Shown: positions 1 through 46,616 of the stretch, in pieces
How positions within the stretch are numbered: the stretch's first letter is position 1
How the letters are laid out: every line of letters starts with the position of its first letter
Source of the DNA: Acidobacteriaceae bacterium
GTDB taxonomy: Bacteria; Acidobacteriota; Terriglobia; Terriglobales; Acidobacteriaceae
NCBI GenBank assembly: GCA_030041515.1
Contig: JASHNS010000033.1
Coordinates: 1-46,616, forward strand
Length of the DNA: 46,616 nt
Direction: 5' to 3'
Made by a program: the position numbers and the translations under genes
The notes under the pieces: generated by a model
Databases searched by the model: none
Seen by the model: only the letters and a program-made list of their open reading frames with translations
What the model was told of the DNA's origin: nothing

Positions 1-471
1 CGAATGGGAATCCGGGTTTTTCTGGCGCAGCACGGCTACAAAATCGCCAGCGTGACCATGAATTTCGACGATTATGACTGGAACGGGCCGTACGCGCGCT
101 GCGTCGCGAAGCATGATGTGCAGGGCCTGAGCTGGCTGCAGACGAGCTATCTGCACGCGGCGGACGAGAACATCGGCTACTACCGGGCGATGTCGAAGCA
201 ACTGTATGGGCGCGACATCCGGTACGTGCTGCTGCTGCACATCGGCGCGTTCGACGCGCATATGCTGCCGCGGTTGCTGCGGCTGTATCGCGCGCGCGGA
301 TTCAGTTTCATCCCGCTGGAACAGGCGGAGCAGGATTCGTTCTACCAATACGACGTGAATCCGAAACTGGTGCCTGGACCGGACCTGCTGGAACAGGCGA
401 TGAAGGACAAGCATCTGCCGCTGCCGCAGAAGGCCGATTCCTTGCAGCAGCTCCAGGCGATTTGCCAGTAA
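1..471 (+). CDS. polysaccharide deacetylase-like protein (C-terminal part, 5' truncated)
   Basis: The reading frame is open from the first base of the window, so this is the 3' part of a gene whose start lies outside. About 156 residues are visible. The segment with NFDDYDWNGPYARC, a run with YYRAMSKQLYGRDIRYVLLLHIGAFDAHMLPRLL split by a loop, and the ending about serving 'F-IPLEQA' resemble the C-terminal half of NodB-fold polysaccharide deacetylases, which remove N- or O-acetyl groups from cell-surface polysaccharides. The metal-binding and catalytic NodB motifs would lie upstream and cannot be seen, so activity cannot be judged. The gene ends 19 bp before the convergent kinase gene. The family call is from remembered similarity and is moderately sure. 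Confidence 0.55.
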   Translation, partial: RMGIRVFLAQHGYKIASVTMNFDDYDWNGPYARCVAKHDVQGLSWLQTSYLHAADENIGYYRAMSKQLYGRDIRYVLLLHIGAFDAHMLPRLLRLYRARGFSFIPLEQAEQDSFYQYDVNPKLVPGPDLLEQAMKDKHLPLPQKADSLQQLQAICQ

Positions 472-490
472 GGATTACAGACAAGAGGCC

Positions 491-2131
491 TTAATGGCCG
501 GGCGTTGCGCCATGCGCGAGCCAGCCGGCCAGCAGGGCGTGGACCTGATCGTTGGTCATGCCGGAGATTTCGAAGCGCCAGCGCTTCCCGTTCGTTCCCA
601 CGACGGTATTGCCTTCGATGGCGCGGATGTCAGCCCGGCGGAGCGAAACCGAGTCGCCGCTCGCCGTGTAAACGAACGCGGTTGCGCTGAGCCTGAGCGT
701 GCCCGTGGTTGAACGTCCGAAAAAGCGGACATGACGTGTGGCATATGCGGGCACGGGCGCAGGCGCAGGTTTGGGAGCGGACGGGGCGACGGGCACTGCT
801 GCAGGGCGAATCGCCGGGGCCGGCGCCGCAACGGGCTGCACTACGGAAGGCTGCGCCGCACGCCCGGGAGTTCCGGCAATACTCGTGTGGCGGGCGACGG
901 ATCGCGGTGCAGCCGGCGCCCGCGCGATCGCGGCCGAAGGTTTGGCGACTGGAGTTGCCGGCGGCGCGACCGCGACTGGAGCGGGCGCGATGGGTTTGGC
1001 CGGGACGGGCGCGGGAGCAACGACGGCGTCCACGGCGTGGGTCCTGCGGATGTGACGGATCACGCCAAAAGCGAGGACGATGATGGCTGCCGCGAGGCCT
1101 GCCAGCCGGACCAACTGCGCGAGAGGCAGACGGCGGCTGGCCGGAGAGCGCGGCGCCGCAGCCGACTGCGAGGCTGCGGTGGCGGTGGTGACCTTCGCCG
1201 CGGAATCCGCGCGCGTCATGCCGGGGTAGGAGCGGGCTGTGGGCGGGGCGGCGGGGACAGCTGCGATTCGAGAAGCGGAAGAGCCCCGCTGCAGGCGGCG
1301 CAGATCGGCACGTAAATCCGCCGCCGACTGATAGCGCATCTCGCGGTCCTTCTCGAGGGCCTTGCTCAGGATATTTTCGAATGCCGGCGGCAATTCATGG
1401 TTGAGCGAGATCGGCGCGACAGGGACGTAATTCAGCAGCTTGTCAAACACCACCGCGGAGGTCGTTCCCTCAAAGGGATGCCTGCCCGTTGCCATCTCGT
1501 AGAGCACAACGCCGAGGGAGAAGATATCGCTGCGGGCGTCGAGGGTTTCGCCTCGAGCCTGCTCCGGGGACATATACGCAATGGTCCCAAGAGTACTGCC
1601 CGGGCTGGTGAGCATGCGGCCCGCATCGGTAGAATCCGCTTCTCCTGCGGCTTCCAGGCGAGCCAGTCCAAAATCGAGGATCTTGGTCTGGCCGGAGCCG
1701 GTGACAAAAATGTTGGAGGGTTTCATGTCCCGATGCAGAATGCCGCGACGGTGCGCGGCGTCGAGAGCGTCGGCGAGCTGGACGCCCAGCTCGAGCAGGC
1801 GAGGCAGTGGCACAGCGTGGCCGCCGTAGGTGCGGTCAAGAGTCTGGCCTTCCAGCAATTCCATTACCAGGAAAGGCTGGGATTCGCTGTCGTTCATGTC
1901 ATGAATCGTGCAGATGCCCGGGTGGTTGAGTGCTGAAGCGGTGCGAGCCTCGCGCCAGAATCGCTCGATCGCGATCGGATCCGCTTCCGATTTCGCGGAG
2001 ATCAGCTTGAGCGCGACGCGACGCCCGAGCTTGAGGTCCTCGGCTTCGTAGACGACACCCATGCCCCCTGCGCCCAGAGGGCGAAGGATCCTGTAATGTC
2101 CCAGGGTGGTTCCAGGCTGTGGTGGCTGCAC
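491..2131 (-). CDS. membrane-anchored serine/threonine protein kinase
   Basis: Eukaryote-type (Hanks) kinase, 546 aa from a GTG start. The glycine-rich loop lies around residues 20-27 (GAGGMGVVYEA), the ATP lysine is K42 (VALK), the catalytic loop is HRDMKPSN with D135, the metal-binding DFG is at 153-155 and the SPEQ motif at 188-191. After the kinase domain (to about 285) comes a Pro/Ala-rich linker, one transmembrane helix near 338-358, a second Pro/Ala-rich stretch and a C-terminal domain of about 75 residues, expected outside the membrane. It probably phosphorylates cytoplasmic proteins in response to an envelope cue; substrate unknown. The frame is open far upstream, but the kinase domain begins right after this GTG, so longer starts are unlikely. 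It is divergent from the molybdenum hydroxylase genes with a gap of about 150 bp. Confidence 0.9.
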   Translation of the reverse strand: MQPPQPGTTLGHYRILRPLGAGGMGVVYEAEDLKLGRRVALKLISAKSEADPIAIERFWREARTASALNHPGICTIHDMNDSESQPFLVMELLEGQTLDRTYGGHAVPLPRLLELGVQLADALDAAHRRGILHRDMKPSNIFVTGSGQTKILDFGLARLEAAGEADSTDAGRMLTSPGSTLGTIAYMSPEQARGETLDARSDIFSLGVVLYEMATGRHPFEGTTSAVVFDKLLNYVPVAPISLNHELPPAFENILSKALEKDREMRYQSAADLRADLRRLQRGSSASRIAAVPAAPPTARSYPGMTRADSAAKVTTATAASQSAAAPRSPASRRLPLAQLVRLAGLAAAIIVLAFGVIRHIRRTHAVDAVVAPAPVPAKPIAPAPVAVAPPATPVAKPSAAIARAPAAPRSVARHTSIAGTPGRAAQPSVVQPVAAPAPAIRPAAVPVAPSAPKPAPAPVPAYATRHVRFFGRSTTGTLRLSATAFVYTASGDSVSLRRADIRAIEGNTVVGTNGKRWRFEISGMTNDQVHALLAGWLAHGATPGH

Positions 2132-2284
2132 CCCAACACTATGCAGTCCCCGGAGAAAACTACGCAAGAGTAACGGAAGAGTCAGCGACAGAAACAGCGG
2201 CGCCAGGCGGGGTGATCGGGGCCGGGAGTATTCTGCACGCTGGAGGCGATCCGTGGCCTCGAGATTCCCCCTGGGGATTCGCTC

Positions 2285-2773
2285 ATGGCTGAATTCACGC
2301 TGAAGGTGAACGGCTCGGAACACAGGGTAAACGCGGGCAGCGAGGAGAGCCTGCTGAGCGTCCTGCGGGATCGGCTGCAACTGACGGGGACAAAATACGG
2401 CTGCGGTGAAGGCCAGTGCGGCGCCTGCACCGTGCTGCTGGATGGGCAACCGGCGCTGGCGTGCATCACTCTGGCGTCCGGTGCGGCCGGCCAGAAGATC
2501 ACGACGATCGAAGGCCTGGAGCGGAACGGAGAGCTCTGCCACGTGCAGCAGGCCTTTCTCCATGAGGGTGCATTTCAGTGCGCGTATTGCACCTCGGGGA
2601 TGATCATGGCCGCGACCGGACTGCTCCACGCGCACCCGCACCCGAGCGAGGAGCAGATTCTGCAGGCGATGAACGGCAACATCTGCCGCTGCGGGACGTA
2701 TCCGCGGATCCTGGCGGCGATTCATCGCGCCGCACAGGCCGCGCCGACGGAGGCCGACGATGCCCGCGCGTGA
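2285..2773 (+). CDS. [2Fe-2S] subunit of a molybdenum hydroxylase (IorA/CoxS type)
   Basis: Small electron-transfer subunit of a xanthine-dehydrogenase-family enzyme, 162 aa, the usual length. The plant-type ferredoxin cluster has C40, C45, C48 and C60. The second, helical [2Fe-2S] domain has C99, C102, C134 and C136 in CAYCTSG and NICRCGTYP. It passes electrons from the molybdopterin subunit encoded next, whose start lies inside this gene (14 bp overlap, so translation is probably coupled). No FAD subunit gene is adjacent. That matches the two-subunit isoquinoline 1-oxidoreductase/aldehyde dehydrogenase type rather than the three-subunit CO or xanthine dehydrogenases. The physiological substrate cannot be read from the sequence. 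Confidence 0.92.
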   Translation: MAEFTLKVNGSEHRVNAGSEESLLSVLRDRLQLTGTKYGCGEGQCGACTVLLDGQPALACITLASGAAGQKITTIEGLERNGELCHVQQAFLHEGAFQCAYCTSGMIMAATGLLHAHPHPSEEQILQAMNGNICRCGTYPRILAAIHRAAQAAPTEADDARA

Positions 2774-4892
2774 GTTGCAGGACGGGTTTGCGACTGAAGC
2801 CGCGCAGCACGATGTCCCGCGGCAGCTGCGTGCGTTCGCCCTGGATCGGCGGGACTTTCTCAGGCTGTGCGGCGGTGGACTGCTGGTTTGCCTTGCTGGT
2901 GAGCCGTCGCTTGCGCAGGAATCCGGCGGGGGGTGGGGACGGCATCCGCTTCCGGAGCAGATCAGCGCGTGGCTCTTCATCGATGCGCACGGGAAGGTGA
3001 CGGTCTACACGGGGAAAGTGGAAGTGGGGCAGAACATTCGGACGTCGCTGGCACAGTCGGTGGCAGAGGAGCTGCGGGTGGCGTTCGACACGATCACGAT
3101 GGTGATGGGCGACACCGATCTGGTGCCGTGGGATGCAGGGACGTTCGGCAGCCGCACTACGCCGACCATGGGCCCCCAGCTGCGGAAGATGGCGGCTGCG
3201 GCGCGCAGTCTGCTCGTGGAGAAAGCGGCGCAACAGTGGAAGGTTGATCCCGCGACGCTGGTTGCAGCGAATGGGAACGTGACGAACCCGGCCGCTGCGC
3301 AGACGTTGAGCTACGGCGCGCTGACTCAGGGAGAGAAGCTGACGGCGACCGTGGACGGTGAGCTTCCGCTGACGCCGGCGACCGAGTGGAAGATTGCCGG
3401 AACTCCGGTGCCGAAGGCCGACGGACGCGATTTCGTCACCGGACGGCACAAATACCCGTCGGACATTGTGCGTCCGGGCATGCTGTACGGCAAGGTGGTG
3501 CGGCCTTCGGGCTTTCGGGCGACGCTGGTTTCCGTGGACACGAGCGCGGCGGAGAAGATGCCGGGCGTGCAGGTTGTGCGCGATGGGGATTTTATTGGAG
3601 TGGTCGCGCCGGACGGGTGGACGGCGGAGAAGGCTGCTGCGGCCATTGAGGCGAAATGGGCGGTGCCGGCGCAGATCAGCAACACAGAACTCTTCGCGGA
3701 CCTGAAGAAGCGCGCCGAGGGCGGGGCTGCGGCGGGCGGCGATATGGAGCAGGCGCTCGCGGGGGCCGAGATGAAGATGGACGCGGAATACACCATCGCG
3801 TATATCCAGCATGCCCCGCTGGAGCCGCGCGCGGCGGTGGCGGAGTGGGATGGTACGCACCTGACCGTGTGGACGGGCACCCAGCGGCCTTTTGGCGTCC
3901 GCGACGAGCTGGCGCAGGCCTTCCGTCTGCCGGGGAACCAGGTACGCGTACTGATGCCGGACATGGGTAGTGGCTACGGGGGCAAGCATTCGGGCGAATG
4001 CGCGGTAGAATGCGCGCGGCTCGCGAAGGCCGCGGGCAAGCCGGTGAAGCTCGTGTGGACGCGCGAGGAGGAATTCACCTGGGCCTATTTCCGGCCTGCC
4101 GGCGTCATCTCCATTCGCAGCGGCGTCCGGCATGACGGGACGCTTATTGCCTGGGCGCAGACGAACATCAACTCCGGACCATCCGGCATCGACACGCCAT
4201 ACAACGTGACGGCGAAGGCGGGCGACTTCCGCGAGGTGGAGGATCCGCCTCTGCGCCAGGGGTCGTACCGCGCCCTGGCCGCGACGGCGAACCACTTTGC
4301 GCGGGAAAGCCACATGGACGATCTGGCGCACGCGGTGAACATGGACCCGCTGGAATTCCGGCTGAAGAATCTCACGGATGCGCGGCTGCGCGCCGTCTTG
4401 CAGGCGGCGGCGCAACGTTTTGGATGGGGCAGGCAGGCTTCATCCCCGCAACGCGGATTTGGGATGGCCTGCGGCACGGACAAAGGCGGCTATGTGGCGG
4501 CCTGCGCGGAAGTGGAGATCGATGCTGCGAGGAAGGTGCGGGTTCGCCGCGTGGTGCAGGCGTGGGAATCGGGCGCGATCGTAAATCCCGACGGGCTGCG
4601 TAACCAGACGATGGGCGCAATTGTGCAGGCGATGGGCGGCGGGTTGTTTGAGGAGATCCGGTTTGCCAGCGGCAAGATCCTGAATCCGCTGTTCTCGGAA
4701 TACCGCGTGCCGCGATTCCGCGATACGCCGGAGATCGAAGTCGTTCTTCTCGACCGGAAGGATATTCCTTCAGCCGGAGCGGGCGAGATTGGGATTGTCG
4801 CGCTGGCGCCGGCTGTCGGGAATGCGATTTTCGCGGCGACCGGCGAGCGGCTGCGCGCGATGCCGATGGCCGCGGGGAAGTTCAGAGCGTAG
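2760..4892 (+). CDS. molybdopterin-binding catalytic subunit of a molybdenum hydroxylase (IorB type, Tat-exported)
   Basis: Large catalytic subunit, 710 aa. The N terminus carries a twin-arginine signal (DRRDFLRLCGG at about 29-39, followed by a hydrophobic stretch), so the complex should be exported folded to the periplasm. The small subunit has no signal and would be carried along. Molybdenum-cofactor motifs are recognisable: GSGYGGKHSGE near 400, QGSYRALAATANHFARES, and the near-C-terminal AGAGEIG, in which E676 corresponds to the catalytic glutamate. It hydroxylates an aldehyde or N-heterocycle using water as oxygen donor. It overlaps the small subunit by 14 bp and ends 7 bp before the convergent hypothetical gene. 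The Tat-bearing single-polypeptide layout is typical of the IorB group; the substrate is unknown. Confidence 0.9.
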   Translation: MPARELQDGFATEAAQHDVPRQLRAFALDRRDFLRLCGGGLLVCLAGEPSLAQESGGGWGRHPLPEQISAWLFIDAHGKVTVYTGKVEVGQNIRTSLAQSVAEELRVAFDTITMVMGDTDLVPWDAGTFGSRTTPTMGPQLRKMAAAARSLLVEKAAQQWKVDPATLVAANGNVTNPAAAQTLSYGALTQGEKLTATVDGELPLTPATEWKIAGTPVPKADGRDFVTGRHKYPSDIVRPGMLYGKVVRPSGFRATLVSVDTSAAEKMPGVQVVRDGDFIGVVAPDGWTAEKAAAAIEAKWAVPAQISNTELFADLKKRAEGGAAAGGDMEQALAGAEMKMDAEYTIAYIQHAPLEPRAAVAEWDGTHLTVWTGTQRPFGVRDELAQAFRLPGNQVRVLMPDMGSGYGGKHSGECAVECARLAKAAGKPVKLVWTREEEFTWAYFRPAGVISIRSGVRHDGTLIAWAQTNINSGPSGIDTPYNVTAKAGDFREVEDPPLRQGSYRALAATANHFARESHMDDLAHAVNMDPLEFRLKNLTDARLRAVLQAAAQRFGWGRQASSPQRGFGMACGTDKGGYVAACAEVEIDAARKVRVRRVVQAWESGAIVNPDGLRNQTMGAIVQAMGGGLFEEIRFASGKILNPLFSEYRVPRFRDTPEIEVVLLDRKDIPSAGAGEIGIVALAPAVGNAIFAATGERLRAMPMAAGKFRA

Positions 4893-4899
4893 CGATGGG

Positions 4900-5580
4900 T
4901 CAGTGCTGCGTGGGCAGGATCTTGTCAAAGGGAATCTGGAAAAAGAAGAGATCCCGGCCGTCCGCGTTGTGCAGCCTGCTGAGCGTGAGGCTGGCGCCGC
5001 GCAGCGGATCGGGGCCGAGCCCGTTGATGTCGTAAAAAAGATAGCCGGCACGCGTAGTATGAGGTTCCACGGCGAGCGCGGCGTACTCGAATTCGTCAAA
5101 GTCCGATTCGACTTTACCCGTCTTGCTCTTGCTGTGCGTGTGGAGCTTGATCGGGCCCACGGGGATGGTGTGCCCCTGGTTGGGACCGGGATAGCCGATG
5201 CGGCGCTCTACGTCCTCGGGCTCGGCAGCCTGAATGCGAACCCCGGAGGAATCGACGAAGAGGATGCGCGCGTCAGAGAGCGAGATGGGGCGATCGCCGA
5301 AGTTGGTGATGATCACGCGGATGGGAATGAAGCCGTAGCGGAGGTAATCGACTTTGAAGAACCTGCAGTCGTCGCGGCTGAGGCAGGGAACGGCGGCGAC
5401 GGCGACCTGCTCTTTCTGGTGGTAATCGACGGCGAGATACGAGGTGGCGGATTTTGCGGGGGGCGGCCCGTGATCGGCGGCAAAGGCGGGCGCGGCTGCG
5501 CAGGCCGCGACGGCGAACCACGTGAGCATCCGCCTGGAATGGCGCGGTGACAGCGGAGCGAACAGCGGCCGGGAACGCAT
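4900..5580 (-). CDS. hypothetical secreted protein
   Basis: Protein of 226 aa that I do not recognise. It starts MRSRPLFAPLSPRHSRRM, then a hydrophobic segment ending AAAPAFA-AD, a good Sec signal with cleavage after AFA. The mature part contains a short Cys pair (PCLSRDDCRFF) and beta-rich segments such as RYGFIPIRVIITNFGDRPISL, which suggest an immunoglobulin-like or DUF4352-like fold. The start was chosen because a GAGG lies 12 bases upstream; an in-frame ATG four codons earlier (base 5592) is an alternative. The gene is convergent with the molybdenum hydroxylase and divergent from waaA. Confidence 0.75.
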   Translation of the reverse strand: MRSRPLFAPLSPRHSRRMLTWFAVAACAAAPAFAADHGPPPAKSATSYLAVDYHQKEQVAVAAVPCLSRDDCRFFKVDYLRYGFIPIRVIITNFGDRPISLSDARILFVDSSGVRIQAAEPEDVERRIGYPGPNQGHTIPVGPIKLHTHSKSKTGKVESDFDEFEYAALAVEPHTTRAGYLFYDINGLGPDPLRGASLTLSRLHNADGRDLFFFQIPFDKILPTQH

Positions 5581-5631
5581 CACGATTATCATCCTCGCAT
5601 AGGACTTTGATTTCAGGAACTTCGTGAGCGG

Positions 5632-6894
5632 ATGCTGATCGGATACAGCCTGGCGCTGCTGCTGGCTCTGGTGTTGGGTGCGCCCTGGTGGCTGCTGCGG
5701 ATGGCCACCAGCGGAAAATATCGCGAAGGCCTGGGGGAGCGTCTGGGGCTCGTGCCGACGCGCGTCCGCAGGTGGCTGAATGGCGCGCCGGTCATATGGA
5801 TTCATGCGGTTTCCGTGGGCGAGGTGCTGGCGGCGAGCCGGCTGATCGAAGAGCTGACGCAGCGCCTGCCGGAGTGGCAGATCGTCCTCTCGACCACGAC
5901 CCGGACCGGGCAAAAGCTGGCGCGGGAGCGCTTTGGCGAGAACCGGGTTTTTTACTTTCCTCTGGATTTTGCTTTTGCAGTCCGGGCGTGGCTGCGCGTC
6001 CTGCGGCCACGGCTCCTGATTTTGGCGGAGACGGAGTTCTGGCCGCGCATGCTGGCTGAGTGCCGGCGCGCAGACGTACTGGTGGCGGTGGTGAACGCGC
6101 GGATTTCCGACCGGTCGTGGCCTCGCTACCGGCGCCTGAGGAGGCTTTGGCAGCCGCTGCTCATTGGCCTGGCCGCCGTGCAGGCACAATCGGAGCTGGA
6201 TGCGGAGCGGCTGCGAGCGCTGGGCGTGCACAACGTTCAGGTGGGCGGGAATTTGAAGTTTGACGTGCGCGCCACCCGGCCGGCCGCGGTGACAGAACGG
6301 CTGCGAGAGTTCTTGCCGGGGAGCCTCGGCGTGCTGGTTTGCGGATCGACGCTGGCGGGCGAGGAGGAAATGCTGCTGGAGGCTGTGCCGGAAGGCGTCG
6401 TGACCATCCTGGCGCCGCGCCACCCCGAGCGCTTTGCCGACGTTGCGCAGCTGCTGCGGCGTCGCGGCGAGCGGTGGGTTCGGCGCACGGAGTGGATGCA
6501 GGCTCCGGCCACGCTGGAGCCCGGCACCGTCTTTCTGCTCGATTCGGTGGGCGAGCTGGCCAGCGTCTACTCGCTGGCTGACGTTGCGTTTGTTGGTGGC
6601 AGCCTGGTACCGGCCGGTGGACACAATCCCCTGGAGCCGGCGCAATTCGGCATTCCCGTACTGATGGGCGAGAGCTTCGAGAATTTTCGCGGCATCGTGG
6701 AGGCGTTGCGCGCAGGGGAGGCGATCCGGATCGTGCGGCGGGACGAACTTGGGGCGGTTTTGGCTGCGGCTCTGGACGATCGGGCCGGGGCGCGCGCGAT
6801 GGGCAGGCGTGGTCTGGAGGTTTTCGAGAGGGAAGCAGGCGCAACAGCGCGAGCCATGGCGGCGATTCTGGAACTGCTGGCGGTGCGGGCATGA
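5632..6894 (+). CDS. waaA: 3-deoxy-D-manno-octulosonic acid (Kdo) transferase
   Basis: Inner-membrane glycosyltransferase (GT30) that adds Kdo from CMP-Kdo to the lipid A precursor. At 420 aa it has normal length. The N-terminal helix (residues 3-23) is the membrane anchor. The conserved HAVSVGEV has the catalytic-base glutamate E64, and LAETEFWPRM (131-140) is the family signature. The C-terminal half has the nucleotide-sugar motif around GGSLVPAGGHNPLEPAQFG. It is the first gene of a tight operon: its last codons overlap the lpxK start as ATGA. The kdsB gene that makes the CMP-Kdo donor lies about 25 kb away in the same window. Confidence 0.96.
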   Translation: MLIGYSLALLLALVLGAPWWLLRMATSGKYREGLGERLGLVPTRVRRWLNGAPVIWIHAVSVGEVLAASRLIEELTQRLPEWQIVLSTTTRTGQKLARERFGENRVFYFPLDFAFAVRAWLRVLRPRLLILAETEFWPRMLAECRRADVLVAVVNARISDRSWPRYRRLRRLWQPLLIGLAAVQAQSELDAERLRALGVHNVQVGGNLKFDVRATRPAAVTERLREFLPGSLGVLVCGSTLAGEEEMLLEAVPEGVVTILAPRHPERFADVAQLLRRRGERWVRRTEWMQAPATLEPGTVFLLDSVGELASVYSLADVAFVGGSLVPAGGHNPLEPAQFGIPVLMGESFENFRGIVEALRAGEAIRIVRRDELGAVLAAALDDRAGARAMGRRGLEVFEREAGATARAMAAILELLAVRA

Positions 6895-7865
6895 ACCGCG
6901 CGCTGCTGCCGCTGACGCCACTCTATGCCGCGGCCGTAGCGGCGAAGAACCTGGCCTACGGCCGAAAATGGGCACCCGTCGACCGGCTGCGTTGCCCGGT
7001 CGTGAGTGTCGGCAATCTTTCTGTCGGCGGCTCAGGCAAGACGCCGCTGACCCTCCGGCTGGCGGAGTTGCTGCGCGATCAGGGCGTGGCCGTCGACGTG
7101 CTCTCGCGCGGATACGGGCGGCAATCGGAAGCGACAGCGAAGGTAGATCCCGGCGGCTCCGCGGAGATCTTCGGCGACGAGCCGCTGCTGATCGCGCGCG
7201 CGGGAATTCCGGCATTTGTTGGCGACAGCCGCTACGAAGCGGGTTTGGTGGCGGAAAAGGAAACGGCGCGGGTGCATCTGCTGGATGACGGCTTCCAGCA
7301 TCGTCAGCTTGCGCGGGATGTGGATGTTGTCGTTCTGCATCGCACCGACTTTGCGGAGCACCTGCTGCCCGCAGGGCGATTACGCGAGAACTTCGGCGCA
7401 CTGCGTCGGGCGCACCTGATCGCGATGCGCGAAGAAGACCGCGAGCTCGAGCCTGAGCTGCGGCATCGCGGCTGCGATTTGCCCATCTGGTGGATGCGCA
7501 GGACCGTCGAATGGCCTGAAGCGAGCCGAGCTCTGGTCTTCTGCGCGATCGCCAGACCCAACGAGTTCTTCGAGGAGCTGCGCCGGCAGGGCTGCGATGT
7601 GCTGGAGACGCGCGCGTGGCGGGATCATCACGTGTATACGGCCGGCGACCTCGCTGAGCTGGCTGTGCTGTCGCAGCGGTACGGAGCGGAGACGCTGCTG
7701 ACCACCGAAAAGGATTTCGTTCGCCTGCGGCCGGAGCAGAGGCAGCAACTCGAAGCCGCGGCGCCGTTGCGGACGGCAAAACTGACGCTGCGGCTGGCCG
7801 ACGAACCAGCAGCGGTGGGGTCGCTGATGGCGCGGCTGGGCGCAGCCATCCCCATGAGAAAATAA
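6891..7865 (+). CDS. lpxK: tetraacyldisaccharide 4'-kinase
   Basis: Phosphorylates the 4' position of the tetraacyl disaccharide to give lipid IVA, using ATP at the inner membrane. It is 324 aa, normal for the family. The Walker A loop is VGNLSVGGSGKTP (about 40-52) and the lipid/ATP-handling motif LDDGFQHR (131-138) carries the conserved Asp pair. The start overlaps the waaA stop by 4 bp (ATGA), so translation is coupled. Biochemically LpxK acts just before WaaA, which fits the pairing. Confidence 0.96.
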   Translation: MNRALLPLTPLYAAAVAAKNLAYGRKWAPVDRLRCPVVSVGNLSVGGSGKTPLTLRLAELLRDQGVAVDVLSRGYGRQSEATAKVDPGGSAEIFGDEPLLIARAGIPAFVGDSRYEAGLVAEKETARVHLLDDGFQHRQLARDVDVVVLHRTDFAEHLLPAGRLRENFGALRRAHLIAMREEDRELEPELRHRGCDLPIWWMRRTVEWPEASRALVFCAIARPNEFFEELRRQGCDVLETRAWRDHHVYTAGDLAELAVLSQRYGAETLLTTEKDFVRLRPEQRQQLEAAAPLRTAKLTLRLADEPAAVGSLMARLGAAIPMRK

Positions 7866-7870
7866 GGAGA

Positions 7871-8920
7871 TTGGGCACAACAGCAAAGCCTCTGCGTCTG
7901 CTCGTCGTGCGGCTGGGAGCGATGGGCGACATCCTCCACTCATTGCCCGCGGTGACCGCTCTGCGCCAGGCTCATCCTGAATGGTTCATCGGCTGGGCGA
8001 TTGAGCCGCAGTGGCGTGGGCTGTTTTGCGCGAACGGCTGCGAGCCGCGCACTCCGGGCATGCCGCTCGTGGATCAGCTGCACCTGGTTCCGGCCAAACA
8101 GTGGGCACGCCGGCCGCTGAGTCCCGCCACGTGGAAGGACATGGCGCGCGTTCGCCGCGAAGTCCGCGCGACGCATTACGACGTTGCTGTGGAGTTGCAG
8201 GGAGCAGTGCGGGCAGCGGTGGTGGCGCGATGGGCGAGAACCGGCCGGATTGTGGGCGAAGAAGAACCGCGTGAGCGGATCGCGCGCTGGATGTTCAACG
8301 AGCGCGTGACGACGCGGGGCGCGCATGTGATCGAACAATCTGTGGAAGTGGCCAATGCCATCGCAGGCGACCATTTGCCGATTCCGCTGCCGCTTCTGCC
8401 GCGGGATCCGGCCGCAGATGCGCGGGCCGCGGAATTGCCGCAGCCACTGGTGCTGCTGAGCCCGGGTGCGGGATGGGGCGCGAAGCGATGGCCGCCGGAA
8501 CGGTACGGCGAAGTTGCGCGCCGGCTGGCCATGGAGGGATACAAAGTCGTGGTGAACTGCGGACCCTCGGAGGAGGACCTGGCACGGCGAATCGAAGAGG
8601 GCAGCGGAGGCGCAGCCACGGTACTGGCGCTGGAGATGGCAGAACTGATCGCCGTCACACGGTGCGCGCGCCTGGTGGTTGCCGGCGACACGGGGCCGCT
8701 GCACCTGGCCTCTGCGCTGGGCAAGCCGGTGGTGGCGATCTTCGGGCCCACGGACCCGGCGCGCAATGGACCCTTCCATTGCTCCAGCCGCGTGCTGCGG
8801 CATCCGGAGAGCGTGCGCGACCACACGCGCCGCAGCGAGCCGGAAGCCGGACTGCTGACCATCACGGCCGAGGATGTGACGGCGGCTGCCCTGGATCTTC
8901 TGCGGGAGACGCGCTCGTGA
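7871..8920 (+). CDS. heptosyltransferase-type glycosyltransferase (GT9)
   Basis: GT9 family, 349 aa, expected to add ADP-heptose or a related sugar to the LPS inner core. The N terminus has LLVVRLGAMGDILHSLPAV, the classic GT9 opening. The C-terminal half has LSPGAGWGAKRWPPERY, then AGDTGPLHLASALGKPVVAIFGPTDP, which contacts the sugar nucleotide. The start is a problem: no ATG exists in frame before the conserved opening, and the best candidate is TTG at 7871, only one base after AAGGAG. An unusually close SD or a non-standard start further in is possible. It follows lpxK by 5 bp. Confidence 0.88.
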   Translation: MGTTAKPLRLLVVRLGAMGDILHSLPAVTALRQAHPEWFIGWAIEPQWRGLFCANGCEPRTPGMPLVDQLHLVPAKQWARRPLSPATWKDMARVRREVRATHYDVAVELQGAVRAAVVARWARTGRIVGEEEPRERIARWMFNERVTTRGAHVIEQSVEVANAIAGDHLPIPLPLLPRDPAADARAAELPQPLVLLSPGAGWGAKRWPPERYGEVARRLAMEGYKVVVNCGPSEEDLARRIEEGSGGAATVLALEMAELIAVTRCARLVVAGDTGPLHLASALGKPVVAIFGPTDPARNGPFHCSSRVLRHPESVRDHTRRSEPEAGLLTITAEDVTAAALDLLRETRS

Positions 8921-9462
8921 CGTGGAATCGCGTAGCGCGGCGGATCCGCGTTCCCCTGGGTTTTGCGTTTGCCGTTTTCTTTCTGTGGCTGGCGCGGCCC
9001 ACGCCGGTGTTTCTCGCCGCAAGCCTGGCGCTGGTCGTTCCGGGGCTGTGGCTGCGCGGATATGCGTCGGGGTACGTGAAGAAGAACGCGGAACTCACCG
9101 TGACGGGTCCATACGCACATACGCGCAATCCGTTGTATCTGGGGTCGATGATGATCGCCTTTGGCTTCGCGCTGGCCTCGCGGAGCATCTGGATTGCTGG
9201 GGTGCTTGTTGTGCTCTTTTGGGTCATCTATGTGCCGGTGATCCGTTCTGAGGAACAATATTTGCGATCGGTTTTTCCCGAGTTCGATGACTATGCGGCC
9301 CGGGTCCCGCGGCTGCTCCCGCGGCTTACTACGGTAACCGGTACGGGGGCGCCTGCGACTTTTTCGGGAGCCCTGTACCGCAAGCACCGCGAATACAATG
9401 CCCTGATGGGGTCTGCGGCCCTGTATGCGGCTCTCATTCTGAAGTGGAAGTTTTTTAGATAA
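8917..9462 (+). CDS. isoprenylcysteine carboxyl methyltransferase (ICMT/PEMT)-like membrane methyltransferase
   Basis: 181 aa, starting at a GTG that overlaps the previous stop (GTGA). Hydrophobic segments lie at about 12-27, 30-46, 78-95 and 97-112. The signature around GPYAHTRNPLYLGSMM and the later EEQYLRSVFPEFDDYAARVPRLLP are hallmarks of the ICMT/phospholipid methyltransferase superfamily, which binds SAM at the membrane face. Its tight coupling to the LPS genes suggests that it methylates a lipid or envelope component, but no substrate can be named. The usual C-terminal motif is followed by about 40 extra residues ending in a short hydrophobic stretch. Confidence 0.85.
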   Translation: MTWNRVARRIRVPLGFAFAVFFLWLARPTPVFLAASLALVVPGLWLRGYASGYVKKNAELTVTGPYAHTRNPLYLGSMMIAFGFALASRSIWIAGVLVVLFWVIYVPVIRSEEQYLRSVFPEFDDYAARVPRLLPRLTTVTGTGAPATFSGALYRKHREYNALMGSAALYAALILKWKFFR

Positions 9463-9477
9463 GGATCAGCACCCATC

Positions 9478-10305
9478 TTGCGTTCCCTGTGTTCTTTCGA
9501 CCCACGCGCTGCACGCAGGCTGCCGGGAATTCTCCGAGCGGCAGCGCTGGCGTGTGTTGCGGCGCCGCTGCTGGTTGCAGCGCAAATTCCGGCCGCGAAG
9601 CTGCCCACGCCGCCGCTGCCGCCGCCTTTGCCCAGTTACAGCTTTCCCGCGCATGAAACGCTCACCTATTCGGTGGACTGGCGCGTCTTCCCGGCGGGAA
9701 CGACGACGCTGCATCTGGAACAGCAGGGCGACATAGAAAAGGTGACGGCCACGGCAGATACGCTGGGCGCCATCAACCTCATCTACCGTGTCAGCGATCG
9801 ATACGAGTCCTCCTTTAACCGGACAACAGGATGTTCTTACGGTTTCGCGAAGCAGATCCAGGAGGGCCGCCGCCGCGTGAACACGGATCTGACCTTCAAT
9901 TATGCGCAGGGGACACGGCTGCTGACCGACCGCAATCTGGTGAAGAACACCAGCAAACAGGAAACCGCGCCCGTGGGCCCGTGCGTGACGGACCTGCTCT
10001 CGGCGATTTTCTATCCGGCCTCGCAGTCGCTGGTGCCGGGCACTCGATTCCAGGTGCCCCTCGGCGACTCGCTGCACACCGTGGGCGTCAGCATGAACGT
10101 GGAAGCGAAGGAGATCGTGCAGACGCCGCTGGGGACATATCACACAGTCCGCGTCCAGCCCGTGGCATCGAGCGGCGTAGTGAAGGCACGAGGCAACATC
10201 TGGATCTGGTATACGGACGACGCGCGGCACATCCCCGTGCAGATGCGGGCCAGGCTTTTCTGGGGAACGATCACGTTCCAATTGACGGCGATGAGCGACA
10301 AGTAG
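9478..10305 (+). CDS. DUF3108 domain secreted protein
   Basis: 275 aa from a TTG start. A signal-peptide-like stretch (ILRAAALACVAAPLLVAAQ) is followed by a Pro-rich linker and a domain starting around FPAHETLTYSVDWRVFPAGTTTLHLEQQGD, characteristic of DUF3108, a beta-rich periplasmic or outer-membrane-associated family. It ends LFWGTITFQLTAMSDK, also typical of the family. It follows the ICMT-like gene by 15 bp and may be the last gene of the LPS operon. Function unknown; the family is thought to be structural and lipid-related, but that is only inference here. A start codon further in is possible. Confidence 0.8.
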   Translation: MRSLCSFDPRAARRLPGILRAAALACVAAPLLVAAQIPAAKLPTPPLPPPLPSYSFPAHETLTYSVDWRVFPAGTTTLHLEQQGDIEKVTATADTLGAINLIYRVSDRYESSFNRTTGCSYGFAKQIQEGRRRVNTDLTFNYAQGTRLLTDRNLVKNTSKQETAPVGPCVTDLLSAIFYPASQSLVPGTRFQVPLGDSLHTVGVSMNVEAKEIVQTPLGTYHTVRVQPVASSGVVKARGNIWIWYTDDARHIPVQMRARLFWGTITFQLTAMSDK

Positions 10306-10320
10306 CCGCCTCGGACCGGC

Positions 10321-10611
10321 TTAGTGGATGCGGAAGCGTTCGCGCATCAGGCGCTGCAGGCGGGGCCGATAGATCAGGTCAAAGGCGAGCTCCTTGCCCG
10401 GGAACATCGCCAGAGCTGCGCGCCGCGTGTCAGCCACCATCTCCGATGCTTCATCGACCGTCATCGACGGATCCTGGCTGATGACGGACATCACCATATT
10501 GACCATGATCTGGAGACGGCGCAGGCGTCGTTGTTCGTCCTGGAGTTCTTCCGGGGATTGCGGGACGTGCTGGGGCTGGGAAGGGTAGTCGGAGTCGGGT
10601 TGCGAACCCAT
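10321..10611 (-). CDS. small conserved hypothetical protein
   Basis: 96 aa, not recognised. The first 25 residues are polar and Pro/Gln-rich. The rest is probably helical: a charged stretch ELQDEQRRLRRLQ, then MVNMVMSVISQDPSMTVDEASEMVADTRRAALAMFPGKELAFDLIY and a basic end LQRLMRERFRIH, broken here by the description. The ATG was chosen because GGAGGG lies about 10 bases upstream; an in-frame GTG six codons earlier is the alternative. No transmembrane segment or Cys motif. It is convergent with the DUF3108 gene, 15 bp away. Confidence 0.65.
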   Translation of the reverse strand: MGSQPDSDYPSQPQHVPQSPEELQDEQRRLRRLQIMVNMVMSVISQDPSMTVDEASEMVADTRRAALAMFPGKELAFDLIYRPRLQRLMRERFRIH

Positions 10612-10705
10612 GTGGTCGGGGCCCTCCACGGGCAGGATCGTACACCGAATAAGACTCGCGGCGCAGCGGAAAAGATGCGCGGCCCAGGGTCGAGCGGGAA
10701 AAGTG

Positions 10706-11449
10706 TCATTGCTGCAGCGGGTTGCGAATGAAAGGCAGGTCCTGGAATTCGGCGCGCGCCTGCTGAACGAAGGCTTCGGCTTCGGCGCTCGTCATGCGGA
10801 GGCACTGATCTCCGGCCCAGGAGCGGCCCAGCCATCGCGGTGCGCTGGCCAGCCAGTGTTGGCGAGCCGGGGTGTCTGCACGCTGTGGGTCCAGGGCGGA
10901 AGCGGCGATCTTCGCCAGCCCGGGCAACGTGCGCGGGGCCTCGGCTTCCACGGACCACTCCACACGCGTCGTACCAGGATCGGCCCACGGCGCCGGAACG
11001 AAAACTGCGCCCCGCTGGATAAAGGCGGCCGCCGGCAACGCCTCGGAGGGCGGGAGGGAGAGGAAATCCGGCTGCACGCCGCGCTCGGTCAGCTCGGGCA
11101 GCTTCGCCTGAGGATGGGCGGCGACGCAGACCAGGACGGGGCGCCGCTGCCGGATTTCGTTCTTCAGGATGCGAAGCGCTTCGCTCAGATCCGCGACCAG
11201 AAAATCGGAGAGGCCGTGGCGCAGCCCTTCGCGCAGCAATTCAGGTTCGGGATCGACGCAGAGCGCGGCGGCTCCGGTGAGTGCGGCGGCGATCAGGACG
11301 GAGATTCCCTCGGCGTCGAAGCCGATCCGGAGCAGAAGCTTGCCGCCCAGGAGCTTGCCCGGCGCGGAATCGACGCCGTCGCCTTTACGCGCCAGGCGCG
11401 CGAGCGCAAGGTACTGGTCGTGAACTTCGCCAAGATTGGGCAGATGCAA
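10706..11449 (-). CDS. stand-alone urocanase-like domain protein
   Basis: 247 aa from a TTG that sits 9 bases after GGAGG; an in-frame GTG at 11470 is possible. The segment from GKLLLRIGFDAEGISVLIAAALTG to DLSEALRILKNEI and LPELTERGVQPDFLS follows, element by element, the central Rossmann domain of urocanate hydratase (remembered counterpart: GKWVLTAGLGGMGG...AGACS, DLDDALARI, LPELVKRGVRPDMVTD). The N- and C-terminal core of normal urocanases (about 550 aa) is absent, and the glycine-rich NAD loop is changed to GFDAEG, so ordinary urocanase activity is unlikely. It lies directly downstream of CoA-transferase subunit B, probably in one transcript. Function unknown. Confidence 0.6.
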   Translation of the reverse strand: MHLPNLGEVHDQYLALARLARKGDGVDSAPGKLLGGKLLLRIGFDAEGISVLIAAALTGAAALCVDPEPELLREGLRHGLSDFLVADLSEALRILKNEIRQRRPVLVCVAAHPQAKLPELTERGVQPDFLSLPPSEALPAAAFIQRGAVFVPAPWADPGTTRVEWSVEAEAPRTLPGLAKIAASALDPQRADTPARQHWLASAPRWLGRSWAGDQCLRMTSAEAEAFVQQARAEFQDLPFIRNPLQQ

Positions 11450-11453
11450 GCCC

Positions 11454-12143
11454 TTACACCTCCATCTCACGGAGCGCAGGGCTCACTTTCAGCCTGGCTT
11501 CGGTCGCGCGCTGGACGTCGTCCACGCTGAGTCCCGGTGCAATTTCTTCCAGCACCAGGCCCTCCGGCGTGACGCGAATCCAGGCCATTTCCGTAGCGAT
11601 GGTTTCCACCACGCGAACGCCTGTGAGCGGCAGCGTGCATTTCTTCAGGATCTTCGGCGCACCCTCCTTTGTGGTGTGCTCCATGGCGACGATCACCCGG
11701 CGCGCGCTGGCTACCAGATCCATCGCGCCGCCCATGCCCTTCACCATCCTGCCGGGAATCATCCAGTTGGCGAGCGTGCCTTGCTCGTCCACTTCCATGG
11801 CCCCGAGCACGCTCAGGTCGATATGGCCACCGCGGATCATCGCGAAGGAATCCGCCGACGAAAAATACGAGGCGCCCGGCAGCGCCGTGACCGTCTCTTT
11901 GCCGGCGTTGATGAGGTCAGGGTCTTCTTCCCCCGCGCGCGGGTAGGGCCCGACGCCGAGCATCCCATTCTCAGACTGCAAAACGACCTCGATGCCCGGC
12001 GGCACGTGGTTGGCGATGAGGGTGGGCAGGCCGATGCCCAGGTTCACGTAAAACCCGTCGCGCAGTTCCCGGGCCACGCGGCGTACGATCCGCTCGCGTT
12101 TGGCTTGCGCCGGGCTTCCAGGGGAATTCGATAGAGTAGTCAT
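11454..12143 (-). CDS. scoB: 3-oxoacid CoA-transferase subunit B
   Basis: 229 aa, the usual length for the beta subunit of succinyl-CoA/acetoacetyl-CoA transferases. [15 protein letters not shown] and [14 protein letters not shown] are the family signatures; the Glu in SENG is the residue that forms the acyl-CoA thioester. [23 protein letters not shown] follows. It activates acetoacetate or a related oxoacid with CoA. It needs a partner A subunit, and none is encoded next to it: upstream is a divergent membrane-protein gene, downstream the urocanase-like gene. The start at 12143 has AGGA 9 bases upstream; a second ATG at 12149 is possible. Both lie within a few bases of the start of the divergent gene. 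Confidence 0.9.
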
Positions 12144-12450
12144 GGTCATGCGTCCTGCCGTTTTCAATATACGAGCAAGCTCCCTGCTCCGGGGAACGGC
12201 ACTGGTTGTCGGCAGCCTGATGATGGCCCTGGCGTGCGTGGGGTTCCCCGATGTGCACGCGACCGCGTGGATGCTGGTACCGGCGGGCGGCGCCCTCGTC
12301 GGCACCTTTGAGACCACCCGCTGCCTCCGGCGCACCTGGAGTTTCTATCACGGCGGGGTGCTTCTGCTGCTCTACGCCGATATTCTGGTGCTCGCGGTGG
12401 TCTTCTTCCTGTTGCTCTATCCGTGGGCGCAATGGCTGCAGAGGACCTGA
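12142..12450 (+). CDS. small hypothetical membrane protein
   Basis: 102 aa, not recognised. Three hydrophobic segments are visible: about 14-32 ([19 protein letters not shown]), 40-54 ([15 protein letters not shown]) and 72-95 (a Leu/Val-rich helix ending [11 protein letters not shown]). Codon third positions are GC-rich like neighbouring genes, which supports real coding. The start is ATG at 12142 (weak AGAG upstream) or 12148. Either way it abuts or overlaps the start of the divergent CoA-transferase gene, leaving no intergenic space. It is convergent with mtnA 20 bp downstream. Confidence 0.6.
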
Positions 12451-12469
12451 GCCGGGACTTACCCCGCGA

Positions 12470-13525
12470 TCAATCGGCGGCAGCGCCCGCGGATTCCAGC
12501 AGCGACTCGGCATAGGGCGGCCGCAACACGCCCCGCTCGGTAATGATGGCCGTGACGTATTGTGCCGGGGTCACGTCAAAGGCTGGGTTCTCGATGCCCA
12601 CGCCGTACGGCGTGAGCTGCTTGCCGGCGTGGTGGGTGACTTCCCGCGCCGCGCGCTGCTCAATGGGGATGGCGTCGCCGCTGGGCGTCCGCAGGTCGAT
12701 CGTCGACCACGGCGCCGCCACGTAGAAGGGAATTCCGTGCTCCTTCGCCAGGATCGCAACCCCGTAGGTGCCGATTTTGTTGGCGACATCGCCATTGGCG
12801 GCGATGCGGTCGGCTCCGACAATCACGGCGTGGATTTTGCCTTGTCGCATCAGGCTGGCGGCCATGTTGTCGCACAGGACCGTGGTCGGGATATGGTCGT
12901 GGAGCAGCTCCCAGGCGGTCAGCCGAGCCCCCTGCAGGAAGGGGCGGGTCTCATCGGCGAAGACATGCAGTTCGTGGCCCCGCTCGACGGCCGAGCGAAT
13001 CACCCCCAGCGCCGTCCCATAGCCGCACGTGGCCAGCGCGCCGGCGTTGCAGTGGGTGAGGACACCGCCCAGACGGGGCAGCAACGCCGCACCATAGGCG
13101 CCCATCTGCCGACAGGCGGCAATGTCTTCGTCGTACATGTGCTGCGCTTCAGCGATGAGGGCATCGCGCACGGAAGCGACGGTGGCGCCCGGCCGGTTGG
13201 CCTGGTCGTCGAAAACGCGTTTCATCCGCTCAATTGCCCAGAACAGATTGACCGCCGTGGGGCGGGTCTCGCCCAGCGTGCGGCACATTCCCTCAAATTC
13301 GGCGGCGAGCGCGGCTACGGTGGAGGCGGAGCTTGTCTTCACCCCGAGCGCGAGGCCCATGGCAGCTGCGACACCGATAGCCGGAGCGCCGCGAACCACC
13401 ATAGTAACGATAACTTCAGCTACCTCTTGATAACTGGTGGCAAGTGTGTAAACTTCTTCGAGTGGGAGTCGGGTCTGGTCGAGAAAGCGGACGCCCTGGG
13501 GAGTCCATTCAAGAGTCGGTATCAT
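12470..13525 (-). CDS. mtnA: S-methyl-5-thioribose-1-phosphate isomerase
   Basis: Methionine salvage enzyme that isomerises the aldose MTR-1-P to the ketose MTRu-1-P. 351 aa, normal length. The two catalytic residues of the family are present: Cys159 in [11 protein letters not shown] and Asp239 in [26 protein letters not shown] near residue 44 is the N-terminal signature. A GGAG lies just before the start. No other salvage genes (mtnB, mtnC, mtnD, mtnK or mtnP) are next to it. The same window has a SAM-riboswitch locus for sulfur-amino-acid metabolism near 28 kb. Confidence 0.95.
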
Positions 13526-13623
13526 TGTCTCCAGTGTAACGGGTGAAGGCCTTTCATTGGTTCAGCCGTCTGCCTCGCCTGTAGGATGCAGACGATCAAT
13601 TGGAAGGTCCTGTAAGTTCAGTC

Positions 13624-13652
13624 ATGACAGAACCCAAGACCGGTGGTACTAT
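13624..13652 (+). promoter_or_regulatory. predicted sigma-70 promoter for the zinc-ribbon gene
   Basis: ATGACA (13624-13629), a 17-base spacer and TACTAT (13647-13652), followed by a T-rich stretch. Transcription would begin near 13659, giving an untranslated leader of about 150 nt before the zinc-ribbon gene. In the leader I see a 16-base stretch at 13720-13735 matching the left arm of the acsA terminator hairpin at 15 of 16 bases, but no known riboswitch fold. The remaining gap between mtnA and this promoter holds nothing else I can identify. Confidence 0.5.
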
Positions 13653-13807
13653 CATTTTTTTGTTTGGGCCGTTGCAAAGCCAAATGTCAATTCCTGCAAA
13701 TTTCTGCGGCTTTTTAAGGCAGGACGGCCCTCCGGTGTAAAGTTGGCGCGCGTTGGAGAAGCGGCATCCTGTGAGAGCCCCCCGGCTGCGACTGGGTCGA
13801 GAAAAAA

Positions 13808-14047
13808 ATGAAGACGAAACTGGTTTGCCCTGGTTGTGGGCATGAACAATTGGCGCGCATCGCGAGACGGGGCTTTCTGCGGAAGAAGGTGTATCCCCTG
13901 TTGGGTTTCTATCCCTGGGAATGCGCTATGTGCCGCAAAGAGTTTCTGATTCGCAAGCGGGGAGCCGGCTATCGGCGCGTGAGGTCCGCTTCGCAGGCGG
14001 CCGGAGAGCAGGTCGTCTCGTCGGAGAACGGGCGCAGCGGACGCTGA
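13808..14047 (+). CDS. small zinc-ribbon protein
   Basis: 79 aa. Two CxxC knuckles, C7-P-G-C10 and C39-A-M-C42, separated by 28 residues with a basic helix-like stretch (RIARRGFLRKKVYPLLGFYPWE), form a treble-clef or zinc-ribbon fold that probably binds Zn2+. The C-terminal 30 residues are basic and then polar (RKRGAGYRRVRSASQ), which would suit nucleic-acid or ribosome contact. It is a single gene with its own promoter and terminator. No specific function can be assigned. Confidence 0.75.
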   Translation: MKTKLVCPGCGHEQLARIARRGFLRKKVYPLLGFYPWECAMCRKEFLIRKRGAGYRRVRSASQAAGEQVVSSENGRSGR

Positions 14048-14068
14048 TCCCTCCGCTCTTACCTGGAG

Positions 14069-14092
14069 AAGCCTTCACCCCGGAAGGCTTTT
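14069..14092 (+). terminator. rho-independent terminator
   Basis: Perfect 8-bp stem AAGCCTTC/GAAGGCTT with a 6-base loop (ACCCCG), running into TTTT at 14089-14092. It lies 21 bp after the zinc-ribbon stop and 30 bp before the convergent HMG-CoA lyase stop, so it ends the zinc-ribbon transcript. In the opposite direction the arm begins with AA only, so it is probably one-way. Confidence 0.7.
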
Positions 14093-14122
14093 GCGCAGGT
14101 GGTTGTTCGTGAGCGTTTCTGC

Positions 14123-14998
14123 TTAGTGCACCACCGGCCCGAATTGCCTTTGGATCTCCCCTGCCGCCGCGCGCAGGTTGTCAAGAACGCCAAAATCAGG
14201 CAAATTCGCTCCCAGACGCCGCAGCTCAGCAAGAGCTGATTCCGTGGCGATGTTCCCAACCAGAGCGTCCTGAGCGAACGGACAGCCTCCGAAGCCGCCC
14301 ATCGCCATATCGAATCGACGGCATCCCGCGCGATACGCGGCGGCGATCTTTTCTGCAGCCTCGTCCGGCCGGGCATGCAGGTGCACGCCGATCTCTGTCC
14401 GGTCATCCGCGCAATGGAGCGCCGCCGCAACCACATCGCTGACCTGAGAGGCAGTGGCCAGTCCAACGGTATCGGCCAGTGAGATTTGGGTTACGCCGGA
14501 GTCGAGCAGCAATTCGCAGGCGGCGGTGACTTCGTCGCCACTCCAGGCATCTCCGTAGGGATTCCCAAAAGCCATCGAGATATACGCGACCAGGCCCAGT
14601 CCGGCCTGAAAGGCCGCCTGGCCAACCGCTTCGAGCGCGTCCAGGGCATCTTCCGGAGACTGGTTCTGATTACGGCGGAGAAATTCCGGCGAGATGGAAT
14701 ACGGAAATCCGAGCGTTGAAACCGCACCCGACTCGATGGCCCGCTCCGCGCCTTTGGGATTGACGACAATCCCGATAATCTCCACGCCCTGGGGCGGGTC
14801 GAGATACTCCAGAACCCGTTCCGAGTCGGCCATTTGGGGGACGGCCTTTGGCGAAACAAAGGAAACCGCATCGATGTGACGAAACCCGGCATCGACCAGA
14901 GCGCGCAGGTAACCGGCCTTGGTCTCCGCGGGGATCGGGTTGGGCAGACCCTGCCACGCATCGCGCGGGCATTCAATGATCCTGACCGAATCGCTCAT
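14123..14998 (-). CDS. mvaB: hydroxymethylglutaryl-CoA lyase (Bacteroidetes-like subtype)
   Basis: Cleaves HMG-CoA to acetyl-CoA and acetoacetate, the last step of leucine degradation. 291 aa TIM barrel. The opening is IIECPRDAWQG (R12, D13) rather than the usual GPRDGLQ, and the metal-binding motif is VHLHARPD (H206, H208) rather than HxHDTYG. The catalytic-loop cysteine is present in GGFGGCPFAQD (C239). I recall this combination (ECPRDAxQG, HLHxxPD, CRRFD, GGCPxA) from Bacteroidetes-type HMG-CoA lyases. ISMAFGNPYGD and SLADTVG are also conserved. It fits with the MCC-type carboxyltransferase (16.4-18.2 kb) and the CoA transferase on the same strand. Confidence 0.85.
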   Translation of the reverse strand: MSDSVRIIECPRDAWQGLPNPIPAETKAGYLRALVDAGFRHIDAVSFVSPKAVPQMADSERVLEYLDPPQGVEIIGIVVNPKGAERAIESGAVSTLGFPYSISPEFLRRNQNQSPEDALDALEAVGQAAFQAGLGLVAYISMAFGNPYGDAWSGDEVTAACELLLDSGVTQISLADTVGLATASQVSDVVAAALHCADDRTEIGVHLHARPDEAAEKIAAAYRAGCRRFDMAMGGFGGCPFAQDALVGNIATESALAELRRLGANLPDFGVLDNLRAAAGEIQRQFGPVVH

Positions 14999-15035
14999 CG
15001 TGAGCAGGGTATCAGGAGAGGGGAGCGCGCGCTGC

Positions 15036-15833
15036 TCACGGCAGCCGGTCGACGCGCTCCAGCCGAAACTCGTGCGCCAGGGGCGGGCACAACAGCAAAT
15101 AAAAATCGTCGCGGCTCGACCGATTGTCGTCACGCCAGTCGGAATAGAAGAGGCGGAGCCCCAGCAGAGTTTCCTCTGCGGGAGGTCGCTGATATCTTTC
15201 CGCAAACTGCCGCTGCCGCACGCTCAGCGCAATCAGTTCCCGGGTTACGGGAAACGACAGGAGTTCGTTCGGGGGGACCACGAAGCCCGACAGCGGGCGT
15301 TCGATCGCCAGTTGTTCTTCATTGCGGACCCACAGCCGGTATCCGGCCAGCCGGAACGACCGTTCACCATCGTTCCACACATCCACGGCGATATGCGGCC
15401 AGGCAACCGTGTCATAGAATGACTCGCCCCCGTCAGCGCGATCGCGCCGATAGGTGACGGTGAGGGGCCGCGCGGCAAAGCGGGCGTCCATACGCTCGGC
15501 AGACTCGGTCCGGATCCCCATCCAGAAGCGCGGCTGGACGGTGATGCGCGCCTGCCACTGCTCGCGCTGCAGGGCAATGGCCGCTTCCGCCGCGGCCAGC
15601 GAGCGGCGGGATACGTGCAGATAGGTCAAAGTAACCAGCGCCGTGATGACAGAGGCAAAAAAGCTGAGCAGGGCGCCCAGCGCCAGCGCGAACGTATCGC
15701 CGCGGCGATGCCAGGCCAGCAGGAAGACGAGAGTCAGGGCGCCGCAGAGCAGCAGCAGTGCCACAAATGCCAGCAAAAAGCGCAGCCTCAGTTGGGTCAG
15801 CATCAGCCGGGAGAGCCGCCGATGGCGTGTCAT
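15036..15833 (-). CDS. hypothetical protein with two N-terminal membrane helices
   Basis: 265 aa, not recognised. Two transmembrane helices lie at about 17-40 (LRFLLAFVALLLLCGALTL followed by VFLL) and 46-68 (TFALALGALLSFFASVITAL), then a helical segment rich in Ala/Glu (SRRSLAAAEAAIALQREQWQ) and a soluble domain of about 165 residues with beta-like segments (AVDVWNDGERSFRLAGYRLWV). The layout suggests a membrane-anchored cytoplasmic domain. The frame stays open upstream only through a TTG, so ATG 15833 was chosen. It ends 37 bp before the HMG-CoA lyase start and may be cotranscribed with it. Confidence 0.65.
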   Translation of the reverse strand: MTRHRRLSRLMLTQLRLRFLLAFVALLLLCGALTLVFLLAWHRRGDTFALALGALLSFFASVITALVTLTYLHVSRRSLAAAEAAIALQREQWQARITVQPRFWMGIRTESAERMDARFAARPLTVTYRRDRADGGESFYDTVAWPHIAVDVWNDGERSFRLAGYRLWVRNEEQLAIERPLSGFVVPPNELLSFPVTRELIALSVRQRQFAERYQRPPAEETLLGLRLFYSDWRDDNRSSRDDFYLLLCPPLAHEFRLERVDRLP

Positions 15834-15894
15834 AGGCGCAGTGGCTTTCCGGAGGACTTCGAGGGGCCGAACTGCGACGCAGCGCAATGCATGA

Positions 15895-16296
15895 TCAGTA
15901 ATAGGCGAACAGCACGACCAGCAGAATGCCGCACAGGTGCAGGAGCAAAGCGTAACTCAATGCCCGTAATTTTCTATCGGCGCGATAGGTCACCGCCATT
16001 ACCAGTCCGTAGACCGGAAACTGCAGGTAGAGCGCCCGCTGCGTGACGCGGCTCACCATTTCGCCCGTGAAATGAAACAGGGGGAGCTGCAAAAACTCCA
16101 CCCAGGGGTAAAGGAGGGTGAAGCCTTTGGAGCCTTCCAGCGCGAGAATGCTGGCAGCCCGGACGATCACGGGGTCCAGGATGATGAAGATCAGCAGCGG
16201 CCATACCGCCTGTGTGCTGCGGAGGACTTTCGCCGGGGCACGCGGTTTGCGCGCCTCCGTCGATTTGCGCGACCGGGTGGCGGAGGGGGAAGGCAT
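15895..16296 (-). CDS. small hypothetical membrane protein
   Basis: 133 aa, not recognised. A basic, Ser/Lys/Arg-rich N terminus of about 25 residues precedes four hydrophobic stretches: LLIFIILDPVIVRAASIL (33-50), a shorter one around LLYPWVEFLQLPLFHF, LYLQFPVYGLVMAVTY, and the C-terminal LRALSYALLLHLCGILLVV. The protein ends AYY. It lies upstream of the preceding membrane-protein gene on the same strand with a gap of about 60 bp. Confidence 0.6.
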   Translation of the reverse strand: MPSPSATRSRKSTEARKPRAPAKVLRSTQAVWPLLIFIILDPVIVRAASILALEGSKGFTLLYPWVEFLQLPLFHFTGEMVSRVTQRALYLQFPVYGLVMAVTYRADRKLRALSYALLLHLCGILLVVLFAYY

Positions 16297-16448
16297 GGCA
16301 TGAGCATACCCCAGCTGCCGTGCGTGCCCGCCCCCAGGAAGAGAAATGATTGCGGGTCAGGAATTTCCTCGATCACCTGCTTACCACTTCGCCAATTCCG
16401 GCCTGACCTTGCAGCTTTGTCAGGAACATCCGCCTCTTCGCGGCCGGC

Positions 16449-18170
16449 TCAGGTCTGGAGCACACCTGGGTTGAATTTCGGCACGTCGGGGTTGAGAGCA
16501 GCGGCTTCCAGCGCGGTCAGCAGAGCGTCACGGGTCTCGGCCGGGTCGAGGATGGCGTCCACCCACAGGCGAGCCGCGGCGTAGCGGCAGTCAGTCTGCG
16601 CCTCGTAAGTGGACTTGATGGAGGCGAGGAGATCCTGCTTCTCCTGATCGGAGAGCCTGCGGCCGTCGCGCTCCAGTTGCCGAATGCGGATTTCGACGAG
16701 CGTGTTCGCGGCCGAGTCGCCGCTCATCACCGCGTACCGCGCTGTCGGCCACGCGAAAATGAAGCGCGGATCGTAGGCCTTGCCGCACATGGCATAGTTG
16801 CCCGCGCCGAACGAGCCTCCGATGACGACGGAAATCTTCGGCACAACGGAGTTGGCGACCGCAGTGACCATCTTCGCGCCGGAACGGATGATGCCGGACC
16901 ACTCCGCATCTCGGCCGACCATGAAGCCGTTGACGTCGTGCAGGAAGATCAGCGGGATGAGGTTCTGGTTGCAGTCCAGGATGAAGCGGGCGGCCTTGTC
17001 GGCGCTCTCCGCGTAGATGACGCCGCCAAATTCGACGCGCTTCTCGCCGGTATGCGAGGTCTGCGGCTGCGGAGTCTTCTGGTTGGCGACGATGCCGACG
17101 GAGAATCCGCCAATGCGGGCGTATCCGCAGAGCAGGGTGCGGCCGTAGCCGGGCCGATACTCGTCGAACTCGCTGCGATCGACCAGCCGCGCGATCACCT
17201 CGTGCATGTCGTAGCTGTTGGCGGCGGCGCGGCTTGTTTCGCTGGAGAGGAGTGCATACAGATCGGTGGCGGGATAGCGCGGAGCGTCCTTCTCGGGGTC
17301 ATAGGCCAGGCGGTCGAAGGGCGCTTGCGGAGGATGGCCGAGGCGCGCGACGAGGGAGCGCAGGCGCGCGAGGCAAAGATGGTCGTTCGGCTCTTTGAAG
17401 TCGACGGTGCCGGAGATTTCCGCGTGCATGGTCGCGCCGCCCAGCTCTTCAGCGGAATACTTCTGGCCGATGGCCGCCTGCACGAGCGCGGGCCCGGCAA
17501 GAAACAGGCCGCTGCCTTCGGTCATCAGCACCTGGTCGGTCATCACGGGCAGATACGCGCCGCCCGCGACGCACATGCCCATGATGGCGGTGATCTGCGG
17601 AATGCCCATGGCGGACATCACTGCGTTGTTCCTGAAGATGCGGCCGAAGTCGTCCTGATCGGGGAAGACGTCTTCCTGGAGGGGCAGAAATATCCCGGCT
17701 GAGTCGACCAGATACAGCGTGGGAATGCGGTTCTCCATAGCGATGTGCTGGACACGGAGAACTTTTTTCGCGGTCATGGGGAAAAACGCGCCGGCTTTGA
17801 CCGTGGCGTCGTTGGCGACGATCATGCAGAGGCGGCCGGAGACGCGGCCAAGTCCTGTGATCACCCCGGCGGAAGGCGCTCCACCCCATTCCTCATACAT
17901 GCCGAAAGCGGCGAAGAGGCCGAGTTCGTGGAAGGTCGTGTCGGGATCGAGCAGCAGGTCGAGGCGTTCGCGGGCGGTCAGGCGCTTCTTACCATGCTGC
18001 GACTCGATGGCTTTGGGGCCGCCGCCCTGGCGGATTTCGGATTCCTGCTGGCGGATGTCGGCAAGCAGAGACTGCATGGCCACCGCGTTGCTCCGGGGAC
18101 GTTGCTGGTTAACGTCCAGCTTCGAGGCAAGCTGGTTGGGGACTTTAGGCAGAGCGTTCGGATTCGTCAT
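16449..18170 (-). CDS. mccB: acyl-CoA carboxylase carboxyltransferase subunit, methylcrotonyl-CoA type
   Basis: 573 aa, carboxyltransferase of a biotin-dependent acyl-CoA carboxylase. KRLTARERLDLLLD (about 62-75), GVITGLGRVSGRLCMIVANDATVKAG, LVDSAGIFLPLQEDVFPD and MGMCVAGGAYLPVMTD are conserved and closest to the methylcrotonyl-CoA carboxylase beta group as I remember it. It would move CO2 from carboxybiotin to 3-methylcrotonyl-CoA in leucine breakdown. The biotin carboxylase/carrier subunit, isovaleryl-CoA dehydrogenase and methylglutaconyl-CoA hydratase genes are not in this window. HMG-CoA lyase on the same strand supports the leucine assignment; another branched acyl-CoA is the alternative. 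Confidence 0.88.
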   Translation of the reverse strand: MTNPNALPKVPNQLASKLDVNQQRPRSNAVAMQSLLADIRQQESEIRQGGGPKAIESQHGKKRLTARERLDLLLDPDTTFHELGLFAAFGMYEEWGGAPSAGVITGLGRVSGRLCMIVANDATVKAGAFFPMTAKKVLRVQHIAMENRIPTLYLVDSAGIFLPLQEDVFPDQDDFGRIFRNNAVMSAMGIPQITAIMGMCVAGGAYLPVMTDQVLMTEGSGLFLAGPALVQAAIGQKYSAEELGGATMHAEISGTVDFKEPNDHLCLARLRSLVARLGHPPQAPFDRLAYDPEKDAPRYPATDLYALLSSETSRAAANSYDMHEVIARLVDRSEFDEYRPGYGRTLLCGYARIGGFSVGIVANQKTPQPQTSHTGEKRVEFGGVIYAESADKAARFILDCNQNLIPLIFLHDVNGFMVGRDAEWSGIIRSGAKMVTAVANSVVPKISVVIGGSFGAGNYAMCGKAYDPRFIFAWPTARYAVMSGDSAANTLVEIRIRQLERDGRRLSDQEKQDLLASIKSTYEAQTDCRYAAARLWVDAILDPAETRDALLTALEAAALNPDVPKFNPGVLQT

Positions 18171-18205
18171 CGGGCTCGGGGAAAACTCGTCAGCATAGCA
18201 GGAAC

Positions 18206-18275
18206 AGGGAGCAGTAGTCAGCAGCCAGCAGCCAGCAGCCAGCGGCCAGCGGCCAGCAGCCAGTAATCAGATGCC
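18206..18275. repeat. 7-bp tandem repeat array (10 units)
   Basis: Ten consecutive heptamers in exact 7-bp register, beginning AGGGAGC and AGTAGTC, then mostly AGCAGCC (four copies) and AGCGGCC (two copies), ending AGTAATC and AGATGCC. It lies in the 129-bp gap upstream of the carboxyltransferase gene and downstream of the beta-propeller lipoprotein gene. It is the longest array of a heptamer family found in several gaps of this window. Confidence 0.85.
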
Positions 18276-18299
18276 TGGTGATCGATCTCCGATCACGGT

Positions 18300-19484
18300 T
18301 TACTGCGTGGCGGCCACGCTGGATGCTTCCGTCGGGTCGGTTCCGGTGGCGGAGTTCTTAAAGCTGGTCAGCGCTCCCCCCGTCCCGATCGTGTAGGTTT
18401 CCAGGTCGGAGTTGCCGCCGTAACAGACGGCAGCAATGTAGGTGTGGGAGTTGTCCTCGACAAGAGCGGCCGGCAGCGAGCCGGTGCTGAACGGCGAACC
18501 GGAAATGGCCGTCAGCGTGCCACTGGAGCCGAGGGTAAAACCGCTGATGGTATTGGCCGCGCGATTGGCGACGTAGACATAGGTATCGGTGTAGTCGACG
18601 AGGACGGAGTCGGGGCCGCTGCCGGTCGAGACCGCCGAACCCACCTGGGAGAACTGGCCGGTGCTCGAGTTGATGGAGAAGATGCGGACGCCGTTGGTGA
18701 CGGTTTCGGCGGCCAAAAGATAGGTTGTGCTGCCCGAGGTAGCGATGGCCAGGCCGGAGTCGGCGCCGCCATTGCTGGGGCCGGGTAGCTGGCCGACGTA
18801 CCCCAGGGCGCCGCTGGTGGAGTCGAAGCTGAGAGCGTAGATACCGGCTGTGCCGCAGGAGGCATAGACGTAGTCGTCGCTGGATGTGATGGCCAGACCT
18901 GGATTGAGGCCGGCCATGGTCGTCTGGGTACAATTCGGGAGCGTCACCGTCGAGCTGGTGAGTTGCGTGACTGCGCCCGTACTGGTGTCGATCTGGAGAA
19001 CATAGGCGTCGCCGTAAACAGGGTCGACGCCGATCAGCCAATCGCCGGTGGTATCGGCCGCGAGCGCCGCCGGACCGACGCTGCCGGCAAGCGAACCGGA
19101 GCCGAGCGTACCGTTGTTGTTGATCGGATAAACCCAGATCTCCCCTACGCCCGTGGCATCGCCGCTGCTGGCGTACAGATAGCTGTTGCTGGGGGTGACT
19201 GCCAGGGCGGTGGGCGCAATGGAGGCGGAAAACGGACTGCCGGAAAGCGATGTGAGCGTGGAGCTGGCGATACTGAAACCGCCGATGGTGTCGCCCTCAA
19301 GATTGCCAACGTAGAGATAGTCGCCGGAATTGGAGCCGCTGGTGCCCGTGGTACTGCTCAGCGGCGGGAAAAACTGGCCGCATCCCGCCATCACCAGAAA
19401 AACGCCGCAGCCGGCCAGAGCTACCCATCGCAGCGCAGAACCAAGCCGCACGTCCATCATCGACCTCGCGTCTATCTTACTCAT
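18300..19484 (-). CDS. beta-propeller lipoprotein (lactonase/YncE-like)
   Basis: 394 aa. The N terminus has a hydrophobic signal with a lipobox (VFLVMAGC, cysteine about residue 36), so it should be lipid-anchored. A Ser/Thr/Gly linker is followed by repeated segments of the type DYLYVGNLEGDTIGGFSI, SYLYASSGDATGVGEIWVY and DTYVYVANRAANTISGFTL, the seven-bladed propeller repeats of the YncE/6-phosphogluconolactonase fold. Metabolic lactonase activity is not implied; such secreted copies are usually of unknown role. The start is supported by AGGAG 4 bases upstream; a later ATG-ATG pair (19460) is possible. Confidence 0.8.
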   Translation of the reverse strand: MSKIDARSMMDVRLGSALRWVALAGCGVFLVMAGCGQFFPPLSSTTGTSGSNSGDYLYVGNLEGDTIGGFSIASSTLTSLSGSPFSASIAPTALAVTPSNSYLYASSGDATGVGEIWVYPINNNGTLGSGSLAGSVGPAALAADTTGDWLIGVDPVYGDAYVLQIDTSTGAVTQLTSSTVTLPNCTQTTMAGLNPGLAITSSDDYVYASCGTAGIYALSFDSTSGALGYVGQLPGPSNGGADSGLAIATSGSTTYLLAAETVTNGVRIFSINSSTGQFSQVGSAVSTGSGPDSVLVDYTDTYVYVANRAANTISGFTLGSSGTLTAISGSPFSTGSLPAALVEDNSHTYIAAVCYGGNSDLETYTIGTGGALTSFKNSATGTDPTEASSVAATQ

Positions 19485-19569
19485 CCGGCTCCTGTACCCC
19501 TACAGACGCGGACAGGGCGCAGACCGCTCCGGTCATTTTTTGTTCGTGGCGGGGATGACCGATCCGAGG

Positions 19570-20058
19570 TCAGGCCGCAGCGATGCGCTCCAGTTGTGCG
19601 AGGTGGTTCAAATCGTGGCCAGCCATGGTTTCGACAAGGGTAGAAAACGTCATCGCACCGCGCTCGGGGTGGGTAACGGTTTTGCCCGCATGGGCGGGCA
19701 GCGAACCTTCGATGAGCACAAGATTCCAGCGTCGGATCGCAGCGAAGGTCGCCAGCGCCTGGTCGGCGTCGAAGGAGGCGTACGGCGCGGCCCACTTTTC
19801 CTGGTCGAAGGGCTGAACCGTGTGGTTGTTCTCGGCGAGCGTCTGGCGCAGGCGGAAGCCGAAGGCAATTTCGCAATCGGCGAGATGGCAGAGGATGTCG
19901 CGGGGCGACCATTTGCCGGGCGCAGGCGGAGCGGTGATGCGCGCAGGGCCGATTTTGGCGGCGAGGAGCCGGAGGCGGCCGATGGTCGCGTCCAGGACGG
20001 ACGTCGGTTCCCGGCCTTCAAGGAACGGCGCGTACGGATTGAGCGCGGCGGTGGGCAT
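19570..20058 (-). CDS. DinB-family protein
   Basis: 162 aa, four-helix bundle of the DinB/YfiT superfamily of metal-dependent transferases, often linked to bacillithiol or mycothiol-type thiols or stress. The likely metal ligands are the His in DILCHLADCEIAFGFR (about residue 58) and the two in MAGHDLNHLAQLERI near the C terminus. WSPRDILCHLAD and TFSTLVETMAGHD are typical DinB_2 signatures. ATG 20058 starts right at the conserved domain; the frame upstream is open but lacks family features. Its start lies about 40 bp from the divergent rimP promoter. Confidence 0.85.
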   Translation of the reverse strand: MPTAALNPYAPFLEGREPTSVLDATIGRLRLLAAKIGPARITAPPAPGKWSPRDILCHLADCEIAFGFRLRQTLAENNHTVQPFDQEKWAAPYASFDADQALATFAAIRRWNLVLIEGSLPAHAGKTVTHPERGAMTFSTLVETMAGHDLNHLAQLERIAAA

Positions 20059-20098
20059 AAGATTTTCCGCGGCCAGTATCCCACGCCTGCCGGGGGAT

Positions 20099-20127
20099 TT
20101 GAAAGGCGCGTCACGAGCGGGTACTAT
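20099..20127 (+). promoter_or_regulatory. sigma-70 promoter of the rimP-nusA-infB operon
   Basis: TTGAAA (20099-20104), exactly 17 bases of spacer, then TACTAT (20122-20127). Transcription should start near 20134. This is one of the best promoter matches in the window. It gives a leader of about 150 nt before rimP, containing an attenuator-like hairpin and heptamer repeats. Confidence 0.75.
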
Positions 20128-20176
20128 AGGGACAGACGAGTTTGTCCGGCGACGCGGGTGTGCGGCCGGGGAAATG

Positions 20177-20198
20177 AGTGGGCGAAAGCCCACTTTTT
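20177..20198 (+). terminator. attenuator-like terminator in the rimP leader
   Basis: Perfect 7-bp stem AGTGGGC/GCCCACT closed by a GAAA tetraloop and followed directly by a run of five Ts and then GTTT. It lies about 45 nt after the predicted transcription start and 86 bp before the rimP start, between promoter and gene, so it can only act on the operon itself. Upstream a small stem GGACA/TGTCC (near 20130-20147) may compete or pause polymerase. NusA, encoded downstream, promotes pausing and termination, so NusA feedback is a natural model. Confidence 0.75.
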
Positions 20199-20212
20199 GT
20201 TTGCACCTAAAG

Positions 20213-20275
20213 AGCGGTCAGCTGAAGACCGGTCAGCAAAAAAGCAGTTAGCCAGGAGACGGTCAGCGAAGACGC
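20213..20275. repeat. degenerate heptamer repeats in the rimP leader
   Basis: Units AGCGGTC, AGCTGAA, ACCGGTC, AGCAAAA, AGCAGTT, AGCCAGG, ACGGTC and AGCGAAG follow one another with single-base indels. The AGCGGTC-AGCTGAA pair recurs almost unchanged in the gap after the CE15 gene (44.47 kb). The repeats occupy the stretch between the attenuator and the rimP SD (GGAAG). Confidence 0.6.
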
Positions 20276-20283
20276 GGAAGCTT

Positions 20284-20940
20284 ATGGCGTTTGATGCGGA
20301 ACAGATTCGGACGAGGGCGCAGCGTGTGGCAGCGTCGCACGGGCTGGACGTCGCGGATCTGGAGTTTCATGGGGGACCGAAGCATCGCATTCTGCGCGTC
20401 TTTATTGAGAAGAACGCGGAGGAACGGAAGAAGCTGAAGGCCGAGATTGAGGCTGCCGCGAATGTGGGGGCAGACGGGGATGGGAGCCGGCCTCCCACTG
20501 GTGCCACGAACGGGCACAAGTGGGGCACCCAGGATCCTGCGCACGGCGATCAGCTGGCCGGCGTGACGCACACGGATTGCGAGGCGTTTAGCCGGGATTT
20601 TGGTACGGTGCTGGATGTGGAGGATCTGATCCCGGGCGGCGAGTACACGCTGGAAGTTTCGTCACCGGGTCTGGATCGCAGGTTGCACGGAGTGGAGGAC
20701 TTCCGGCGCTTCCGGGGCATGCTGGCGAAGATCCAGACGTTCGAGCCGGTGGCGGGCAACCGGCACTGGCAGGGCAGGATCGCACAAGTGACAGAGCAGG
20801 CAATTCGGCTGGAGTTGCAGGGCAGGGTGAAGAGGAAGAGCCAGGAGCGCACCTCGCTGAGCGCAGACAAGGCCACCGCATCTGACGTGGAGATTGCGCT
20901 GAGCAATATTGAGAAGGCGCAACTGGTGCCGGAGTTCTGA
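20284..20940 (+). CDS. rimP: ribosome maturation factor RimP with an internal insertion
   Basis: 30S subunit maturation factor, 218 aa versus about 150-160 normally. The N-terminal domain (LDVADLEFHGGPKHRILRVFIE) and DFGTVLDVEDLIPGGEYTLEVSSPGLDRRLHGVEDFRRF, split by the usual turn, are diagnostic. Between residues about 43 and 92, where most RimPs have only a short loop before the GVTHTDCEAFSRD segment, there is a charged helix (KNAEERKKLKAEIEAAAN) and then a Gly/Pro-rich stretch. Its DNA contains a large palindrome (20494-20524), so part of the insertion looks like absorbed repeat DNA. First gene of the rimP-nusA-infB operon. Confidence 0.93.
   Translation: MAFDAEQIRTRAQRVAASHGLDVADLEFHGGPKHRILRVFIEKNAEERKKLKAEIEAAANVGADGDGSRPPTGATNGHKWGTQDPAHGDQLAGVTHTDCEAFSRDFGTVLDVEDLIPGGEYTLEVSSPGLDRRLHGVEDFRRFRGMLAKIQTFEPVAGNRHWQGRIAQVTEQAIRLELQGRVKRKSQERTSLSADKATASDVEIALSNIEKAQLVPEF
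20494..20524. repeat. palindromic element inside rimP
   Basis: Arms CCCACTGGTGCC (20494-20505) and GGCACAAGTGGG (20513-20524) pair at 11 of 12 positions around a 7-base loop. A second small stem, TGGGAG/CTCCCA, with a 5-base loop precedes it (20480-20496). The structure encodes about residues 71-81 of RimP. Such GTGGGGCACCC-ended palindromes look like an intergenic REP-type element, but here it lies in frame within an essential-type gene. Confidence 0.7.
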
Positions 20941-20945
20941 AAAGC

Positions 20946-20980
20946 AGGGGTTAGGGGATACGGTTTACGGTTCAGGAGAT
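20946..20980. repeat. heptamer repeat array between rimP and nusA
   Basis: Five 7-bp units in register: AGGGGTT, AGGGGAT, ACGGTTT, ACGGTTC, AGGAGAT. Together with the repeats in the leader, rimP is flanked by this family on both sides. The remaining bases up to nusA (20981-21055) show no hairpin or promoter that I can support. Confidence 0.75.
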
Positions 20981-21055
20981 TCCTGCCGCGACAGGCGCAG
21001 ACGGTGATGCACGGAGCTGCGCGAAACAACCAGGATTGGGGACTGAGAGAAGCAG

Positions 21056-22708
21056 ATGGCAAGCGTACTGTATGACAGCATCGAGGCGTTGAGCCGTGAC
21101 AAGGGCATCGACCCGCAGATCGTGGTGTCGGCGGTGGAAGACGCGATTGCTCTGGCTACACGCAAGTACTACAAGACACAGGAAAACATGCGTGCCGAGC
21201 TGGACAGAGATACGGGTGAGATCCGGGCGTACGTGTACAAGACCGTCGTCGAGAACGAGGAGCAGATCGAGGATCCTCTGAACCAGATCGCACTCGAAGA
21301 GGCGAGGGCGCTGGCGCCCGACGTGGAAGTGGGCGGAGAAATCCGCTACTACAAGCCCACCGACGTGCTGGGGCGCATCGCTGCGCAGATGGCCAAGCAG
21401 GTGATCTTCCAGAAAGTGCGCGAAGCGGAGCGGGACACGGTCTTCAACGAGTATGCGCACCGCGTGGGCGAGGTGCTGACGGCGACAGTGAAGCGCGTCG
21501 AGCTGCAGGACGTGATCTTCGACATCGGCAAAGCGGAGGCGCGGATGCCGCGGCGCGAGCAGTCGCGGCTGGAGCAGTTTGCGGTGGGCGAGCGGGTGCG
21601 CGTGGTGCTGCTGCGCGTGGATCGCGCGGCGCGCGGGCCGCAGGTGATCGTCTCGCGGGCGGCGCCGGAACTGGTGCAAAACCTGTTCCAGAGCGAAGTT
21701 CCGGAGATTTACGACAGCACGGTGATGATCCGCGCGATTGCGCGCGAGGCGGGCGAGCGGACGAAGATCGCGGTGGTTTCGCGCGACAAGGATGTGGACC
21801 CGGTGGGCGCGTGCGTGGGCATGAAAGGCATGCGCGTGCAGTCCATCATCCGCGAGCTGCGCGGCGAAAAGATCGACATCATCGAATTCAGCGAGGAGAT
21901 CACGACTTTTGCCGAGAAAGCTTTGCAGCCGGCGAAGGTGAGCCGGGTGAGCATTACCGATCTGACCGACAAGCAGCTGGAAGTGATCGTCGATGACACG
22001 CAGTTGTCGCTGGCCATCGGCAAGAAAGGGCAAAATGTGCGCCTGGCAGCCAAGCTGCTGGGCTGGAAAATCGACATCAAGAGCGAGGAAGAGAAGCGCC
22101 AGGAAGTCGAGCAGCAGATGCAGGCCATGGCGGGCGCGAGCGCGACGCCGATCGAGCAGGTAGGCGAACTGGGCGAGTCCATCATCCAAAAACTCGTGGC
22201 CGCCGGCATTACGACGGTAGAAGGACTGGCGGACATGACTCCGGAGCAGCTCGAGGAGATTCCGGGGATCGGGGAGAAAACCCTGGAGAAGATCAGCGTG
22301 GCCGTGCGGCATTACTTCGGACAATACGAGCCGGGCGAAGAGCGGCCGGCAGGGCTGGAGGGGAAAGCGGCGCACGCAGATGCCGCTTCCAGCGAAGAAG
22401 AGGTGGATGCGCTCAGGCAGAACCTGACGCAGGAGGGAGAGGAGCCGTCGAGCGCCGATGGGACTGGGCGCATCACGGACGAGGTTGCGGAAGAGCGCAT
22501 CGCCGAAGTGACGGAAGTGGGTCCGGCGCTGGATACGGAAGGCGCGGAGAGCCTGGTTCCGGGGCGGGAAGATACCAGCGCGGTGCTGGCGGAGCATGAG
22601 GCGAAGCCCGAAGAGGCGCGGGATGAAGCGGTCGCGGAGGGGAACGTCGAGGAAGTCCGCGAGGAAGAGCTCGGCGAGAAGAAAGTGGACGAGGGGACGG
22701 GCGGATAG
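21056..22708 (+). CDS. nusA: transcription termination/antitermination factor NusA
   Basis: 550 aa. The N-terminal RNA-polymerase-binding domain occupies about 1-125 (DPQIVVSAVEDAIALATRKYY), the S1 domain about 130-200, and KH1 contains GMKGMRVQSIIRELRGEKIDI. KH2 contains GKKGQNVRLAAKLLGWKIDI. A helix-hairpin-helix segment follows (LVAAGITTVEGLADMTPEQLEEIPGIG, split here only by naming). The last about 120 residues are a very acidic Glu-rich tail unlike the short ends of many NusAs. It modulates pausing, termination and antitermination. It sits between rimP and infB; the usual ylxR gene after nusA is absent. Confidence 0.97.
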   Translation: MASVLYDSIEALSRDKGIDPQIVVSAVEDAIALATRKYYKTQENMRAELDRDTGEIRAYVYKTVVENEEQIEDPLNQIALEEARALAPDVEVGGEIRYYKPTDVLGRIAAQMAKQVIFQKVREAERDTVFNEYAHRVGEVLTATVKRVELQDVIFDIGKAEARMPRREQSRLEQFAVGERVRVVLLRVDRAARGPQVIVSRAAPELVQNLFQSEVPEIYDSTVMIRAIAREAGERTKIAVVSRDKDVDPVGACVGMKGMRVQSIIRELRGEKIDIIEFSEEITTFAEKALQPAKVSRVSITDLTDKQLEVIVDDTQLSLAIGKKGQNVRLAAKLLGWKIDIKSEEEKRQEVEQQMQAMAGASATPIEQVGELGESIIQKLVAAGITTVEGLADMTPEQLEEIPGIGEKTLEKISVAVRHYFGQYEPGEERPAGLEGKAAHADAASSEEEVDALRQNLTQEGEEPSSADGTGRITDEVAEERIAEVTEVGPALDTEGAESLVPGREDTSAVLAEHEAKPEEARDEAVAEGNVEEVREEELGEKKVDEGTGG

Positions 22709-22942
22709 GACGAGCCGTCCAGGCGGGGACGCTTTGCGCGTGAGTTCTGAGTTGAGTGAATTGCCGCAGGAAGTTGAGGCGGAATGGAATTTGGCGCGAA
22801 ATCAGCCTCACTGCAACACGAGGGGCGGCGCGAATGCAGCGTTTTCAGGGATAATGAAAGAGATTCAGAGACCCACAGTCGGGAGTTGTCCGTATGAGGA
22901 ACTAAGGACCAGTGGGAAGTCGAACCATCGACACGGGGACGG

Positions 22943-25900
22943 ATGAGCACAGTTCGAATCAATGAATTAGCGCGCGAGCTGGAAGTCAAGAGCAAGGAAA
23001 TTCTGGATGCTCTGGTCCAGGTTGGCGTGACGGAGAAAAAAACCCACTCGAGTTCGATCGAAGGGGACGAAGCCGAACGTGTGCGCGCGCATATCCTGCG
23101 CGAACGCGGCGGCAGCAGCGCGGCTGGCAAAGTGGAGCCGGAAGCGAAGCCGAGGATCGACTGGTCGCAGGCGCACAAACCGGGCGATATCGCAAGACAG
23201 CTGCTGGAACGCCGGGAGCAGGAAGAGCGCGCCCGCATGGCGCGCCCGGCAGTGGCGAAGCCAACGGTTGCCGCAGCTCCGTCTTCCGCGGCGCCCGTGC
23301 CCGAGAAGCCTGCTGCGCCTGCGAAGGCGGCACCCGTGGCGGCGCCCGCAGCCGCGGCTCCTCCGGTGGAAGAGCCGAAGCCCGCCCCAAGAAGGATTGT
23401 TCCGCAGCCGCGCCAGGCGCCGGCCGTGTTTGCCGCGCCGCCTCGTCCCGCCCCTGCAACCGGGCCCCCGGCAACGCCGGCCATTGCCGCAAAACCGCCA
23501 GCTGGTCCGGTGGTGGCAAAGCCTCCCGTGACGGCAGCTCCTGCGGCCGAAGCGCGTCCTCTATCGTCCACAGGGCAGGTCGTCGCAGTGAGACCTCCTG
23601 CGACTCCGGCAACGGCGGCTCCCGCGGCAGCAGAATCCATTCCGGTTGCACCGGAACCGCCCGCGCAGGCGGAGGCTCCGGCGATCGCGGAAGCAGCCGC
23701 AGCTCCGCAGCCCGAGGCCCCACCGGCGCCAGCCCCGCGGCGCGTGATCATGCCGCAGACCGGGCCGCGTCCGGTGTATAGTGCGCCACCACCTCCACCT
23801 GCTGCAGCCGCCAGTTCTCCGGCAGGAGGAATTCAGCGAGGCAGACCGATTTTCGACCGCCGCCCGGCGGCAGGACCTCCACGTCCAGGAATGGGCGGCC
23901 CCCCCCAGCCAGGACGCCGACCGATGCATCCGACGCGTTCGACTCCGGGAGGGCCCGGAGCGCCGGGTCAGCGGCCCGGCATGGGCGCTCGCCCTGGATT
24001 CGGTCAGCGGCCCGGATTCCGCCCTGGAATGGGTGGGGCCGGTTTAACTCCGCCACCTCCGGGTGAGGCGCCGCGTCCGGCTCGCCCCGCGCCGCGAGGA
24101 CGGGGACGCCAGCAGTACCCGAAGACCAAAGAAGGCCCGATGAAGGGCTTTTCTCCGCCGTCGCGCGCGGCCGCGCAGGTTCCGACGGGGCCGGTGCCCA
24201 TTACCCGCACGATCACTGTGACCGAAGGCATCAGCGTGAAGGATCTGGCGGAGAAGCTGGAGGTTCGCGCGAAGGACCTGATCGCGACGCTGCTGGTGCG
24301 CGGAGTTTTCGTCACCGTGAACCAGTCGCTCGATGCCGAGCTGGTGAAGGATGTGGCGGCGCAGTTCGGCGCCGACGTGTCGGTGATCAGCTTCGAGGAT
24401 CAGATGGCGAACGAGGCCATGGAGAGCATCCTCGCGACCGAGAACCCGGACGAGCTGGAAGTGACGCGGCCGCCGGTCGTGACGGTGATGGGCCATGTGG
24501 ATCACGGCAAGACGTCGCTGCTGGACGCCATCCGCGAGACCGATGTCGCCGGCGGCGAAGCAGGCGGCATCACGCAGCATATCGGCGCGTATAAGGTAAA
24601 AATCAGCAAGCCGGATTCGCCGGCGTTTGGGCGGGAGATTGTCTTCCTCGACACGCCGGGTCACGAAGCGTTTACGCGCATGCGCGCGCGCGGCGCGAAA
24701 GTCACTGACATCGTGGTGATCGTGGTGGCGGCCGATGACGGCGTGATGCCGCAGACGCTGGAAGCGATCGACCACGCCAAAGCGGCGAACGTGCCGATGA
24801 TCGTGGCCGTGAACAAAATCGATAAGCCCGAAGCGCAGCCGGATCGCGTGAAGAAACAGCTCGGGGATCGTGGCCTGGTTCCGGAAGACTGGGGCGGCAG
24901 CACGGTGTTTGTTGATGTGTCGGCGAAGAAGCGGATCAATCTGGATCTGCTGCTGGAGATGATCTGCCTGGTGGCCGATCTGCAGACGCTGAAAGCAACG
25001 CCGAACCGCGCAGCTGTCGGCACAGTGATCGAAGCCAAGCTGGATCGGGGACGCGGCGCGGTGGCATCGGTGCTGGTGCAGAACGGCACGCTGAAAACCC
25101 AGGACAACTTTGTGGTTGGAAATACCTTCGGCAAGATTCGCGCGATGTTCGACGATCGCGGACGGGCCGTGGAGGAAGCCGGACCGTCGACGCCGGTGGA
25201 GATTCTGGGCCTGGAGGCAATGCCGGACGCCGGCGATACGTTCCTGGTGGTGAGCGACCGCGACAAGGCGCGGGGCATCGGGCAATATCGCAAGATGCGC
25301 GAGCGCGAGCAGCAACTGGCCAAGTCGTCGCGGGTGACGCTGGAAGGGCTGGCGGATCAGATCCAGCAGGCCGGCGTGAAGGAACTGCCGCTGATCCTGA
25401 AAGCCGACGTCACCGGGTCGGAGGAAGTGCTGGCCGACTCGCTGCAGAAGATGTCGACGGAAAAGGTGCGCATCAAGGTGATCCACTCCGGCGTGGGCGC
25501 GATCACCGAGAGCGATGTGCTGCTGGCGTCGGCGTCGAACGCGATCATCATCGGCTTCAACGTTCGGCCGGAGCGCAAGGTGTCCGACCTGGCCGAGCAG
25601 GAAGACGTGGAGATCCGGCTGCACACGATCATCTACGAGCTGCAGGACGAGATTCGTAAGGCGATGCTGGGGCTGCTGGAGCCGGTCTTTAAAGAGAACT
25701 ACCTGGGACGGGCGGAGGTTCTCAACGTCTTCCACATCCCAAAGGTGGGAACGATTGCCGGCTGCCGCGTGACTGACGGCATCCTGCGGCGCGATGCCGA
25801 AGCGCGGCTGGTGCGCGATGGCGTGCCCGTCTTCAAAGGCAAGGTGACTTCGCTGAAGCGCTTCAAGGACGACGCGAAGGAAGTGACCAACGGCATGGAG

Positions 25901-25996
25901 TGCGGCGTGAGCCTCTCGAACTACAACGACGTGAAGGTGGGAGACACCATCGAAGCGTTCGTGACCGAGAAGATCGCTGCGGTGCTGACGGCGTAA
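22943..25996 (+). CDS. infB: translation initiation factor IF-2
   Basis: 1017 aa GTPase that places initiator tRNA on the ribosome. An IF2_N domain is at 1-55 (STVRINELARELEVKSKEIL). A long Pro/Ala/Gly-rich linker (about 95-415) follows, then a second IF2_N-like segment (ITVTEGISVKDLAEKLEVRA). The G domain has G1 GHVDHGKT (517-524), DTPGHEAF, NKID and SAKK, followed by the usual domains II, III and IV. Its start overlaps nothing; the 234-bp gap after nusA has no gene I accept. A strong terminator follows, so this operon ends here without rbfA and truB, which often come next. Confidence 0.98.
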   Translation: MSTVRINELARELEVKSKEILDALVQVGVTEKKTHSSSIEGDEAERVRAHILRERGGSSAAGKVEPEAKPRIDWSQAHKPGDIARQLLERREQEERARMARPAVAKPTVAAAPSSAAPVPEKPAAPAKAAPVAAPAAAAPPVEEPKPAPRRIVPQPRQAPAVFAAPPRPAPATGPPATPAIAAKPPAGPVVAKPPVTAAPAAEARPLSSTGQVVAVRPPATPATAAPAAAESIPVAPEPPAQAEAPAIAEAAAAPQPEAPPAPAPRRVIMPQTGPRPVYSAPPPPPAAAASSPAGGIQRGRPIFDRRPAAGPPRPGMGGPPQPGRRPMHPTRSTPGGPGAPGQRPGMGARPGFGQRPGFRPGMGGAGLTPPPPGEAPRPARPAPRGRGRQQYPKTKEGPMKGFSPPSRAAAQVPTGPVPITRTITVTEGISVKDLAEKLEVRAKDLIATLLVRGVFVTVNQSLDAELVKDVAAQFGADVSVISFEDQMANEAMESILATENPDELEVTRPPVVTVMGHVDHGKTSLLDAIRETDVAGGEAGGITQHIGAYKVKISKPDSPAFGREIVFLDTPGHEAFTRMRARGAKVTDIVVIVVAADDGVMPQTLEAIDHAKAANVPMIVAVNKIDKPEAQPDRVKKQLGDRGLVPEDWGGSTVFVDVSAKKRINLDLLLEMICLVADLQTLKATPNRAAVGTVIEAKLDRGRGAVASVLVQNGTLKTQDNFVVGNTFGKIRAMFDDRGRAVEEAGPSTPVEILGLEAMPDAGDTFLVVSDRDKARGIGQYRKMREREQQLAKSSRVTLEGLADQIQQAGVKELPLILKADVTGSEEVLADSLQKMSTEKVRIKVIHSGVGAITESDVLLASASNAIIIGFNVRPERKVSDLAEQEDVEIRLHTIIYELQDEIRKAMLGLLEPVFKENYLGRAEVLNVFHIPKVGTIAGCRVTDGILRRDAEARLVRDGVPVFKGKVTSLKRFKDDAKEVTNGMECGVSLSNYNDVKVGDTIEAFVTEKIAAVLTA

Positions 25997-26033
25997 AAGC
26001 AGCAGCCGGCATTCAGCCGGCGGCAAAAATCAG

Positions 26034-26061
26034 AGCGCCTGGCGAGAGCCGGGCGCTTTTT
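26034..26061 (+). terminator. rho-independent terminator of the rimP-nusA-infB operon
   Basis: Stem AGCGCCTGGC/GCCGGGCGCT (ten pairs, one of them G-T) with a GAGA loop, followed by TTTTATTT. The opposite strand reads into TGATTTTT, so it may also end the small convergent gene whose stop codon lies at its edge. A second small palindrome (GCCGGC-ATTCA-GCCGGC, 26005-26021) precedes it. Confidence 0.85.
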
Positions 26062-26248
26062 ATTTCATGTGAGCCGGCGCGGGACCGCGTCGCGTGCGAT
26101 CGTGGCGCAGAAGCGGTGGGCAGCCCGGCCGCGATCGCAACCAGTCGCCCAGCAGTGGAAGCAGAATCCAGAGGATGATGCCGATTCCCCCCAACTCGCC
26201 GAGCAGCAGAAAACAGGCCGTCAAATGCCCCATCGCCTCACGTTCCAT
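26060..26248 (-). CDS. small hypothetical membrane protein
   Basis: 62 aa. One hydrophobic stretch, from about residue 8 to 36 (LTACFLLLGELGGIGIILW then ILLPLLGDWL), followed by a basic tail rich in Arg, His and Pro, suggests a single-pass membrane protein with a cytoplasmic C terminus. It has no recognisable family. The start could be ATG 26248 or the Met five codons later. The stop codon lies in the T-tract of the infB terminator. It is short, so coding is plausible rather than certain. Confidence 0.45.
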   Translation of the reverse strand: MEREAMGHLTACFLLLGELGGIGIILWILLPLLGDWLRSRPGCPPLLRHDRTRRGPAPAHMK

Positions 26249-26407
26249 ATTCTGATTGGACGGCGGTTTTCGTAAGGGCGAAGACAGCCGTTTCCAAAGA
26301 AGTTATAAGGGCCGGGGAGCTTGCTGAATCAGCGGGACTTGCCGGTGTGCGACAGACACGGTAGAGTGCGAAAAACCGCTGCAACGGCCTGGGGGGGGAC
26401 GATCCGG

Positions 26408-27004
26408 ATGGGGACGAGGAATCCGAAAGTCGATGCGTATATCGCGAAGGCGAAACCGTTCGCGCAGCCGATCCTGGAGCATCTGCGCGAGCTGCTGCAC
26501 AAGGGCTGCCCGCAGGTGGAAGAGTCCATCAAGTGGAACATGCCATTCTTCGAGTACAAGGGCGCCATCCTGGGGTGCATGGCCGGGTTCAGGGATCACT
26601 GCAGCTTCGGCTTCTGGGATAAAGGCATGGGGTCGGAGATGCGCATCGGCGGAAGCGGTCCGCTGCGCCACATCAAGACCCTCGAGAGCTTGCCTTCAGA
26701 CAAGCAGATGCTCCAGTGGATCCGCGAGACGGCGAAGCGAGTGGATGGCGGCGAGTATCAGAATCCAATGGCCGCGCGGAGCCGCAAACCGAAGCCCGAG
26801 GCTGTGGTGCCCGCGGAGCTGACGGCGGCATTGAAAAAAAACAAAAGGGCGGCGTTGTCCTTTGCGGCATTCAGTCCGAGCTGCCGCCGCGAGTACGCCG
26901 AATGGATCGCTGATGCGAAACGCGAAGAGACCCGGGCAAAGCGCGTAGCGACCGCCGTGGAATGGATCGCGGAAGGGAAGCAGCGGAACTGGAAGTATCA
27001 GTAA
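26408..27004 (+). CDS. DUF1801/YdeI-like protein
   Basis: 198 aa. The N-terminal half (VDAYIAKAKPFAQPILEHLRELLHKG, EESIKWNMPFFEYKGAILGCM, and the turn before CSFGFWDKG) is the DUF1801 fold. The C-terminal half (VPAELTAALKKNKRAALSFAAFSPSCRREYAEWIADAKREETRAKR, broken into two helices by SPSC) matches the YdeI/OmpD-associated family, which has been linked to stress and antimicrobial-peptide tolerance in other bacteria. The ATG at 26408 precedes the domain directly; the upstream open frame lacks conservation. It is convergent with the next membrane-protein gene. Confidence 0.8.
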   Translation: MGTRNPKVDAYIAKAKPFAQPILEHLRELLHKGCPQVEESIKWNMPFFEYKGAILGCMAGFRDHCSFGFWDKGMGSEMRIGGSGPLRHIKTLESLPSDKQMLQWIRETAKRVDGGEYQNPMAARSRKPKPEAVVPAELTAALKKNKRAALSFAAFSPSCRREYAEWIADAKREETRAKRVATAVEWIAEGKQRNWKYQ

Positions 27005-27042
27005 GGCGCCGCGAGCGTCGGCGCGGCCCTGCCCGATGCTCG

Positions 27043-27954
27043 CTATGCGGAAGCGTGCGTATTTTCGACGAGCGAAGGCCTCGCCGAACGATCCGATGGC
27101 GCTGGACTTGTGCCTAAACCCGCGAGCAGAACGGTCCCGGCGTAGAGCAGCGTGTCGCCCACGTAGTTGAGGCCCTCCACCGGGTTGGTGTGGAACTCCG
27201 ACACCAGCATGGGGCCGTAGTAAACGATCGTCACCAGCAAAAGCACGCATCCCGCGCCGGCAGCGGCGATGCGCACCGTGGGACGGAAAAAGAGCCCAAT
27301 CCCGCCGAGCAGCAGGGCGATCCCGACAATCCAGGCGATGACCACGGGCACCGGCACCCACGCGGGCGCGAGCTTTTCCAGCGGTACGCCGACGACGTGG
27401 TGGGGATGCAGGAAGTGCTCGACGGCATAGAAGATCATCACCGCTCCGACGATGGCGCGGCCGGTGCGCATGAGCGCCGCGCTCGCCAGGCTTGCGCGAG
27501 GCCAGACGCTGCCGCCCAGCACCATGGCGCCGCCGGCGAAGGACATCTCACGGACGAAGAGAATCCAGAAGAAGCGCTGATGGACTCCTGCAGGAATGTT
27601 CGGGACGTCGAGGGTAACGACGATGAGAAGCATCATCAGAGCCACGAGCGGCGCCGACCAGCGGACACACCGCGCAAGGATGAAGCTGATGGCCGCGGCC
27701 AGCCACGCGAAACCCACGAACCAGACCCAGAACAGGTGCGCCGGCAGCCAGTGCGGCACCATCGGCGCCATGCCACGCGAATCCGTAAAGTGCTCTGCAG
27801 CAAAAACCGCAAGAGCGATGGCGTAACAGAGCGGTCCCAGCACCAGAATCCGCTCGACCCCCATGGCCGCGGCGAAACGCGCGCGCACCAGAGCCACTCC
27901 CACCACCAGAGTGGCAACGCCGGCGGCGATCATTCCGCCAACTTCAACGGTCAT
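27043..27954 (-). CDS. DoxX-like polytopic membrane protein
   Basis: 303 aa with about eight hydrophobic segments, e.g. 5-24 (VGGMIAAGVATLVVGVALV), 38-52, 73-92 (FWVWFVGFAWLAAAISFIL), 98-112 and several in the second half around VIAWIVGIALLLGGIGLFF and AGCVLLLVTIVYYGPML. A His-rich HFLHPHHVVGVPLEKLAPAW in the middle, followed by PVPVVIAWIVG, is reminiscent of DoxX/DoxD-like proteins. The SD is excellent (GGAGAGGGGA directly before ATG). It may handle quinones or redox partners, but no substrate can be inferred. It starts about 120 bp from the divergent riboswitch-locus promoter. Confidence 0.7.
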   Translation of the reverse strand: MTVEVGGMIAAGVATLVVGVALVRARFAAAMGVERILVLGPLCYAIALAVFAAEHFTDSRGMAPMVPHWLPAHLFWVWFVGFAWLAAAISFILARCVRWSAPLVALMMLLIVVTLDVPNIPAGVHQRFFWILFVREMSFAGGAMVLGGSVWPRASLASAALMRTGRAIVGAVMIFYAVEHFLHPHHVVGVPLEKLAPAWVPVPVVIAWIVGIALLLGGIGLFFRPTVRIAAAGAGCVLLLVTIVYYGPMLVSEFHTNPVEGLNYVGDTLLYAGTVLLAGLGTSPAPSDRSARPSLVENTHASA

Positions 27955-28071
27955 TCCCCTCTCCTCCGCGGCGCTGCATGCGAGCGGACACGACAGCGCA
28001 GAGCGGCCAGTTTACGGGCGCGGCGGGATGGGAAACATGACCACTTTCCGCAGGTTGGGCATGGCCAGATG

Positions 28072-28100
28072 TTGCATCGCGAAGCAACGTGTGATATCTA
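28072..28100 (+). promoter_or_regulatory. predicted promoter of the SAM-riboswitch locus
   Basis: TTGCAT (28072-28077), a 17-base spacer and TATCTA (28095-28100). Predicted transcription start is near 28107, about 30 nt before the P1 stem of the riboswitch. The rest of the 412-bp gap between the membrane-protein gene and the threonine-synthase gene is taken up by the riboswitch and its expression region. Confidence 0.5.
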
Positions 28101-28138
28101 ATGAGTATTCAAGTTTGCTCCTCAAGAGCGAGCCTGAA

Positions 28139-28250
28139 TTTCATGCAGAGTGGCTGAGGGACGGGCCCTGTGACGCCACGACAACCGGCCTGAGCAATTC
28201 GGGATCACGGTGTCAACTCTCGCCCGCCGTAACAAGCGGGGTACATGAGA
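28139..28250 (+). promoter_or_regulatory. SAM-I (S-box) riboswitch
   Basis: P1 is formed by TTTCATG (28139-28145) and CATGAGA (28244-28250), seven pairs including a G-T. AGAG (28147-28150) and the kink-turn core GAGGGAC (28156-28162) with GGGCCC follow, as in the S-box. P2 is GTGGC/GCCAC (28150-28154/28175-28179). The pseudoknot-side ACAACC (28181-28186) is present, with A for the first G of the consensus GGCAACC. P3 is CCTGA/TCGGG, GGTGTCAACTC follows, and P4 is CCCGC/GCGGG (28223-28227/28236-28240). It should sense S-adenosylmethionine and repress the downstream genes when SAM is abundant. Confidence 0.93.
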
Positions 28251-28345
28251 TTCGGGGTGCAGCTGGATCGCATCTCGCAAAATCCTCGTAGTGAGAAGTG
28301 CAAGCGTAGCTCGACGTCACGCGCCCGTATATTCTTCCGACGCCG

Positions 28346-28361
28346 CTCTCGAAACCGAGGG
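28346..28361 (+). promoter_or_regulatory. hairpin sequestering the SD of the threonine-synthase-like gene
   Basis: CTCTCG (28346-28351), loop AAAC, then CGAGGG (28356-28361): six pairs that hide the SD GAGG lying 6 bases before ATG 28367. No T-run terminator is visible between the aptamer and the gene, so the riboswitch may act on translation by controlling this hairpin, or on transcription through a structure I cannot resolve by eye. Confidence 0.45.
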
Positions 28362-28366
28362 CTGGA

Positions 28367-29635
28367 ATGGCTGCTGCTTACGAACTGCGATGCCGGGAAT
28401 GCGGGAAGCGCTTCGATAACGCCCCGCTGTCGATCTGCGACGAGTGCTTTTCTCCGCTGGAAGTGAAATGCGACCTGGACGCGGCAAAACGCGCATTCAC
28501 GCGCGAGAAGATTGCCGCTGGCCCCACGAGCATGTGGCGCTATCAGGCGCTGCTGCCGGTTCCGGACGGTTACAAGCCGACCACTCCGGCGGGTTGGACG
28601 CCGCTGCTGCGCGCGCCGCGGCTGGCGGACCGCATCGGCGCGAAGAATCTCTGGATCAAGAATGACGCCGTCTGCCTGCCTACGCTGAGCTTCAAGGATC
28701 GCGTGGTCGCCGTGGCGCTGGCCAACGCCCAGACCTTCGGATTCGATACCGTGGGGTGCTCGTCGACCGGCAATCTGGCGAACGCAGTGGCGGCGCAGGC
28801 GGCCCGGCTGGGGCTGAAGACCTACATTCTCGTTCCCGCCGATCTGGAGCCGGCCAAGATCCTGAACACGCAGGTCTACGGCGCCACGCTGGTGCGCATC
28901 GACGGCAACTACGACCACGTGAACCGGCTCTGCTCGCAGATTGCCGATCGCTACAACTGGGGATTTGTGAATGTGAATTTGCGGCCGTACTACGCCGAGG
29001 GCTCGAAGACCGTCGGTTTCGAGATTGCGGAGCAACTGGGCTGGCGGCTGCCCGACAACGTCGTTGTGCCGATGGCGGGTGGTTCGCTGATCACGAAGAT
29101 CCGCAAGGCCTTCAAGGAGCTGATCGAGCTGGGCCTGGTTGAGGAGAAGGAGGTGCGTTTCTTCGGAGCGCAGGCAACGGGCTGCTCGCCCATTGCTGTG
29201 GCCGTGAAGACGGGCGCCGACTCCATAGAGCCGCAGCGCCCGCGGACGATTGCGCGCTCGCTGGCGATTGGCAATCCCGCCGACGGCGTTTACGCCGCGC
29301 GAGCCATCCGCGACAGCGGGGGATGGGCCGAGGACGTCTCGGACGTGGAGATCGTCTCCGCGATCCAGGAGCTGGCCGAGACCGAGGGAGTCTTTACGGA
29401 AACGGCGGGTGGCGTGACCACAGCGGTGACGGCGCGGCTCTACGCGCATGGCCGCATCCAGCCCGAAGAGCTGACGGTAAGCTGCATTACCGGCAACGGG
29501 CTGAAAACGACCGATGCGCTGCACGGGGCCTACGAGCAGGAGGCGGCGATCCGGCCGCGGCTGACCGACTTCGAAACGTATCTGGAAGACCGCAGTGAAG
29601 AGCGGGAACTGGTGGGAGGGTCAAGTGTCCGTTAG
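28367..29635 (+). CDS. thrC: threonine-synthase-family PLP enzyme, SAM-riboswitch controlled
   Basis: 422 aa fold-type II PLP enzyme. The N-terminal zinc ribbon has C9, C12, C24 and C27 (CREC, CDEC), as in archaeal-type threonine synthases. The Schiff-base lysine is K110 in LPTLSFKDR, and the phosphate-binding loop is SSTGNLANAVAA (132-143). SCITGNGLKTTDAL is the C-terminal cofactor-ring contact. Canonically it converts O-phosphohomoserine to threonine. The upstream SAM riboswitch and the overlapping CysO-like carrier gene (11 bp overlap) suggest instead, or in addition, a sulfur-transfer reaction such as homocysteine formation from O-phosphohomoserine and a carrier thiocarboxylate. That role is inference; ordinary threonine synthase remains possible. 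Confidence 0.85.
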   Translation: MAAAYELRCRECGKRFDNAPLSICDECFSPLEVKCDLDAAKRAFTREKIAAGPTSMWRYQALLPVPDGYKPTTPAGWTPLLRAPRLADRIGAKNLWIKNDAVCLPTLSFKDRVVAVALANAQTFGFDTVGCSSTGNLANAVAAQAARLGLKTYILVPADLEPAKILNTQVYGATLVRIDGNYDHVNRLCSQIADRYNWGFVNVNLRPYYAEGSKTVGFEIAEQLGWRLPDNVVVPMAGGSLITKIRKAFKELIELGLVEEKEVRFFGAQATGCSPIAVAVKTGADSIEPQRPRTIARSLAIGNPADGVYAARAIRDSGGWAEDVSDVEIVSAIQELAETEGVFTETAGGVTTAVTARLYAHGRIQPEELTVSCITGNGLKTTDALHGAYEQEAAIRPRLTDFETYLEDRSEERELVGGSSVR

Positions 29636-29999
29636 AGTTTTGTTGCCGAATGCCTTTCAAAAGCATACGAACGGGACACGGGAAATCCGGTCCGAAGCAG
29701 GAAACCTGCCGCAGCTGATCACCGACATCGAGACGCAGTTTCCCGCGCTCAAATCGCATCTCCGCGATGACCAGGGGCAGGTGCGGCGCTTCATCAACTT
29801 CTACGTCAACGAGGAAGACATTCGCTTTCTCGGAAACGAGAAGTACGCGTTTCAGGAAGGCGACGAGGTGCTGGTGATCCCGTCCATCGCAGGAGGGTGC
29901 TGCGCGCACGGCGGGACGCGCTTTTCGGGCGTAAAACCTCGCGGGCTGTGTGCCTGTTGTTCGTATTGCGGACAGGAAGAGTGCATCTGCGGGGACTAG
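29625..29999 (+). CDS. CysO/MoaD-like sulfur carrier with a cysteine-rich C-terminal extension
   Basis: 124 aa from GTG (SD GGGAGGG 4 bases upstream, inside the preceding gene). Residues 1-91 are a ubiquitin-like beta-grasp carrier very like Mycobacterium CysO (VRRFINFYVNEEDIRFLG, GDEVLVIPSIAGG). Carriers of this type must end in Gly-Gly to be adenylated and thiocarboxylated; here the Gly-Gly is G90-G91 and 33 further residues follow, with eight cysteines (C92, C93, C109, C111, C112, C115, C120, C122). A JAMM-type protease could remove the tail. The tail itself looks metal-binding. No protease or E1-like activating gene is in this window. Confidence 0.88.
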   Translation: MSVRVLLPNAFQKHTNGTREIRSEAGNLPQLITDIETQFPALKSHLRDDQGQVRRFINFYVNEEDIRFLGNEKYAFQEGDEVLVIPSIAGGCCAHGGTRFSGVKPRGLCACCSYCGQEECICGD

Positions 30000-30056
30000 C
30001 TTCGCGAGCGGCAGCGGACGGCGCCGGTGCATCTCACTCGAACAAGGAGAGATGCT

Positions 30057-30197
30057 ATGGCCGATACGAAAAAATGCGCGAACCCCGCCTGCAGCTGTGT
30101 TCCGCCCCAGGGAGAGAAATTCTGCAGCCCGCATTGCGAGGCGTTGAGCAAAACGCCGGAAGTCGTATGCCAGTGCGGCCATCCGGGGTGCAGCTAG
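30057..30197 (+). CDS. small metallothionein-like protein
   Basis: 46 aa, ATG 30057 with a strong SD (AAGGAGAG, 5 bases before ATG). It has eight cysteines (7, 12, 14, 23, 27, 38, 40, 45) and two histidines (26, 42). The pattern CANPACSCVPP, FCSPHCE and CQCGHPGCS follows bacterial SmtA-type metallothioneins, which bind Zn2+ or Cd2+ (or Cu+). It lies 57 bp after the CysO-like gene with no terminator between, so it is likely on the same transcript, next to a protein that itself has a Cys-rich tail. It is short, but the SD and motif make it convincing. Confidence 0.85.
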   Translation: MADTKKCANPACSCVPPQGEKFCSPHCEALSKTPEVVCQCGHPGCS

Positions 30198-30323
30198 ATT
30201 CACCTTTCGCGGCGGTTCACGCAGCGAGGGTCGGCGGCAGCTCTCCAGATTCTCCCGGAGGGCTATCGCCGCTGGTCCGCGTATGGTACCTTCCAGGCAA
30301 TCCCCCTCTCAGGAGCCGGCGCG

Positions 30324-30563
30324 ATGGCCTGGACCGAGACGTTCCACTGCGACGTGTGCAACAAGCAAAGGAAAGAAAATTCGGAAGACTGGTGGCTGGT
30401 ATGGGACGAGCCGGTAGCCTCCGCCACCACAGAGCGTCCTGTACCCGCGATCAAGATCATGCGGTGGGACCTGCTGATGTCGCACTCGGCGGAGGCTCGG
30501 CATTTGTGCGGCGCACGCTGTTTGCACACCCTGCTGGATCGCTGGGTTTCGCAGCGGGACTAA
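30324..30563 (+). CDS. small CxxC hypothetical protein
   Basis: 79 aa, unknown. Cysteines C9 and C12 (FHCDVCNKQR), then C62 and C66 (HLCGARCLHTLL), could form a zinc site. An acidic, Trp-rich middle (SEDWWLVWDEP) separates them. The SD is good: AGGAG 8 bases before ATG. It starts 126 bp after the metallothionein stop and ends 76 bp before the MFS gene. The stretch 30198-30323 shows no terminator or clear promoter. Confidence 0.65.
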   Translation: MAWTETFHCDVCNKQRKENSEDWWLVWDEPVASATTERPVPAIKIMRWDLLMSHSAEARHLCGARCLHTLLDRWVSQRD

Positions 30564-30639
30564 GGGTTGCGCCCACGGCGACACGCCTCGGCACTGCTGC
30601 GTGGCGTTCGAGCCCGAGGGGTTTTGGTAAGCTGCTGAG

Positions 30640-31902
30640 ATGCTCGCGGCGTTTCGCAAGCTGAGTTCCCGCCAGCGGCACGCGTTTGCGGCGTGCTTTC
30701 TGGGCTGGACCCTCGATGCGTTCGATTACTTCATCCTGGTGTTCTGCGTTTCCGCCGTGGCCGAAGATTTTCGTGTCGCGCGGTCCGAGGTGGTCGAGGC
30801 GCTGTTTTTGACTCTGGCCTTCCGGCCTGTGGGCGCGTTTCTCTTTGGCGCGCTGGCGGATCGGTTCGGACGGCGGCCGGTGCTCATGCTGAACATCGCC
30901 TGCTACTCGCTGCTGGAGATGAGCTGCGCCTTCGCCGGATCGATCGAGACGCTCCTGATCCTGCGGGCGCTGTTTGGGATCGCCATGGGCGGCGAGTGGG
31001 GCGTCGGCGCGGCACTGGCCTTCGAGTCGCTTCCCACGGAAAATCGCGGATTCTTCTCCGGCCTGCTGCAGGAAGGCTATGCGGTGGGGTATCTGGTGGC
31101 CGCCGCGGCCTACGCGCTGTTGTTCCCGTGGTTCTCGCATTTAGCATGGCATGGGCATGCCTTTGGATGGCGCGGCATGTTCCTCGTCGGCGCGGCACCG
31201 GCGCTCCTGGTCTTTTACATCGGCGGAAAAGTCGAGGAGTCGCCTGCCTGGAGCCAGGGCCAGGCGGAACGCGTCTCGGCGGGAGCGGCGCCGATGAGCG
31301 CGTGGAAAGGCATCTTCCAGTATGGTGGGACGTTCCTGTTCCTGGTGCTGCTGATGACGGGATTCAATGCGTTTTCGCACGGTACGCAGGATCTCTATCC
31401 GACGTTTTTGCAGAAGGATCATGGATTCTCCGTGCAGCTCACGGGAGCCATTGCGATCCTTTACAACATCGGAGCGCTGGCTGGCGGGCTGCTGTTCGGC
31501 ACGCTCTCGGAACGAATCGGCCGGAAGCGGGCCATTCTGCTGGCGGCAGCCTTGTCGTTGCCAGCCATTCCCCTCTTCGCGTTGTCGCATTCGGTGGCGG
31601 CGCTGGCTGGCGGCGCGTTCCTGATGCAGTTCATGGTGCAGGGTGCATGGGGGGTGATTCCGGCGTGGCTCAGCGAGCTCTCGCCCGGGCCGGTGCGCGC
31701 CACGTTTCCGGGGCTCGCCTACCAGCTCGGGAATCTCATTTCCTCGAAAAACGACGTGCTGCAGGCGCGGGCCGCGGAGCATTTGGGCGGCTACGGCGTA
31801 GTGCTGGCGGGAACCGTAGTGGTGGTTGCCCTGTATCTGATCGTGGTAACGCTTTTCGGGCGCGAATCCCGCGGTGCGATTCTCGACACTACGTCTGGTT
31901 AA
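30640..31902 (+). CDS. MFS transporter (organic-acid/aromatic-acid proton symporter type)
   Basis: 420 aa with 12 predicted membrane helices. The MFS signature appears twice: GALADRFGRRPVLM in the first half and GTLSERIGRKRAILL in the second. LDAFDYFILVFCVSAVAEDF and RALFGIAMGGEWGVGAALAFE (the latter two helix ends shortened) are typical of the sialic-acid/shikimate/lactate (AAHS/SHS) group. The substrate cannot be decided from sequence alone. Its 3' end overlaps the convergent kdsB by 14 bp. Confidence 0.88.
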   Translation: MLAAFRKLSSRQRHAFAACFLGWTLDAFDYFILVFCVSAVAEDFRVARSEVVEALFLTLAFRPVGAFLFGALADRFGRRPVLMLNIACYSLLEMSCAFAGSIETLLILRALFGIAMGGEWGVGAALAFESLPTENRGFFSGLLQEGYAVGYLVAAAAYALLFPWFSHLAWHGHAFGWRGMFLVGAAPALLVFYIGGKVEESPAWSQGQAERVSAGAAPMSAWKGIFQYGGTFLFLVLLMTGFNAFSHGTQDLYPTFLQKDHGFSVQLTGAIAILYNIGALAGGLLFGTLSERIGRKRAILLAAALSLPAIPLFALSHSVAALAGGAFLMQFMVQGAWGVIPAWLSELSPGPVRATFPGLAYQLGNLISSKNDVLQARAAEHLGGYGVVLAGTVVVVALYLIVVTLFGRESRGAILDTTSG

Positions 31903-32638
31903 GCCGCTCGCGCAGGATCTTTTCGGCTGCGATCAGATCATCTTCCGTGTCGACGCCGATGGTGTCAGAGGGCGCGGCGGCCACGTGGATGTCGATGCCG
32001 TTGTCGAGCAGCCGCAGTTGCTCGAGGCGCTCCACTTTTTCGAGCCAGGACGGCGGCAGCGCGGCAAAGCGGTCCAGCGCCGCACGGCGGTAGGCGTAGA
32101 TGCCAAGATGCTTGCGGTAGCCGGCGAATCCAGCCTGATCGCGGTCATGAGGGATGGTCGCGCGCGAAAAATAGAGGGCGCGATCGTCGCTGGCGGTGAC
32201 CACCTTCACGGCGTTTGGATTGGCGATGTCGAGCGCCGGGCAGCGGACCGCCAGCGTGCCGACCTGGACTTCTGGGCGGCGGAAAAGCTCGAGCAGCGGC
32301 GGAAAGTGTTCCGGCGTGAGCAGGGGCTCGTCGCCCTGGATGTTGACGCAGATGTCCGCGGCCACGGATTGCGCGACAGCGTGGACGCGGTCGGTGCCGC
32401 TCGGGCAGTCCTCCGGGGTAAAGACCGCGGGGAGATTGTGCGCGTTGCAGAAGCTGAGGACTTCGTCGGAGTCGGTGGCGATCAGAATCTGGTCGAAGAG
32501 CGGGCAGGCGCGGGCCGCGCGATAGACCCAGGCGATCATGGGCTGGCCGGCGACGTCGCGCAGCACTTTGCGGGGCAGGCGCGTGGAGCCGAGGCGGGCG
32601 GGGATGACAGCGAGGATGCGGCCGAGGTCGGAGGGCAA
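31889..32638 (-). CDS. kdsB: 3-deoxy-manno-octulosonate cytidylyltransferase
   Basis: Activates Kdo with CTP to CMP-Kdo, the donor for WaaA encoded at 5.6 kb. 249 aa, normal. The N terminus ILAVIPARLGSTRLPRKVL is the nucleotide-binding signature, followed by LIATDSDEVL and VNIQGDEPLL with the metal-binding acidic residue, and YRKHLGIYAYRR. GVDTEDDLIAAEKIL closes the protein. It shares its 3' end with the MFS gene and its 5' side faces the VapBC module. Confidence 0.96.
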   Translation of the reverse strand: MPSDLGRILAVIPARLGSTRLPRKVLRDVAGQPMIAWVYRAARACPLFDQILIATDSDEVLSFCNAHNLPAVFTPEDCPSGTDRVHAVAQSVAADICVNIQGDEPLLTPEHFPPLLELFRRPEVQVGTLAVRCPALDIANPNAVKVVTASDDRALYFSRATIPHDRDQAGFAGYRKHLGIYAYRRAALDRFAALPPSWLEKVERLEQLRLLDNGIDIHVAAAPSDTIGVDTEDDLIAAEKILRERLNQT

Positions 32639-32681
32639 GGTGGGTGTTCTCCGGAATCCAGTGTAATGGCGGATTGTTGCT

Positions 32682-32719
32682 GCATCAAATCCTGCATCAT
32701 GTGATGCTAAAATTGATGC
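32682..32719 (+). promoter_or_regulatory. nested palindromic operator of the vapBC module
   Basis: Four half-sites: GCATCA at 32682-32687 and 32694-32699, and TGATGC at 32702-32707 and 32714-32719. They are exactly symmetric about position 32700.5, giving two nested inverted repeats spaced 12 bases apart on each arm. TAAAAT (32708-32713) between two half-sites could be the -10 box, so binding would block transcription. This is the expected layout for autorepression by a VapBC complex. Confidence 0.75.
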
Positions 32720-32730
32720 GCGGAGACACT

Positions 32731-32955
32731 ATGAGGACGACGGTAACGCTGGACGACGAGCTGCTGAAGAAGGCGCAGAGATATACGGAGATCAAGGAAA
32801 AGAGCGCTCTGATGAACGAGGCGCTCCAGGCGCTTGTGGAGCGTGAGGCGGCGCACCGGCTCATCGCGCTGGGAGGCACCATGCCCGGACTCAAAGCCCC
32901 GCCGCGTCGCAGGCCGCCAGCGACTCTCCGCCGGCGGAAATCGAGGGCCGCGTGA
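32731..32955 (+). CDS. vapB: VapB-type antitoxin
   Basis: 74 aa. MRTTVTLDDELLKKAQRY is a ribbon-helix-helix DNA-binding start, followed by KEKSALMNEALQALVEREAAHRL, and then a Pro/Arg-rich C terminus (PGLKAPPRRRPPATLRRR) that would wrap the toxin. The start has GGAG 5 bases upstream and lies 12 bp after the operator. The stop overlaps the toxin start (GTGA), so antitoxin and toxin are translationally coupled. Confidence 0.88.
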   Translation: MRTTVTLDDELLKKAQRYTEIKEKSALMNEALQALVEREAAHRLIALGGTMPGLKAPPRRRPPATLRRRKSRAA

Positions 32956-33320
32956 TCCTCGTCGATACTTCGGTCTGGGTCGATCATTTCCATCGCCCAG
33001 AGCCGGAACTCGAGGCGCTGCTGCGGGCCAGGAAGATCCTGGTTCATCCTTTTGTGAGGGGAGAAGTCGCGCTCGGATCATTCCCCAACCGCGTCGCCTT
33101 GCTGGATTATCTTGGCGGGCTATATCGCGGAAAAGTGGCGAGCGACGATGAAGTGCTGCAGCTCATCGAGGACTGGGGGCTCACGGGAACGGGAATTGGC
33201 TACATGGATGCTCACCTGCTCGCGTCCGTCCTGCTGACCTCCGGCGCGCGCCTGTGGACGCGGGACCGGGCGCTGCGCAAAGTGGCGCGGCAGCTTTCGC
33301 TGGATGCGGGGCTGAAGTAG
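32952..33320 (+). CDS. vapC: VapC-type PIN-domain toxin
   Basis: 122 aa PIN-domain ribonuclease from a GTG start overlapping the antitoxin stop. The acidic metal-binding residues are D5 (MILVDTSVW), E38 (RGEVALG), D86 ([10 protein letters not shown]) and D105 (LWTRDRAL), all in place, so it should be active. VapC toxins cut tRNA or rRNA when antitoxin is lost. The module sits between kdsB and acsA as a compact 0.65-kb cassette. Confidence 0.93.
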
Positions 33321-33378
33321 CGCACCTGCGGTTGCGCGGGGCAAGCGCCAGCCATTACCTTGGTCTGACGGAGAAACG

Positions 33379-35346
33379 ATGGCAGCCGACACCACGATCA
33401 GCCCCAACCTCGAATCGATTTTGCGCGAAAACCGGGTATTTCCCCCGCCTGCGGAGTTCGCGCAGCAGGCCCACATCAGGAGCCTCGCCCAGTACCAGGA
33501 GATGTATCAGCGCTCCGTGAACGATCCGGAGGGATTTTGGGCGGAGGCGGCGCACGAGCTGTACTGGTTCGAGCCGTGGAAGAAGGTGCTCGAGTGGAAC
33601 CTGCCGTGGGCGAAGTGGTTTGTGGGCGGAAAGCTCAACCTCTGCTACAACTGCGTGGACCGGCACGTGGAGAAAGGCCGCGCGGACAAGACGGCGATCC
33701 TGTGGGAGGGTGAGCCGGGCGAGGTGCGCCGGCTGACGTACCGGGACCTGCTGAGCGAGGTGCAGCGATTTGCGAACGCGCTGAAGGGGCTGGGCATCCG
33801 GAAGGGCGACCGCGTCGCGGTTTACATGGGGATGACGCCGGAACTGGCCATCGCGATTCTTGCCTGCGCGCGCATCGGCGCTGTGCACTCGGTGATTTTT
33901 GGCGGCTTCGCGGCGAACGCGATCGTCGATCGCGTCAACGATTCGCAGTGCGTGGCGATCCTCACCCAGGACGGCTCCTGGCGGCGCGGCAATGAAGTGA
34001 AACTGAAGGCCACGGTGGATGAAGCCGTCCCCAATTGCCCGACCATCAGGAATGTAGTGGTGTACCGGCGCACTGGGTCTGACGTGCAGATGCAGCCCGG
34101 GCGCGATCACTGGTGGGATGAGCTGATGGCCGCGGCAGAAAAGGAGTGTCCCGCGGAGCCAATGGATTCCGAGGATCCGCTCTACATCCTCTACACATCG
34201 GGCACAACCGGCAAGCCGAAAGGGCTGGTCCACACCACGGGCGGGTACTCGGTCCAGACCTACCTGACCAGCAAGTACATCTTCGATCTCAAGGAAGACG
34301 ACGTGTACTGGTGCTCGGCGGATATCGGCTGGGTGACGGGGCATTCGTATGTCGTGTACGGGATTCTGCAGAACGGCGCGACCACCCTGATGTATGAGGG
34401 CGCGCCGAACCATCCTGGGCTGGACCGCTTCTGGAAAATCATTGAGGACCACAAAGTGACGGTCTTCTACACGGCGCCGACCGCCATCCGCGCGTTCATC
34501 AAGTGGGGCGACGAGCATGTGGCCAGGCACGACCTGAGCAGCCTGCGCCTGCTGGGCACGGTCGGCGAGCCGATCAATCCGGAAGCGTGGATCTGGTATC
34601 GCGAGACGATTGGCGGCGGGCGCTGCCCCATTGTGGATACCTGGTGGCAGACGGAGACGGGCGGCATCATGATTTCGCCCATCCCTGGCGCGGTGGCGGC
34701 GAAGCCCGGCTCGGCGACGCGGCCGTTCTTCGGCATTGTGCCGGAGGTGGTCACTCGCGAAGGCCAGCCTGTTCCGGCCGGGCAGGGTGGACTGCTGGTG
34801 ATTCGCAAGCCCTGGCCCTCCATGGCGCGGACGATCTGGGGCGATCCGGACCGCTACGTGAAGCAGTATTGGTCGGATATTCCGGGCTCGTACTTTACAG
34901 GCGATGGCGCGCGCATGGACGCCGACGGTTACTTCTGGCTGATGGGACGCGTGGACGACGTGATCAACGTGAGCGGCCACCGGCTGGGCACGATGGAAGT
35001 GGAGTCGGCCCTGGTGGCGCATGAAAAGGTCGCCGAAGCGGCGGTGGTGGGGCGTCCGGATCCGTTGAAGGGCCAGGCGATTTCGGCGTTTGTCACGCTG
35101 GAAAGCGGGCACGCGCCCACGAAACAGCTGAAAGACGAGCTGCGTGCCTGGGTGGCAAAGGAGATCGGCGCTCTGGCGCGGCCGGACGATATTCGCTTCA
35201 CCGACGCGCTGCCCAAAACGCGTTCCGGTAAGATCATGCGGCGCCTGTTGCGGGAAATGGCGACCCATGGCGAGGTGAAGGGCGACGTCACGACGCTGGA
35301 GGATTTCAGTGTGATCGCCAAATTGCGCGAGCAGGACGAAGGCTGA
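33379..35346 (+). CDS. acsA: acetyl-CoA synthetase
   Basis: 655 aa AMP-forming enzyme making acetyl-CoA from acetate, CoA and ATP. The phosphate loop is [20 protein letters not shown], and [14 protein letters not shown] is the acetyl-adenylate site. [17 protein letters not shown] is the hinge and CoA region, and [12 protein letters not shown] carries K618, the lysine acetylated in other bacteria to switch the enzyme off. It is followed by a terminator hairpin, so it is probably its own transcription unit. Confidence 0.97.
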
Positions 35347-35372
35347 GGATTACGGTTGACGGACCAGGATGG
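35345..35372. repeat. short heptamer repeat array after acsA
   Basis: Four 7-bp units in register right after the acsA stop: GAGGATT, ACGGTTG, ACGGACC, AGGATGG. They share the ACGGTTx unit with the array between rimP and nusA. The array runs directly into the terminator hairpin. Confidence 0.55.
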
Positions 35373-35405
35373 CCCTCCGGCTTGCCGGAGGGCCGCGTTG
35401 TTTTT
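35371..35405 (+). terminator. terminator hairpin of acsA
   Basis: Perfect 11-bp stem GGCCCTCCGGC/GCCGGAGGGCC (35371-35381 and 35384-35394) with a two-base TT loop, then GCGTTG and TTTTT. The tract begins a few bases after the stem, so it is a slightly imperfect intrinsic terminator. The left arm plus six flanking bases matches a stretch at 13720-13735 at 15 of 16 positions. Confidence 0.7.
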
Positions 35406-35469
35406 GAGGGTGGAAACGGCAACCGGCGGCAGGCGGAACCCATCTGGTCAGAAGGGAACGCTGATCAGG

Positions 35470-37068
35470 ATGAATGCGGCCTCAGAAACCAGGAAAAAGA
35501 AACGCTGGCATCTGGCAGCGTGGCTGACGGGCGCCCTCATCGCGCTGGCGGTGACGGGTGTTGTGCTCATGTTCGTCTTCTGGCCGTTCCGGTACCGTAT
35601 GGTCCATCCGCTCCTCGAGCAGGCGTTTCACAGCCGCGTCGTCGTCAGGCGCTATTACCGCACTTACTTTCCTCATCCCGGATTTGTGGCGGATGGGGTC
35701 ACGTTCTGGCGGAATGGGCACAACGGCGAGCCTCCGCTGGCGCAGGTCGATCACTTGCACGTCGTGGGCACATGGTCGGGATTGCTGTTTACCCCGCATA
35801 CGCTCTATCAGATCTGGCTGCGCGGCGTGCGGGTGAGAATTGTGCTGCCGAGCGCGAGAAACGGCAGCTCGGCTGAACAGCGCGGAGGCGAAGCGCGCGC
35901 GGAGATGGACACGGGACGGGCGCAATCGCAGCCGGCTGCGAGGCCGAGCAAGCTGACGCAGCCCACGCCGAGCGAGCTGCACGTAGAGACCATTGTCGCC
36001 AACGGCGCGACACTCGACATCCTCCAGAAGGGCAAAACGTCGCTTCATTTTGTTTTTGAAACGCTGCAGATCCACAACGTTCATGCCGGCGAACCACTGA
36101 CGTTCTTTACGCGGGCGCGCCTCCCACGGCTGCGCGCGGTGGTCGCGGCCAACGGTACTCTGGGCCCCCTGCGGCCTGGGCATTATGCGGAGATGGCCGT
36201 CCAGGGTGGATTCTCAATAGGAGGCGTGGATTTGAGCAGAGTAAGCTCGCTCGGAGGGAACGCGTCCGCCAGCGGCCATTACAGCGGACGCGTGGACCAG
36301 ATTGTGGTGCAGGGAAAGCTGGCAATTCCGAACTTTCATGTCGGCCAGGCGCATGTGGAAAGACTGGATGCCGCCTATAACGTGACCGTCAGGGTACCCC
36401 AGGGCGAAGTCGACGTTGCGAGAGCGAAAGTGCAGTTGGCGGGAAGCACGATCACTGCGAACGCGACGATTGGCGGCAATCCGAAGATTGCGCGGGTGAA
36501 CTTCGCGACGACGGACGGAAATTTGCAGCGGCTGCTGGAAGTGGTGGAGAAGGACACTCCCACGGTAGCGGGCACCGCCAGCTTTACGGCGCAGGCCCAG
36601 TTTGGAGCCGGCCCGGAACCTTTTCTGAAGAGATTGCGGCTGCAGGGACGCGCTGCGGTGCAGGATGTGACTTTTGTGCAGAGCGGGACGCAGCAGAAGG
36701 TCGATGCGTTCAGTGCGCGAGTGAGAAAGCAGAAGACCCGGGAGAAAGGAACTGTGACCGCAGCGGCGACAGCAGAGACGACATTCAGGAACGGGATCGC
36801 TTCCTTTCGCGAGGTGCGAGTCACTCTGCCGGGAGCGGCTGCTCAACTGGCAGGAACCTTCAACCTGCTCAATTTGCGTGTGAATTTGACGGGGAAGGCC
36901 ACGATGCAGCGGGACTTATCCAACGCTTTGACGGGATGGAAGCGCTGGCTGGCGGTGCCGCTGGACCCGTTTTTTAAGCATGGGAAACAGGGTGCGATTG
37001 TGCCGATAGCGATTACAGGCACAGCGCAGAATCCGAAGATTGGGCAGAACCTCTTCCACAACAGGTGA
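35470..37068 (+). CDS. AsmA-like membrane-anchored protein
   Basis: 532 aa. A basic N terminus (RKKKRWHLAAWL) and one transmembrane helix (about 16-37, ALIALAVTGVVLMFVFW) are followed by a large beta-rich periplasmic part with segments such as VDHLHVVGTWSGLLFTP, VRVRIVLPS and LRVNLTGKATMQRDLSNA. This layout is that of AsmA/YhdP-type bridge proteins thought to move phospholipids across the envelope. The C terminus (VPIAITGTAQNPKIGQNLFHNR, shortened) is typical of AsmA-like families. The start at 35470 was chosen because earlier in-frame codons overlap the terminator. Confidence 0.7.
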   Translation: MNAASETRKKKRWHLAAWLTGALIALAVTGVVLMFVFWPFRYRMVHPLLEQAFHSRVVVRRYYRTYFPHPGFVADGVTFWRNGHNGEPPLAQVDHLHVVGTWSGLLFTPHTLYQIWLRGVRVRIVLPSARNGSSAEQRGGEARAEMDTGRAQSQPAARPSKLTQPTPSELHVETIVANGATLDILQKGKTSLHFVFETLQIHNVHAGEPLTFFTRARLPRLRAVVAANGTLGPLRPGHYAEMAVQGGFSIGGVDLSRVSSLGGNASASGHYSGRVDQIVVQGKLAIPNFHVGQAHVERLDAAYNVTVRVPQGEVDVARAKVQLAGSTITANATIGGNPKIARVNFATTDGNLQRLLEVVEKDTPTVAGTASFTAQAQFGAGPEPFLKRLRLQGRAAVQDVTFVQSGTQQKVDAFSARVRKQKTREKGTVTAAATAETTFRNGIASFREVRVTLPGAAAQLAGTFNLLNLRVNLTGKATMQRDLSNALTGWKRWLAVPLDPFFKHGKQGAIVPIAITGTAQNPKIGQNLFHNR

Positions 37069-37186
37069 AAGCTGCGGCAATTTCGGGGAAGTTATGCCCT
37101 CGTCCGCCCTCACAGGTCCGCCGCTTGCCTGCTGGTCGCGTCAGCTCGATATCCGCGCTCCGCAGCACATCAACTCTGAAGATGCT

Positions 37187-38068
37187 TTAGGCCAGCGCTT
37201 CGTTCAGGTTCTCGATGGCTTCATCGATCTCGCCATTGCTCTTGTATCCGACGGTGACGGAGTCGACATGGGCCGTTTGGAAGGCAAAGCGCATGGCGCG
37301 GCGGCGGTCGTCGCGGTCGAATGTGCCCTCGCCGATCAGCTTCATGCTGATGACGCCTTTCCTGTTGGCGAGCGTCTGGTGGATGCGGGTAACGACTTCG
37401 GGAACGTCGCCGCCGACGCTGGCCGTGTAGTCTTCCGCATCCATGCGCACGCCCTTGTGGTTCACGCGGATCATGCCAATCTGGAGCCAGGAATTGTCCG
37501 GCACGCGGGCGAGCGCCGGCAGGCCGTGGACCGACGCGCCGCGCGCACGCACCGAGCCCATGTGCTGCGCGGTGAGGACGGCCTCCTGCCATCCACGGGT
37601 GTCCTCGGGCCAGGTGGAGGTGTGCTGCCAGTGGAGGAGCAGGATGTCAAAGTAATCGGTGCGCGCCTGGCGGCGCAGTTGATCGATCCTGGCCAGCGGC
37701 GGCGTCGGATCTTCGGTCGTCACTTTGGTCATCAGGCGATAGTTCTCGCGGGGAATACCCTGAAGCGCGACGCCGAGCATGTGGTGCATGTCGCCGTAGG
37801 AGTCCGAGGTCTCAAAGAATCGGATGCCGCGGTCGTAGGCGTAGCGGACCAGGCGGTTGAAGCCCTCCTGGCCGAGGGCGCGCTGGACGGCGCCACTGCC
37901 GGTGCCGGTGCCGAAGGCGAGACGCGTGACACTCACGCCGGAGTCGCCCAGCGGCACCCAGCTCGCGGCCGTTTGCGGCTCGGCTTCAAGGGGGAACGTT
38001 CCGAGCGAAGCCACTGCGCCGGTGGCGGCGGTGGCTTTCAGAAAATCGCGGCGGGAGAAGGACGTCAT
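37187..38068 (-). CDS. Tat-exported aldo/keto reductase
   Basis: 293 aa. The N terminus is a twin-arginine signal (SRRDFLKATAATGAVASLG). The TIM barrel has aldo/keto reductase catalytic residues D89 and Y91 in FFETSDSYGD, K115 in LMTKVTT and H146 in LLLHWQH. It would reduce an aldehyde or ketone with NAD(P)H, although Tat export puts it in the periplasm, where NADPH is scarce; many acidobacterial family members carry this signal. The SD AAGGAGGG precedes ATG by 5 bases. Substrate unknown. Confidence 0.85.
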   Translation of the reverse strand: MTSFSRRDFLKATAATGAVASLGTFPLEAEPQTAASWVPLGDSGVSVTRLAFGTGTGSGAVQRALGQEGFNRLVRYAYDRGIRFFETSDSYGDMHHMLGVALQGIPRENYRLMTKVTTEDPTPPLARIDQLRRQARTDYFDILLLHWQHTSTWPEDTRGWQEAVLTAQHMGSVRARGASVHGLPALARVPDNSWLQIGMIRVNHKGVRMDAEDYTASVGGDVPEVVTRIHQTLANRKGVISMKLIGEGTFDRDDRRRAMRFAFQTAHVDSVTVGYKSNGEIDEAIENLNEALA

Positions 38069-38088
38069 GGTGCCCTCCTTTGCTTATC

Positions 38089-38123
38089 AGAGTACAGCGA
38101 AGCCGCTGCAGGGTACAGGCCGG
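38089..38123. repeat. short heptamer repeat array
   Basis: Units AGAGTAC, AGCGAAG, CCGCTGC, AGGGTAC and AGGCCGG in 7-bp register, in the gap between the aldo/keto reductase and the S24-type repressor genes. The middle unit is degenerate. AGGGTAC is identical to a unit of the 41.1-kb array. Confidence 0.45.
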
Positions 38124-38136
38124 CAAACCAGGACGC

Positions 38137-38907
38137 CTACCCGGTCTCGCGCACGATCCACCACAGTACCTCGCCGAATATTCTCCATCTGGACGCATTG
38201 CTCACGTCCAGAGGCAGATAGCGGCGATTCGCGGAGACCATCAGATCCGTTCCCTGCAGACGCTGGAAGCGCGCGACTTTGAAACCCTGATCTCGATGCG
38301 ATACCACGGCCAGCTTTTGGTGAAGACGATCGCGATCCGTGATCGCGGTGTCGACGAAAACAATGGATCCCGGAGGAATCACCGGATCCATGGAGTCGCC
38401 CGCCAGGTGCATCGCGATCATCTGTTCCGGGTGCGGGCACCATTCCAGCGGAGCGACAAGGATCGTTTCGATTTTGGCCTGCGAGAGGCTGACGTTTTGC
38501 TGCGGCGCAATACGGTCGCCCCAGGCGGTGACGTTGAGCAGCGGGATCGCTACCGCACTGCCGCTCTCGCCCAGCACCTGGGAAACCCTGGCGGGAGCGA
38601 TGAGCTGAAGATCCCTGAGATTCATGCGGAGTGACGACGCGGTTCTGTCGAAGCTGGCGACCGGCAATCCGGAAGGATCCATGCCGGCACGCTCCCAGAA
38701 GTAAAGGTTCTCCGGGGCGTGTGCAAGATTCCCCAGGGCGACATAGGTTTGCGCAGTGGGTTCAATCCTGCCCTGAATCCAGCGGGAAACCGTAGCCGGC
38801 GAGACACCCAGGCGCTCCGCCAAACCCGCCTGGGTGAGTTGGAGATCGCGCAGGAGTCTCCGAATGCGGCCCGCCCACTCGGGGGAACTGTGAGATTTCA
38901 GCGCCAT
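38137..38907 (-). CDS. XRE-family repressor with an S24 peptidase-like domain
   Basis: 256 aa. The helix-turn-helix at about 14-46 (LTQAGLAERLGVSPATVSRWI) is XRE-type. The C-terminal half is LexA/CI-like: S172 in AGDSMDPVIPPGS and K210 in FKVARFQR are the catalytic Ser-Lys pair, but no obvious Ala-Gly or Cys-Gly cleavage site precedes the domain clearly. It could be a stress- or phage-type repressor that self-cleaves. It sits alone, divergent from the response-regulator gene, and not near phage genes. Confidence 0.85.
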   Translation of the reverse strand: MALKSHSSPEWAGRIRRLLRDLQLTQAGLAERLGVSPATVSRWIQGRIEPTAQTYVALGNLAHAPENLYFWERAGMDPSGLPVASFDRTASSLRMNLRDLQLIAPARVSQVLGESGSAVAIPLLNVTAWGDRIAPQQNVSLSQAKIETILVAPLEWCPHPEQMIAMHLAGDSMDPVIPPGSIVFVDTAITDRDRLHQKLAVVSHRDQGFKVARFQRLQGTDLMVSANRRYLPLDVSNASRWRIFGEVLWWIVRETG

Positions 38908-39237
38908 GATTCCTGGTCTCTGGTTTCACCGGCGCAATTACACCAATGAAATCAATAATTTAGCGTCCCTTGGCAGGTATGCTAACAGGAACTTTCGCGC
39001 ATCGTAAGTGAACGGAGGGAGCGGGGTGGTACGCGAAACCTTCCAAAGCGTAACGAATTCGAAAGCGGCGAAACACCCGGAAGAACAAGTATGAGATTAA
39101 AAAAGCGAGAGATGAGCCCTTGCGCCACCCGCTTCGCAGACCTTGCCAGAACCTGCTCCAGTTGTATCCCGGACTGCTTTGGAAACCAGAGATGCTGGAT
39201 CGATTGCAGCTTTCGCATTTCCGATGGGGAGGTGGAC
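38908..39237. other. divergent intergenic region with repressor promoter and possible operator
   Basis: 330 bp between the repressor and response-regulator genes. On the minus strand a promoter reads TTAGCA (38980-38985), 17 bases, TAAATT (38957-38962). Between it and the repressor ATG lies an imperfect palindrome, TTTCACCGG (38924-38932) and CCAATGAAA (38943-38951), 7 of 9 positions symmetric, a candidate operator. For the plus strand I see no convincing promoter. The response-regulator frame is open upstream to 39091, but without conserved sequence. Confidence 0.4.
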
Positions 39238-39654
39238 ATGCCGCGCAGACCGGACGGAAGACGGGTGTTGATCGTCGATGATGAACACCCCGTAGCCGAT
39301 ACGCTGGAAAGGATATTCCAGCTCAGCGGGTACGAGGTTCGAGTGGCGTACTCGGCCGAAGAGGGTGTCGAGATCATTGCTTCCTGGGAGCCGCACCTGG
39401 CTCTTCTGGATGTGATGCTTCCGGGGATGAACGGCGTCGAACTCGCTGTAATTCTGAGGGACAATCACCCCGATTGCCAGGTCCTTTTGTTTTCGGGGTC
39501 CGAGGAGGCCGTGCACTTTCTGCGGGAAGCGGCCGGCAAAGGGCACAGGTTCAATATTTTGGCCAAGCCGGCCCATCCGGTCGAGGTCCTGGAGATGGTC
39601 AGACGTCTCCTTGCCAGTTTCCCCGAAGCACTCCCCGTGGCGCTGCCCAACTGA
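39238..39654 (+). CDS. single-domain response regulator
   Basis: 138 aa receiver domain without an output domain. Acidic pocket D14-D15 (LIVDDEHP), phosphorylation site D58 (LLDVMLPGMNG), Ser at the switch position in LLFSGS, and K110 (LAKPAHP). It probably signals by protein contact, like CheY or Spo0F. No histidine kinase is encoded nearby. The start has GGGGAGGT 4 bases upstream. It is convergent with mrp, 11 bp apart. Confidence 0.88.
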   Translation: MPRRPDGRRVLIVDDEHPVADTLERIFQLSGYEVRVAYSAEEGVEIIASWEPHLALLDVMLPGMNGVELAVILRDNHPDCQVLLFSGSEEAVHFLREAAGKGHRFNILAKPAHPVEVLEMVRRLLASFPEALPVALPN

Positions 39655-39665
39655 GCAGCGTCCTC

Positions 39666-40496
39666 TCAGGAAATCTCGAAGATGCTTTCGGACTTCGCGG
39701 CCTGAGTGAGAGCGCGGTCGGCCAGATGGCTGGCAATCGCGTAGAACTGCGCAGCGAGTGGGGAATCGGGGCCCGCGAGCGCGACAGGGAGTCCGGTATC
39801 ACCGCCATGGCGAATCTCGGGGACGAGTTCGACAGAGCCCAGGAACGGAGTGTTGAACTGCCGCGCCGTCCGCTCCGCCCCACCGCGCGAGAAGATGTCG
39901 ATCTCGTGATGGCAATGCGGGCAGGTGAAGTGCGACATGTTTTCGACGATCCCCAGCACCTCGACATTCACCTGATGAAACATCTCGAGCGCTTTCCGCG
40001 CGTCCTGGAGCGAGACGTCCGACGGAGTGGAGACAACGACCGCGCCGGTGAGTGGCACGGTCTGCACCAGTGAGATGACGACATCGCCCGTGCCAGGGGG
40101 CAGATCGATGAGCAGGATGTCCAGTTCGCCCCACTCCACCTGCTGGAGGAACTGGCGGATGATCTGGTGGAGCATGGGGCCGCGCATGACCAGCGGCTTG
40201 TCGCCCGGCGAAATGAATCCGATGGAGATGACTTTGACGCCATGCGCGACGTTGGGTTCGATCTGGTTATTCTCGAGCACGCGCGGCTGACGCGTGGTAC
40301 CGAGCATCAGCGGCACGTTGGGGCCGTAAATGTCCGCATCGATGAGCCCCACGCGGTGGCCGAGCTTCGCGAGGGCGATGGCGAGGTTGACCGCCAGCGT
40401 GGTCTTGCCGACGCCGCCCTTGCCGGACCCGATGGCAACGATGGATTTGACTCCAGGCAGTGCGACAGGAGGCGGTGGAGTGGATGGGTGTGCCAT
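39666..40496 (-). CDS. mrp: Mrp/NBP35-type iron-sulfur cluster carrier ATPase
   Basis: 276 aa P-loop ATPase of the Mrp/ApbC family, which carries Fe-S clusters to apoproteins. The deviant Walker A is GSGKGGVGKTT (about 23-33), followed by GLIDADIYGPNVPLMLG, and a CPHCHH motif near the C-terminal third provides the bridging-cluster cysteines. The N-terminal DUF59 domain of longer Mrp proteins is missing; only the ATPase domain is present. It starts beside a heptamer-repeat array. Confidence 0.9.
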   Translation of the reverse strand: MAHPSTPPPPVALPGVKSIVAIGSGKGGVGKTTLAVNLAIALAKLGHRVGLIDADIYGPNVPLMLGTTRQPRVLENNQIEPNVAHGVKVISIGFISPGDKPLVMRGPMLHQIIRQFLQQVEWGELDILLIDLPPGTGDVVISLVQTVPLTGAVVVSTPSDVSLQDARKALEMFHQVNVEVLGIVENMSHFTCPHCHHEIDIFSRGGAERTARQFNTPFLGSVELVPEIRHGGDTGLPVALAGPDSPLAAQFYAIASHLADRALTQAAKSESIFEIS

Positions 40497-40502
40497 AAAT
40501 AC

Positions 40503-40537
40503 AGGGTATAGGGTTTAGCGGATAGGGTGTAGGGTAG
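40503..40537. repeat. heptamer repeat array between mrp and the thioesterase gene
   Basis: Five exact 7-bp units: AGGGTAT, AGGGTTT, AGCGGAT, AGGGTGT, AGGGTAG. Four of the five begin AGGGT. It lies just 5' of mrp and 3' of the thioesterase gene. Confidence 0.85.
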
Positions 40538-40576
40538 CCGACGAGTCAGCAAGTGAGCGAGGTGGCGAAACCACCA

Positions 40577-41113
40577 TCAGGGCCTGATCGGTGTCGCGGG
40601 ATCGAATTTGGGAATGCGGCGGCGACGCGCTTCTGCTTCACGGATTTCGCGACGGCGTCCGGCATCTTCGTAGCGGCGATTTTCTTCGTCGCCCTGCAGG
40701 TCCAGAGGCGGGACGGGGACGCGGCGTCCCTGCGGGTCGATGGCGACGAACGTGAGGTACGCGGAAGCAACGTGGCGATGGATGCCGGCCAGCGTGTTTT
40801 CCACCCAAACTTTCACGCCCACTTCCATCGAAGTGCGGAAGGCGCGGTTAATCGAAGATTTGAGGATGAGCAGATCGCCGACGTGGACCGGCGCGATGAA
40901 GTCGATGTGCTCCATCGAGGCGGTGACGACGTGGCTGCGCGCGTGACGAAAGGCGGCCATGGCGCCAACCAGATCGATGAAGTTCATCAGACGGCCGCCG
41001 AGCAGATTGCCCAGGGTGTTCGTGTCGTTGGGCAGGATCAGTTCGGTCATCTCCGACTGCGATTCGCTGACGGTGCGCGGCGGCAGCGCGGGGCCGGTGG
41101 TCTTAATATCCAT
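40577..41113 (-). CDS. acyl-CoA thioesterase (hotdog fold, YciA/BACH type)
   Basis: 178 aa. LPNDTNTLGNLLGGRLMNFIDLVGA carries the conserved Asn and Asp of the hotdog active site. HVVTASMEHIDFIAPVHVGDLL and the substrate-channel strands follow. It hydrolyses acyl-CoA to free acid and CoA. The last about 40 residues are basic and Arg-rich (ENRRYEDAGRRREIREAEARRRR, shortened) beyond the usual domain end. Both sides of the gene are occupied by heptamer arrays (40.5 and 41.1 kb). Confidence 0.88.
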   Translation of the reverse strand: MDIKTTGPALPPRTVSESQSEMTELILPNDTNTLGNLLGGRLMNFIDLVGAMAAFRHARSHVVTASMEHIDFIAPVHVGDLLILKSSINRAFRTSMEVGVKVWVENTLAGIHRHVASAYLTFVAIDPQGRRVPVPPLDLQGDEENRRYEDAGRRREIREAEARRRRIPKFDPATPIRP

Positions 41114-41119
41114 AAGGCT

Positions 41120-41182
41120 AGGGTACAGGGGTTACGGTCCAGGGGATAGCAGACAGGAATCAGGGAACAGTAGTCAGGAATT
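41120..41182. repeat. heptamer repeat array upstream of the thioesterase gene
   Basis: Nine 7-bp units in strict register: AGGGTAC, AGGGGTT, ACGGTCC, then AGGGGAT, AGCAGAC, AGGAATC, then AGGGAAC, AGTAGTC, AGGAATT. AGTAGTC is identical to a unit of the 18.2-kb array, and AGGGGTT/AGGGGAT are identical to the 20.9-kb array. It links the AGGG-type and AGnAGnC-type arrays into one family. Confidence 0.85.
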
Positions 41183-41237
41183 TTTGCCGTGGCGGCGGTG
41201 TGTGGGGAATGATGGTGACAGGAGATGAAAAGAGGGA

Positions 41238-41555
41238 ATGGATAAGGTAGCAAGCCTCAAAGAAATTCTGGAGCAGGATCCGAAGAACGCATTTGCGCGG
41301 TATGGGCTGGCGATGGAATTCGCCGGGCGCGGCGAGACCGAGACTGCGCTCGCGGAGTTCGGCCGGCTGCTCGCGGACCATCCCGAATACACCGCAGGCT
41401 ATTTCATGGCTGCGCAGACGCTGGCGAAGGCGCGGCGCACGGCGGAGGCGAAAGGGCGATTGAATGAGGGCATTGCGGTCGCGCGAAAAAGCGGAAATCA
41501 GCACGCGGCCAGGGAAATGCAGGCGATGCTTGAGGACCTGGAGATGGCGGAATAG
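41238..41555 (+). CDS. small TPR-like protein
   Basis: 105 aa, all helical. KNAFARYGLAMEFAGRGETETALAEFGRLLADHPEY and the next AGYFMAAQTLAKARRTAEAKGRLNEGIAVARKSGN (both split by turns) form two to three tetratricopeptide-type helix pairs. It has no signal or membrane segment, so it probably acts as a cytoplasmic protein-protein adaptor. It starts about 55 bp after a heptamer array. Confidence 0.8.
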   Translation: MDKVASLKEILEQDPKNAFARYGLAMEFAGRGETETALAEFGRLLADHPEYTAGYFMAAQTLAKARRTAEAKGRLNEGIAVARKSGNQHAAREMQAMLEDLEMAE

Positions 41556-41578
41556 ATCATGCCCGGCTGGACGCCTGC

Positions 41579-42829
41579 TCAGAACAGGCTGAGCGGGATC
41601 GAATTGGCGAGTGCGCGGTAGCCGGCGGGATTGGGATGCAGATGGTCGCCGGAATCCCATGCGGGGTTCAGGCGCTCGGGATCCACCGGATCGGCGATGA
41701 CCCTGTTGAAATCGAACACCGCGTCGAAATGGCCCGGAGCGCGAATCCAGGCGTTGATCGCGTTGAGATCGGCGAGCGTGCCGGCGCCGGGGTGGTAAAA
41801 GCCAGATCCGCCAAAGGGCGTGATCGTCGCGCCGATCACTGCGATGCCGTGCGCATGCGCCCGCAGAATGATCTGCCGATACGCGCCAAGGATGCGCTGC
41901 ACGAGCTCCTGATGCGCCGCAGGCGGTACCGGCCCATGGATGGTGAGCCCACCCAGATCGTTCACTCCCTCGAAAACAATCACCCACCGGACGCCGGTTT
42001 GGGCCAGCACATCGCGATCGAAGCGTGCCAGCGTGTTGGGGCCGAGGCACTGCGTGAGCAGGCAGTTGCCGCCGATTCCCTGGTTCAGCACAGAGATCGT
42101 GCGCGTGCCGGAGGAGGCCTCGAGGCGCGCGGCCAGGTCGTCGGTCCAGCGATCGTTGCCGTTTGTGGTCGTGGCGTGTCCGTCGGTGATGGAGTCGCCG
42201 AGTGCCACGATGGCGCCGGCGCCGGACGGAGACAGCACGTCCACGCCAGAGAGTTGATACCAGTGATCGACCGTACGGGCGCCCGGCAGGGAAGAAGCGG
42301 ATACCTGGTTTCCGTGAACGTAGTACGAGGTCGCGCGCGAGCCGGGATGGCCGGTTTCGCGAGTCGGCGGCTCCGTGAAGTAAATCGTGATGGCCACGCT
42401 CGAGAGCGCAGGCATTTCCAGATGGACTGGATCGGAAATGTATTCCGCGCCGGCAGGAACCACCACGGATGGCGAGCCGTTGAAAGTAACGGCGCGATCT
42501 GTTGCCGGATCGATGGCGGAAGATGAGCCCGCCGTGAGCGCGCGGGCAATGTGGACCGCTGTGAACTCCAGTGGTGTTGTGCCGAATGCGTTGGAGAGAT
42601 GCACGCGGAAGGTGTCACCGCCGATGGAGAGGTGCACGATCTGGCGGAGCGTGGCGTCGCGCAGCGCATGCGGCGGAAGGGAATTGGCCGGCTCAGGAAT
42701 CTGCTGCGACGCGGCCCAGGTGCCGACCCAGATGGGTTGCACAGGACCTTGCGCGATGAGACGGGTGACGCAAACGACAAAAACCAGAATGGCCATGAAG
42801 GCGGGGAAAATGGTCTTTGCGGATTTCAT
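41579..42829 (-). CDS. secreted SGNH/GDSL hydrolase
   Basis: 416 aa. Signal peptide (residues 1-27, IFPAFMAILVFVVCVTRLIAQ). An N-terminal beta domain of about 170 residues precedes the esterase: S213 in IVALGDSITDG, Asn in GVNDLGG, and D395/H398 in SGDHLHPN. Extracellular GDSL enzymes remove acetyl or other acyl groups from polysaccharides or lipids. It is divergent (61 bp) from the CE15 esterase gene, suggesting joint work on plant cell-wall decorations, which is inference. Confidence 0.85.
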   Translation of the reverse strand: MKSAKTIFPAFMAILVFVVCVTRLIAQGPVQPIWVGTWAASQQIPEPANSLPPHALRDATLRQIVHLSIGGDTFRVHLSNAFGTTPLEFTAVHIARALTAGSSSAIDPATDRAVTFNGSPSVVVPAGAEYISDPVHLEMPALSSVAITIYFTEPPTRETGHPGSRATSYYVHGNQVSASSLPGARTVDHWYQLSGVDVLSPSGAGAIVALGDSITDGHATTTNGNDRWTDDLAARLEASSGTRTISVLNQGIGGNCLLTQCLGPNTLARFDRDVLAQTGVRWVIVFEGVNDLGGLTIHGPVPPAAHQELVQRILGAYRQIILRAHAHGIAVIGATITPFGGSGFYHPGAGTLADLNAINAWIRAPGHFDAVFDFNRVIADPVDPERLNPAWDSGDHLHPNPAGYRALANSIPLSLF

Positions 42830-42889
42830 AGCGAATCAACTAGTCTGGGTTCCGAACTAAATCGCTTTTCGGAACGAAGGATATCACCG

Positions 42890-44467
42890 ATGATGACACG
42901 TCTGCGCTTCGTGCAGTCCTCGTTGAGAATGTCTCTCGCAGCTCTCTGCTTCGCCCCGCTCGTGACCGCGAATGTGCCGGCGCAGGCCCGCACCCCGGCT
43001 GCGCAGGAGGCTTTGCCGCCGCCGGTCGCATTCACGGCGGATCAGGCGCATGCGTATGCGATGAAGCAACTGGGCATTGAGGCGCTGCGGCCCGGGCCGA
43101 GCGGCGATCCCAACGCGCCGGATCACGCGAATTACGACGAGTCCCGGGCGAATCCCTATCCAAACGTGCCCGACGCGCTGACTCTGAACGATGGGCAGAA
43201 GGTGACCACCGCGCAGCAGTGGTGGACGGAGCGGCGTCCGCAGATTGTCCACGATTACGAAGAGTACGTCTACGGCTTTGTGCCGAAGAACGTGCCCAGG
43301 GTGACCTGGACGGTGGTTGCGAGCGAGAAAGAGTATGTCGGCTTCCATCAGGTGATGGCGACCGAACTGAACGGGCATGTCGACAACCGCGCGTATCCGC
43401 TGATCAAGGTGAATTTGCGGATGACGCTGGTGACGCCGGCTGATGGGAAGGGGCCGGTCCCGGTGCTGATCATGTTCGGGCCCAGTGGATTTCCGAATCC
43501 GGTGCAGCCCTCCGCGGACGAGCTGGAGAAGATCAACACCGCGATGAAGGCGCTGCTGGTCAGGCAGGACCCGTCGCTGGGGCCGGTGATGGCATCGCAT
43601 CCGGCGTGGCAGCCGATTCCAGCCAGGCCCTTCGAGTTTCCGCAGCTGAACGCCGATGGGGGCCTGCCGAGCACCTGGGAGCTGATCGCCGCAGGGTGGG
43701 GCTACGCGATGCTCGATCCGCAGAGTGCGCAGCCGGACAACGCGGAGGGTCTGACGCAGGGCATCATCGGCCTGGTGAACCATGGTCAGCCGCGGAAGCC
43801 GGATCAATGGGGCGCACTGCGTGCCTGGGGATGGGCCGCCAGCCAGGGCTTGAATTACCTTGAAACGAATCCCGCGGTGAATGGGAAGGAAGTCGGCATC
43901 GAGGGCGTCTCCCGGTACGGCAAGGCCGCGCTCGTGACCATGGCCTTCGATCAGCGATTTACCATGGTGCTGGTGGGATCGTCGGGCAAAGGTGGTGCGA
44001 CGCTGTTGCGCAGGAATTTCGGCGAGTCGGTCTACAACCTGACGGGCGGCGAGTACTACTGGATGGACGACAACTTCCTGAAGTATGGCGCGTCGAAGGC
44101 ATCGTTCGGCAGCATGAACCCGGGCGACATTCCTGTGGACTCGAACGAACTCATCGCACTCTGCGCGCCGCGGCTCACGTTCATCAGCTACGGGATTCCG
44201 GCGAAGGGCGATGCGCAGTGGCTGGACCATCGCGGGAGCTGGATGGCGACAGTGGCCGCCAGTCCTGTGTGGACTCTGCTGGGCGCGCCCGGATTAAGCA
44301 CGAAGAACCTCGATTACAAAACGGCGCCCATGCCCGCGGTGAACGATGGTCTCCTTGGCGGCAAGCTGGCGTGGCGACAGGACGATGGCGGCCACACCGA
44401 CGCTCCCAACATGATTTATTTCATCAGGTGGGTCGACAAGTTGATTGGCTATCCGTTCAGCAGCTGA
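42890..44467 (+). CDS. secreted CE15-type glucuronoyl esterase
   Basis: 525 aa. An N-terminal signal-like stretch ends near AQA. The core alpha/beta hydrolase carries GVSRYGKAAL with S341, the nucleophile of the CE15 signature (G-x-SR-x-GK). The late DDGGHTDAPNM provides the catalytic histidine. CE15 enzymes cut ester bonds between glucuronic acid of xylan and lignin alcohols. The pairing with a GDSL esterase supports plant-biomass use. The chosen ATG has AGGA 8 bases upstream; a second Met follows immediately. Confidence 0.85.
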   Translation: MMTRLRFVQSSLRMSLAALCFAPLVTANVPAQARTPAAQEALPPPVAFTADQAHAYAMKQLGIEALRPGPSGDPNAPDHANYDESRANPYPNVPDALTLNDGQKVTTAQQWWTERRPQIVHDYEEYVYGFVPKNVPRVTWTVVASEKEYVGFHQVMATELNGHVDNRAYPLIKVNLRMTLVTPADGKGPVPVLIMFGPSGFPNPVQPSADELEKINTAMKALLVRQDPSLGPVMASHPAWQPIPARPFEFPQLNADGGLPSTWELIAAGWGYAMLDPQSAQPDNAEGLTQGIIGLVNHGQPRKPDQWGALRAWGWAASQGLNYLETNPAVNGKEVGIEGVSRYGKAALVTMAFDQRFTMVLVGSSGKGGATLLRRNFGESVYNLTGGEYYWMDDNFLKYGASKASFGSMNPGDIPVDSNELIALCAPRLTFISYGIPAKGDAQWLDHRGSWMATVAASPVWTLLGAPGLSTKNLDYKTAPMPAVNDGLLGGKLAWRQDDGGHTDAPNMIYFIRWVDKLIGYPFSS

Positions 44468-44520
44468 GGGATAGCTCAAAAGCGGTCAGCTAAAAAGCGG
44501 GGAGCTGAACGACGGGCAGC
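44468..44520. repeat. degenerate heptamer repeats after the CE15 gene
   Basis: Units AGGGAT, AGCTCAA, AGCGGTC, AGCTAAA, AGCGGGG and AGCTGAA, with occasional single-base insertions. The AGCGGTC-AGCTxAA pair is nearly the same as in the rimP leader. Confidence 0.6.
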
Positions 44521-44561
44521 GAGACTCGTGATGGAAAGGGCTTCCCGGCGCCGTTGCGGCT

Positions 44562-44587
44562 CTCGTGCAGGAAACCTGCGGCACGAG
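44562..44587. repeat. hairpin upstream of the Lon-N domain gene
   Basis: CTCGTG-CAGG (44562-44571), AAA loop, CCTG (44575-44578), a 3-base bulge (CGG) and CACGAG (44582-44587): ten pairs with one bulge. It ends 13 bp before the ATG of the Lon-N gene. No T-tract, so it is not an intrinsic terminator; it could control translation or be an intergenic palindrome. Confidence 0.4.
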
Positions 44588-44600
44588 CATAATGACGTAG

Positions 44601-45182
44601 ATGAGGATTCCCCTTTTCCCCCTGGATACGGTGCTGTTTCCCGGGGCGGCGCTGCCGCTGCACATCTTCGAAGATCGATACCGCGAGATGATCGGGGAGT
44701 GCCTCGCCGAGAAGAAGGATTTCGGCGTAGTGCGCGGCGAGATCGACCGAGTGGCGGTGATTGGATGCTCGGCGAGTATCGTGCGCGTCATCGAACGGTA
44801 CGCCGATGGCCGCATGGACATCCTGTGCGAGGGAGTGCGCCGCTTCGAGATCGATGGCCTGGACGATTCACGCAGCTTTTTGCAGGCCGACGTGGAGTTT
44901 TTCGACGACGAGGGCCAGGGCTCGACGCGGGGCGAGCGCGAAGAATGCGCGGCGCTGCACTTTGCCACGCTGCATCTGGCAGGAATCGATACGTCCGTCA
45001 CGCAGGTGGACCTGAACGGGCCCGTGGCTTTTCAGCTTGCCGACGCGCTGCCGTCAGATTTGGGTTTCAAGCAGCAACTGCTGGTCAGCCGGTCCGACGC
45101 CGATCGAACCGCACGATTGCTGGATTTTTATCAGGAGATGCTGCCGCGGTTGCGAGGTATGGCCGGCGAGATGCCGAACTGA
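44601..45182 (+). CDS. Lon N-terminal domain (LON substrate-binding) protein
   Basis: 193 aa. [29 protein letters not shown] is the hallmark opening of the Lon N domain (the full segment is longer), and [42 protein letters not shown] continues it. There is no ATPase or protease part, as in stand-alone LON-domain proteins that may bind or recruit substrates. The SD is weak; a hairpin lies just upstream. It ends about 165 bp before the AAA+ gene; that gap contains a small palindrome (45301-45316) and nothing else. Confidence 0.88.
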
Positions 45183-45348
45183 AAGGCAGGACGCAGGGCA
45201 CCGGTTCGGAAACAGCGGCATTGTCCGGCCTGCTGGTGTTCGGCAAAGAGCGAACGCAGGACCAACGCCCTTCCGCAAAAGAGAGGGGCGGGGAATCGGC
45301 CGGGGCGGCTGCCCCGTCCAAAACAAAGCGAGAACGCAAGGAGCCAGG

Positions 45349-46616
45349 ATGGCAACTCGAGAGATGCAAAAGCCCGGGCAGAAGACAGGCGCCGCACATT
45401 TGCCCCAGAAGCTGGGAGAGTTGAGCGCCAGCCGGGAGTGGAACGAGGCGCGGCTGCGCACACGCACGGTGAAGGACGAATTGCGGGAGAACCTGATTGC
45501 GCGCCTGAAGGCCAAAGCGACGATCTTCCCGGGCATTATCGGATACGAAGACACCGTGGTGCCGCAGATTGTGAACGCGGTGCTGTCGCGCCAGAACTTC
45601 ATCCTGCTGGGGCTGCGCGGGCAGGCGAAAAGCCGAATCCTGCGCGAGTTGACGGGGCTGCTGGACGAGCATATGCCGTACGTCGCGGGCTGCGAGATCC
45701 GCGACAACCCCTGGGCCCCGCTGTGCCGGCGCTGCCGCGATCTGATTGTGGAGTACGGCGACGCGACGCCGCTGGGCTGGATGAGCCGCGAGGAACGTTA
45801 CGTGGAAAAGCTGGCCACGCCTGACGTGACGGTGGCGGACCTGATCGGCGATCTTGATCCCATCAAGGCGGCGAAAGGCGGCCACGATCTGGCCAGTGAA
45901 ATGACGATGCACTACGGGCTGCTGCCCCGGGCGAACCGCGGCATCTTCGCCGTGAACGAGTTGCCCGATCTCGCCGGCAAAATTCAGGTCGCGCTCTTCA
46001 ACATCATGCAGGAAGGCGATGTCCAGATTAAGGGCTATCCGGTGCGGCTGGAGTTGGACGTGGCCCTGGTCTTCAGCGCCAATCCCGAGGACTACACGGC
46101 GCGCGGCAAGATCGTCACGCCGCTGAAGGATCGCATTGGCTCGGAGATTCGCACGCATTATCCCGAGACGCTGGAAGAGGGAATTGCGATCACCACGCAG
46201 GAAGCGTGGACGGATCGCGATTCCGGCGCTGTTGCGGTGCCGCAATATTTGCGCGAGGTGATCGAGCAGGTGGCCTTCACGGCGCGGGAGGACAAGAAGG
46301 TGGACAAGCGCAGCGGCGTCAGCCAGCGGCTCCCTATTGCGACGCTGGAACTGGCGGTGAGCAACGCGGAGCGCCGGGCTCTGCTGCACGGCGAGAGCCG
46401 CGTGGCCCCGCGCGTGGGCGATCTGTATACGGCGCTGCCGGGCATTACTGGCAAGCTGGAGCTGGAATACGAAGGCGAGATGAAAGGCGCCGACACCGTG
46501 GTGCGCGACATCGTGCGCACGGCCATCGGCAAGGTCTGGGACCGGCATTTCGGCGAGCTGAAGACAGAGCAGATCGAGCAGTGGTTCAACCTGGGCGGAA
46601 CGGTGAAGATCAGCGA
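45349..46616 (+). CDS. AAA+ ATPase, magnesium-chelatase/MoxR-like (3' truncated by window end)
   Basis: At least 422 residues; the frame is open to the last base. The start has AAGGAG 5 bases upstream. The nucleotide site is [15 protein letters not shown] with K94, a Walker A in which the last Gly is Ala, and the Walker B region is [11 protein letters not shown] with N203-E204 in place of the usual Asp-Glu. An insertion with C115, C126 and C129 (AGC...LCRRC) follows the P loop. [15 protein letters not shown] and [22 protein letters not shown] (split) are close to ChlI/MoxR proteins. Such ATPases often act with a VWA-domain partner, which would lie beyond the window. Confidence 0.85.

Follow-up and report, generated by a model that had tools for sequence, protein, structure and literature searches.

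A probable MetM/MetO homocysteine system behind a SAM-I riboswitch in an acidobacterium

Genes and signals at the locus

A SAM-I riboswitch, a gene of the threonine synthase family, and an overlapping sulfur-carrier gene form one unit in an Acidobacteriaceae bacterium (assembly GCA_030041515.1, contig JASHNS010000033.1). We refer to the whole stretch of DNA analyzed, 46,616 nucleotides, as the window. Coordinates of the features are given in Table 1.

Table 1. Features of the metM–metO-like locus, in window positions
Feature	Position	Strand	Basis or remark
Possible promoter: TTGCAT (28072-28077), 17 bases, TATCTA (28095-28100) with extended TG	28072..28100	+	By eye
SAM-I riboswitch aptamer (RF00162)	28138..28251	+	Full-length Rfam match
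Leader, aptamer to start codon	28252..28366	+	Putative site of expression platform
metM-like gene, 422 aa, threonine-synthase-family PLP enzyme	28367..29635	+	PF00291, TIGR00260
Ribosome binding site GGGAGG of carrier gene	29614..29619	+	By eye
metO-like gene, CysO-type sulfur carrier, 124 aa from GTG 29625	29625..29999	+	PF02597; CysO profile and fold
Cysteine-rich tail, 33 residues past carrier diglycine, motif CCSYCGxExCxC	29898..29996	+	Alignment with relatives
Small Cys-rich ORF, metallothionein-like neighbor	30057..30197	+	PF02069 below cut-off

The riboswitch is the only feature in the window to exceed its Rfam gathering score (79.2 bits over the full model versus 44.4; E 4e-17), and a search of the genome, with 150 of 320 candidates scored, turned up no other SAM-I match. 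The well-formed SAM-I riboswitch of the preliminary description is thereby borne out. The promoter named there has fared less well: the two hexamers are a weak reading by eye, their conservation in close relatives is partial, and a consensus promoter scan found none. In the leader, a terminator scan of 28252-28366 found none, and folding was no better than that of shuffled sequences; no expression platform was found in it. Two relatives, L130 and L137, carry a terminator-like hairpin at the matching place; a third, L122 of Edaphobacter lichenicola, does not.

The product of the first gene matches PF00291 (PALP) at 235.7 bits and the threonine synthase model TIGR00260 at 278.5 bits (cut-off 167.1). 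Its PLP-lysine motif is PTLSFKDRVV, in place of NPTGSFKD, and its best match among solved threonine synthases scores 171.1 bits, versus 277.5 for the thrB-linked ThrC of the same genome. The second gene encodes a ThiS-family protein (PF02597, E 1.3e-9) that possesses a diglycine and whose best match, and closest solved relative, is CysO (profile 6.3e-30, fold 1.6e-8). Its longest reading frame spans 29595-29999; GTG 29625 is the most likely start, and from there the frame overlaps the enzyme stop by 11 bases. Both genes agree with what had been described earlier, i.e., a threonine-synthase-family PLP gene followed by an overlapping gene for a CysO-like carrier.

A third gene, encoding a metallothionein, had also been assigned to the operon. 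The reading frame concerned scores 10.4 bits against PF02069 (cut-off 33), and the metallothionein call is a matter of resemblance only. No similar frame occurs in the other 142 of 143 sources scanned for ORFs of at least 35 aa (the metM loci L061-L120, L121-L201, and L024, many of them short-flanked, and the window). We therefore rejected it as part of the unit.

A separate clade of ThrC-like enzymes

In a quick tree, which left out Streptomyces albulus MetM and has its Nonomuraea row on a long branch, the window enzyme falls within a clade of 66 rows that includes Microcystis, other cyanobacteria, and Nonomuraea (SH-aLRT 87). This clade and its 28-row sister clade (SH-aLRT 97) split off jointly on a branch of 1.15 with support 100. 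The window enzyme thus lies apart from the genome's thrB-linked ThrC in the tree, as it does in its motif. We had initially treated the 70 homologue-carrying genomes of the phylum draw as one group; that grouping was dropped once the tree showed two clades, and the genomes were divided into clade 1, to which the window belongs (42 genomes), and the sister clade (28 genomes).

The sister clade shows no exclusion with MetX, MetA, or MetY (7/28 versus 100/269, p 0.22). A carrier gene was found in only 2 of its 22 loci L099-L120, adjacent in L107 and 2.5 kb off in L114. A second ThrC-like gene lies near the sister-clade gene in five loci (L105, L110, L116, L119, and L212).

Conservation and distribution

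Related genomes preserve the combination of riboswitch, thrC-like gene, and carrier, as the preliminary description's reading would predict. Specifically, 41 of the 70 phylum-draw genomes have a SAM-I switch 5' of their homologue, and the SAM-I search returned no match anywhere in the remaining 29. Among 81 named loci from many phyla, the carrier gene adjoins metM in 76, and in 30 of the 38 loci L061-L098 it lies within about 300 bases. A SAM switch is found upstream in 31 of the 81, including loci from a planctomycete, a kiritimatiellid, a record titled Deltaproteobacteria, and Nonomuraea. Four related f18 loci have an E1 and a cysteine desulfurase in the same run as the riboswitch, metM, and the carrier gene.

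Within one family (f1), metM and MetX/MetY nearly exclude each other. MetX, MetA, and MetY are all absent, at the thresholds used, from 22 of 24 genomes with metM, and 5 of 6 genomes lacking metM have MetX and MetY (Fisher p 8e-4, a value made too small, as such p-values are here, by shared descent among the genomes). Across the whole phylum draw, MetX or MetA occurs in 5 of the 42 clade-1 genomes. The family counts exclude G112, a partial match. For MetX we set our own lower limit of 215 bits; weaker MetX-like matches, which reach 148.8 bits in the family's metM genomes except G273, were classed as other hydrolases. For MetY, matches with E no higher than 1e-120 were accepted, and the count does not cover MetZ and cystathionine-synthase types.

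Other methionine, threonine, and cysteine genes

The preliminary description's reading also implied a second threonine synthase free of a riboswitch and the absence of MetX and MetY. The former is present: thrC sits beside thrB on contig C101, without a SAM riboswitch. Regarding the latter, a profile search found no convincing MetX in the genome. Two candidates, on contigs C105 (129.1 bits) and C39 (113.8 bits), were rejected, strong phylum-draw matches lying at about 250-465; both proteins start with what appears by eye to be a signal-peptide-like stretch, and PRK06489 is a better match to the C39 protein (477.1 bits). The TIGR01392 cut-off of 500 is unusable as a guide because no control genome reaches it. 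The absence nonetheless holds only in part, as contig C42 of this genome encodes MetA (378.9 bits, cut-off 358) and, next to it, MetY (611.9 bits, cut-off 495.1). Of the two features that had been set against the proposed route, a conventional pathway elsewhere and a sole threonine synthase, only the first is encountered.

Given the C42 pair, the MetM-type route is not established as the genome's only homocysteine route. Indeed, since MetA and MetY both pass curated cut-offs, the strain could obtain its homocysteine mainly from them, with the window unit serving as a minor or condition-bound branch, an arrangement compatible with a MetM/MetO mechanism. We consider this rather improbable, although it is the best of the alternatives. 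The pair lies in a stretch of 57% GC, versus 59-66% in the other fetched loci (62.5% at L011 on the same contig), among genes for a P450, a PLP decarboxylase, an AMP-binding enzyme, and a class III aminotransferase. The genome SAM-I search, with 150 of 320 candidates scored, found no switch at the pair, and no MetA turned up in any other of the family's 31 genomes. Transsulfuration may also operate: contig C6 has a cystathionine gamma-lyase/synthase-like gene, the best models for which fall below their cut-offs.

A second alternative is that the window enzyme is an additional, ordinary threonine synthase, with SAM control balancing the aspartate family and the carrier serving another purpose. 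Its score above the TIGR00260 cut-off fits this idea, as do sister-clade genes beside hom, thrB, or lysC, several of them SAM-switched, and two loci of the window's own clade, L095 and L096, that are SAM-switched but have no carrier gene close by, with asd and lysC as neighbors in L095. Moreover, Microcystis aeruginosa ThrC is reported to act as a threonine synthase and deaminase in vitro; its gene has a carrier gene as neighbor and no SAM riboswitch upstream (PMC12172450). The Microcystis enzyme shares the clade of the window enzyme, and identity to the M. novacekii (L194) proteins is 56.9% for the enzyme and 46.2% for the carrier, whereas the riboswitch at the window locus sets it apart from the M. 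aeruginosa arrangement as reported there. The switch-free thrC-thrB pair, the carrier adjoining 76 of 81 genes, the altered PLP-lysine motif, and the family-level exclusion with MetX/MetY all stand against the threonine synthase alternative, which we regard as quite unlikely.

That the pair instead makes cysteine from O-phosphoserine, in the manner of CysM/CysO, is very unlikely: the carrier's nearest relative, CysO, does belong to cysteine synthesis, but the enzyme is ThrC-like rather than CysK/CysM-like, a methionine role is indicated by the SAM control and by the replacement of MetX/MetY, and contig C119 holds its own cysM-like/JAMM/cysO-like/moeB cluster. The carrier adjoining the cysM-like gene there is a different one, and beside the window carrier neither a CysM-type nor a MetY-type partner is found.

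A probable MetM/MetO system and its carrier tail

We conclude that the unit is, with high probability, a MetM/MetO system for homocysteine and that the window enzyme is most likely an O-phosphohomoserine-dependent homocysteine synthase. The parts, their order, conservation, clade, and complementary distribution are observed directly; from them we infer catalytic steps, trimming, and regulation. At low SAM, to judge from the SAM-I class, the riboswitch would permit expression of the operon. A JAMM protease would trim the carrier to its diglycine, and a MoeB/ThiF-type E1 would adenylate it prior to sulfur loading as a thiocarboxylate; the C119 cluster probably helps this maturation. Homoserine kinase would supply O-phosphohomoserine to the enzyme, which would accept carrier sulfur instead of water. 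The homocysteine so produced would then be methylated to methionine. In S. albulus, the MetO thiocarboxylate is reportedly the sulfur donor.

The less expected part of this system is the cysteine-rich tail. As encoded, the diglycine is not C-terminal, so the tail must come off before the carrier can work. The tail motif is shared by the window and its close relatives L061, L121, and L149, the linkers before it differing in length, and codon changes suggest that its 12-codon core is about as constrained as the carrier body. In the structure model, which reaches pLDDT 79.0 with 48 carriers and a poor 46.3 from the single sequence, the tail has low confidence (10-residue means of 40-49). Among 108 related carriers counted, by a diglycine pattern that misses some (L107, L158, L161, and L163), 58 have 1-80 residues after the diglycine; all 19 such tailed carriers that have genome data are accompanied by a JAMM gene. 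The L173 carrier is fused to a NIL domain, a domain found in methionine ABC transporters. Perhaps the genome's JAMM protease removes the tail. We further speculate, at low probability, that the tail is a metal- or persulfide-sensing lock, one state of which blocks JAMM from freeing the diglycine, thereby gating methionine sulfur flow atop the SAM riboswitch.

Relation to known systems and outlook

In Wolinella succinogenes, the carrier end is reportedly trimmed by a JAMM-type protease, and the partner is said to be a MetY-type enzyme using O-acylhomoserine, unlike the ThrC-like partner in the window. The proposal here resembles that protein-thiocarboxylate methionine route (Krishnamoorthy and Begley 2011, cited in PMC5764234) in feeding homocysteine synthesis from a carrier thiocarboxylate. 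With Mycobacterium tuberculosis CysO (in complex with CysM; 3dwg, 3dwm), the window carrier shares fold and diglycine, and the C119 cluster is CysM/CysO-like; the window system differs in its ThrC-like partner and in homocysteine as the expected product.

The closest parallel is S. albulus, whose MetM is reported to be a homocysteine synthase acting on O-phosphohomoserine, with a SAM riboswitch upstream and a carrier gene called metO (Hasebe et al. 2024, doi 10.1128/aem.01247-24; PMC12172450). The window locus has the same upstream riboswitch, threonine-synthase homologue, and carrier gene, with the same conversion predicted. It differs from that description in its acidobacterial host and in the tail after the diglycine. 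Identity of the window enzyme to the Nonomuraea homologue, used rather than S. albulus MetM, is 53.8%. The O-phosphohomoserine and carrier-thiocarboxylate route under SAM that the preliminary description proposed is thus in agreement with the genomic tests, minus its metallothionein. The route itself was already known, reported in Streptomyces in 2024, and the window is a well-supported additional example. Our search of open-licence papers found none on a MetM/MetO system in Acidobacteria.

Genes of the metM clade can pass a threonine synthase profile, and automatic reconstruction can therefore miss the methionine pathway in such organisms. The near-exclusive distribution of metM and MetX/MetY in one family offers a genomic test. 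Where a single SAM switch precedes E1, cysteine desulfurase, enzyme, and carrier, the locus itself hints at which components are required, and reconstitution should therefore be straightforward. Finally, the conserved tail raises a testable question, namely, how maturation of the sulfur carrier is controlled.

A Riboswitch–Enzyme–Carrier Unit

The preliminary description placed a SAM riboswitch, a threonine-synthase-family gene (metM-like) and an overlapping sulfur-carrier gene (metO-like) in one unit, and all are present, the genes by family match. The metallothionein-like open reading frame, proposed as a third gene, has been dropped from the unit. A search of the genome (4.77 Mb, completeness 99.93%), with 150 of 320 candidates scored, turned up no SAM-I match besides the one in the window. 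The host is probably an acidobacterium, judging by the closest named loci, the best of which is 90% identical and carries the name Acidobacteria bacterium. Two side observations were made by eye. Directly 5' of the aptamer lies an inverted repeat (ATTCA...TGAAT with GCTC...GAGC, 28105-28137), which the closest relatives keep almost unchanged. Two overlapping small genes (32722-33320) look like a VapBC-type antitoxin and a PIN-domain toxin; NCBIfam gave the pair no match at E 1e-8.

Features of the window unit and of a gene island on another contig, C42, of the same genome
Feature	Location	Strand	Remarks
SAM-I riboswitch, full	28138-28251	+	79.2 bits, E 4e-17
Threonine-synthase-family PLP gene	28367-29635	+	family match
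Sulfur-carrier gene	29625-29999	+	start GTG behind GGGAGG; longest ORF 29595-29999; overlaps enzyme gene's end
Small Cys-rich (metallothionein-like) ORF	30057-30197	+	downstream of carrier gene
C42 island	L027 (G000:C42:59001-78000), 752-13978		MetA, MetY, PLP decarboxylase, P450, AMP-binding enzyme, class III aminotransferase

Relatives Across the Phylum

In a draw of the phylum, 70 of 297 genomes match the window enzyme at 410 bits or more, the next match down scoring 287 bits. Among these 70 genomes, 36 carry a SAM-I switch no more than 400 bases upstream of the gene and 5 others carry one 1.3-2.4 kb upstream; the other 29 gave no SAM-I match under strict filters with 12 candidates scored per genome, by which weak switches may be missed. 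In an enzyme tree of 114 rows (quick search, SH-aLRT the only support), the window enzyme belongs to a 66-row clade, clade 1 (SH-aLRT 87), with members from Acidobacteria, cyanobacteria including Microcystis, Nonomuraea (on a long branch), Nitrospirota, Planctomycetes and others. Its sister clade holds 28 acidobacterial rows (SH-aLRT 97), and the two jointly separate on a branch of length 1.15 (SH-aLRT 100). The PLP-lysine motif tracks the tree: P[TS]LSFKDR[VL]V occurs in at least 48 of the 66 rows of clade 1 (Nonomuraea has the variant PTHSFKDRVV), P[TS][LFC]SYKDRVV in 28/28 sister-clade rows, and NPTGSFKD in 7 of the 11 ThrC-like rows that score lower, a set in which the ThrC of contig C101 of the window's genome is counted twice. 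Of the sister-clade loci (L099-L120, L212-L217; SYKDRVV motif), some have SAM switches, some adjoin hom, thrB or lysC, and five have another ThrC-like gene near by. The Nonomuraea record (L201, NZ_LT559118.1; 11.85 Mb) is labelled plasmid I; its size suggests a chromosome.

Conservation of switch, enzyme and carrier, proposed earlier as a check, was looked for in 81 named loci: Nonomuraea plus the 80 that ranked highest among at least 588 relatives in the genome collection, a choice that leans towards close relatives. In 76/81, a carrier gene lies no more than 500 bases from metM and is read from the same strand. A model derived from 32 acidobacterial switches detects the switch in 31/81, some contigs starting near the gene; Rfam, run on 15 of these loci, found it in 4 (L171, L173, L196, L201). 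Among the acidobacterial loci L061-L098, 30 of 38 have the carrier gene within about 300 bases. In family f18, all four loci (L087, L082, L085, L090) share one gene order: the switch comes first, then a MoeB/ThiF-type E1, a cysteine-desulfurase-family protein, metM and the carrier (proteins assigned to families for L087, read by motif for the remaining three). At L173 (5275-5784), a SAM riboswitch and metM precede a carrier that has a NIL domain fused at its C-terminal end; the diglycine would be internal.

The Carrier and Its Tail

CysO is the top PDB match of a 48-carrier profile (6.3e-30), and CysO structures are the top structural matches of a carrier model (pLDDT 79.0; 1.6e-8). A diglycine pattern caught 108 carriers, one per locus and including that of contig C119 of the window's genome; 50 stop exactly at GG and 58 extend 1-80 residues beyond it. 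Where genome data exist, a JAMM gene accompanies 19/19 extended carriers and 9/13 carriers ending at GG; the 4 lacking a JAMM match are the f18 genomes, one lineage, whose carriers end at GG. JAMM genes also occur in 103/255 genomes without clade-1 metM, and thus the co-occurrence fits trimming but is no proof.

The window carrier's tail has 33 residues, containing CCSYCGQEECIC. Its CCSYCGxExCxC is kept in L061, L121 and L149 behind linkers of differing length, and in the close relatives L139 and L124 GG is followed by no residue or by two. Over the 12-codon tail core, the window and L061 show 7 synonymous and 1 nonsynonymous differences, and the five other pairs 2-5 and 2-3; the 76-codon carrier body shows 22-31 and 13-18. 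Judged on few codons, the tail core is thus under roughly the same constraint as the folded body. We take the Cys-rich tail to be a real but lineage-limited element.

Near Exclusion Between metM and the Usual Methionine Route

The enzyme is present in 24 genomes of the window's family (31 genomes, with G112, a partial match, left out). MetX (TIGR01392, 215 bits or more), MetA (PF04204) and MetY (TIGR01326, E <=1e-120) are all absent at these thresholds from 22 of the 24; G273, with MetX and MetY, and the window's genome, with MetA and MetY, depart from this. Weak TIGR01392 matches, reaching 148.8 bits at most in the family's other metM genomes, did not count as MetX. Five of the six family genomes without metM have MetX and MetY, and the remaining one has none (Fisher p 8e-4, shared descent ignored). 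Across the draw, MetX or MetA is present in 5/42 clade-1 genomes versus 93/255 others (p 0.0013). The sister clade displays no such exclusion (acyltransferase or MetY in 7/28 versus 100/269 others, p 0.22). The family genome with none, G210, is 99% complete and lacks strong matches to metM, MetX, MetA and MetY; it may be a methionine auxotroph or use another route.

Other Sulfur and Threonine Genes in the Genome

The second threonine synthase sought in the window's genome exists: a thrC on C101 (295 bits, cut-off 167.1) directly precedes thrB (232.1 bits, cut-off 168.25). Against solved threonine synthases, it scores up to 277.5 bits and the window enzyme up to 171.1. The expected absence of the MetX/MetY route stands in part. 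A TIGR01392 search of the genome found no convincing MetX; two matches (129.1 and 113.8 bits) were rejected, both starting with a signal-peptide-like stretch and one better fitted by another family. Contig C42, however, carries MetA (378.9 bits, cut-off 358) adjoining MetY (611.9 bits, cut-off 495.1). This pair could be a homocysteine source, which counts against a simple reading of the window unit. The stretch has 57% GC versus 59-66% in other loci fetched from this genome, and the island looks like a secondary-metabolism type, possibly a metabolite cluster with its own homocysteine supply. Elsewhere, C119 bears a cysM-like, JAMM, cysO-like, moeB(rhodanese) cluster, and C6 a cystathionine gamma-lyase/synthase-like gene.

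Probably a Known Route, with Acidobacterial Members

In Streptomyces, the thiocarboxylate of MetO is reportedly the sulfur donor. According to PMC12172450, Hasebe et al. 2024 described a Streptomyces homocysteine synthase, MetM, acting on O-phosphohomoserine; the same paper, PMC12172450, notes a SAM riboswitch upstream of S. albulus metM and a Microcystis metM homologue adjoined by a metO-like gene. Thus, this kind of system is already known, SAM switch included, and the window unit resembles that of S. albulus in its SAM riboswitch upstream of a metM-type gene. The earlier proposal that the enzyme makes homocysteine from O-phosphohomoserine and the carrier thiocarboxylate is the most likely reading, given the exclusion, the second thrC and the conserved carrier and switch; in view of the MetM/MetO precedent, it is not new. 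We are strongly inclined to believe that the window unit works by the known MetM/MetO route. New here are the acidobacterial members, the exclusion with MetX/MetY seen within one family, the carrier tail, and the f18 operons, which include E1 and desulfurase.
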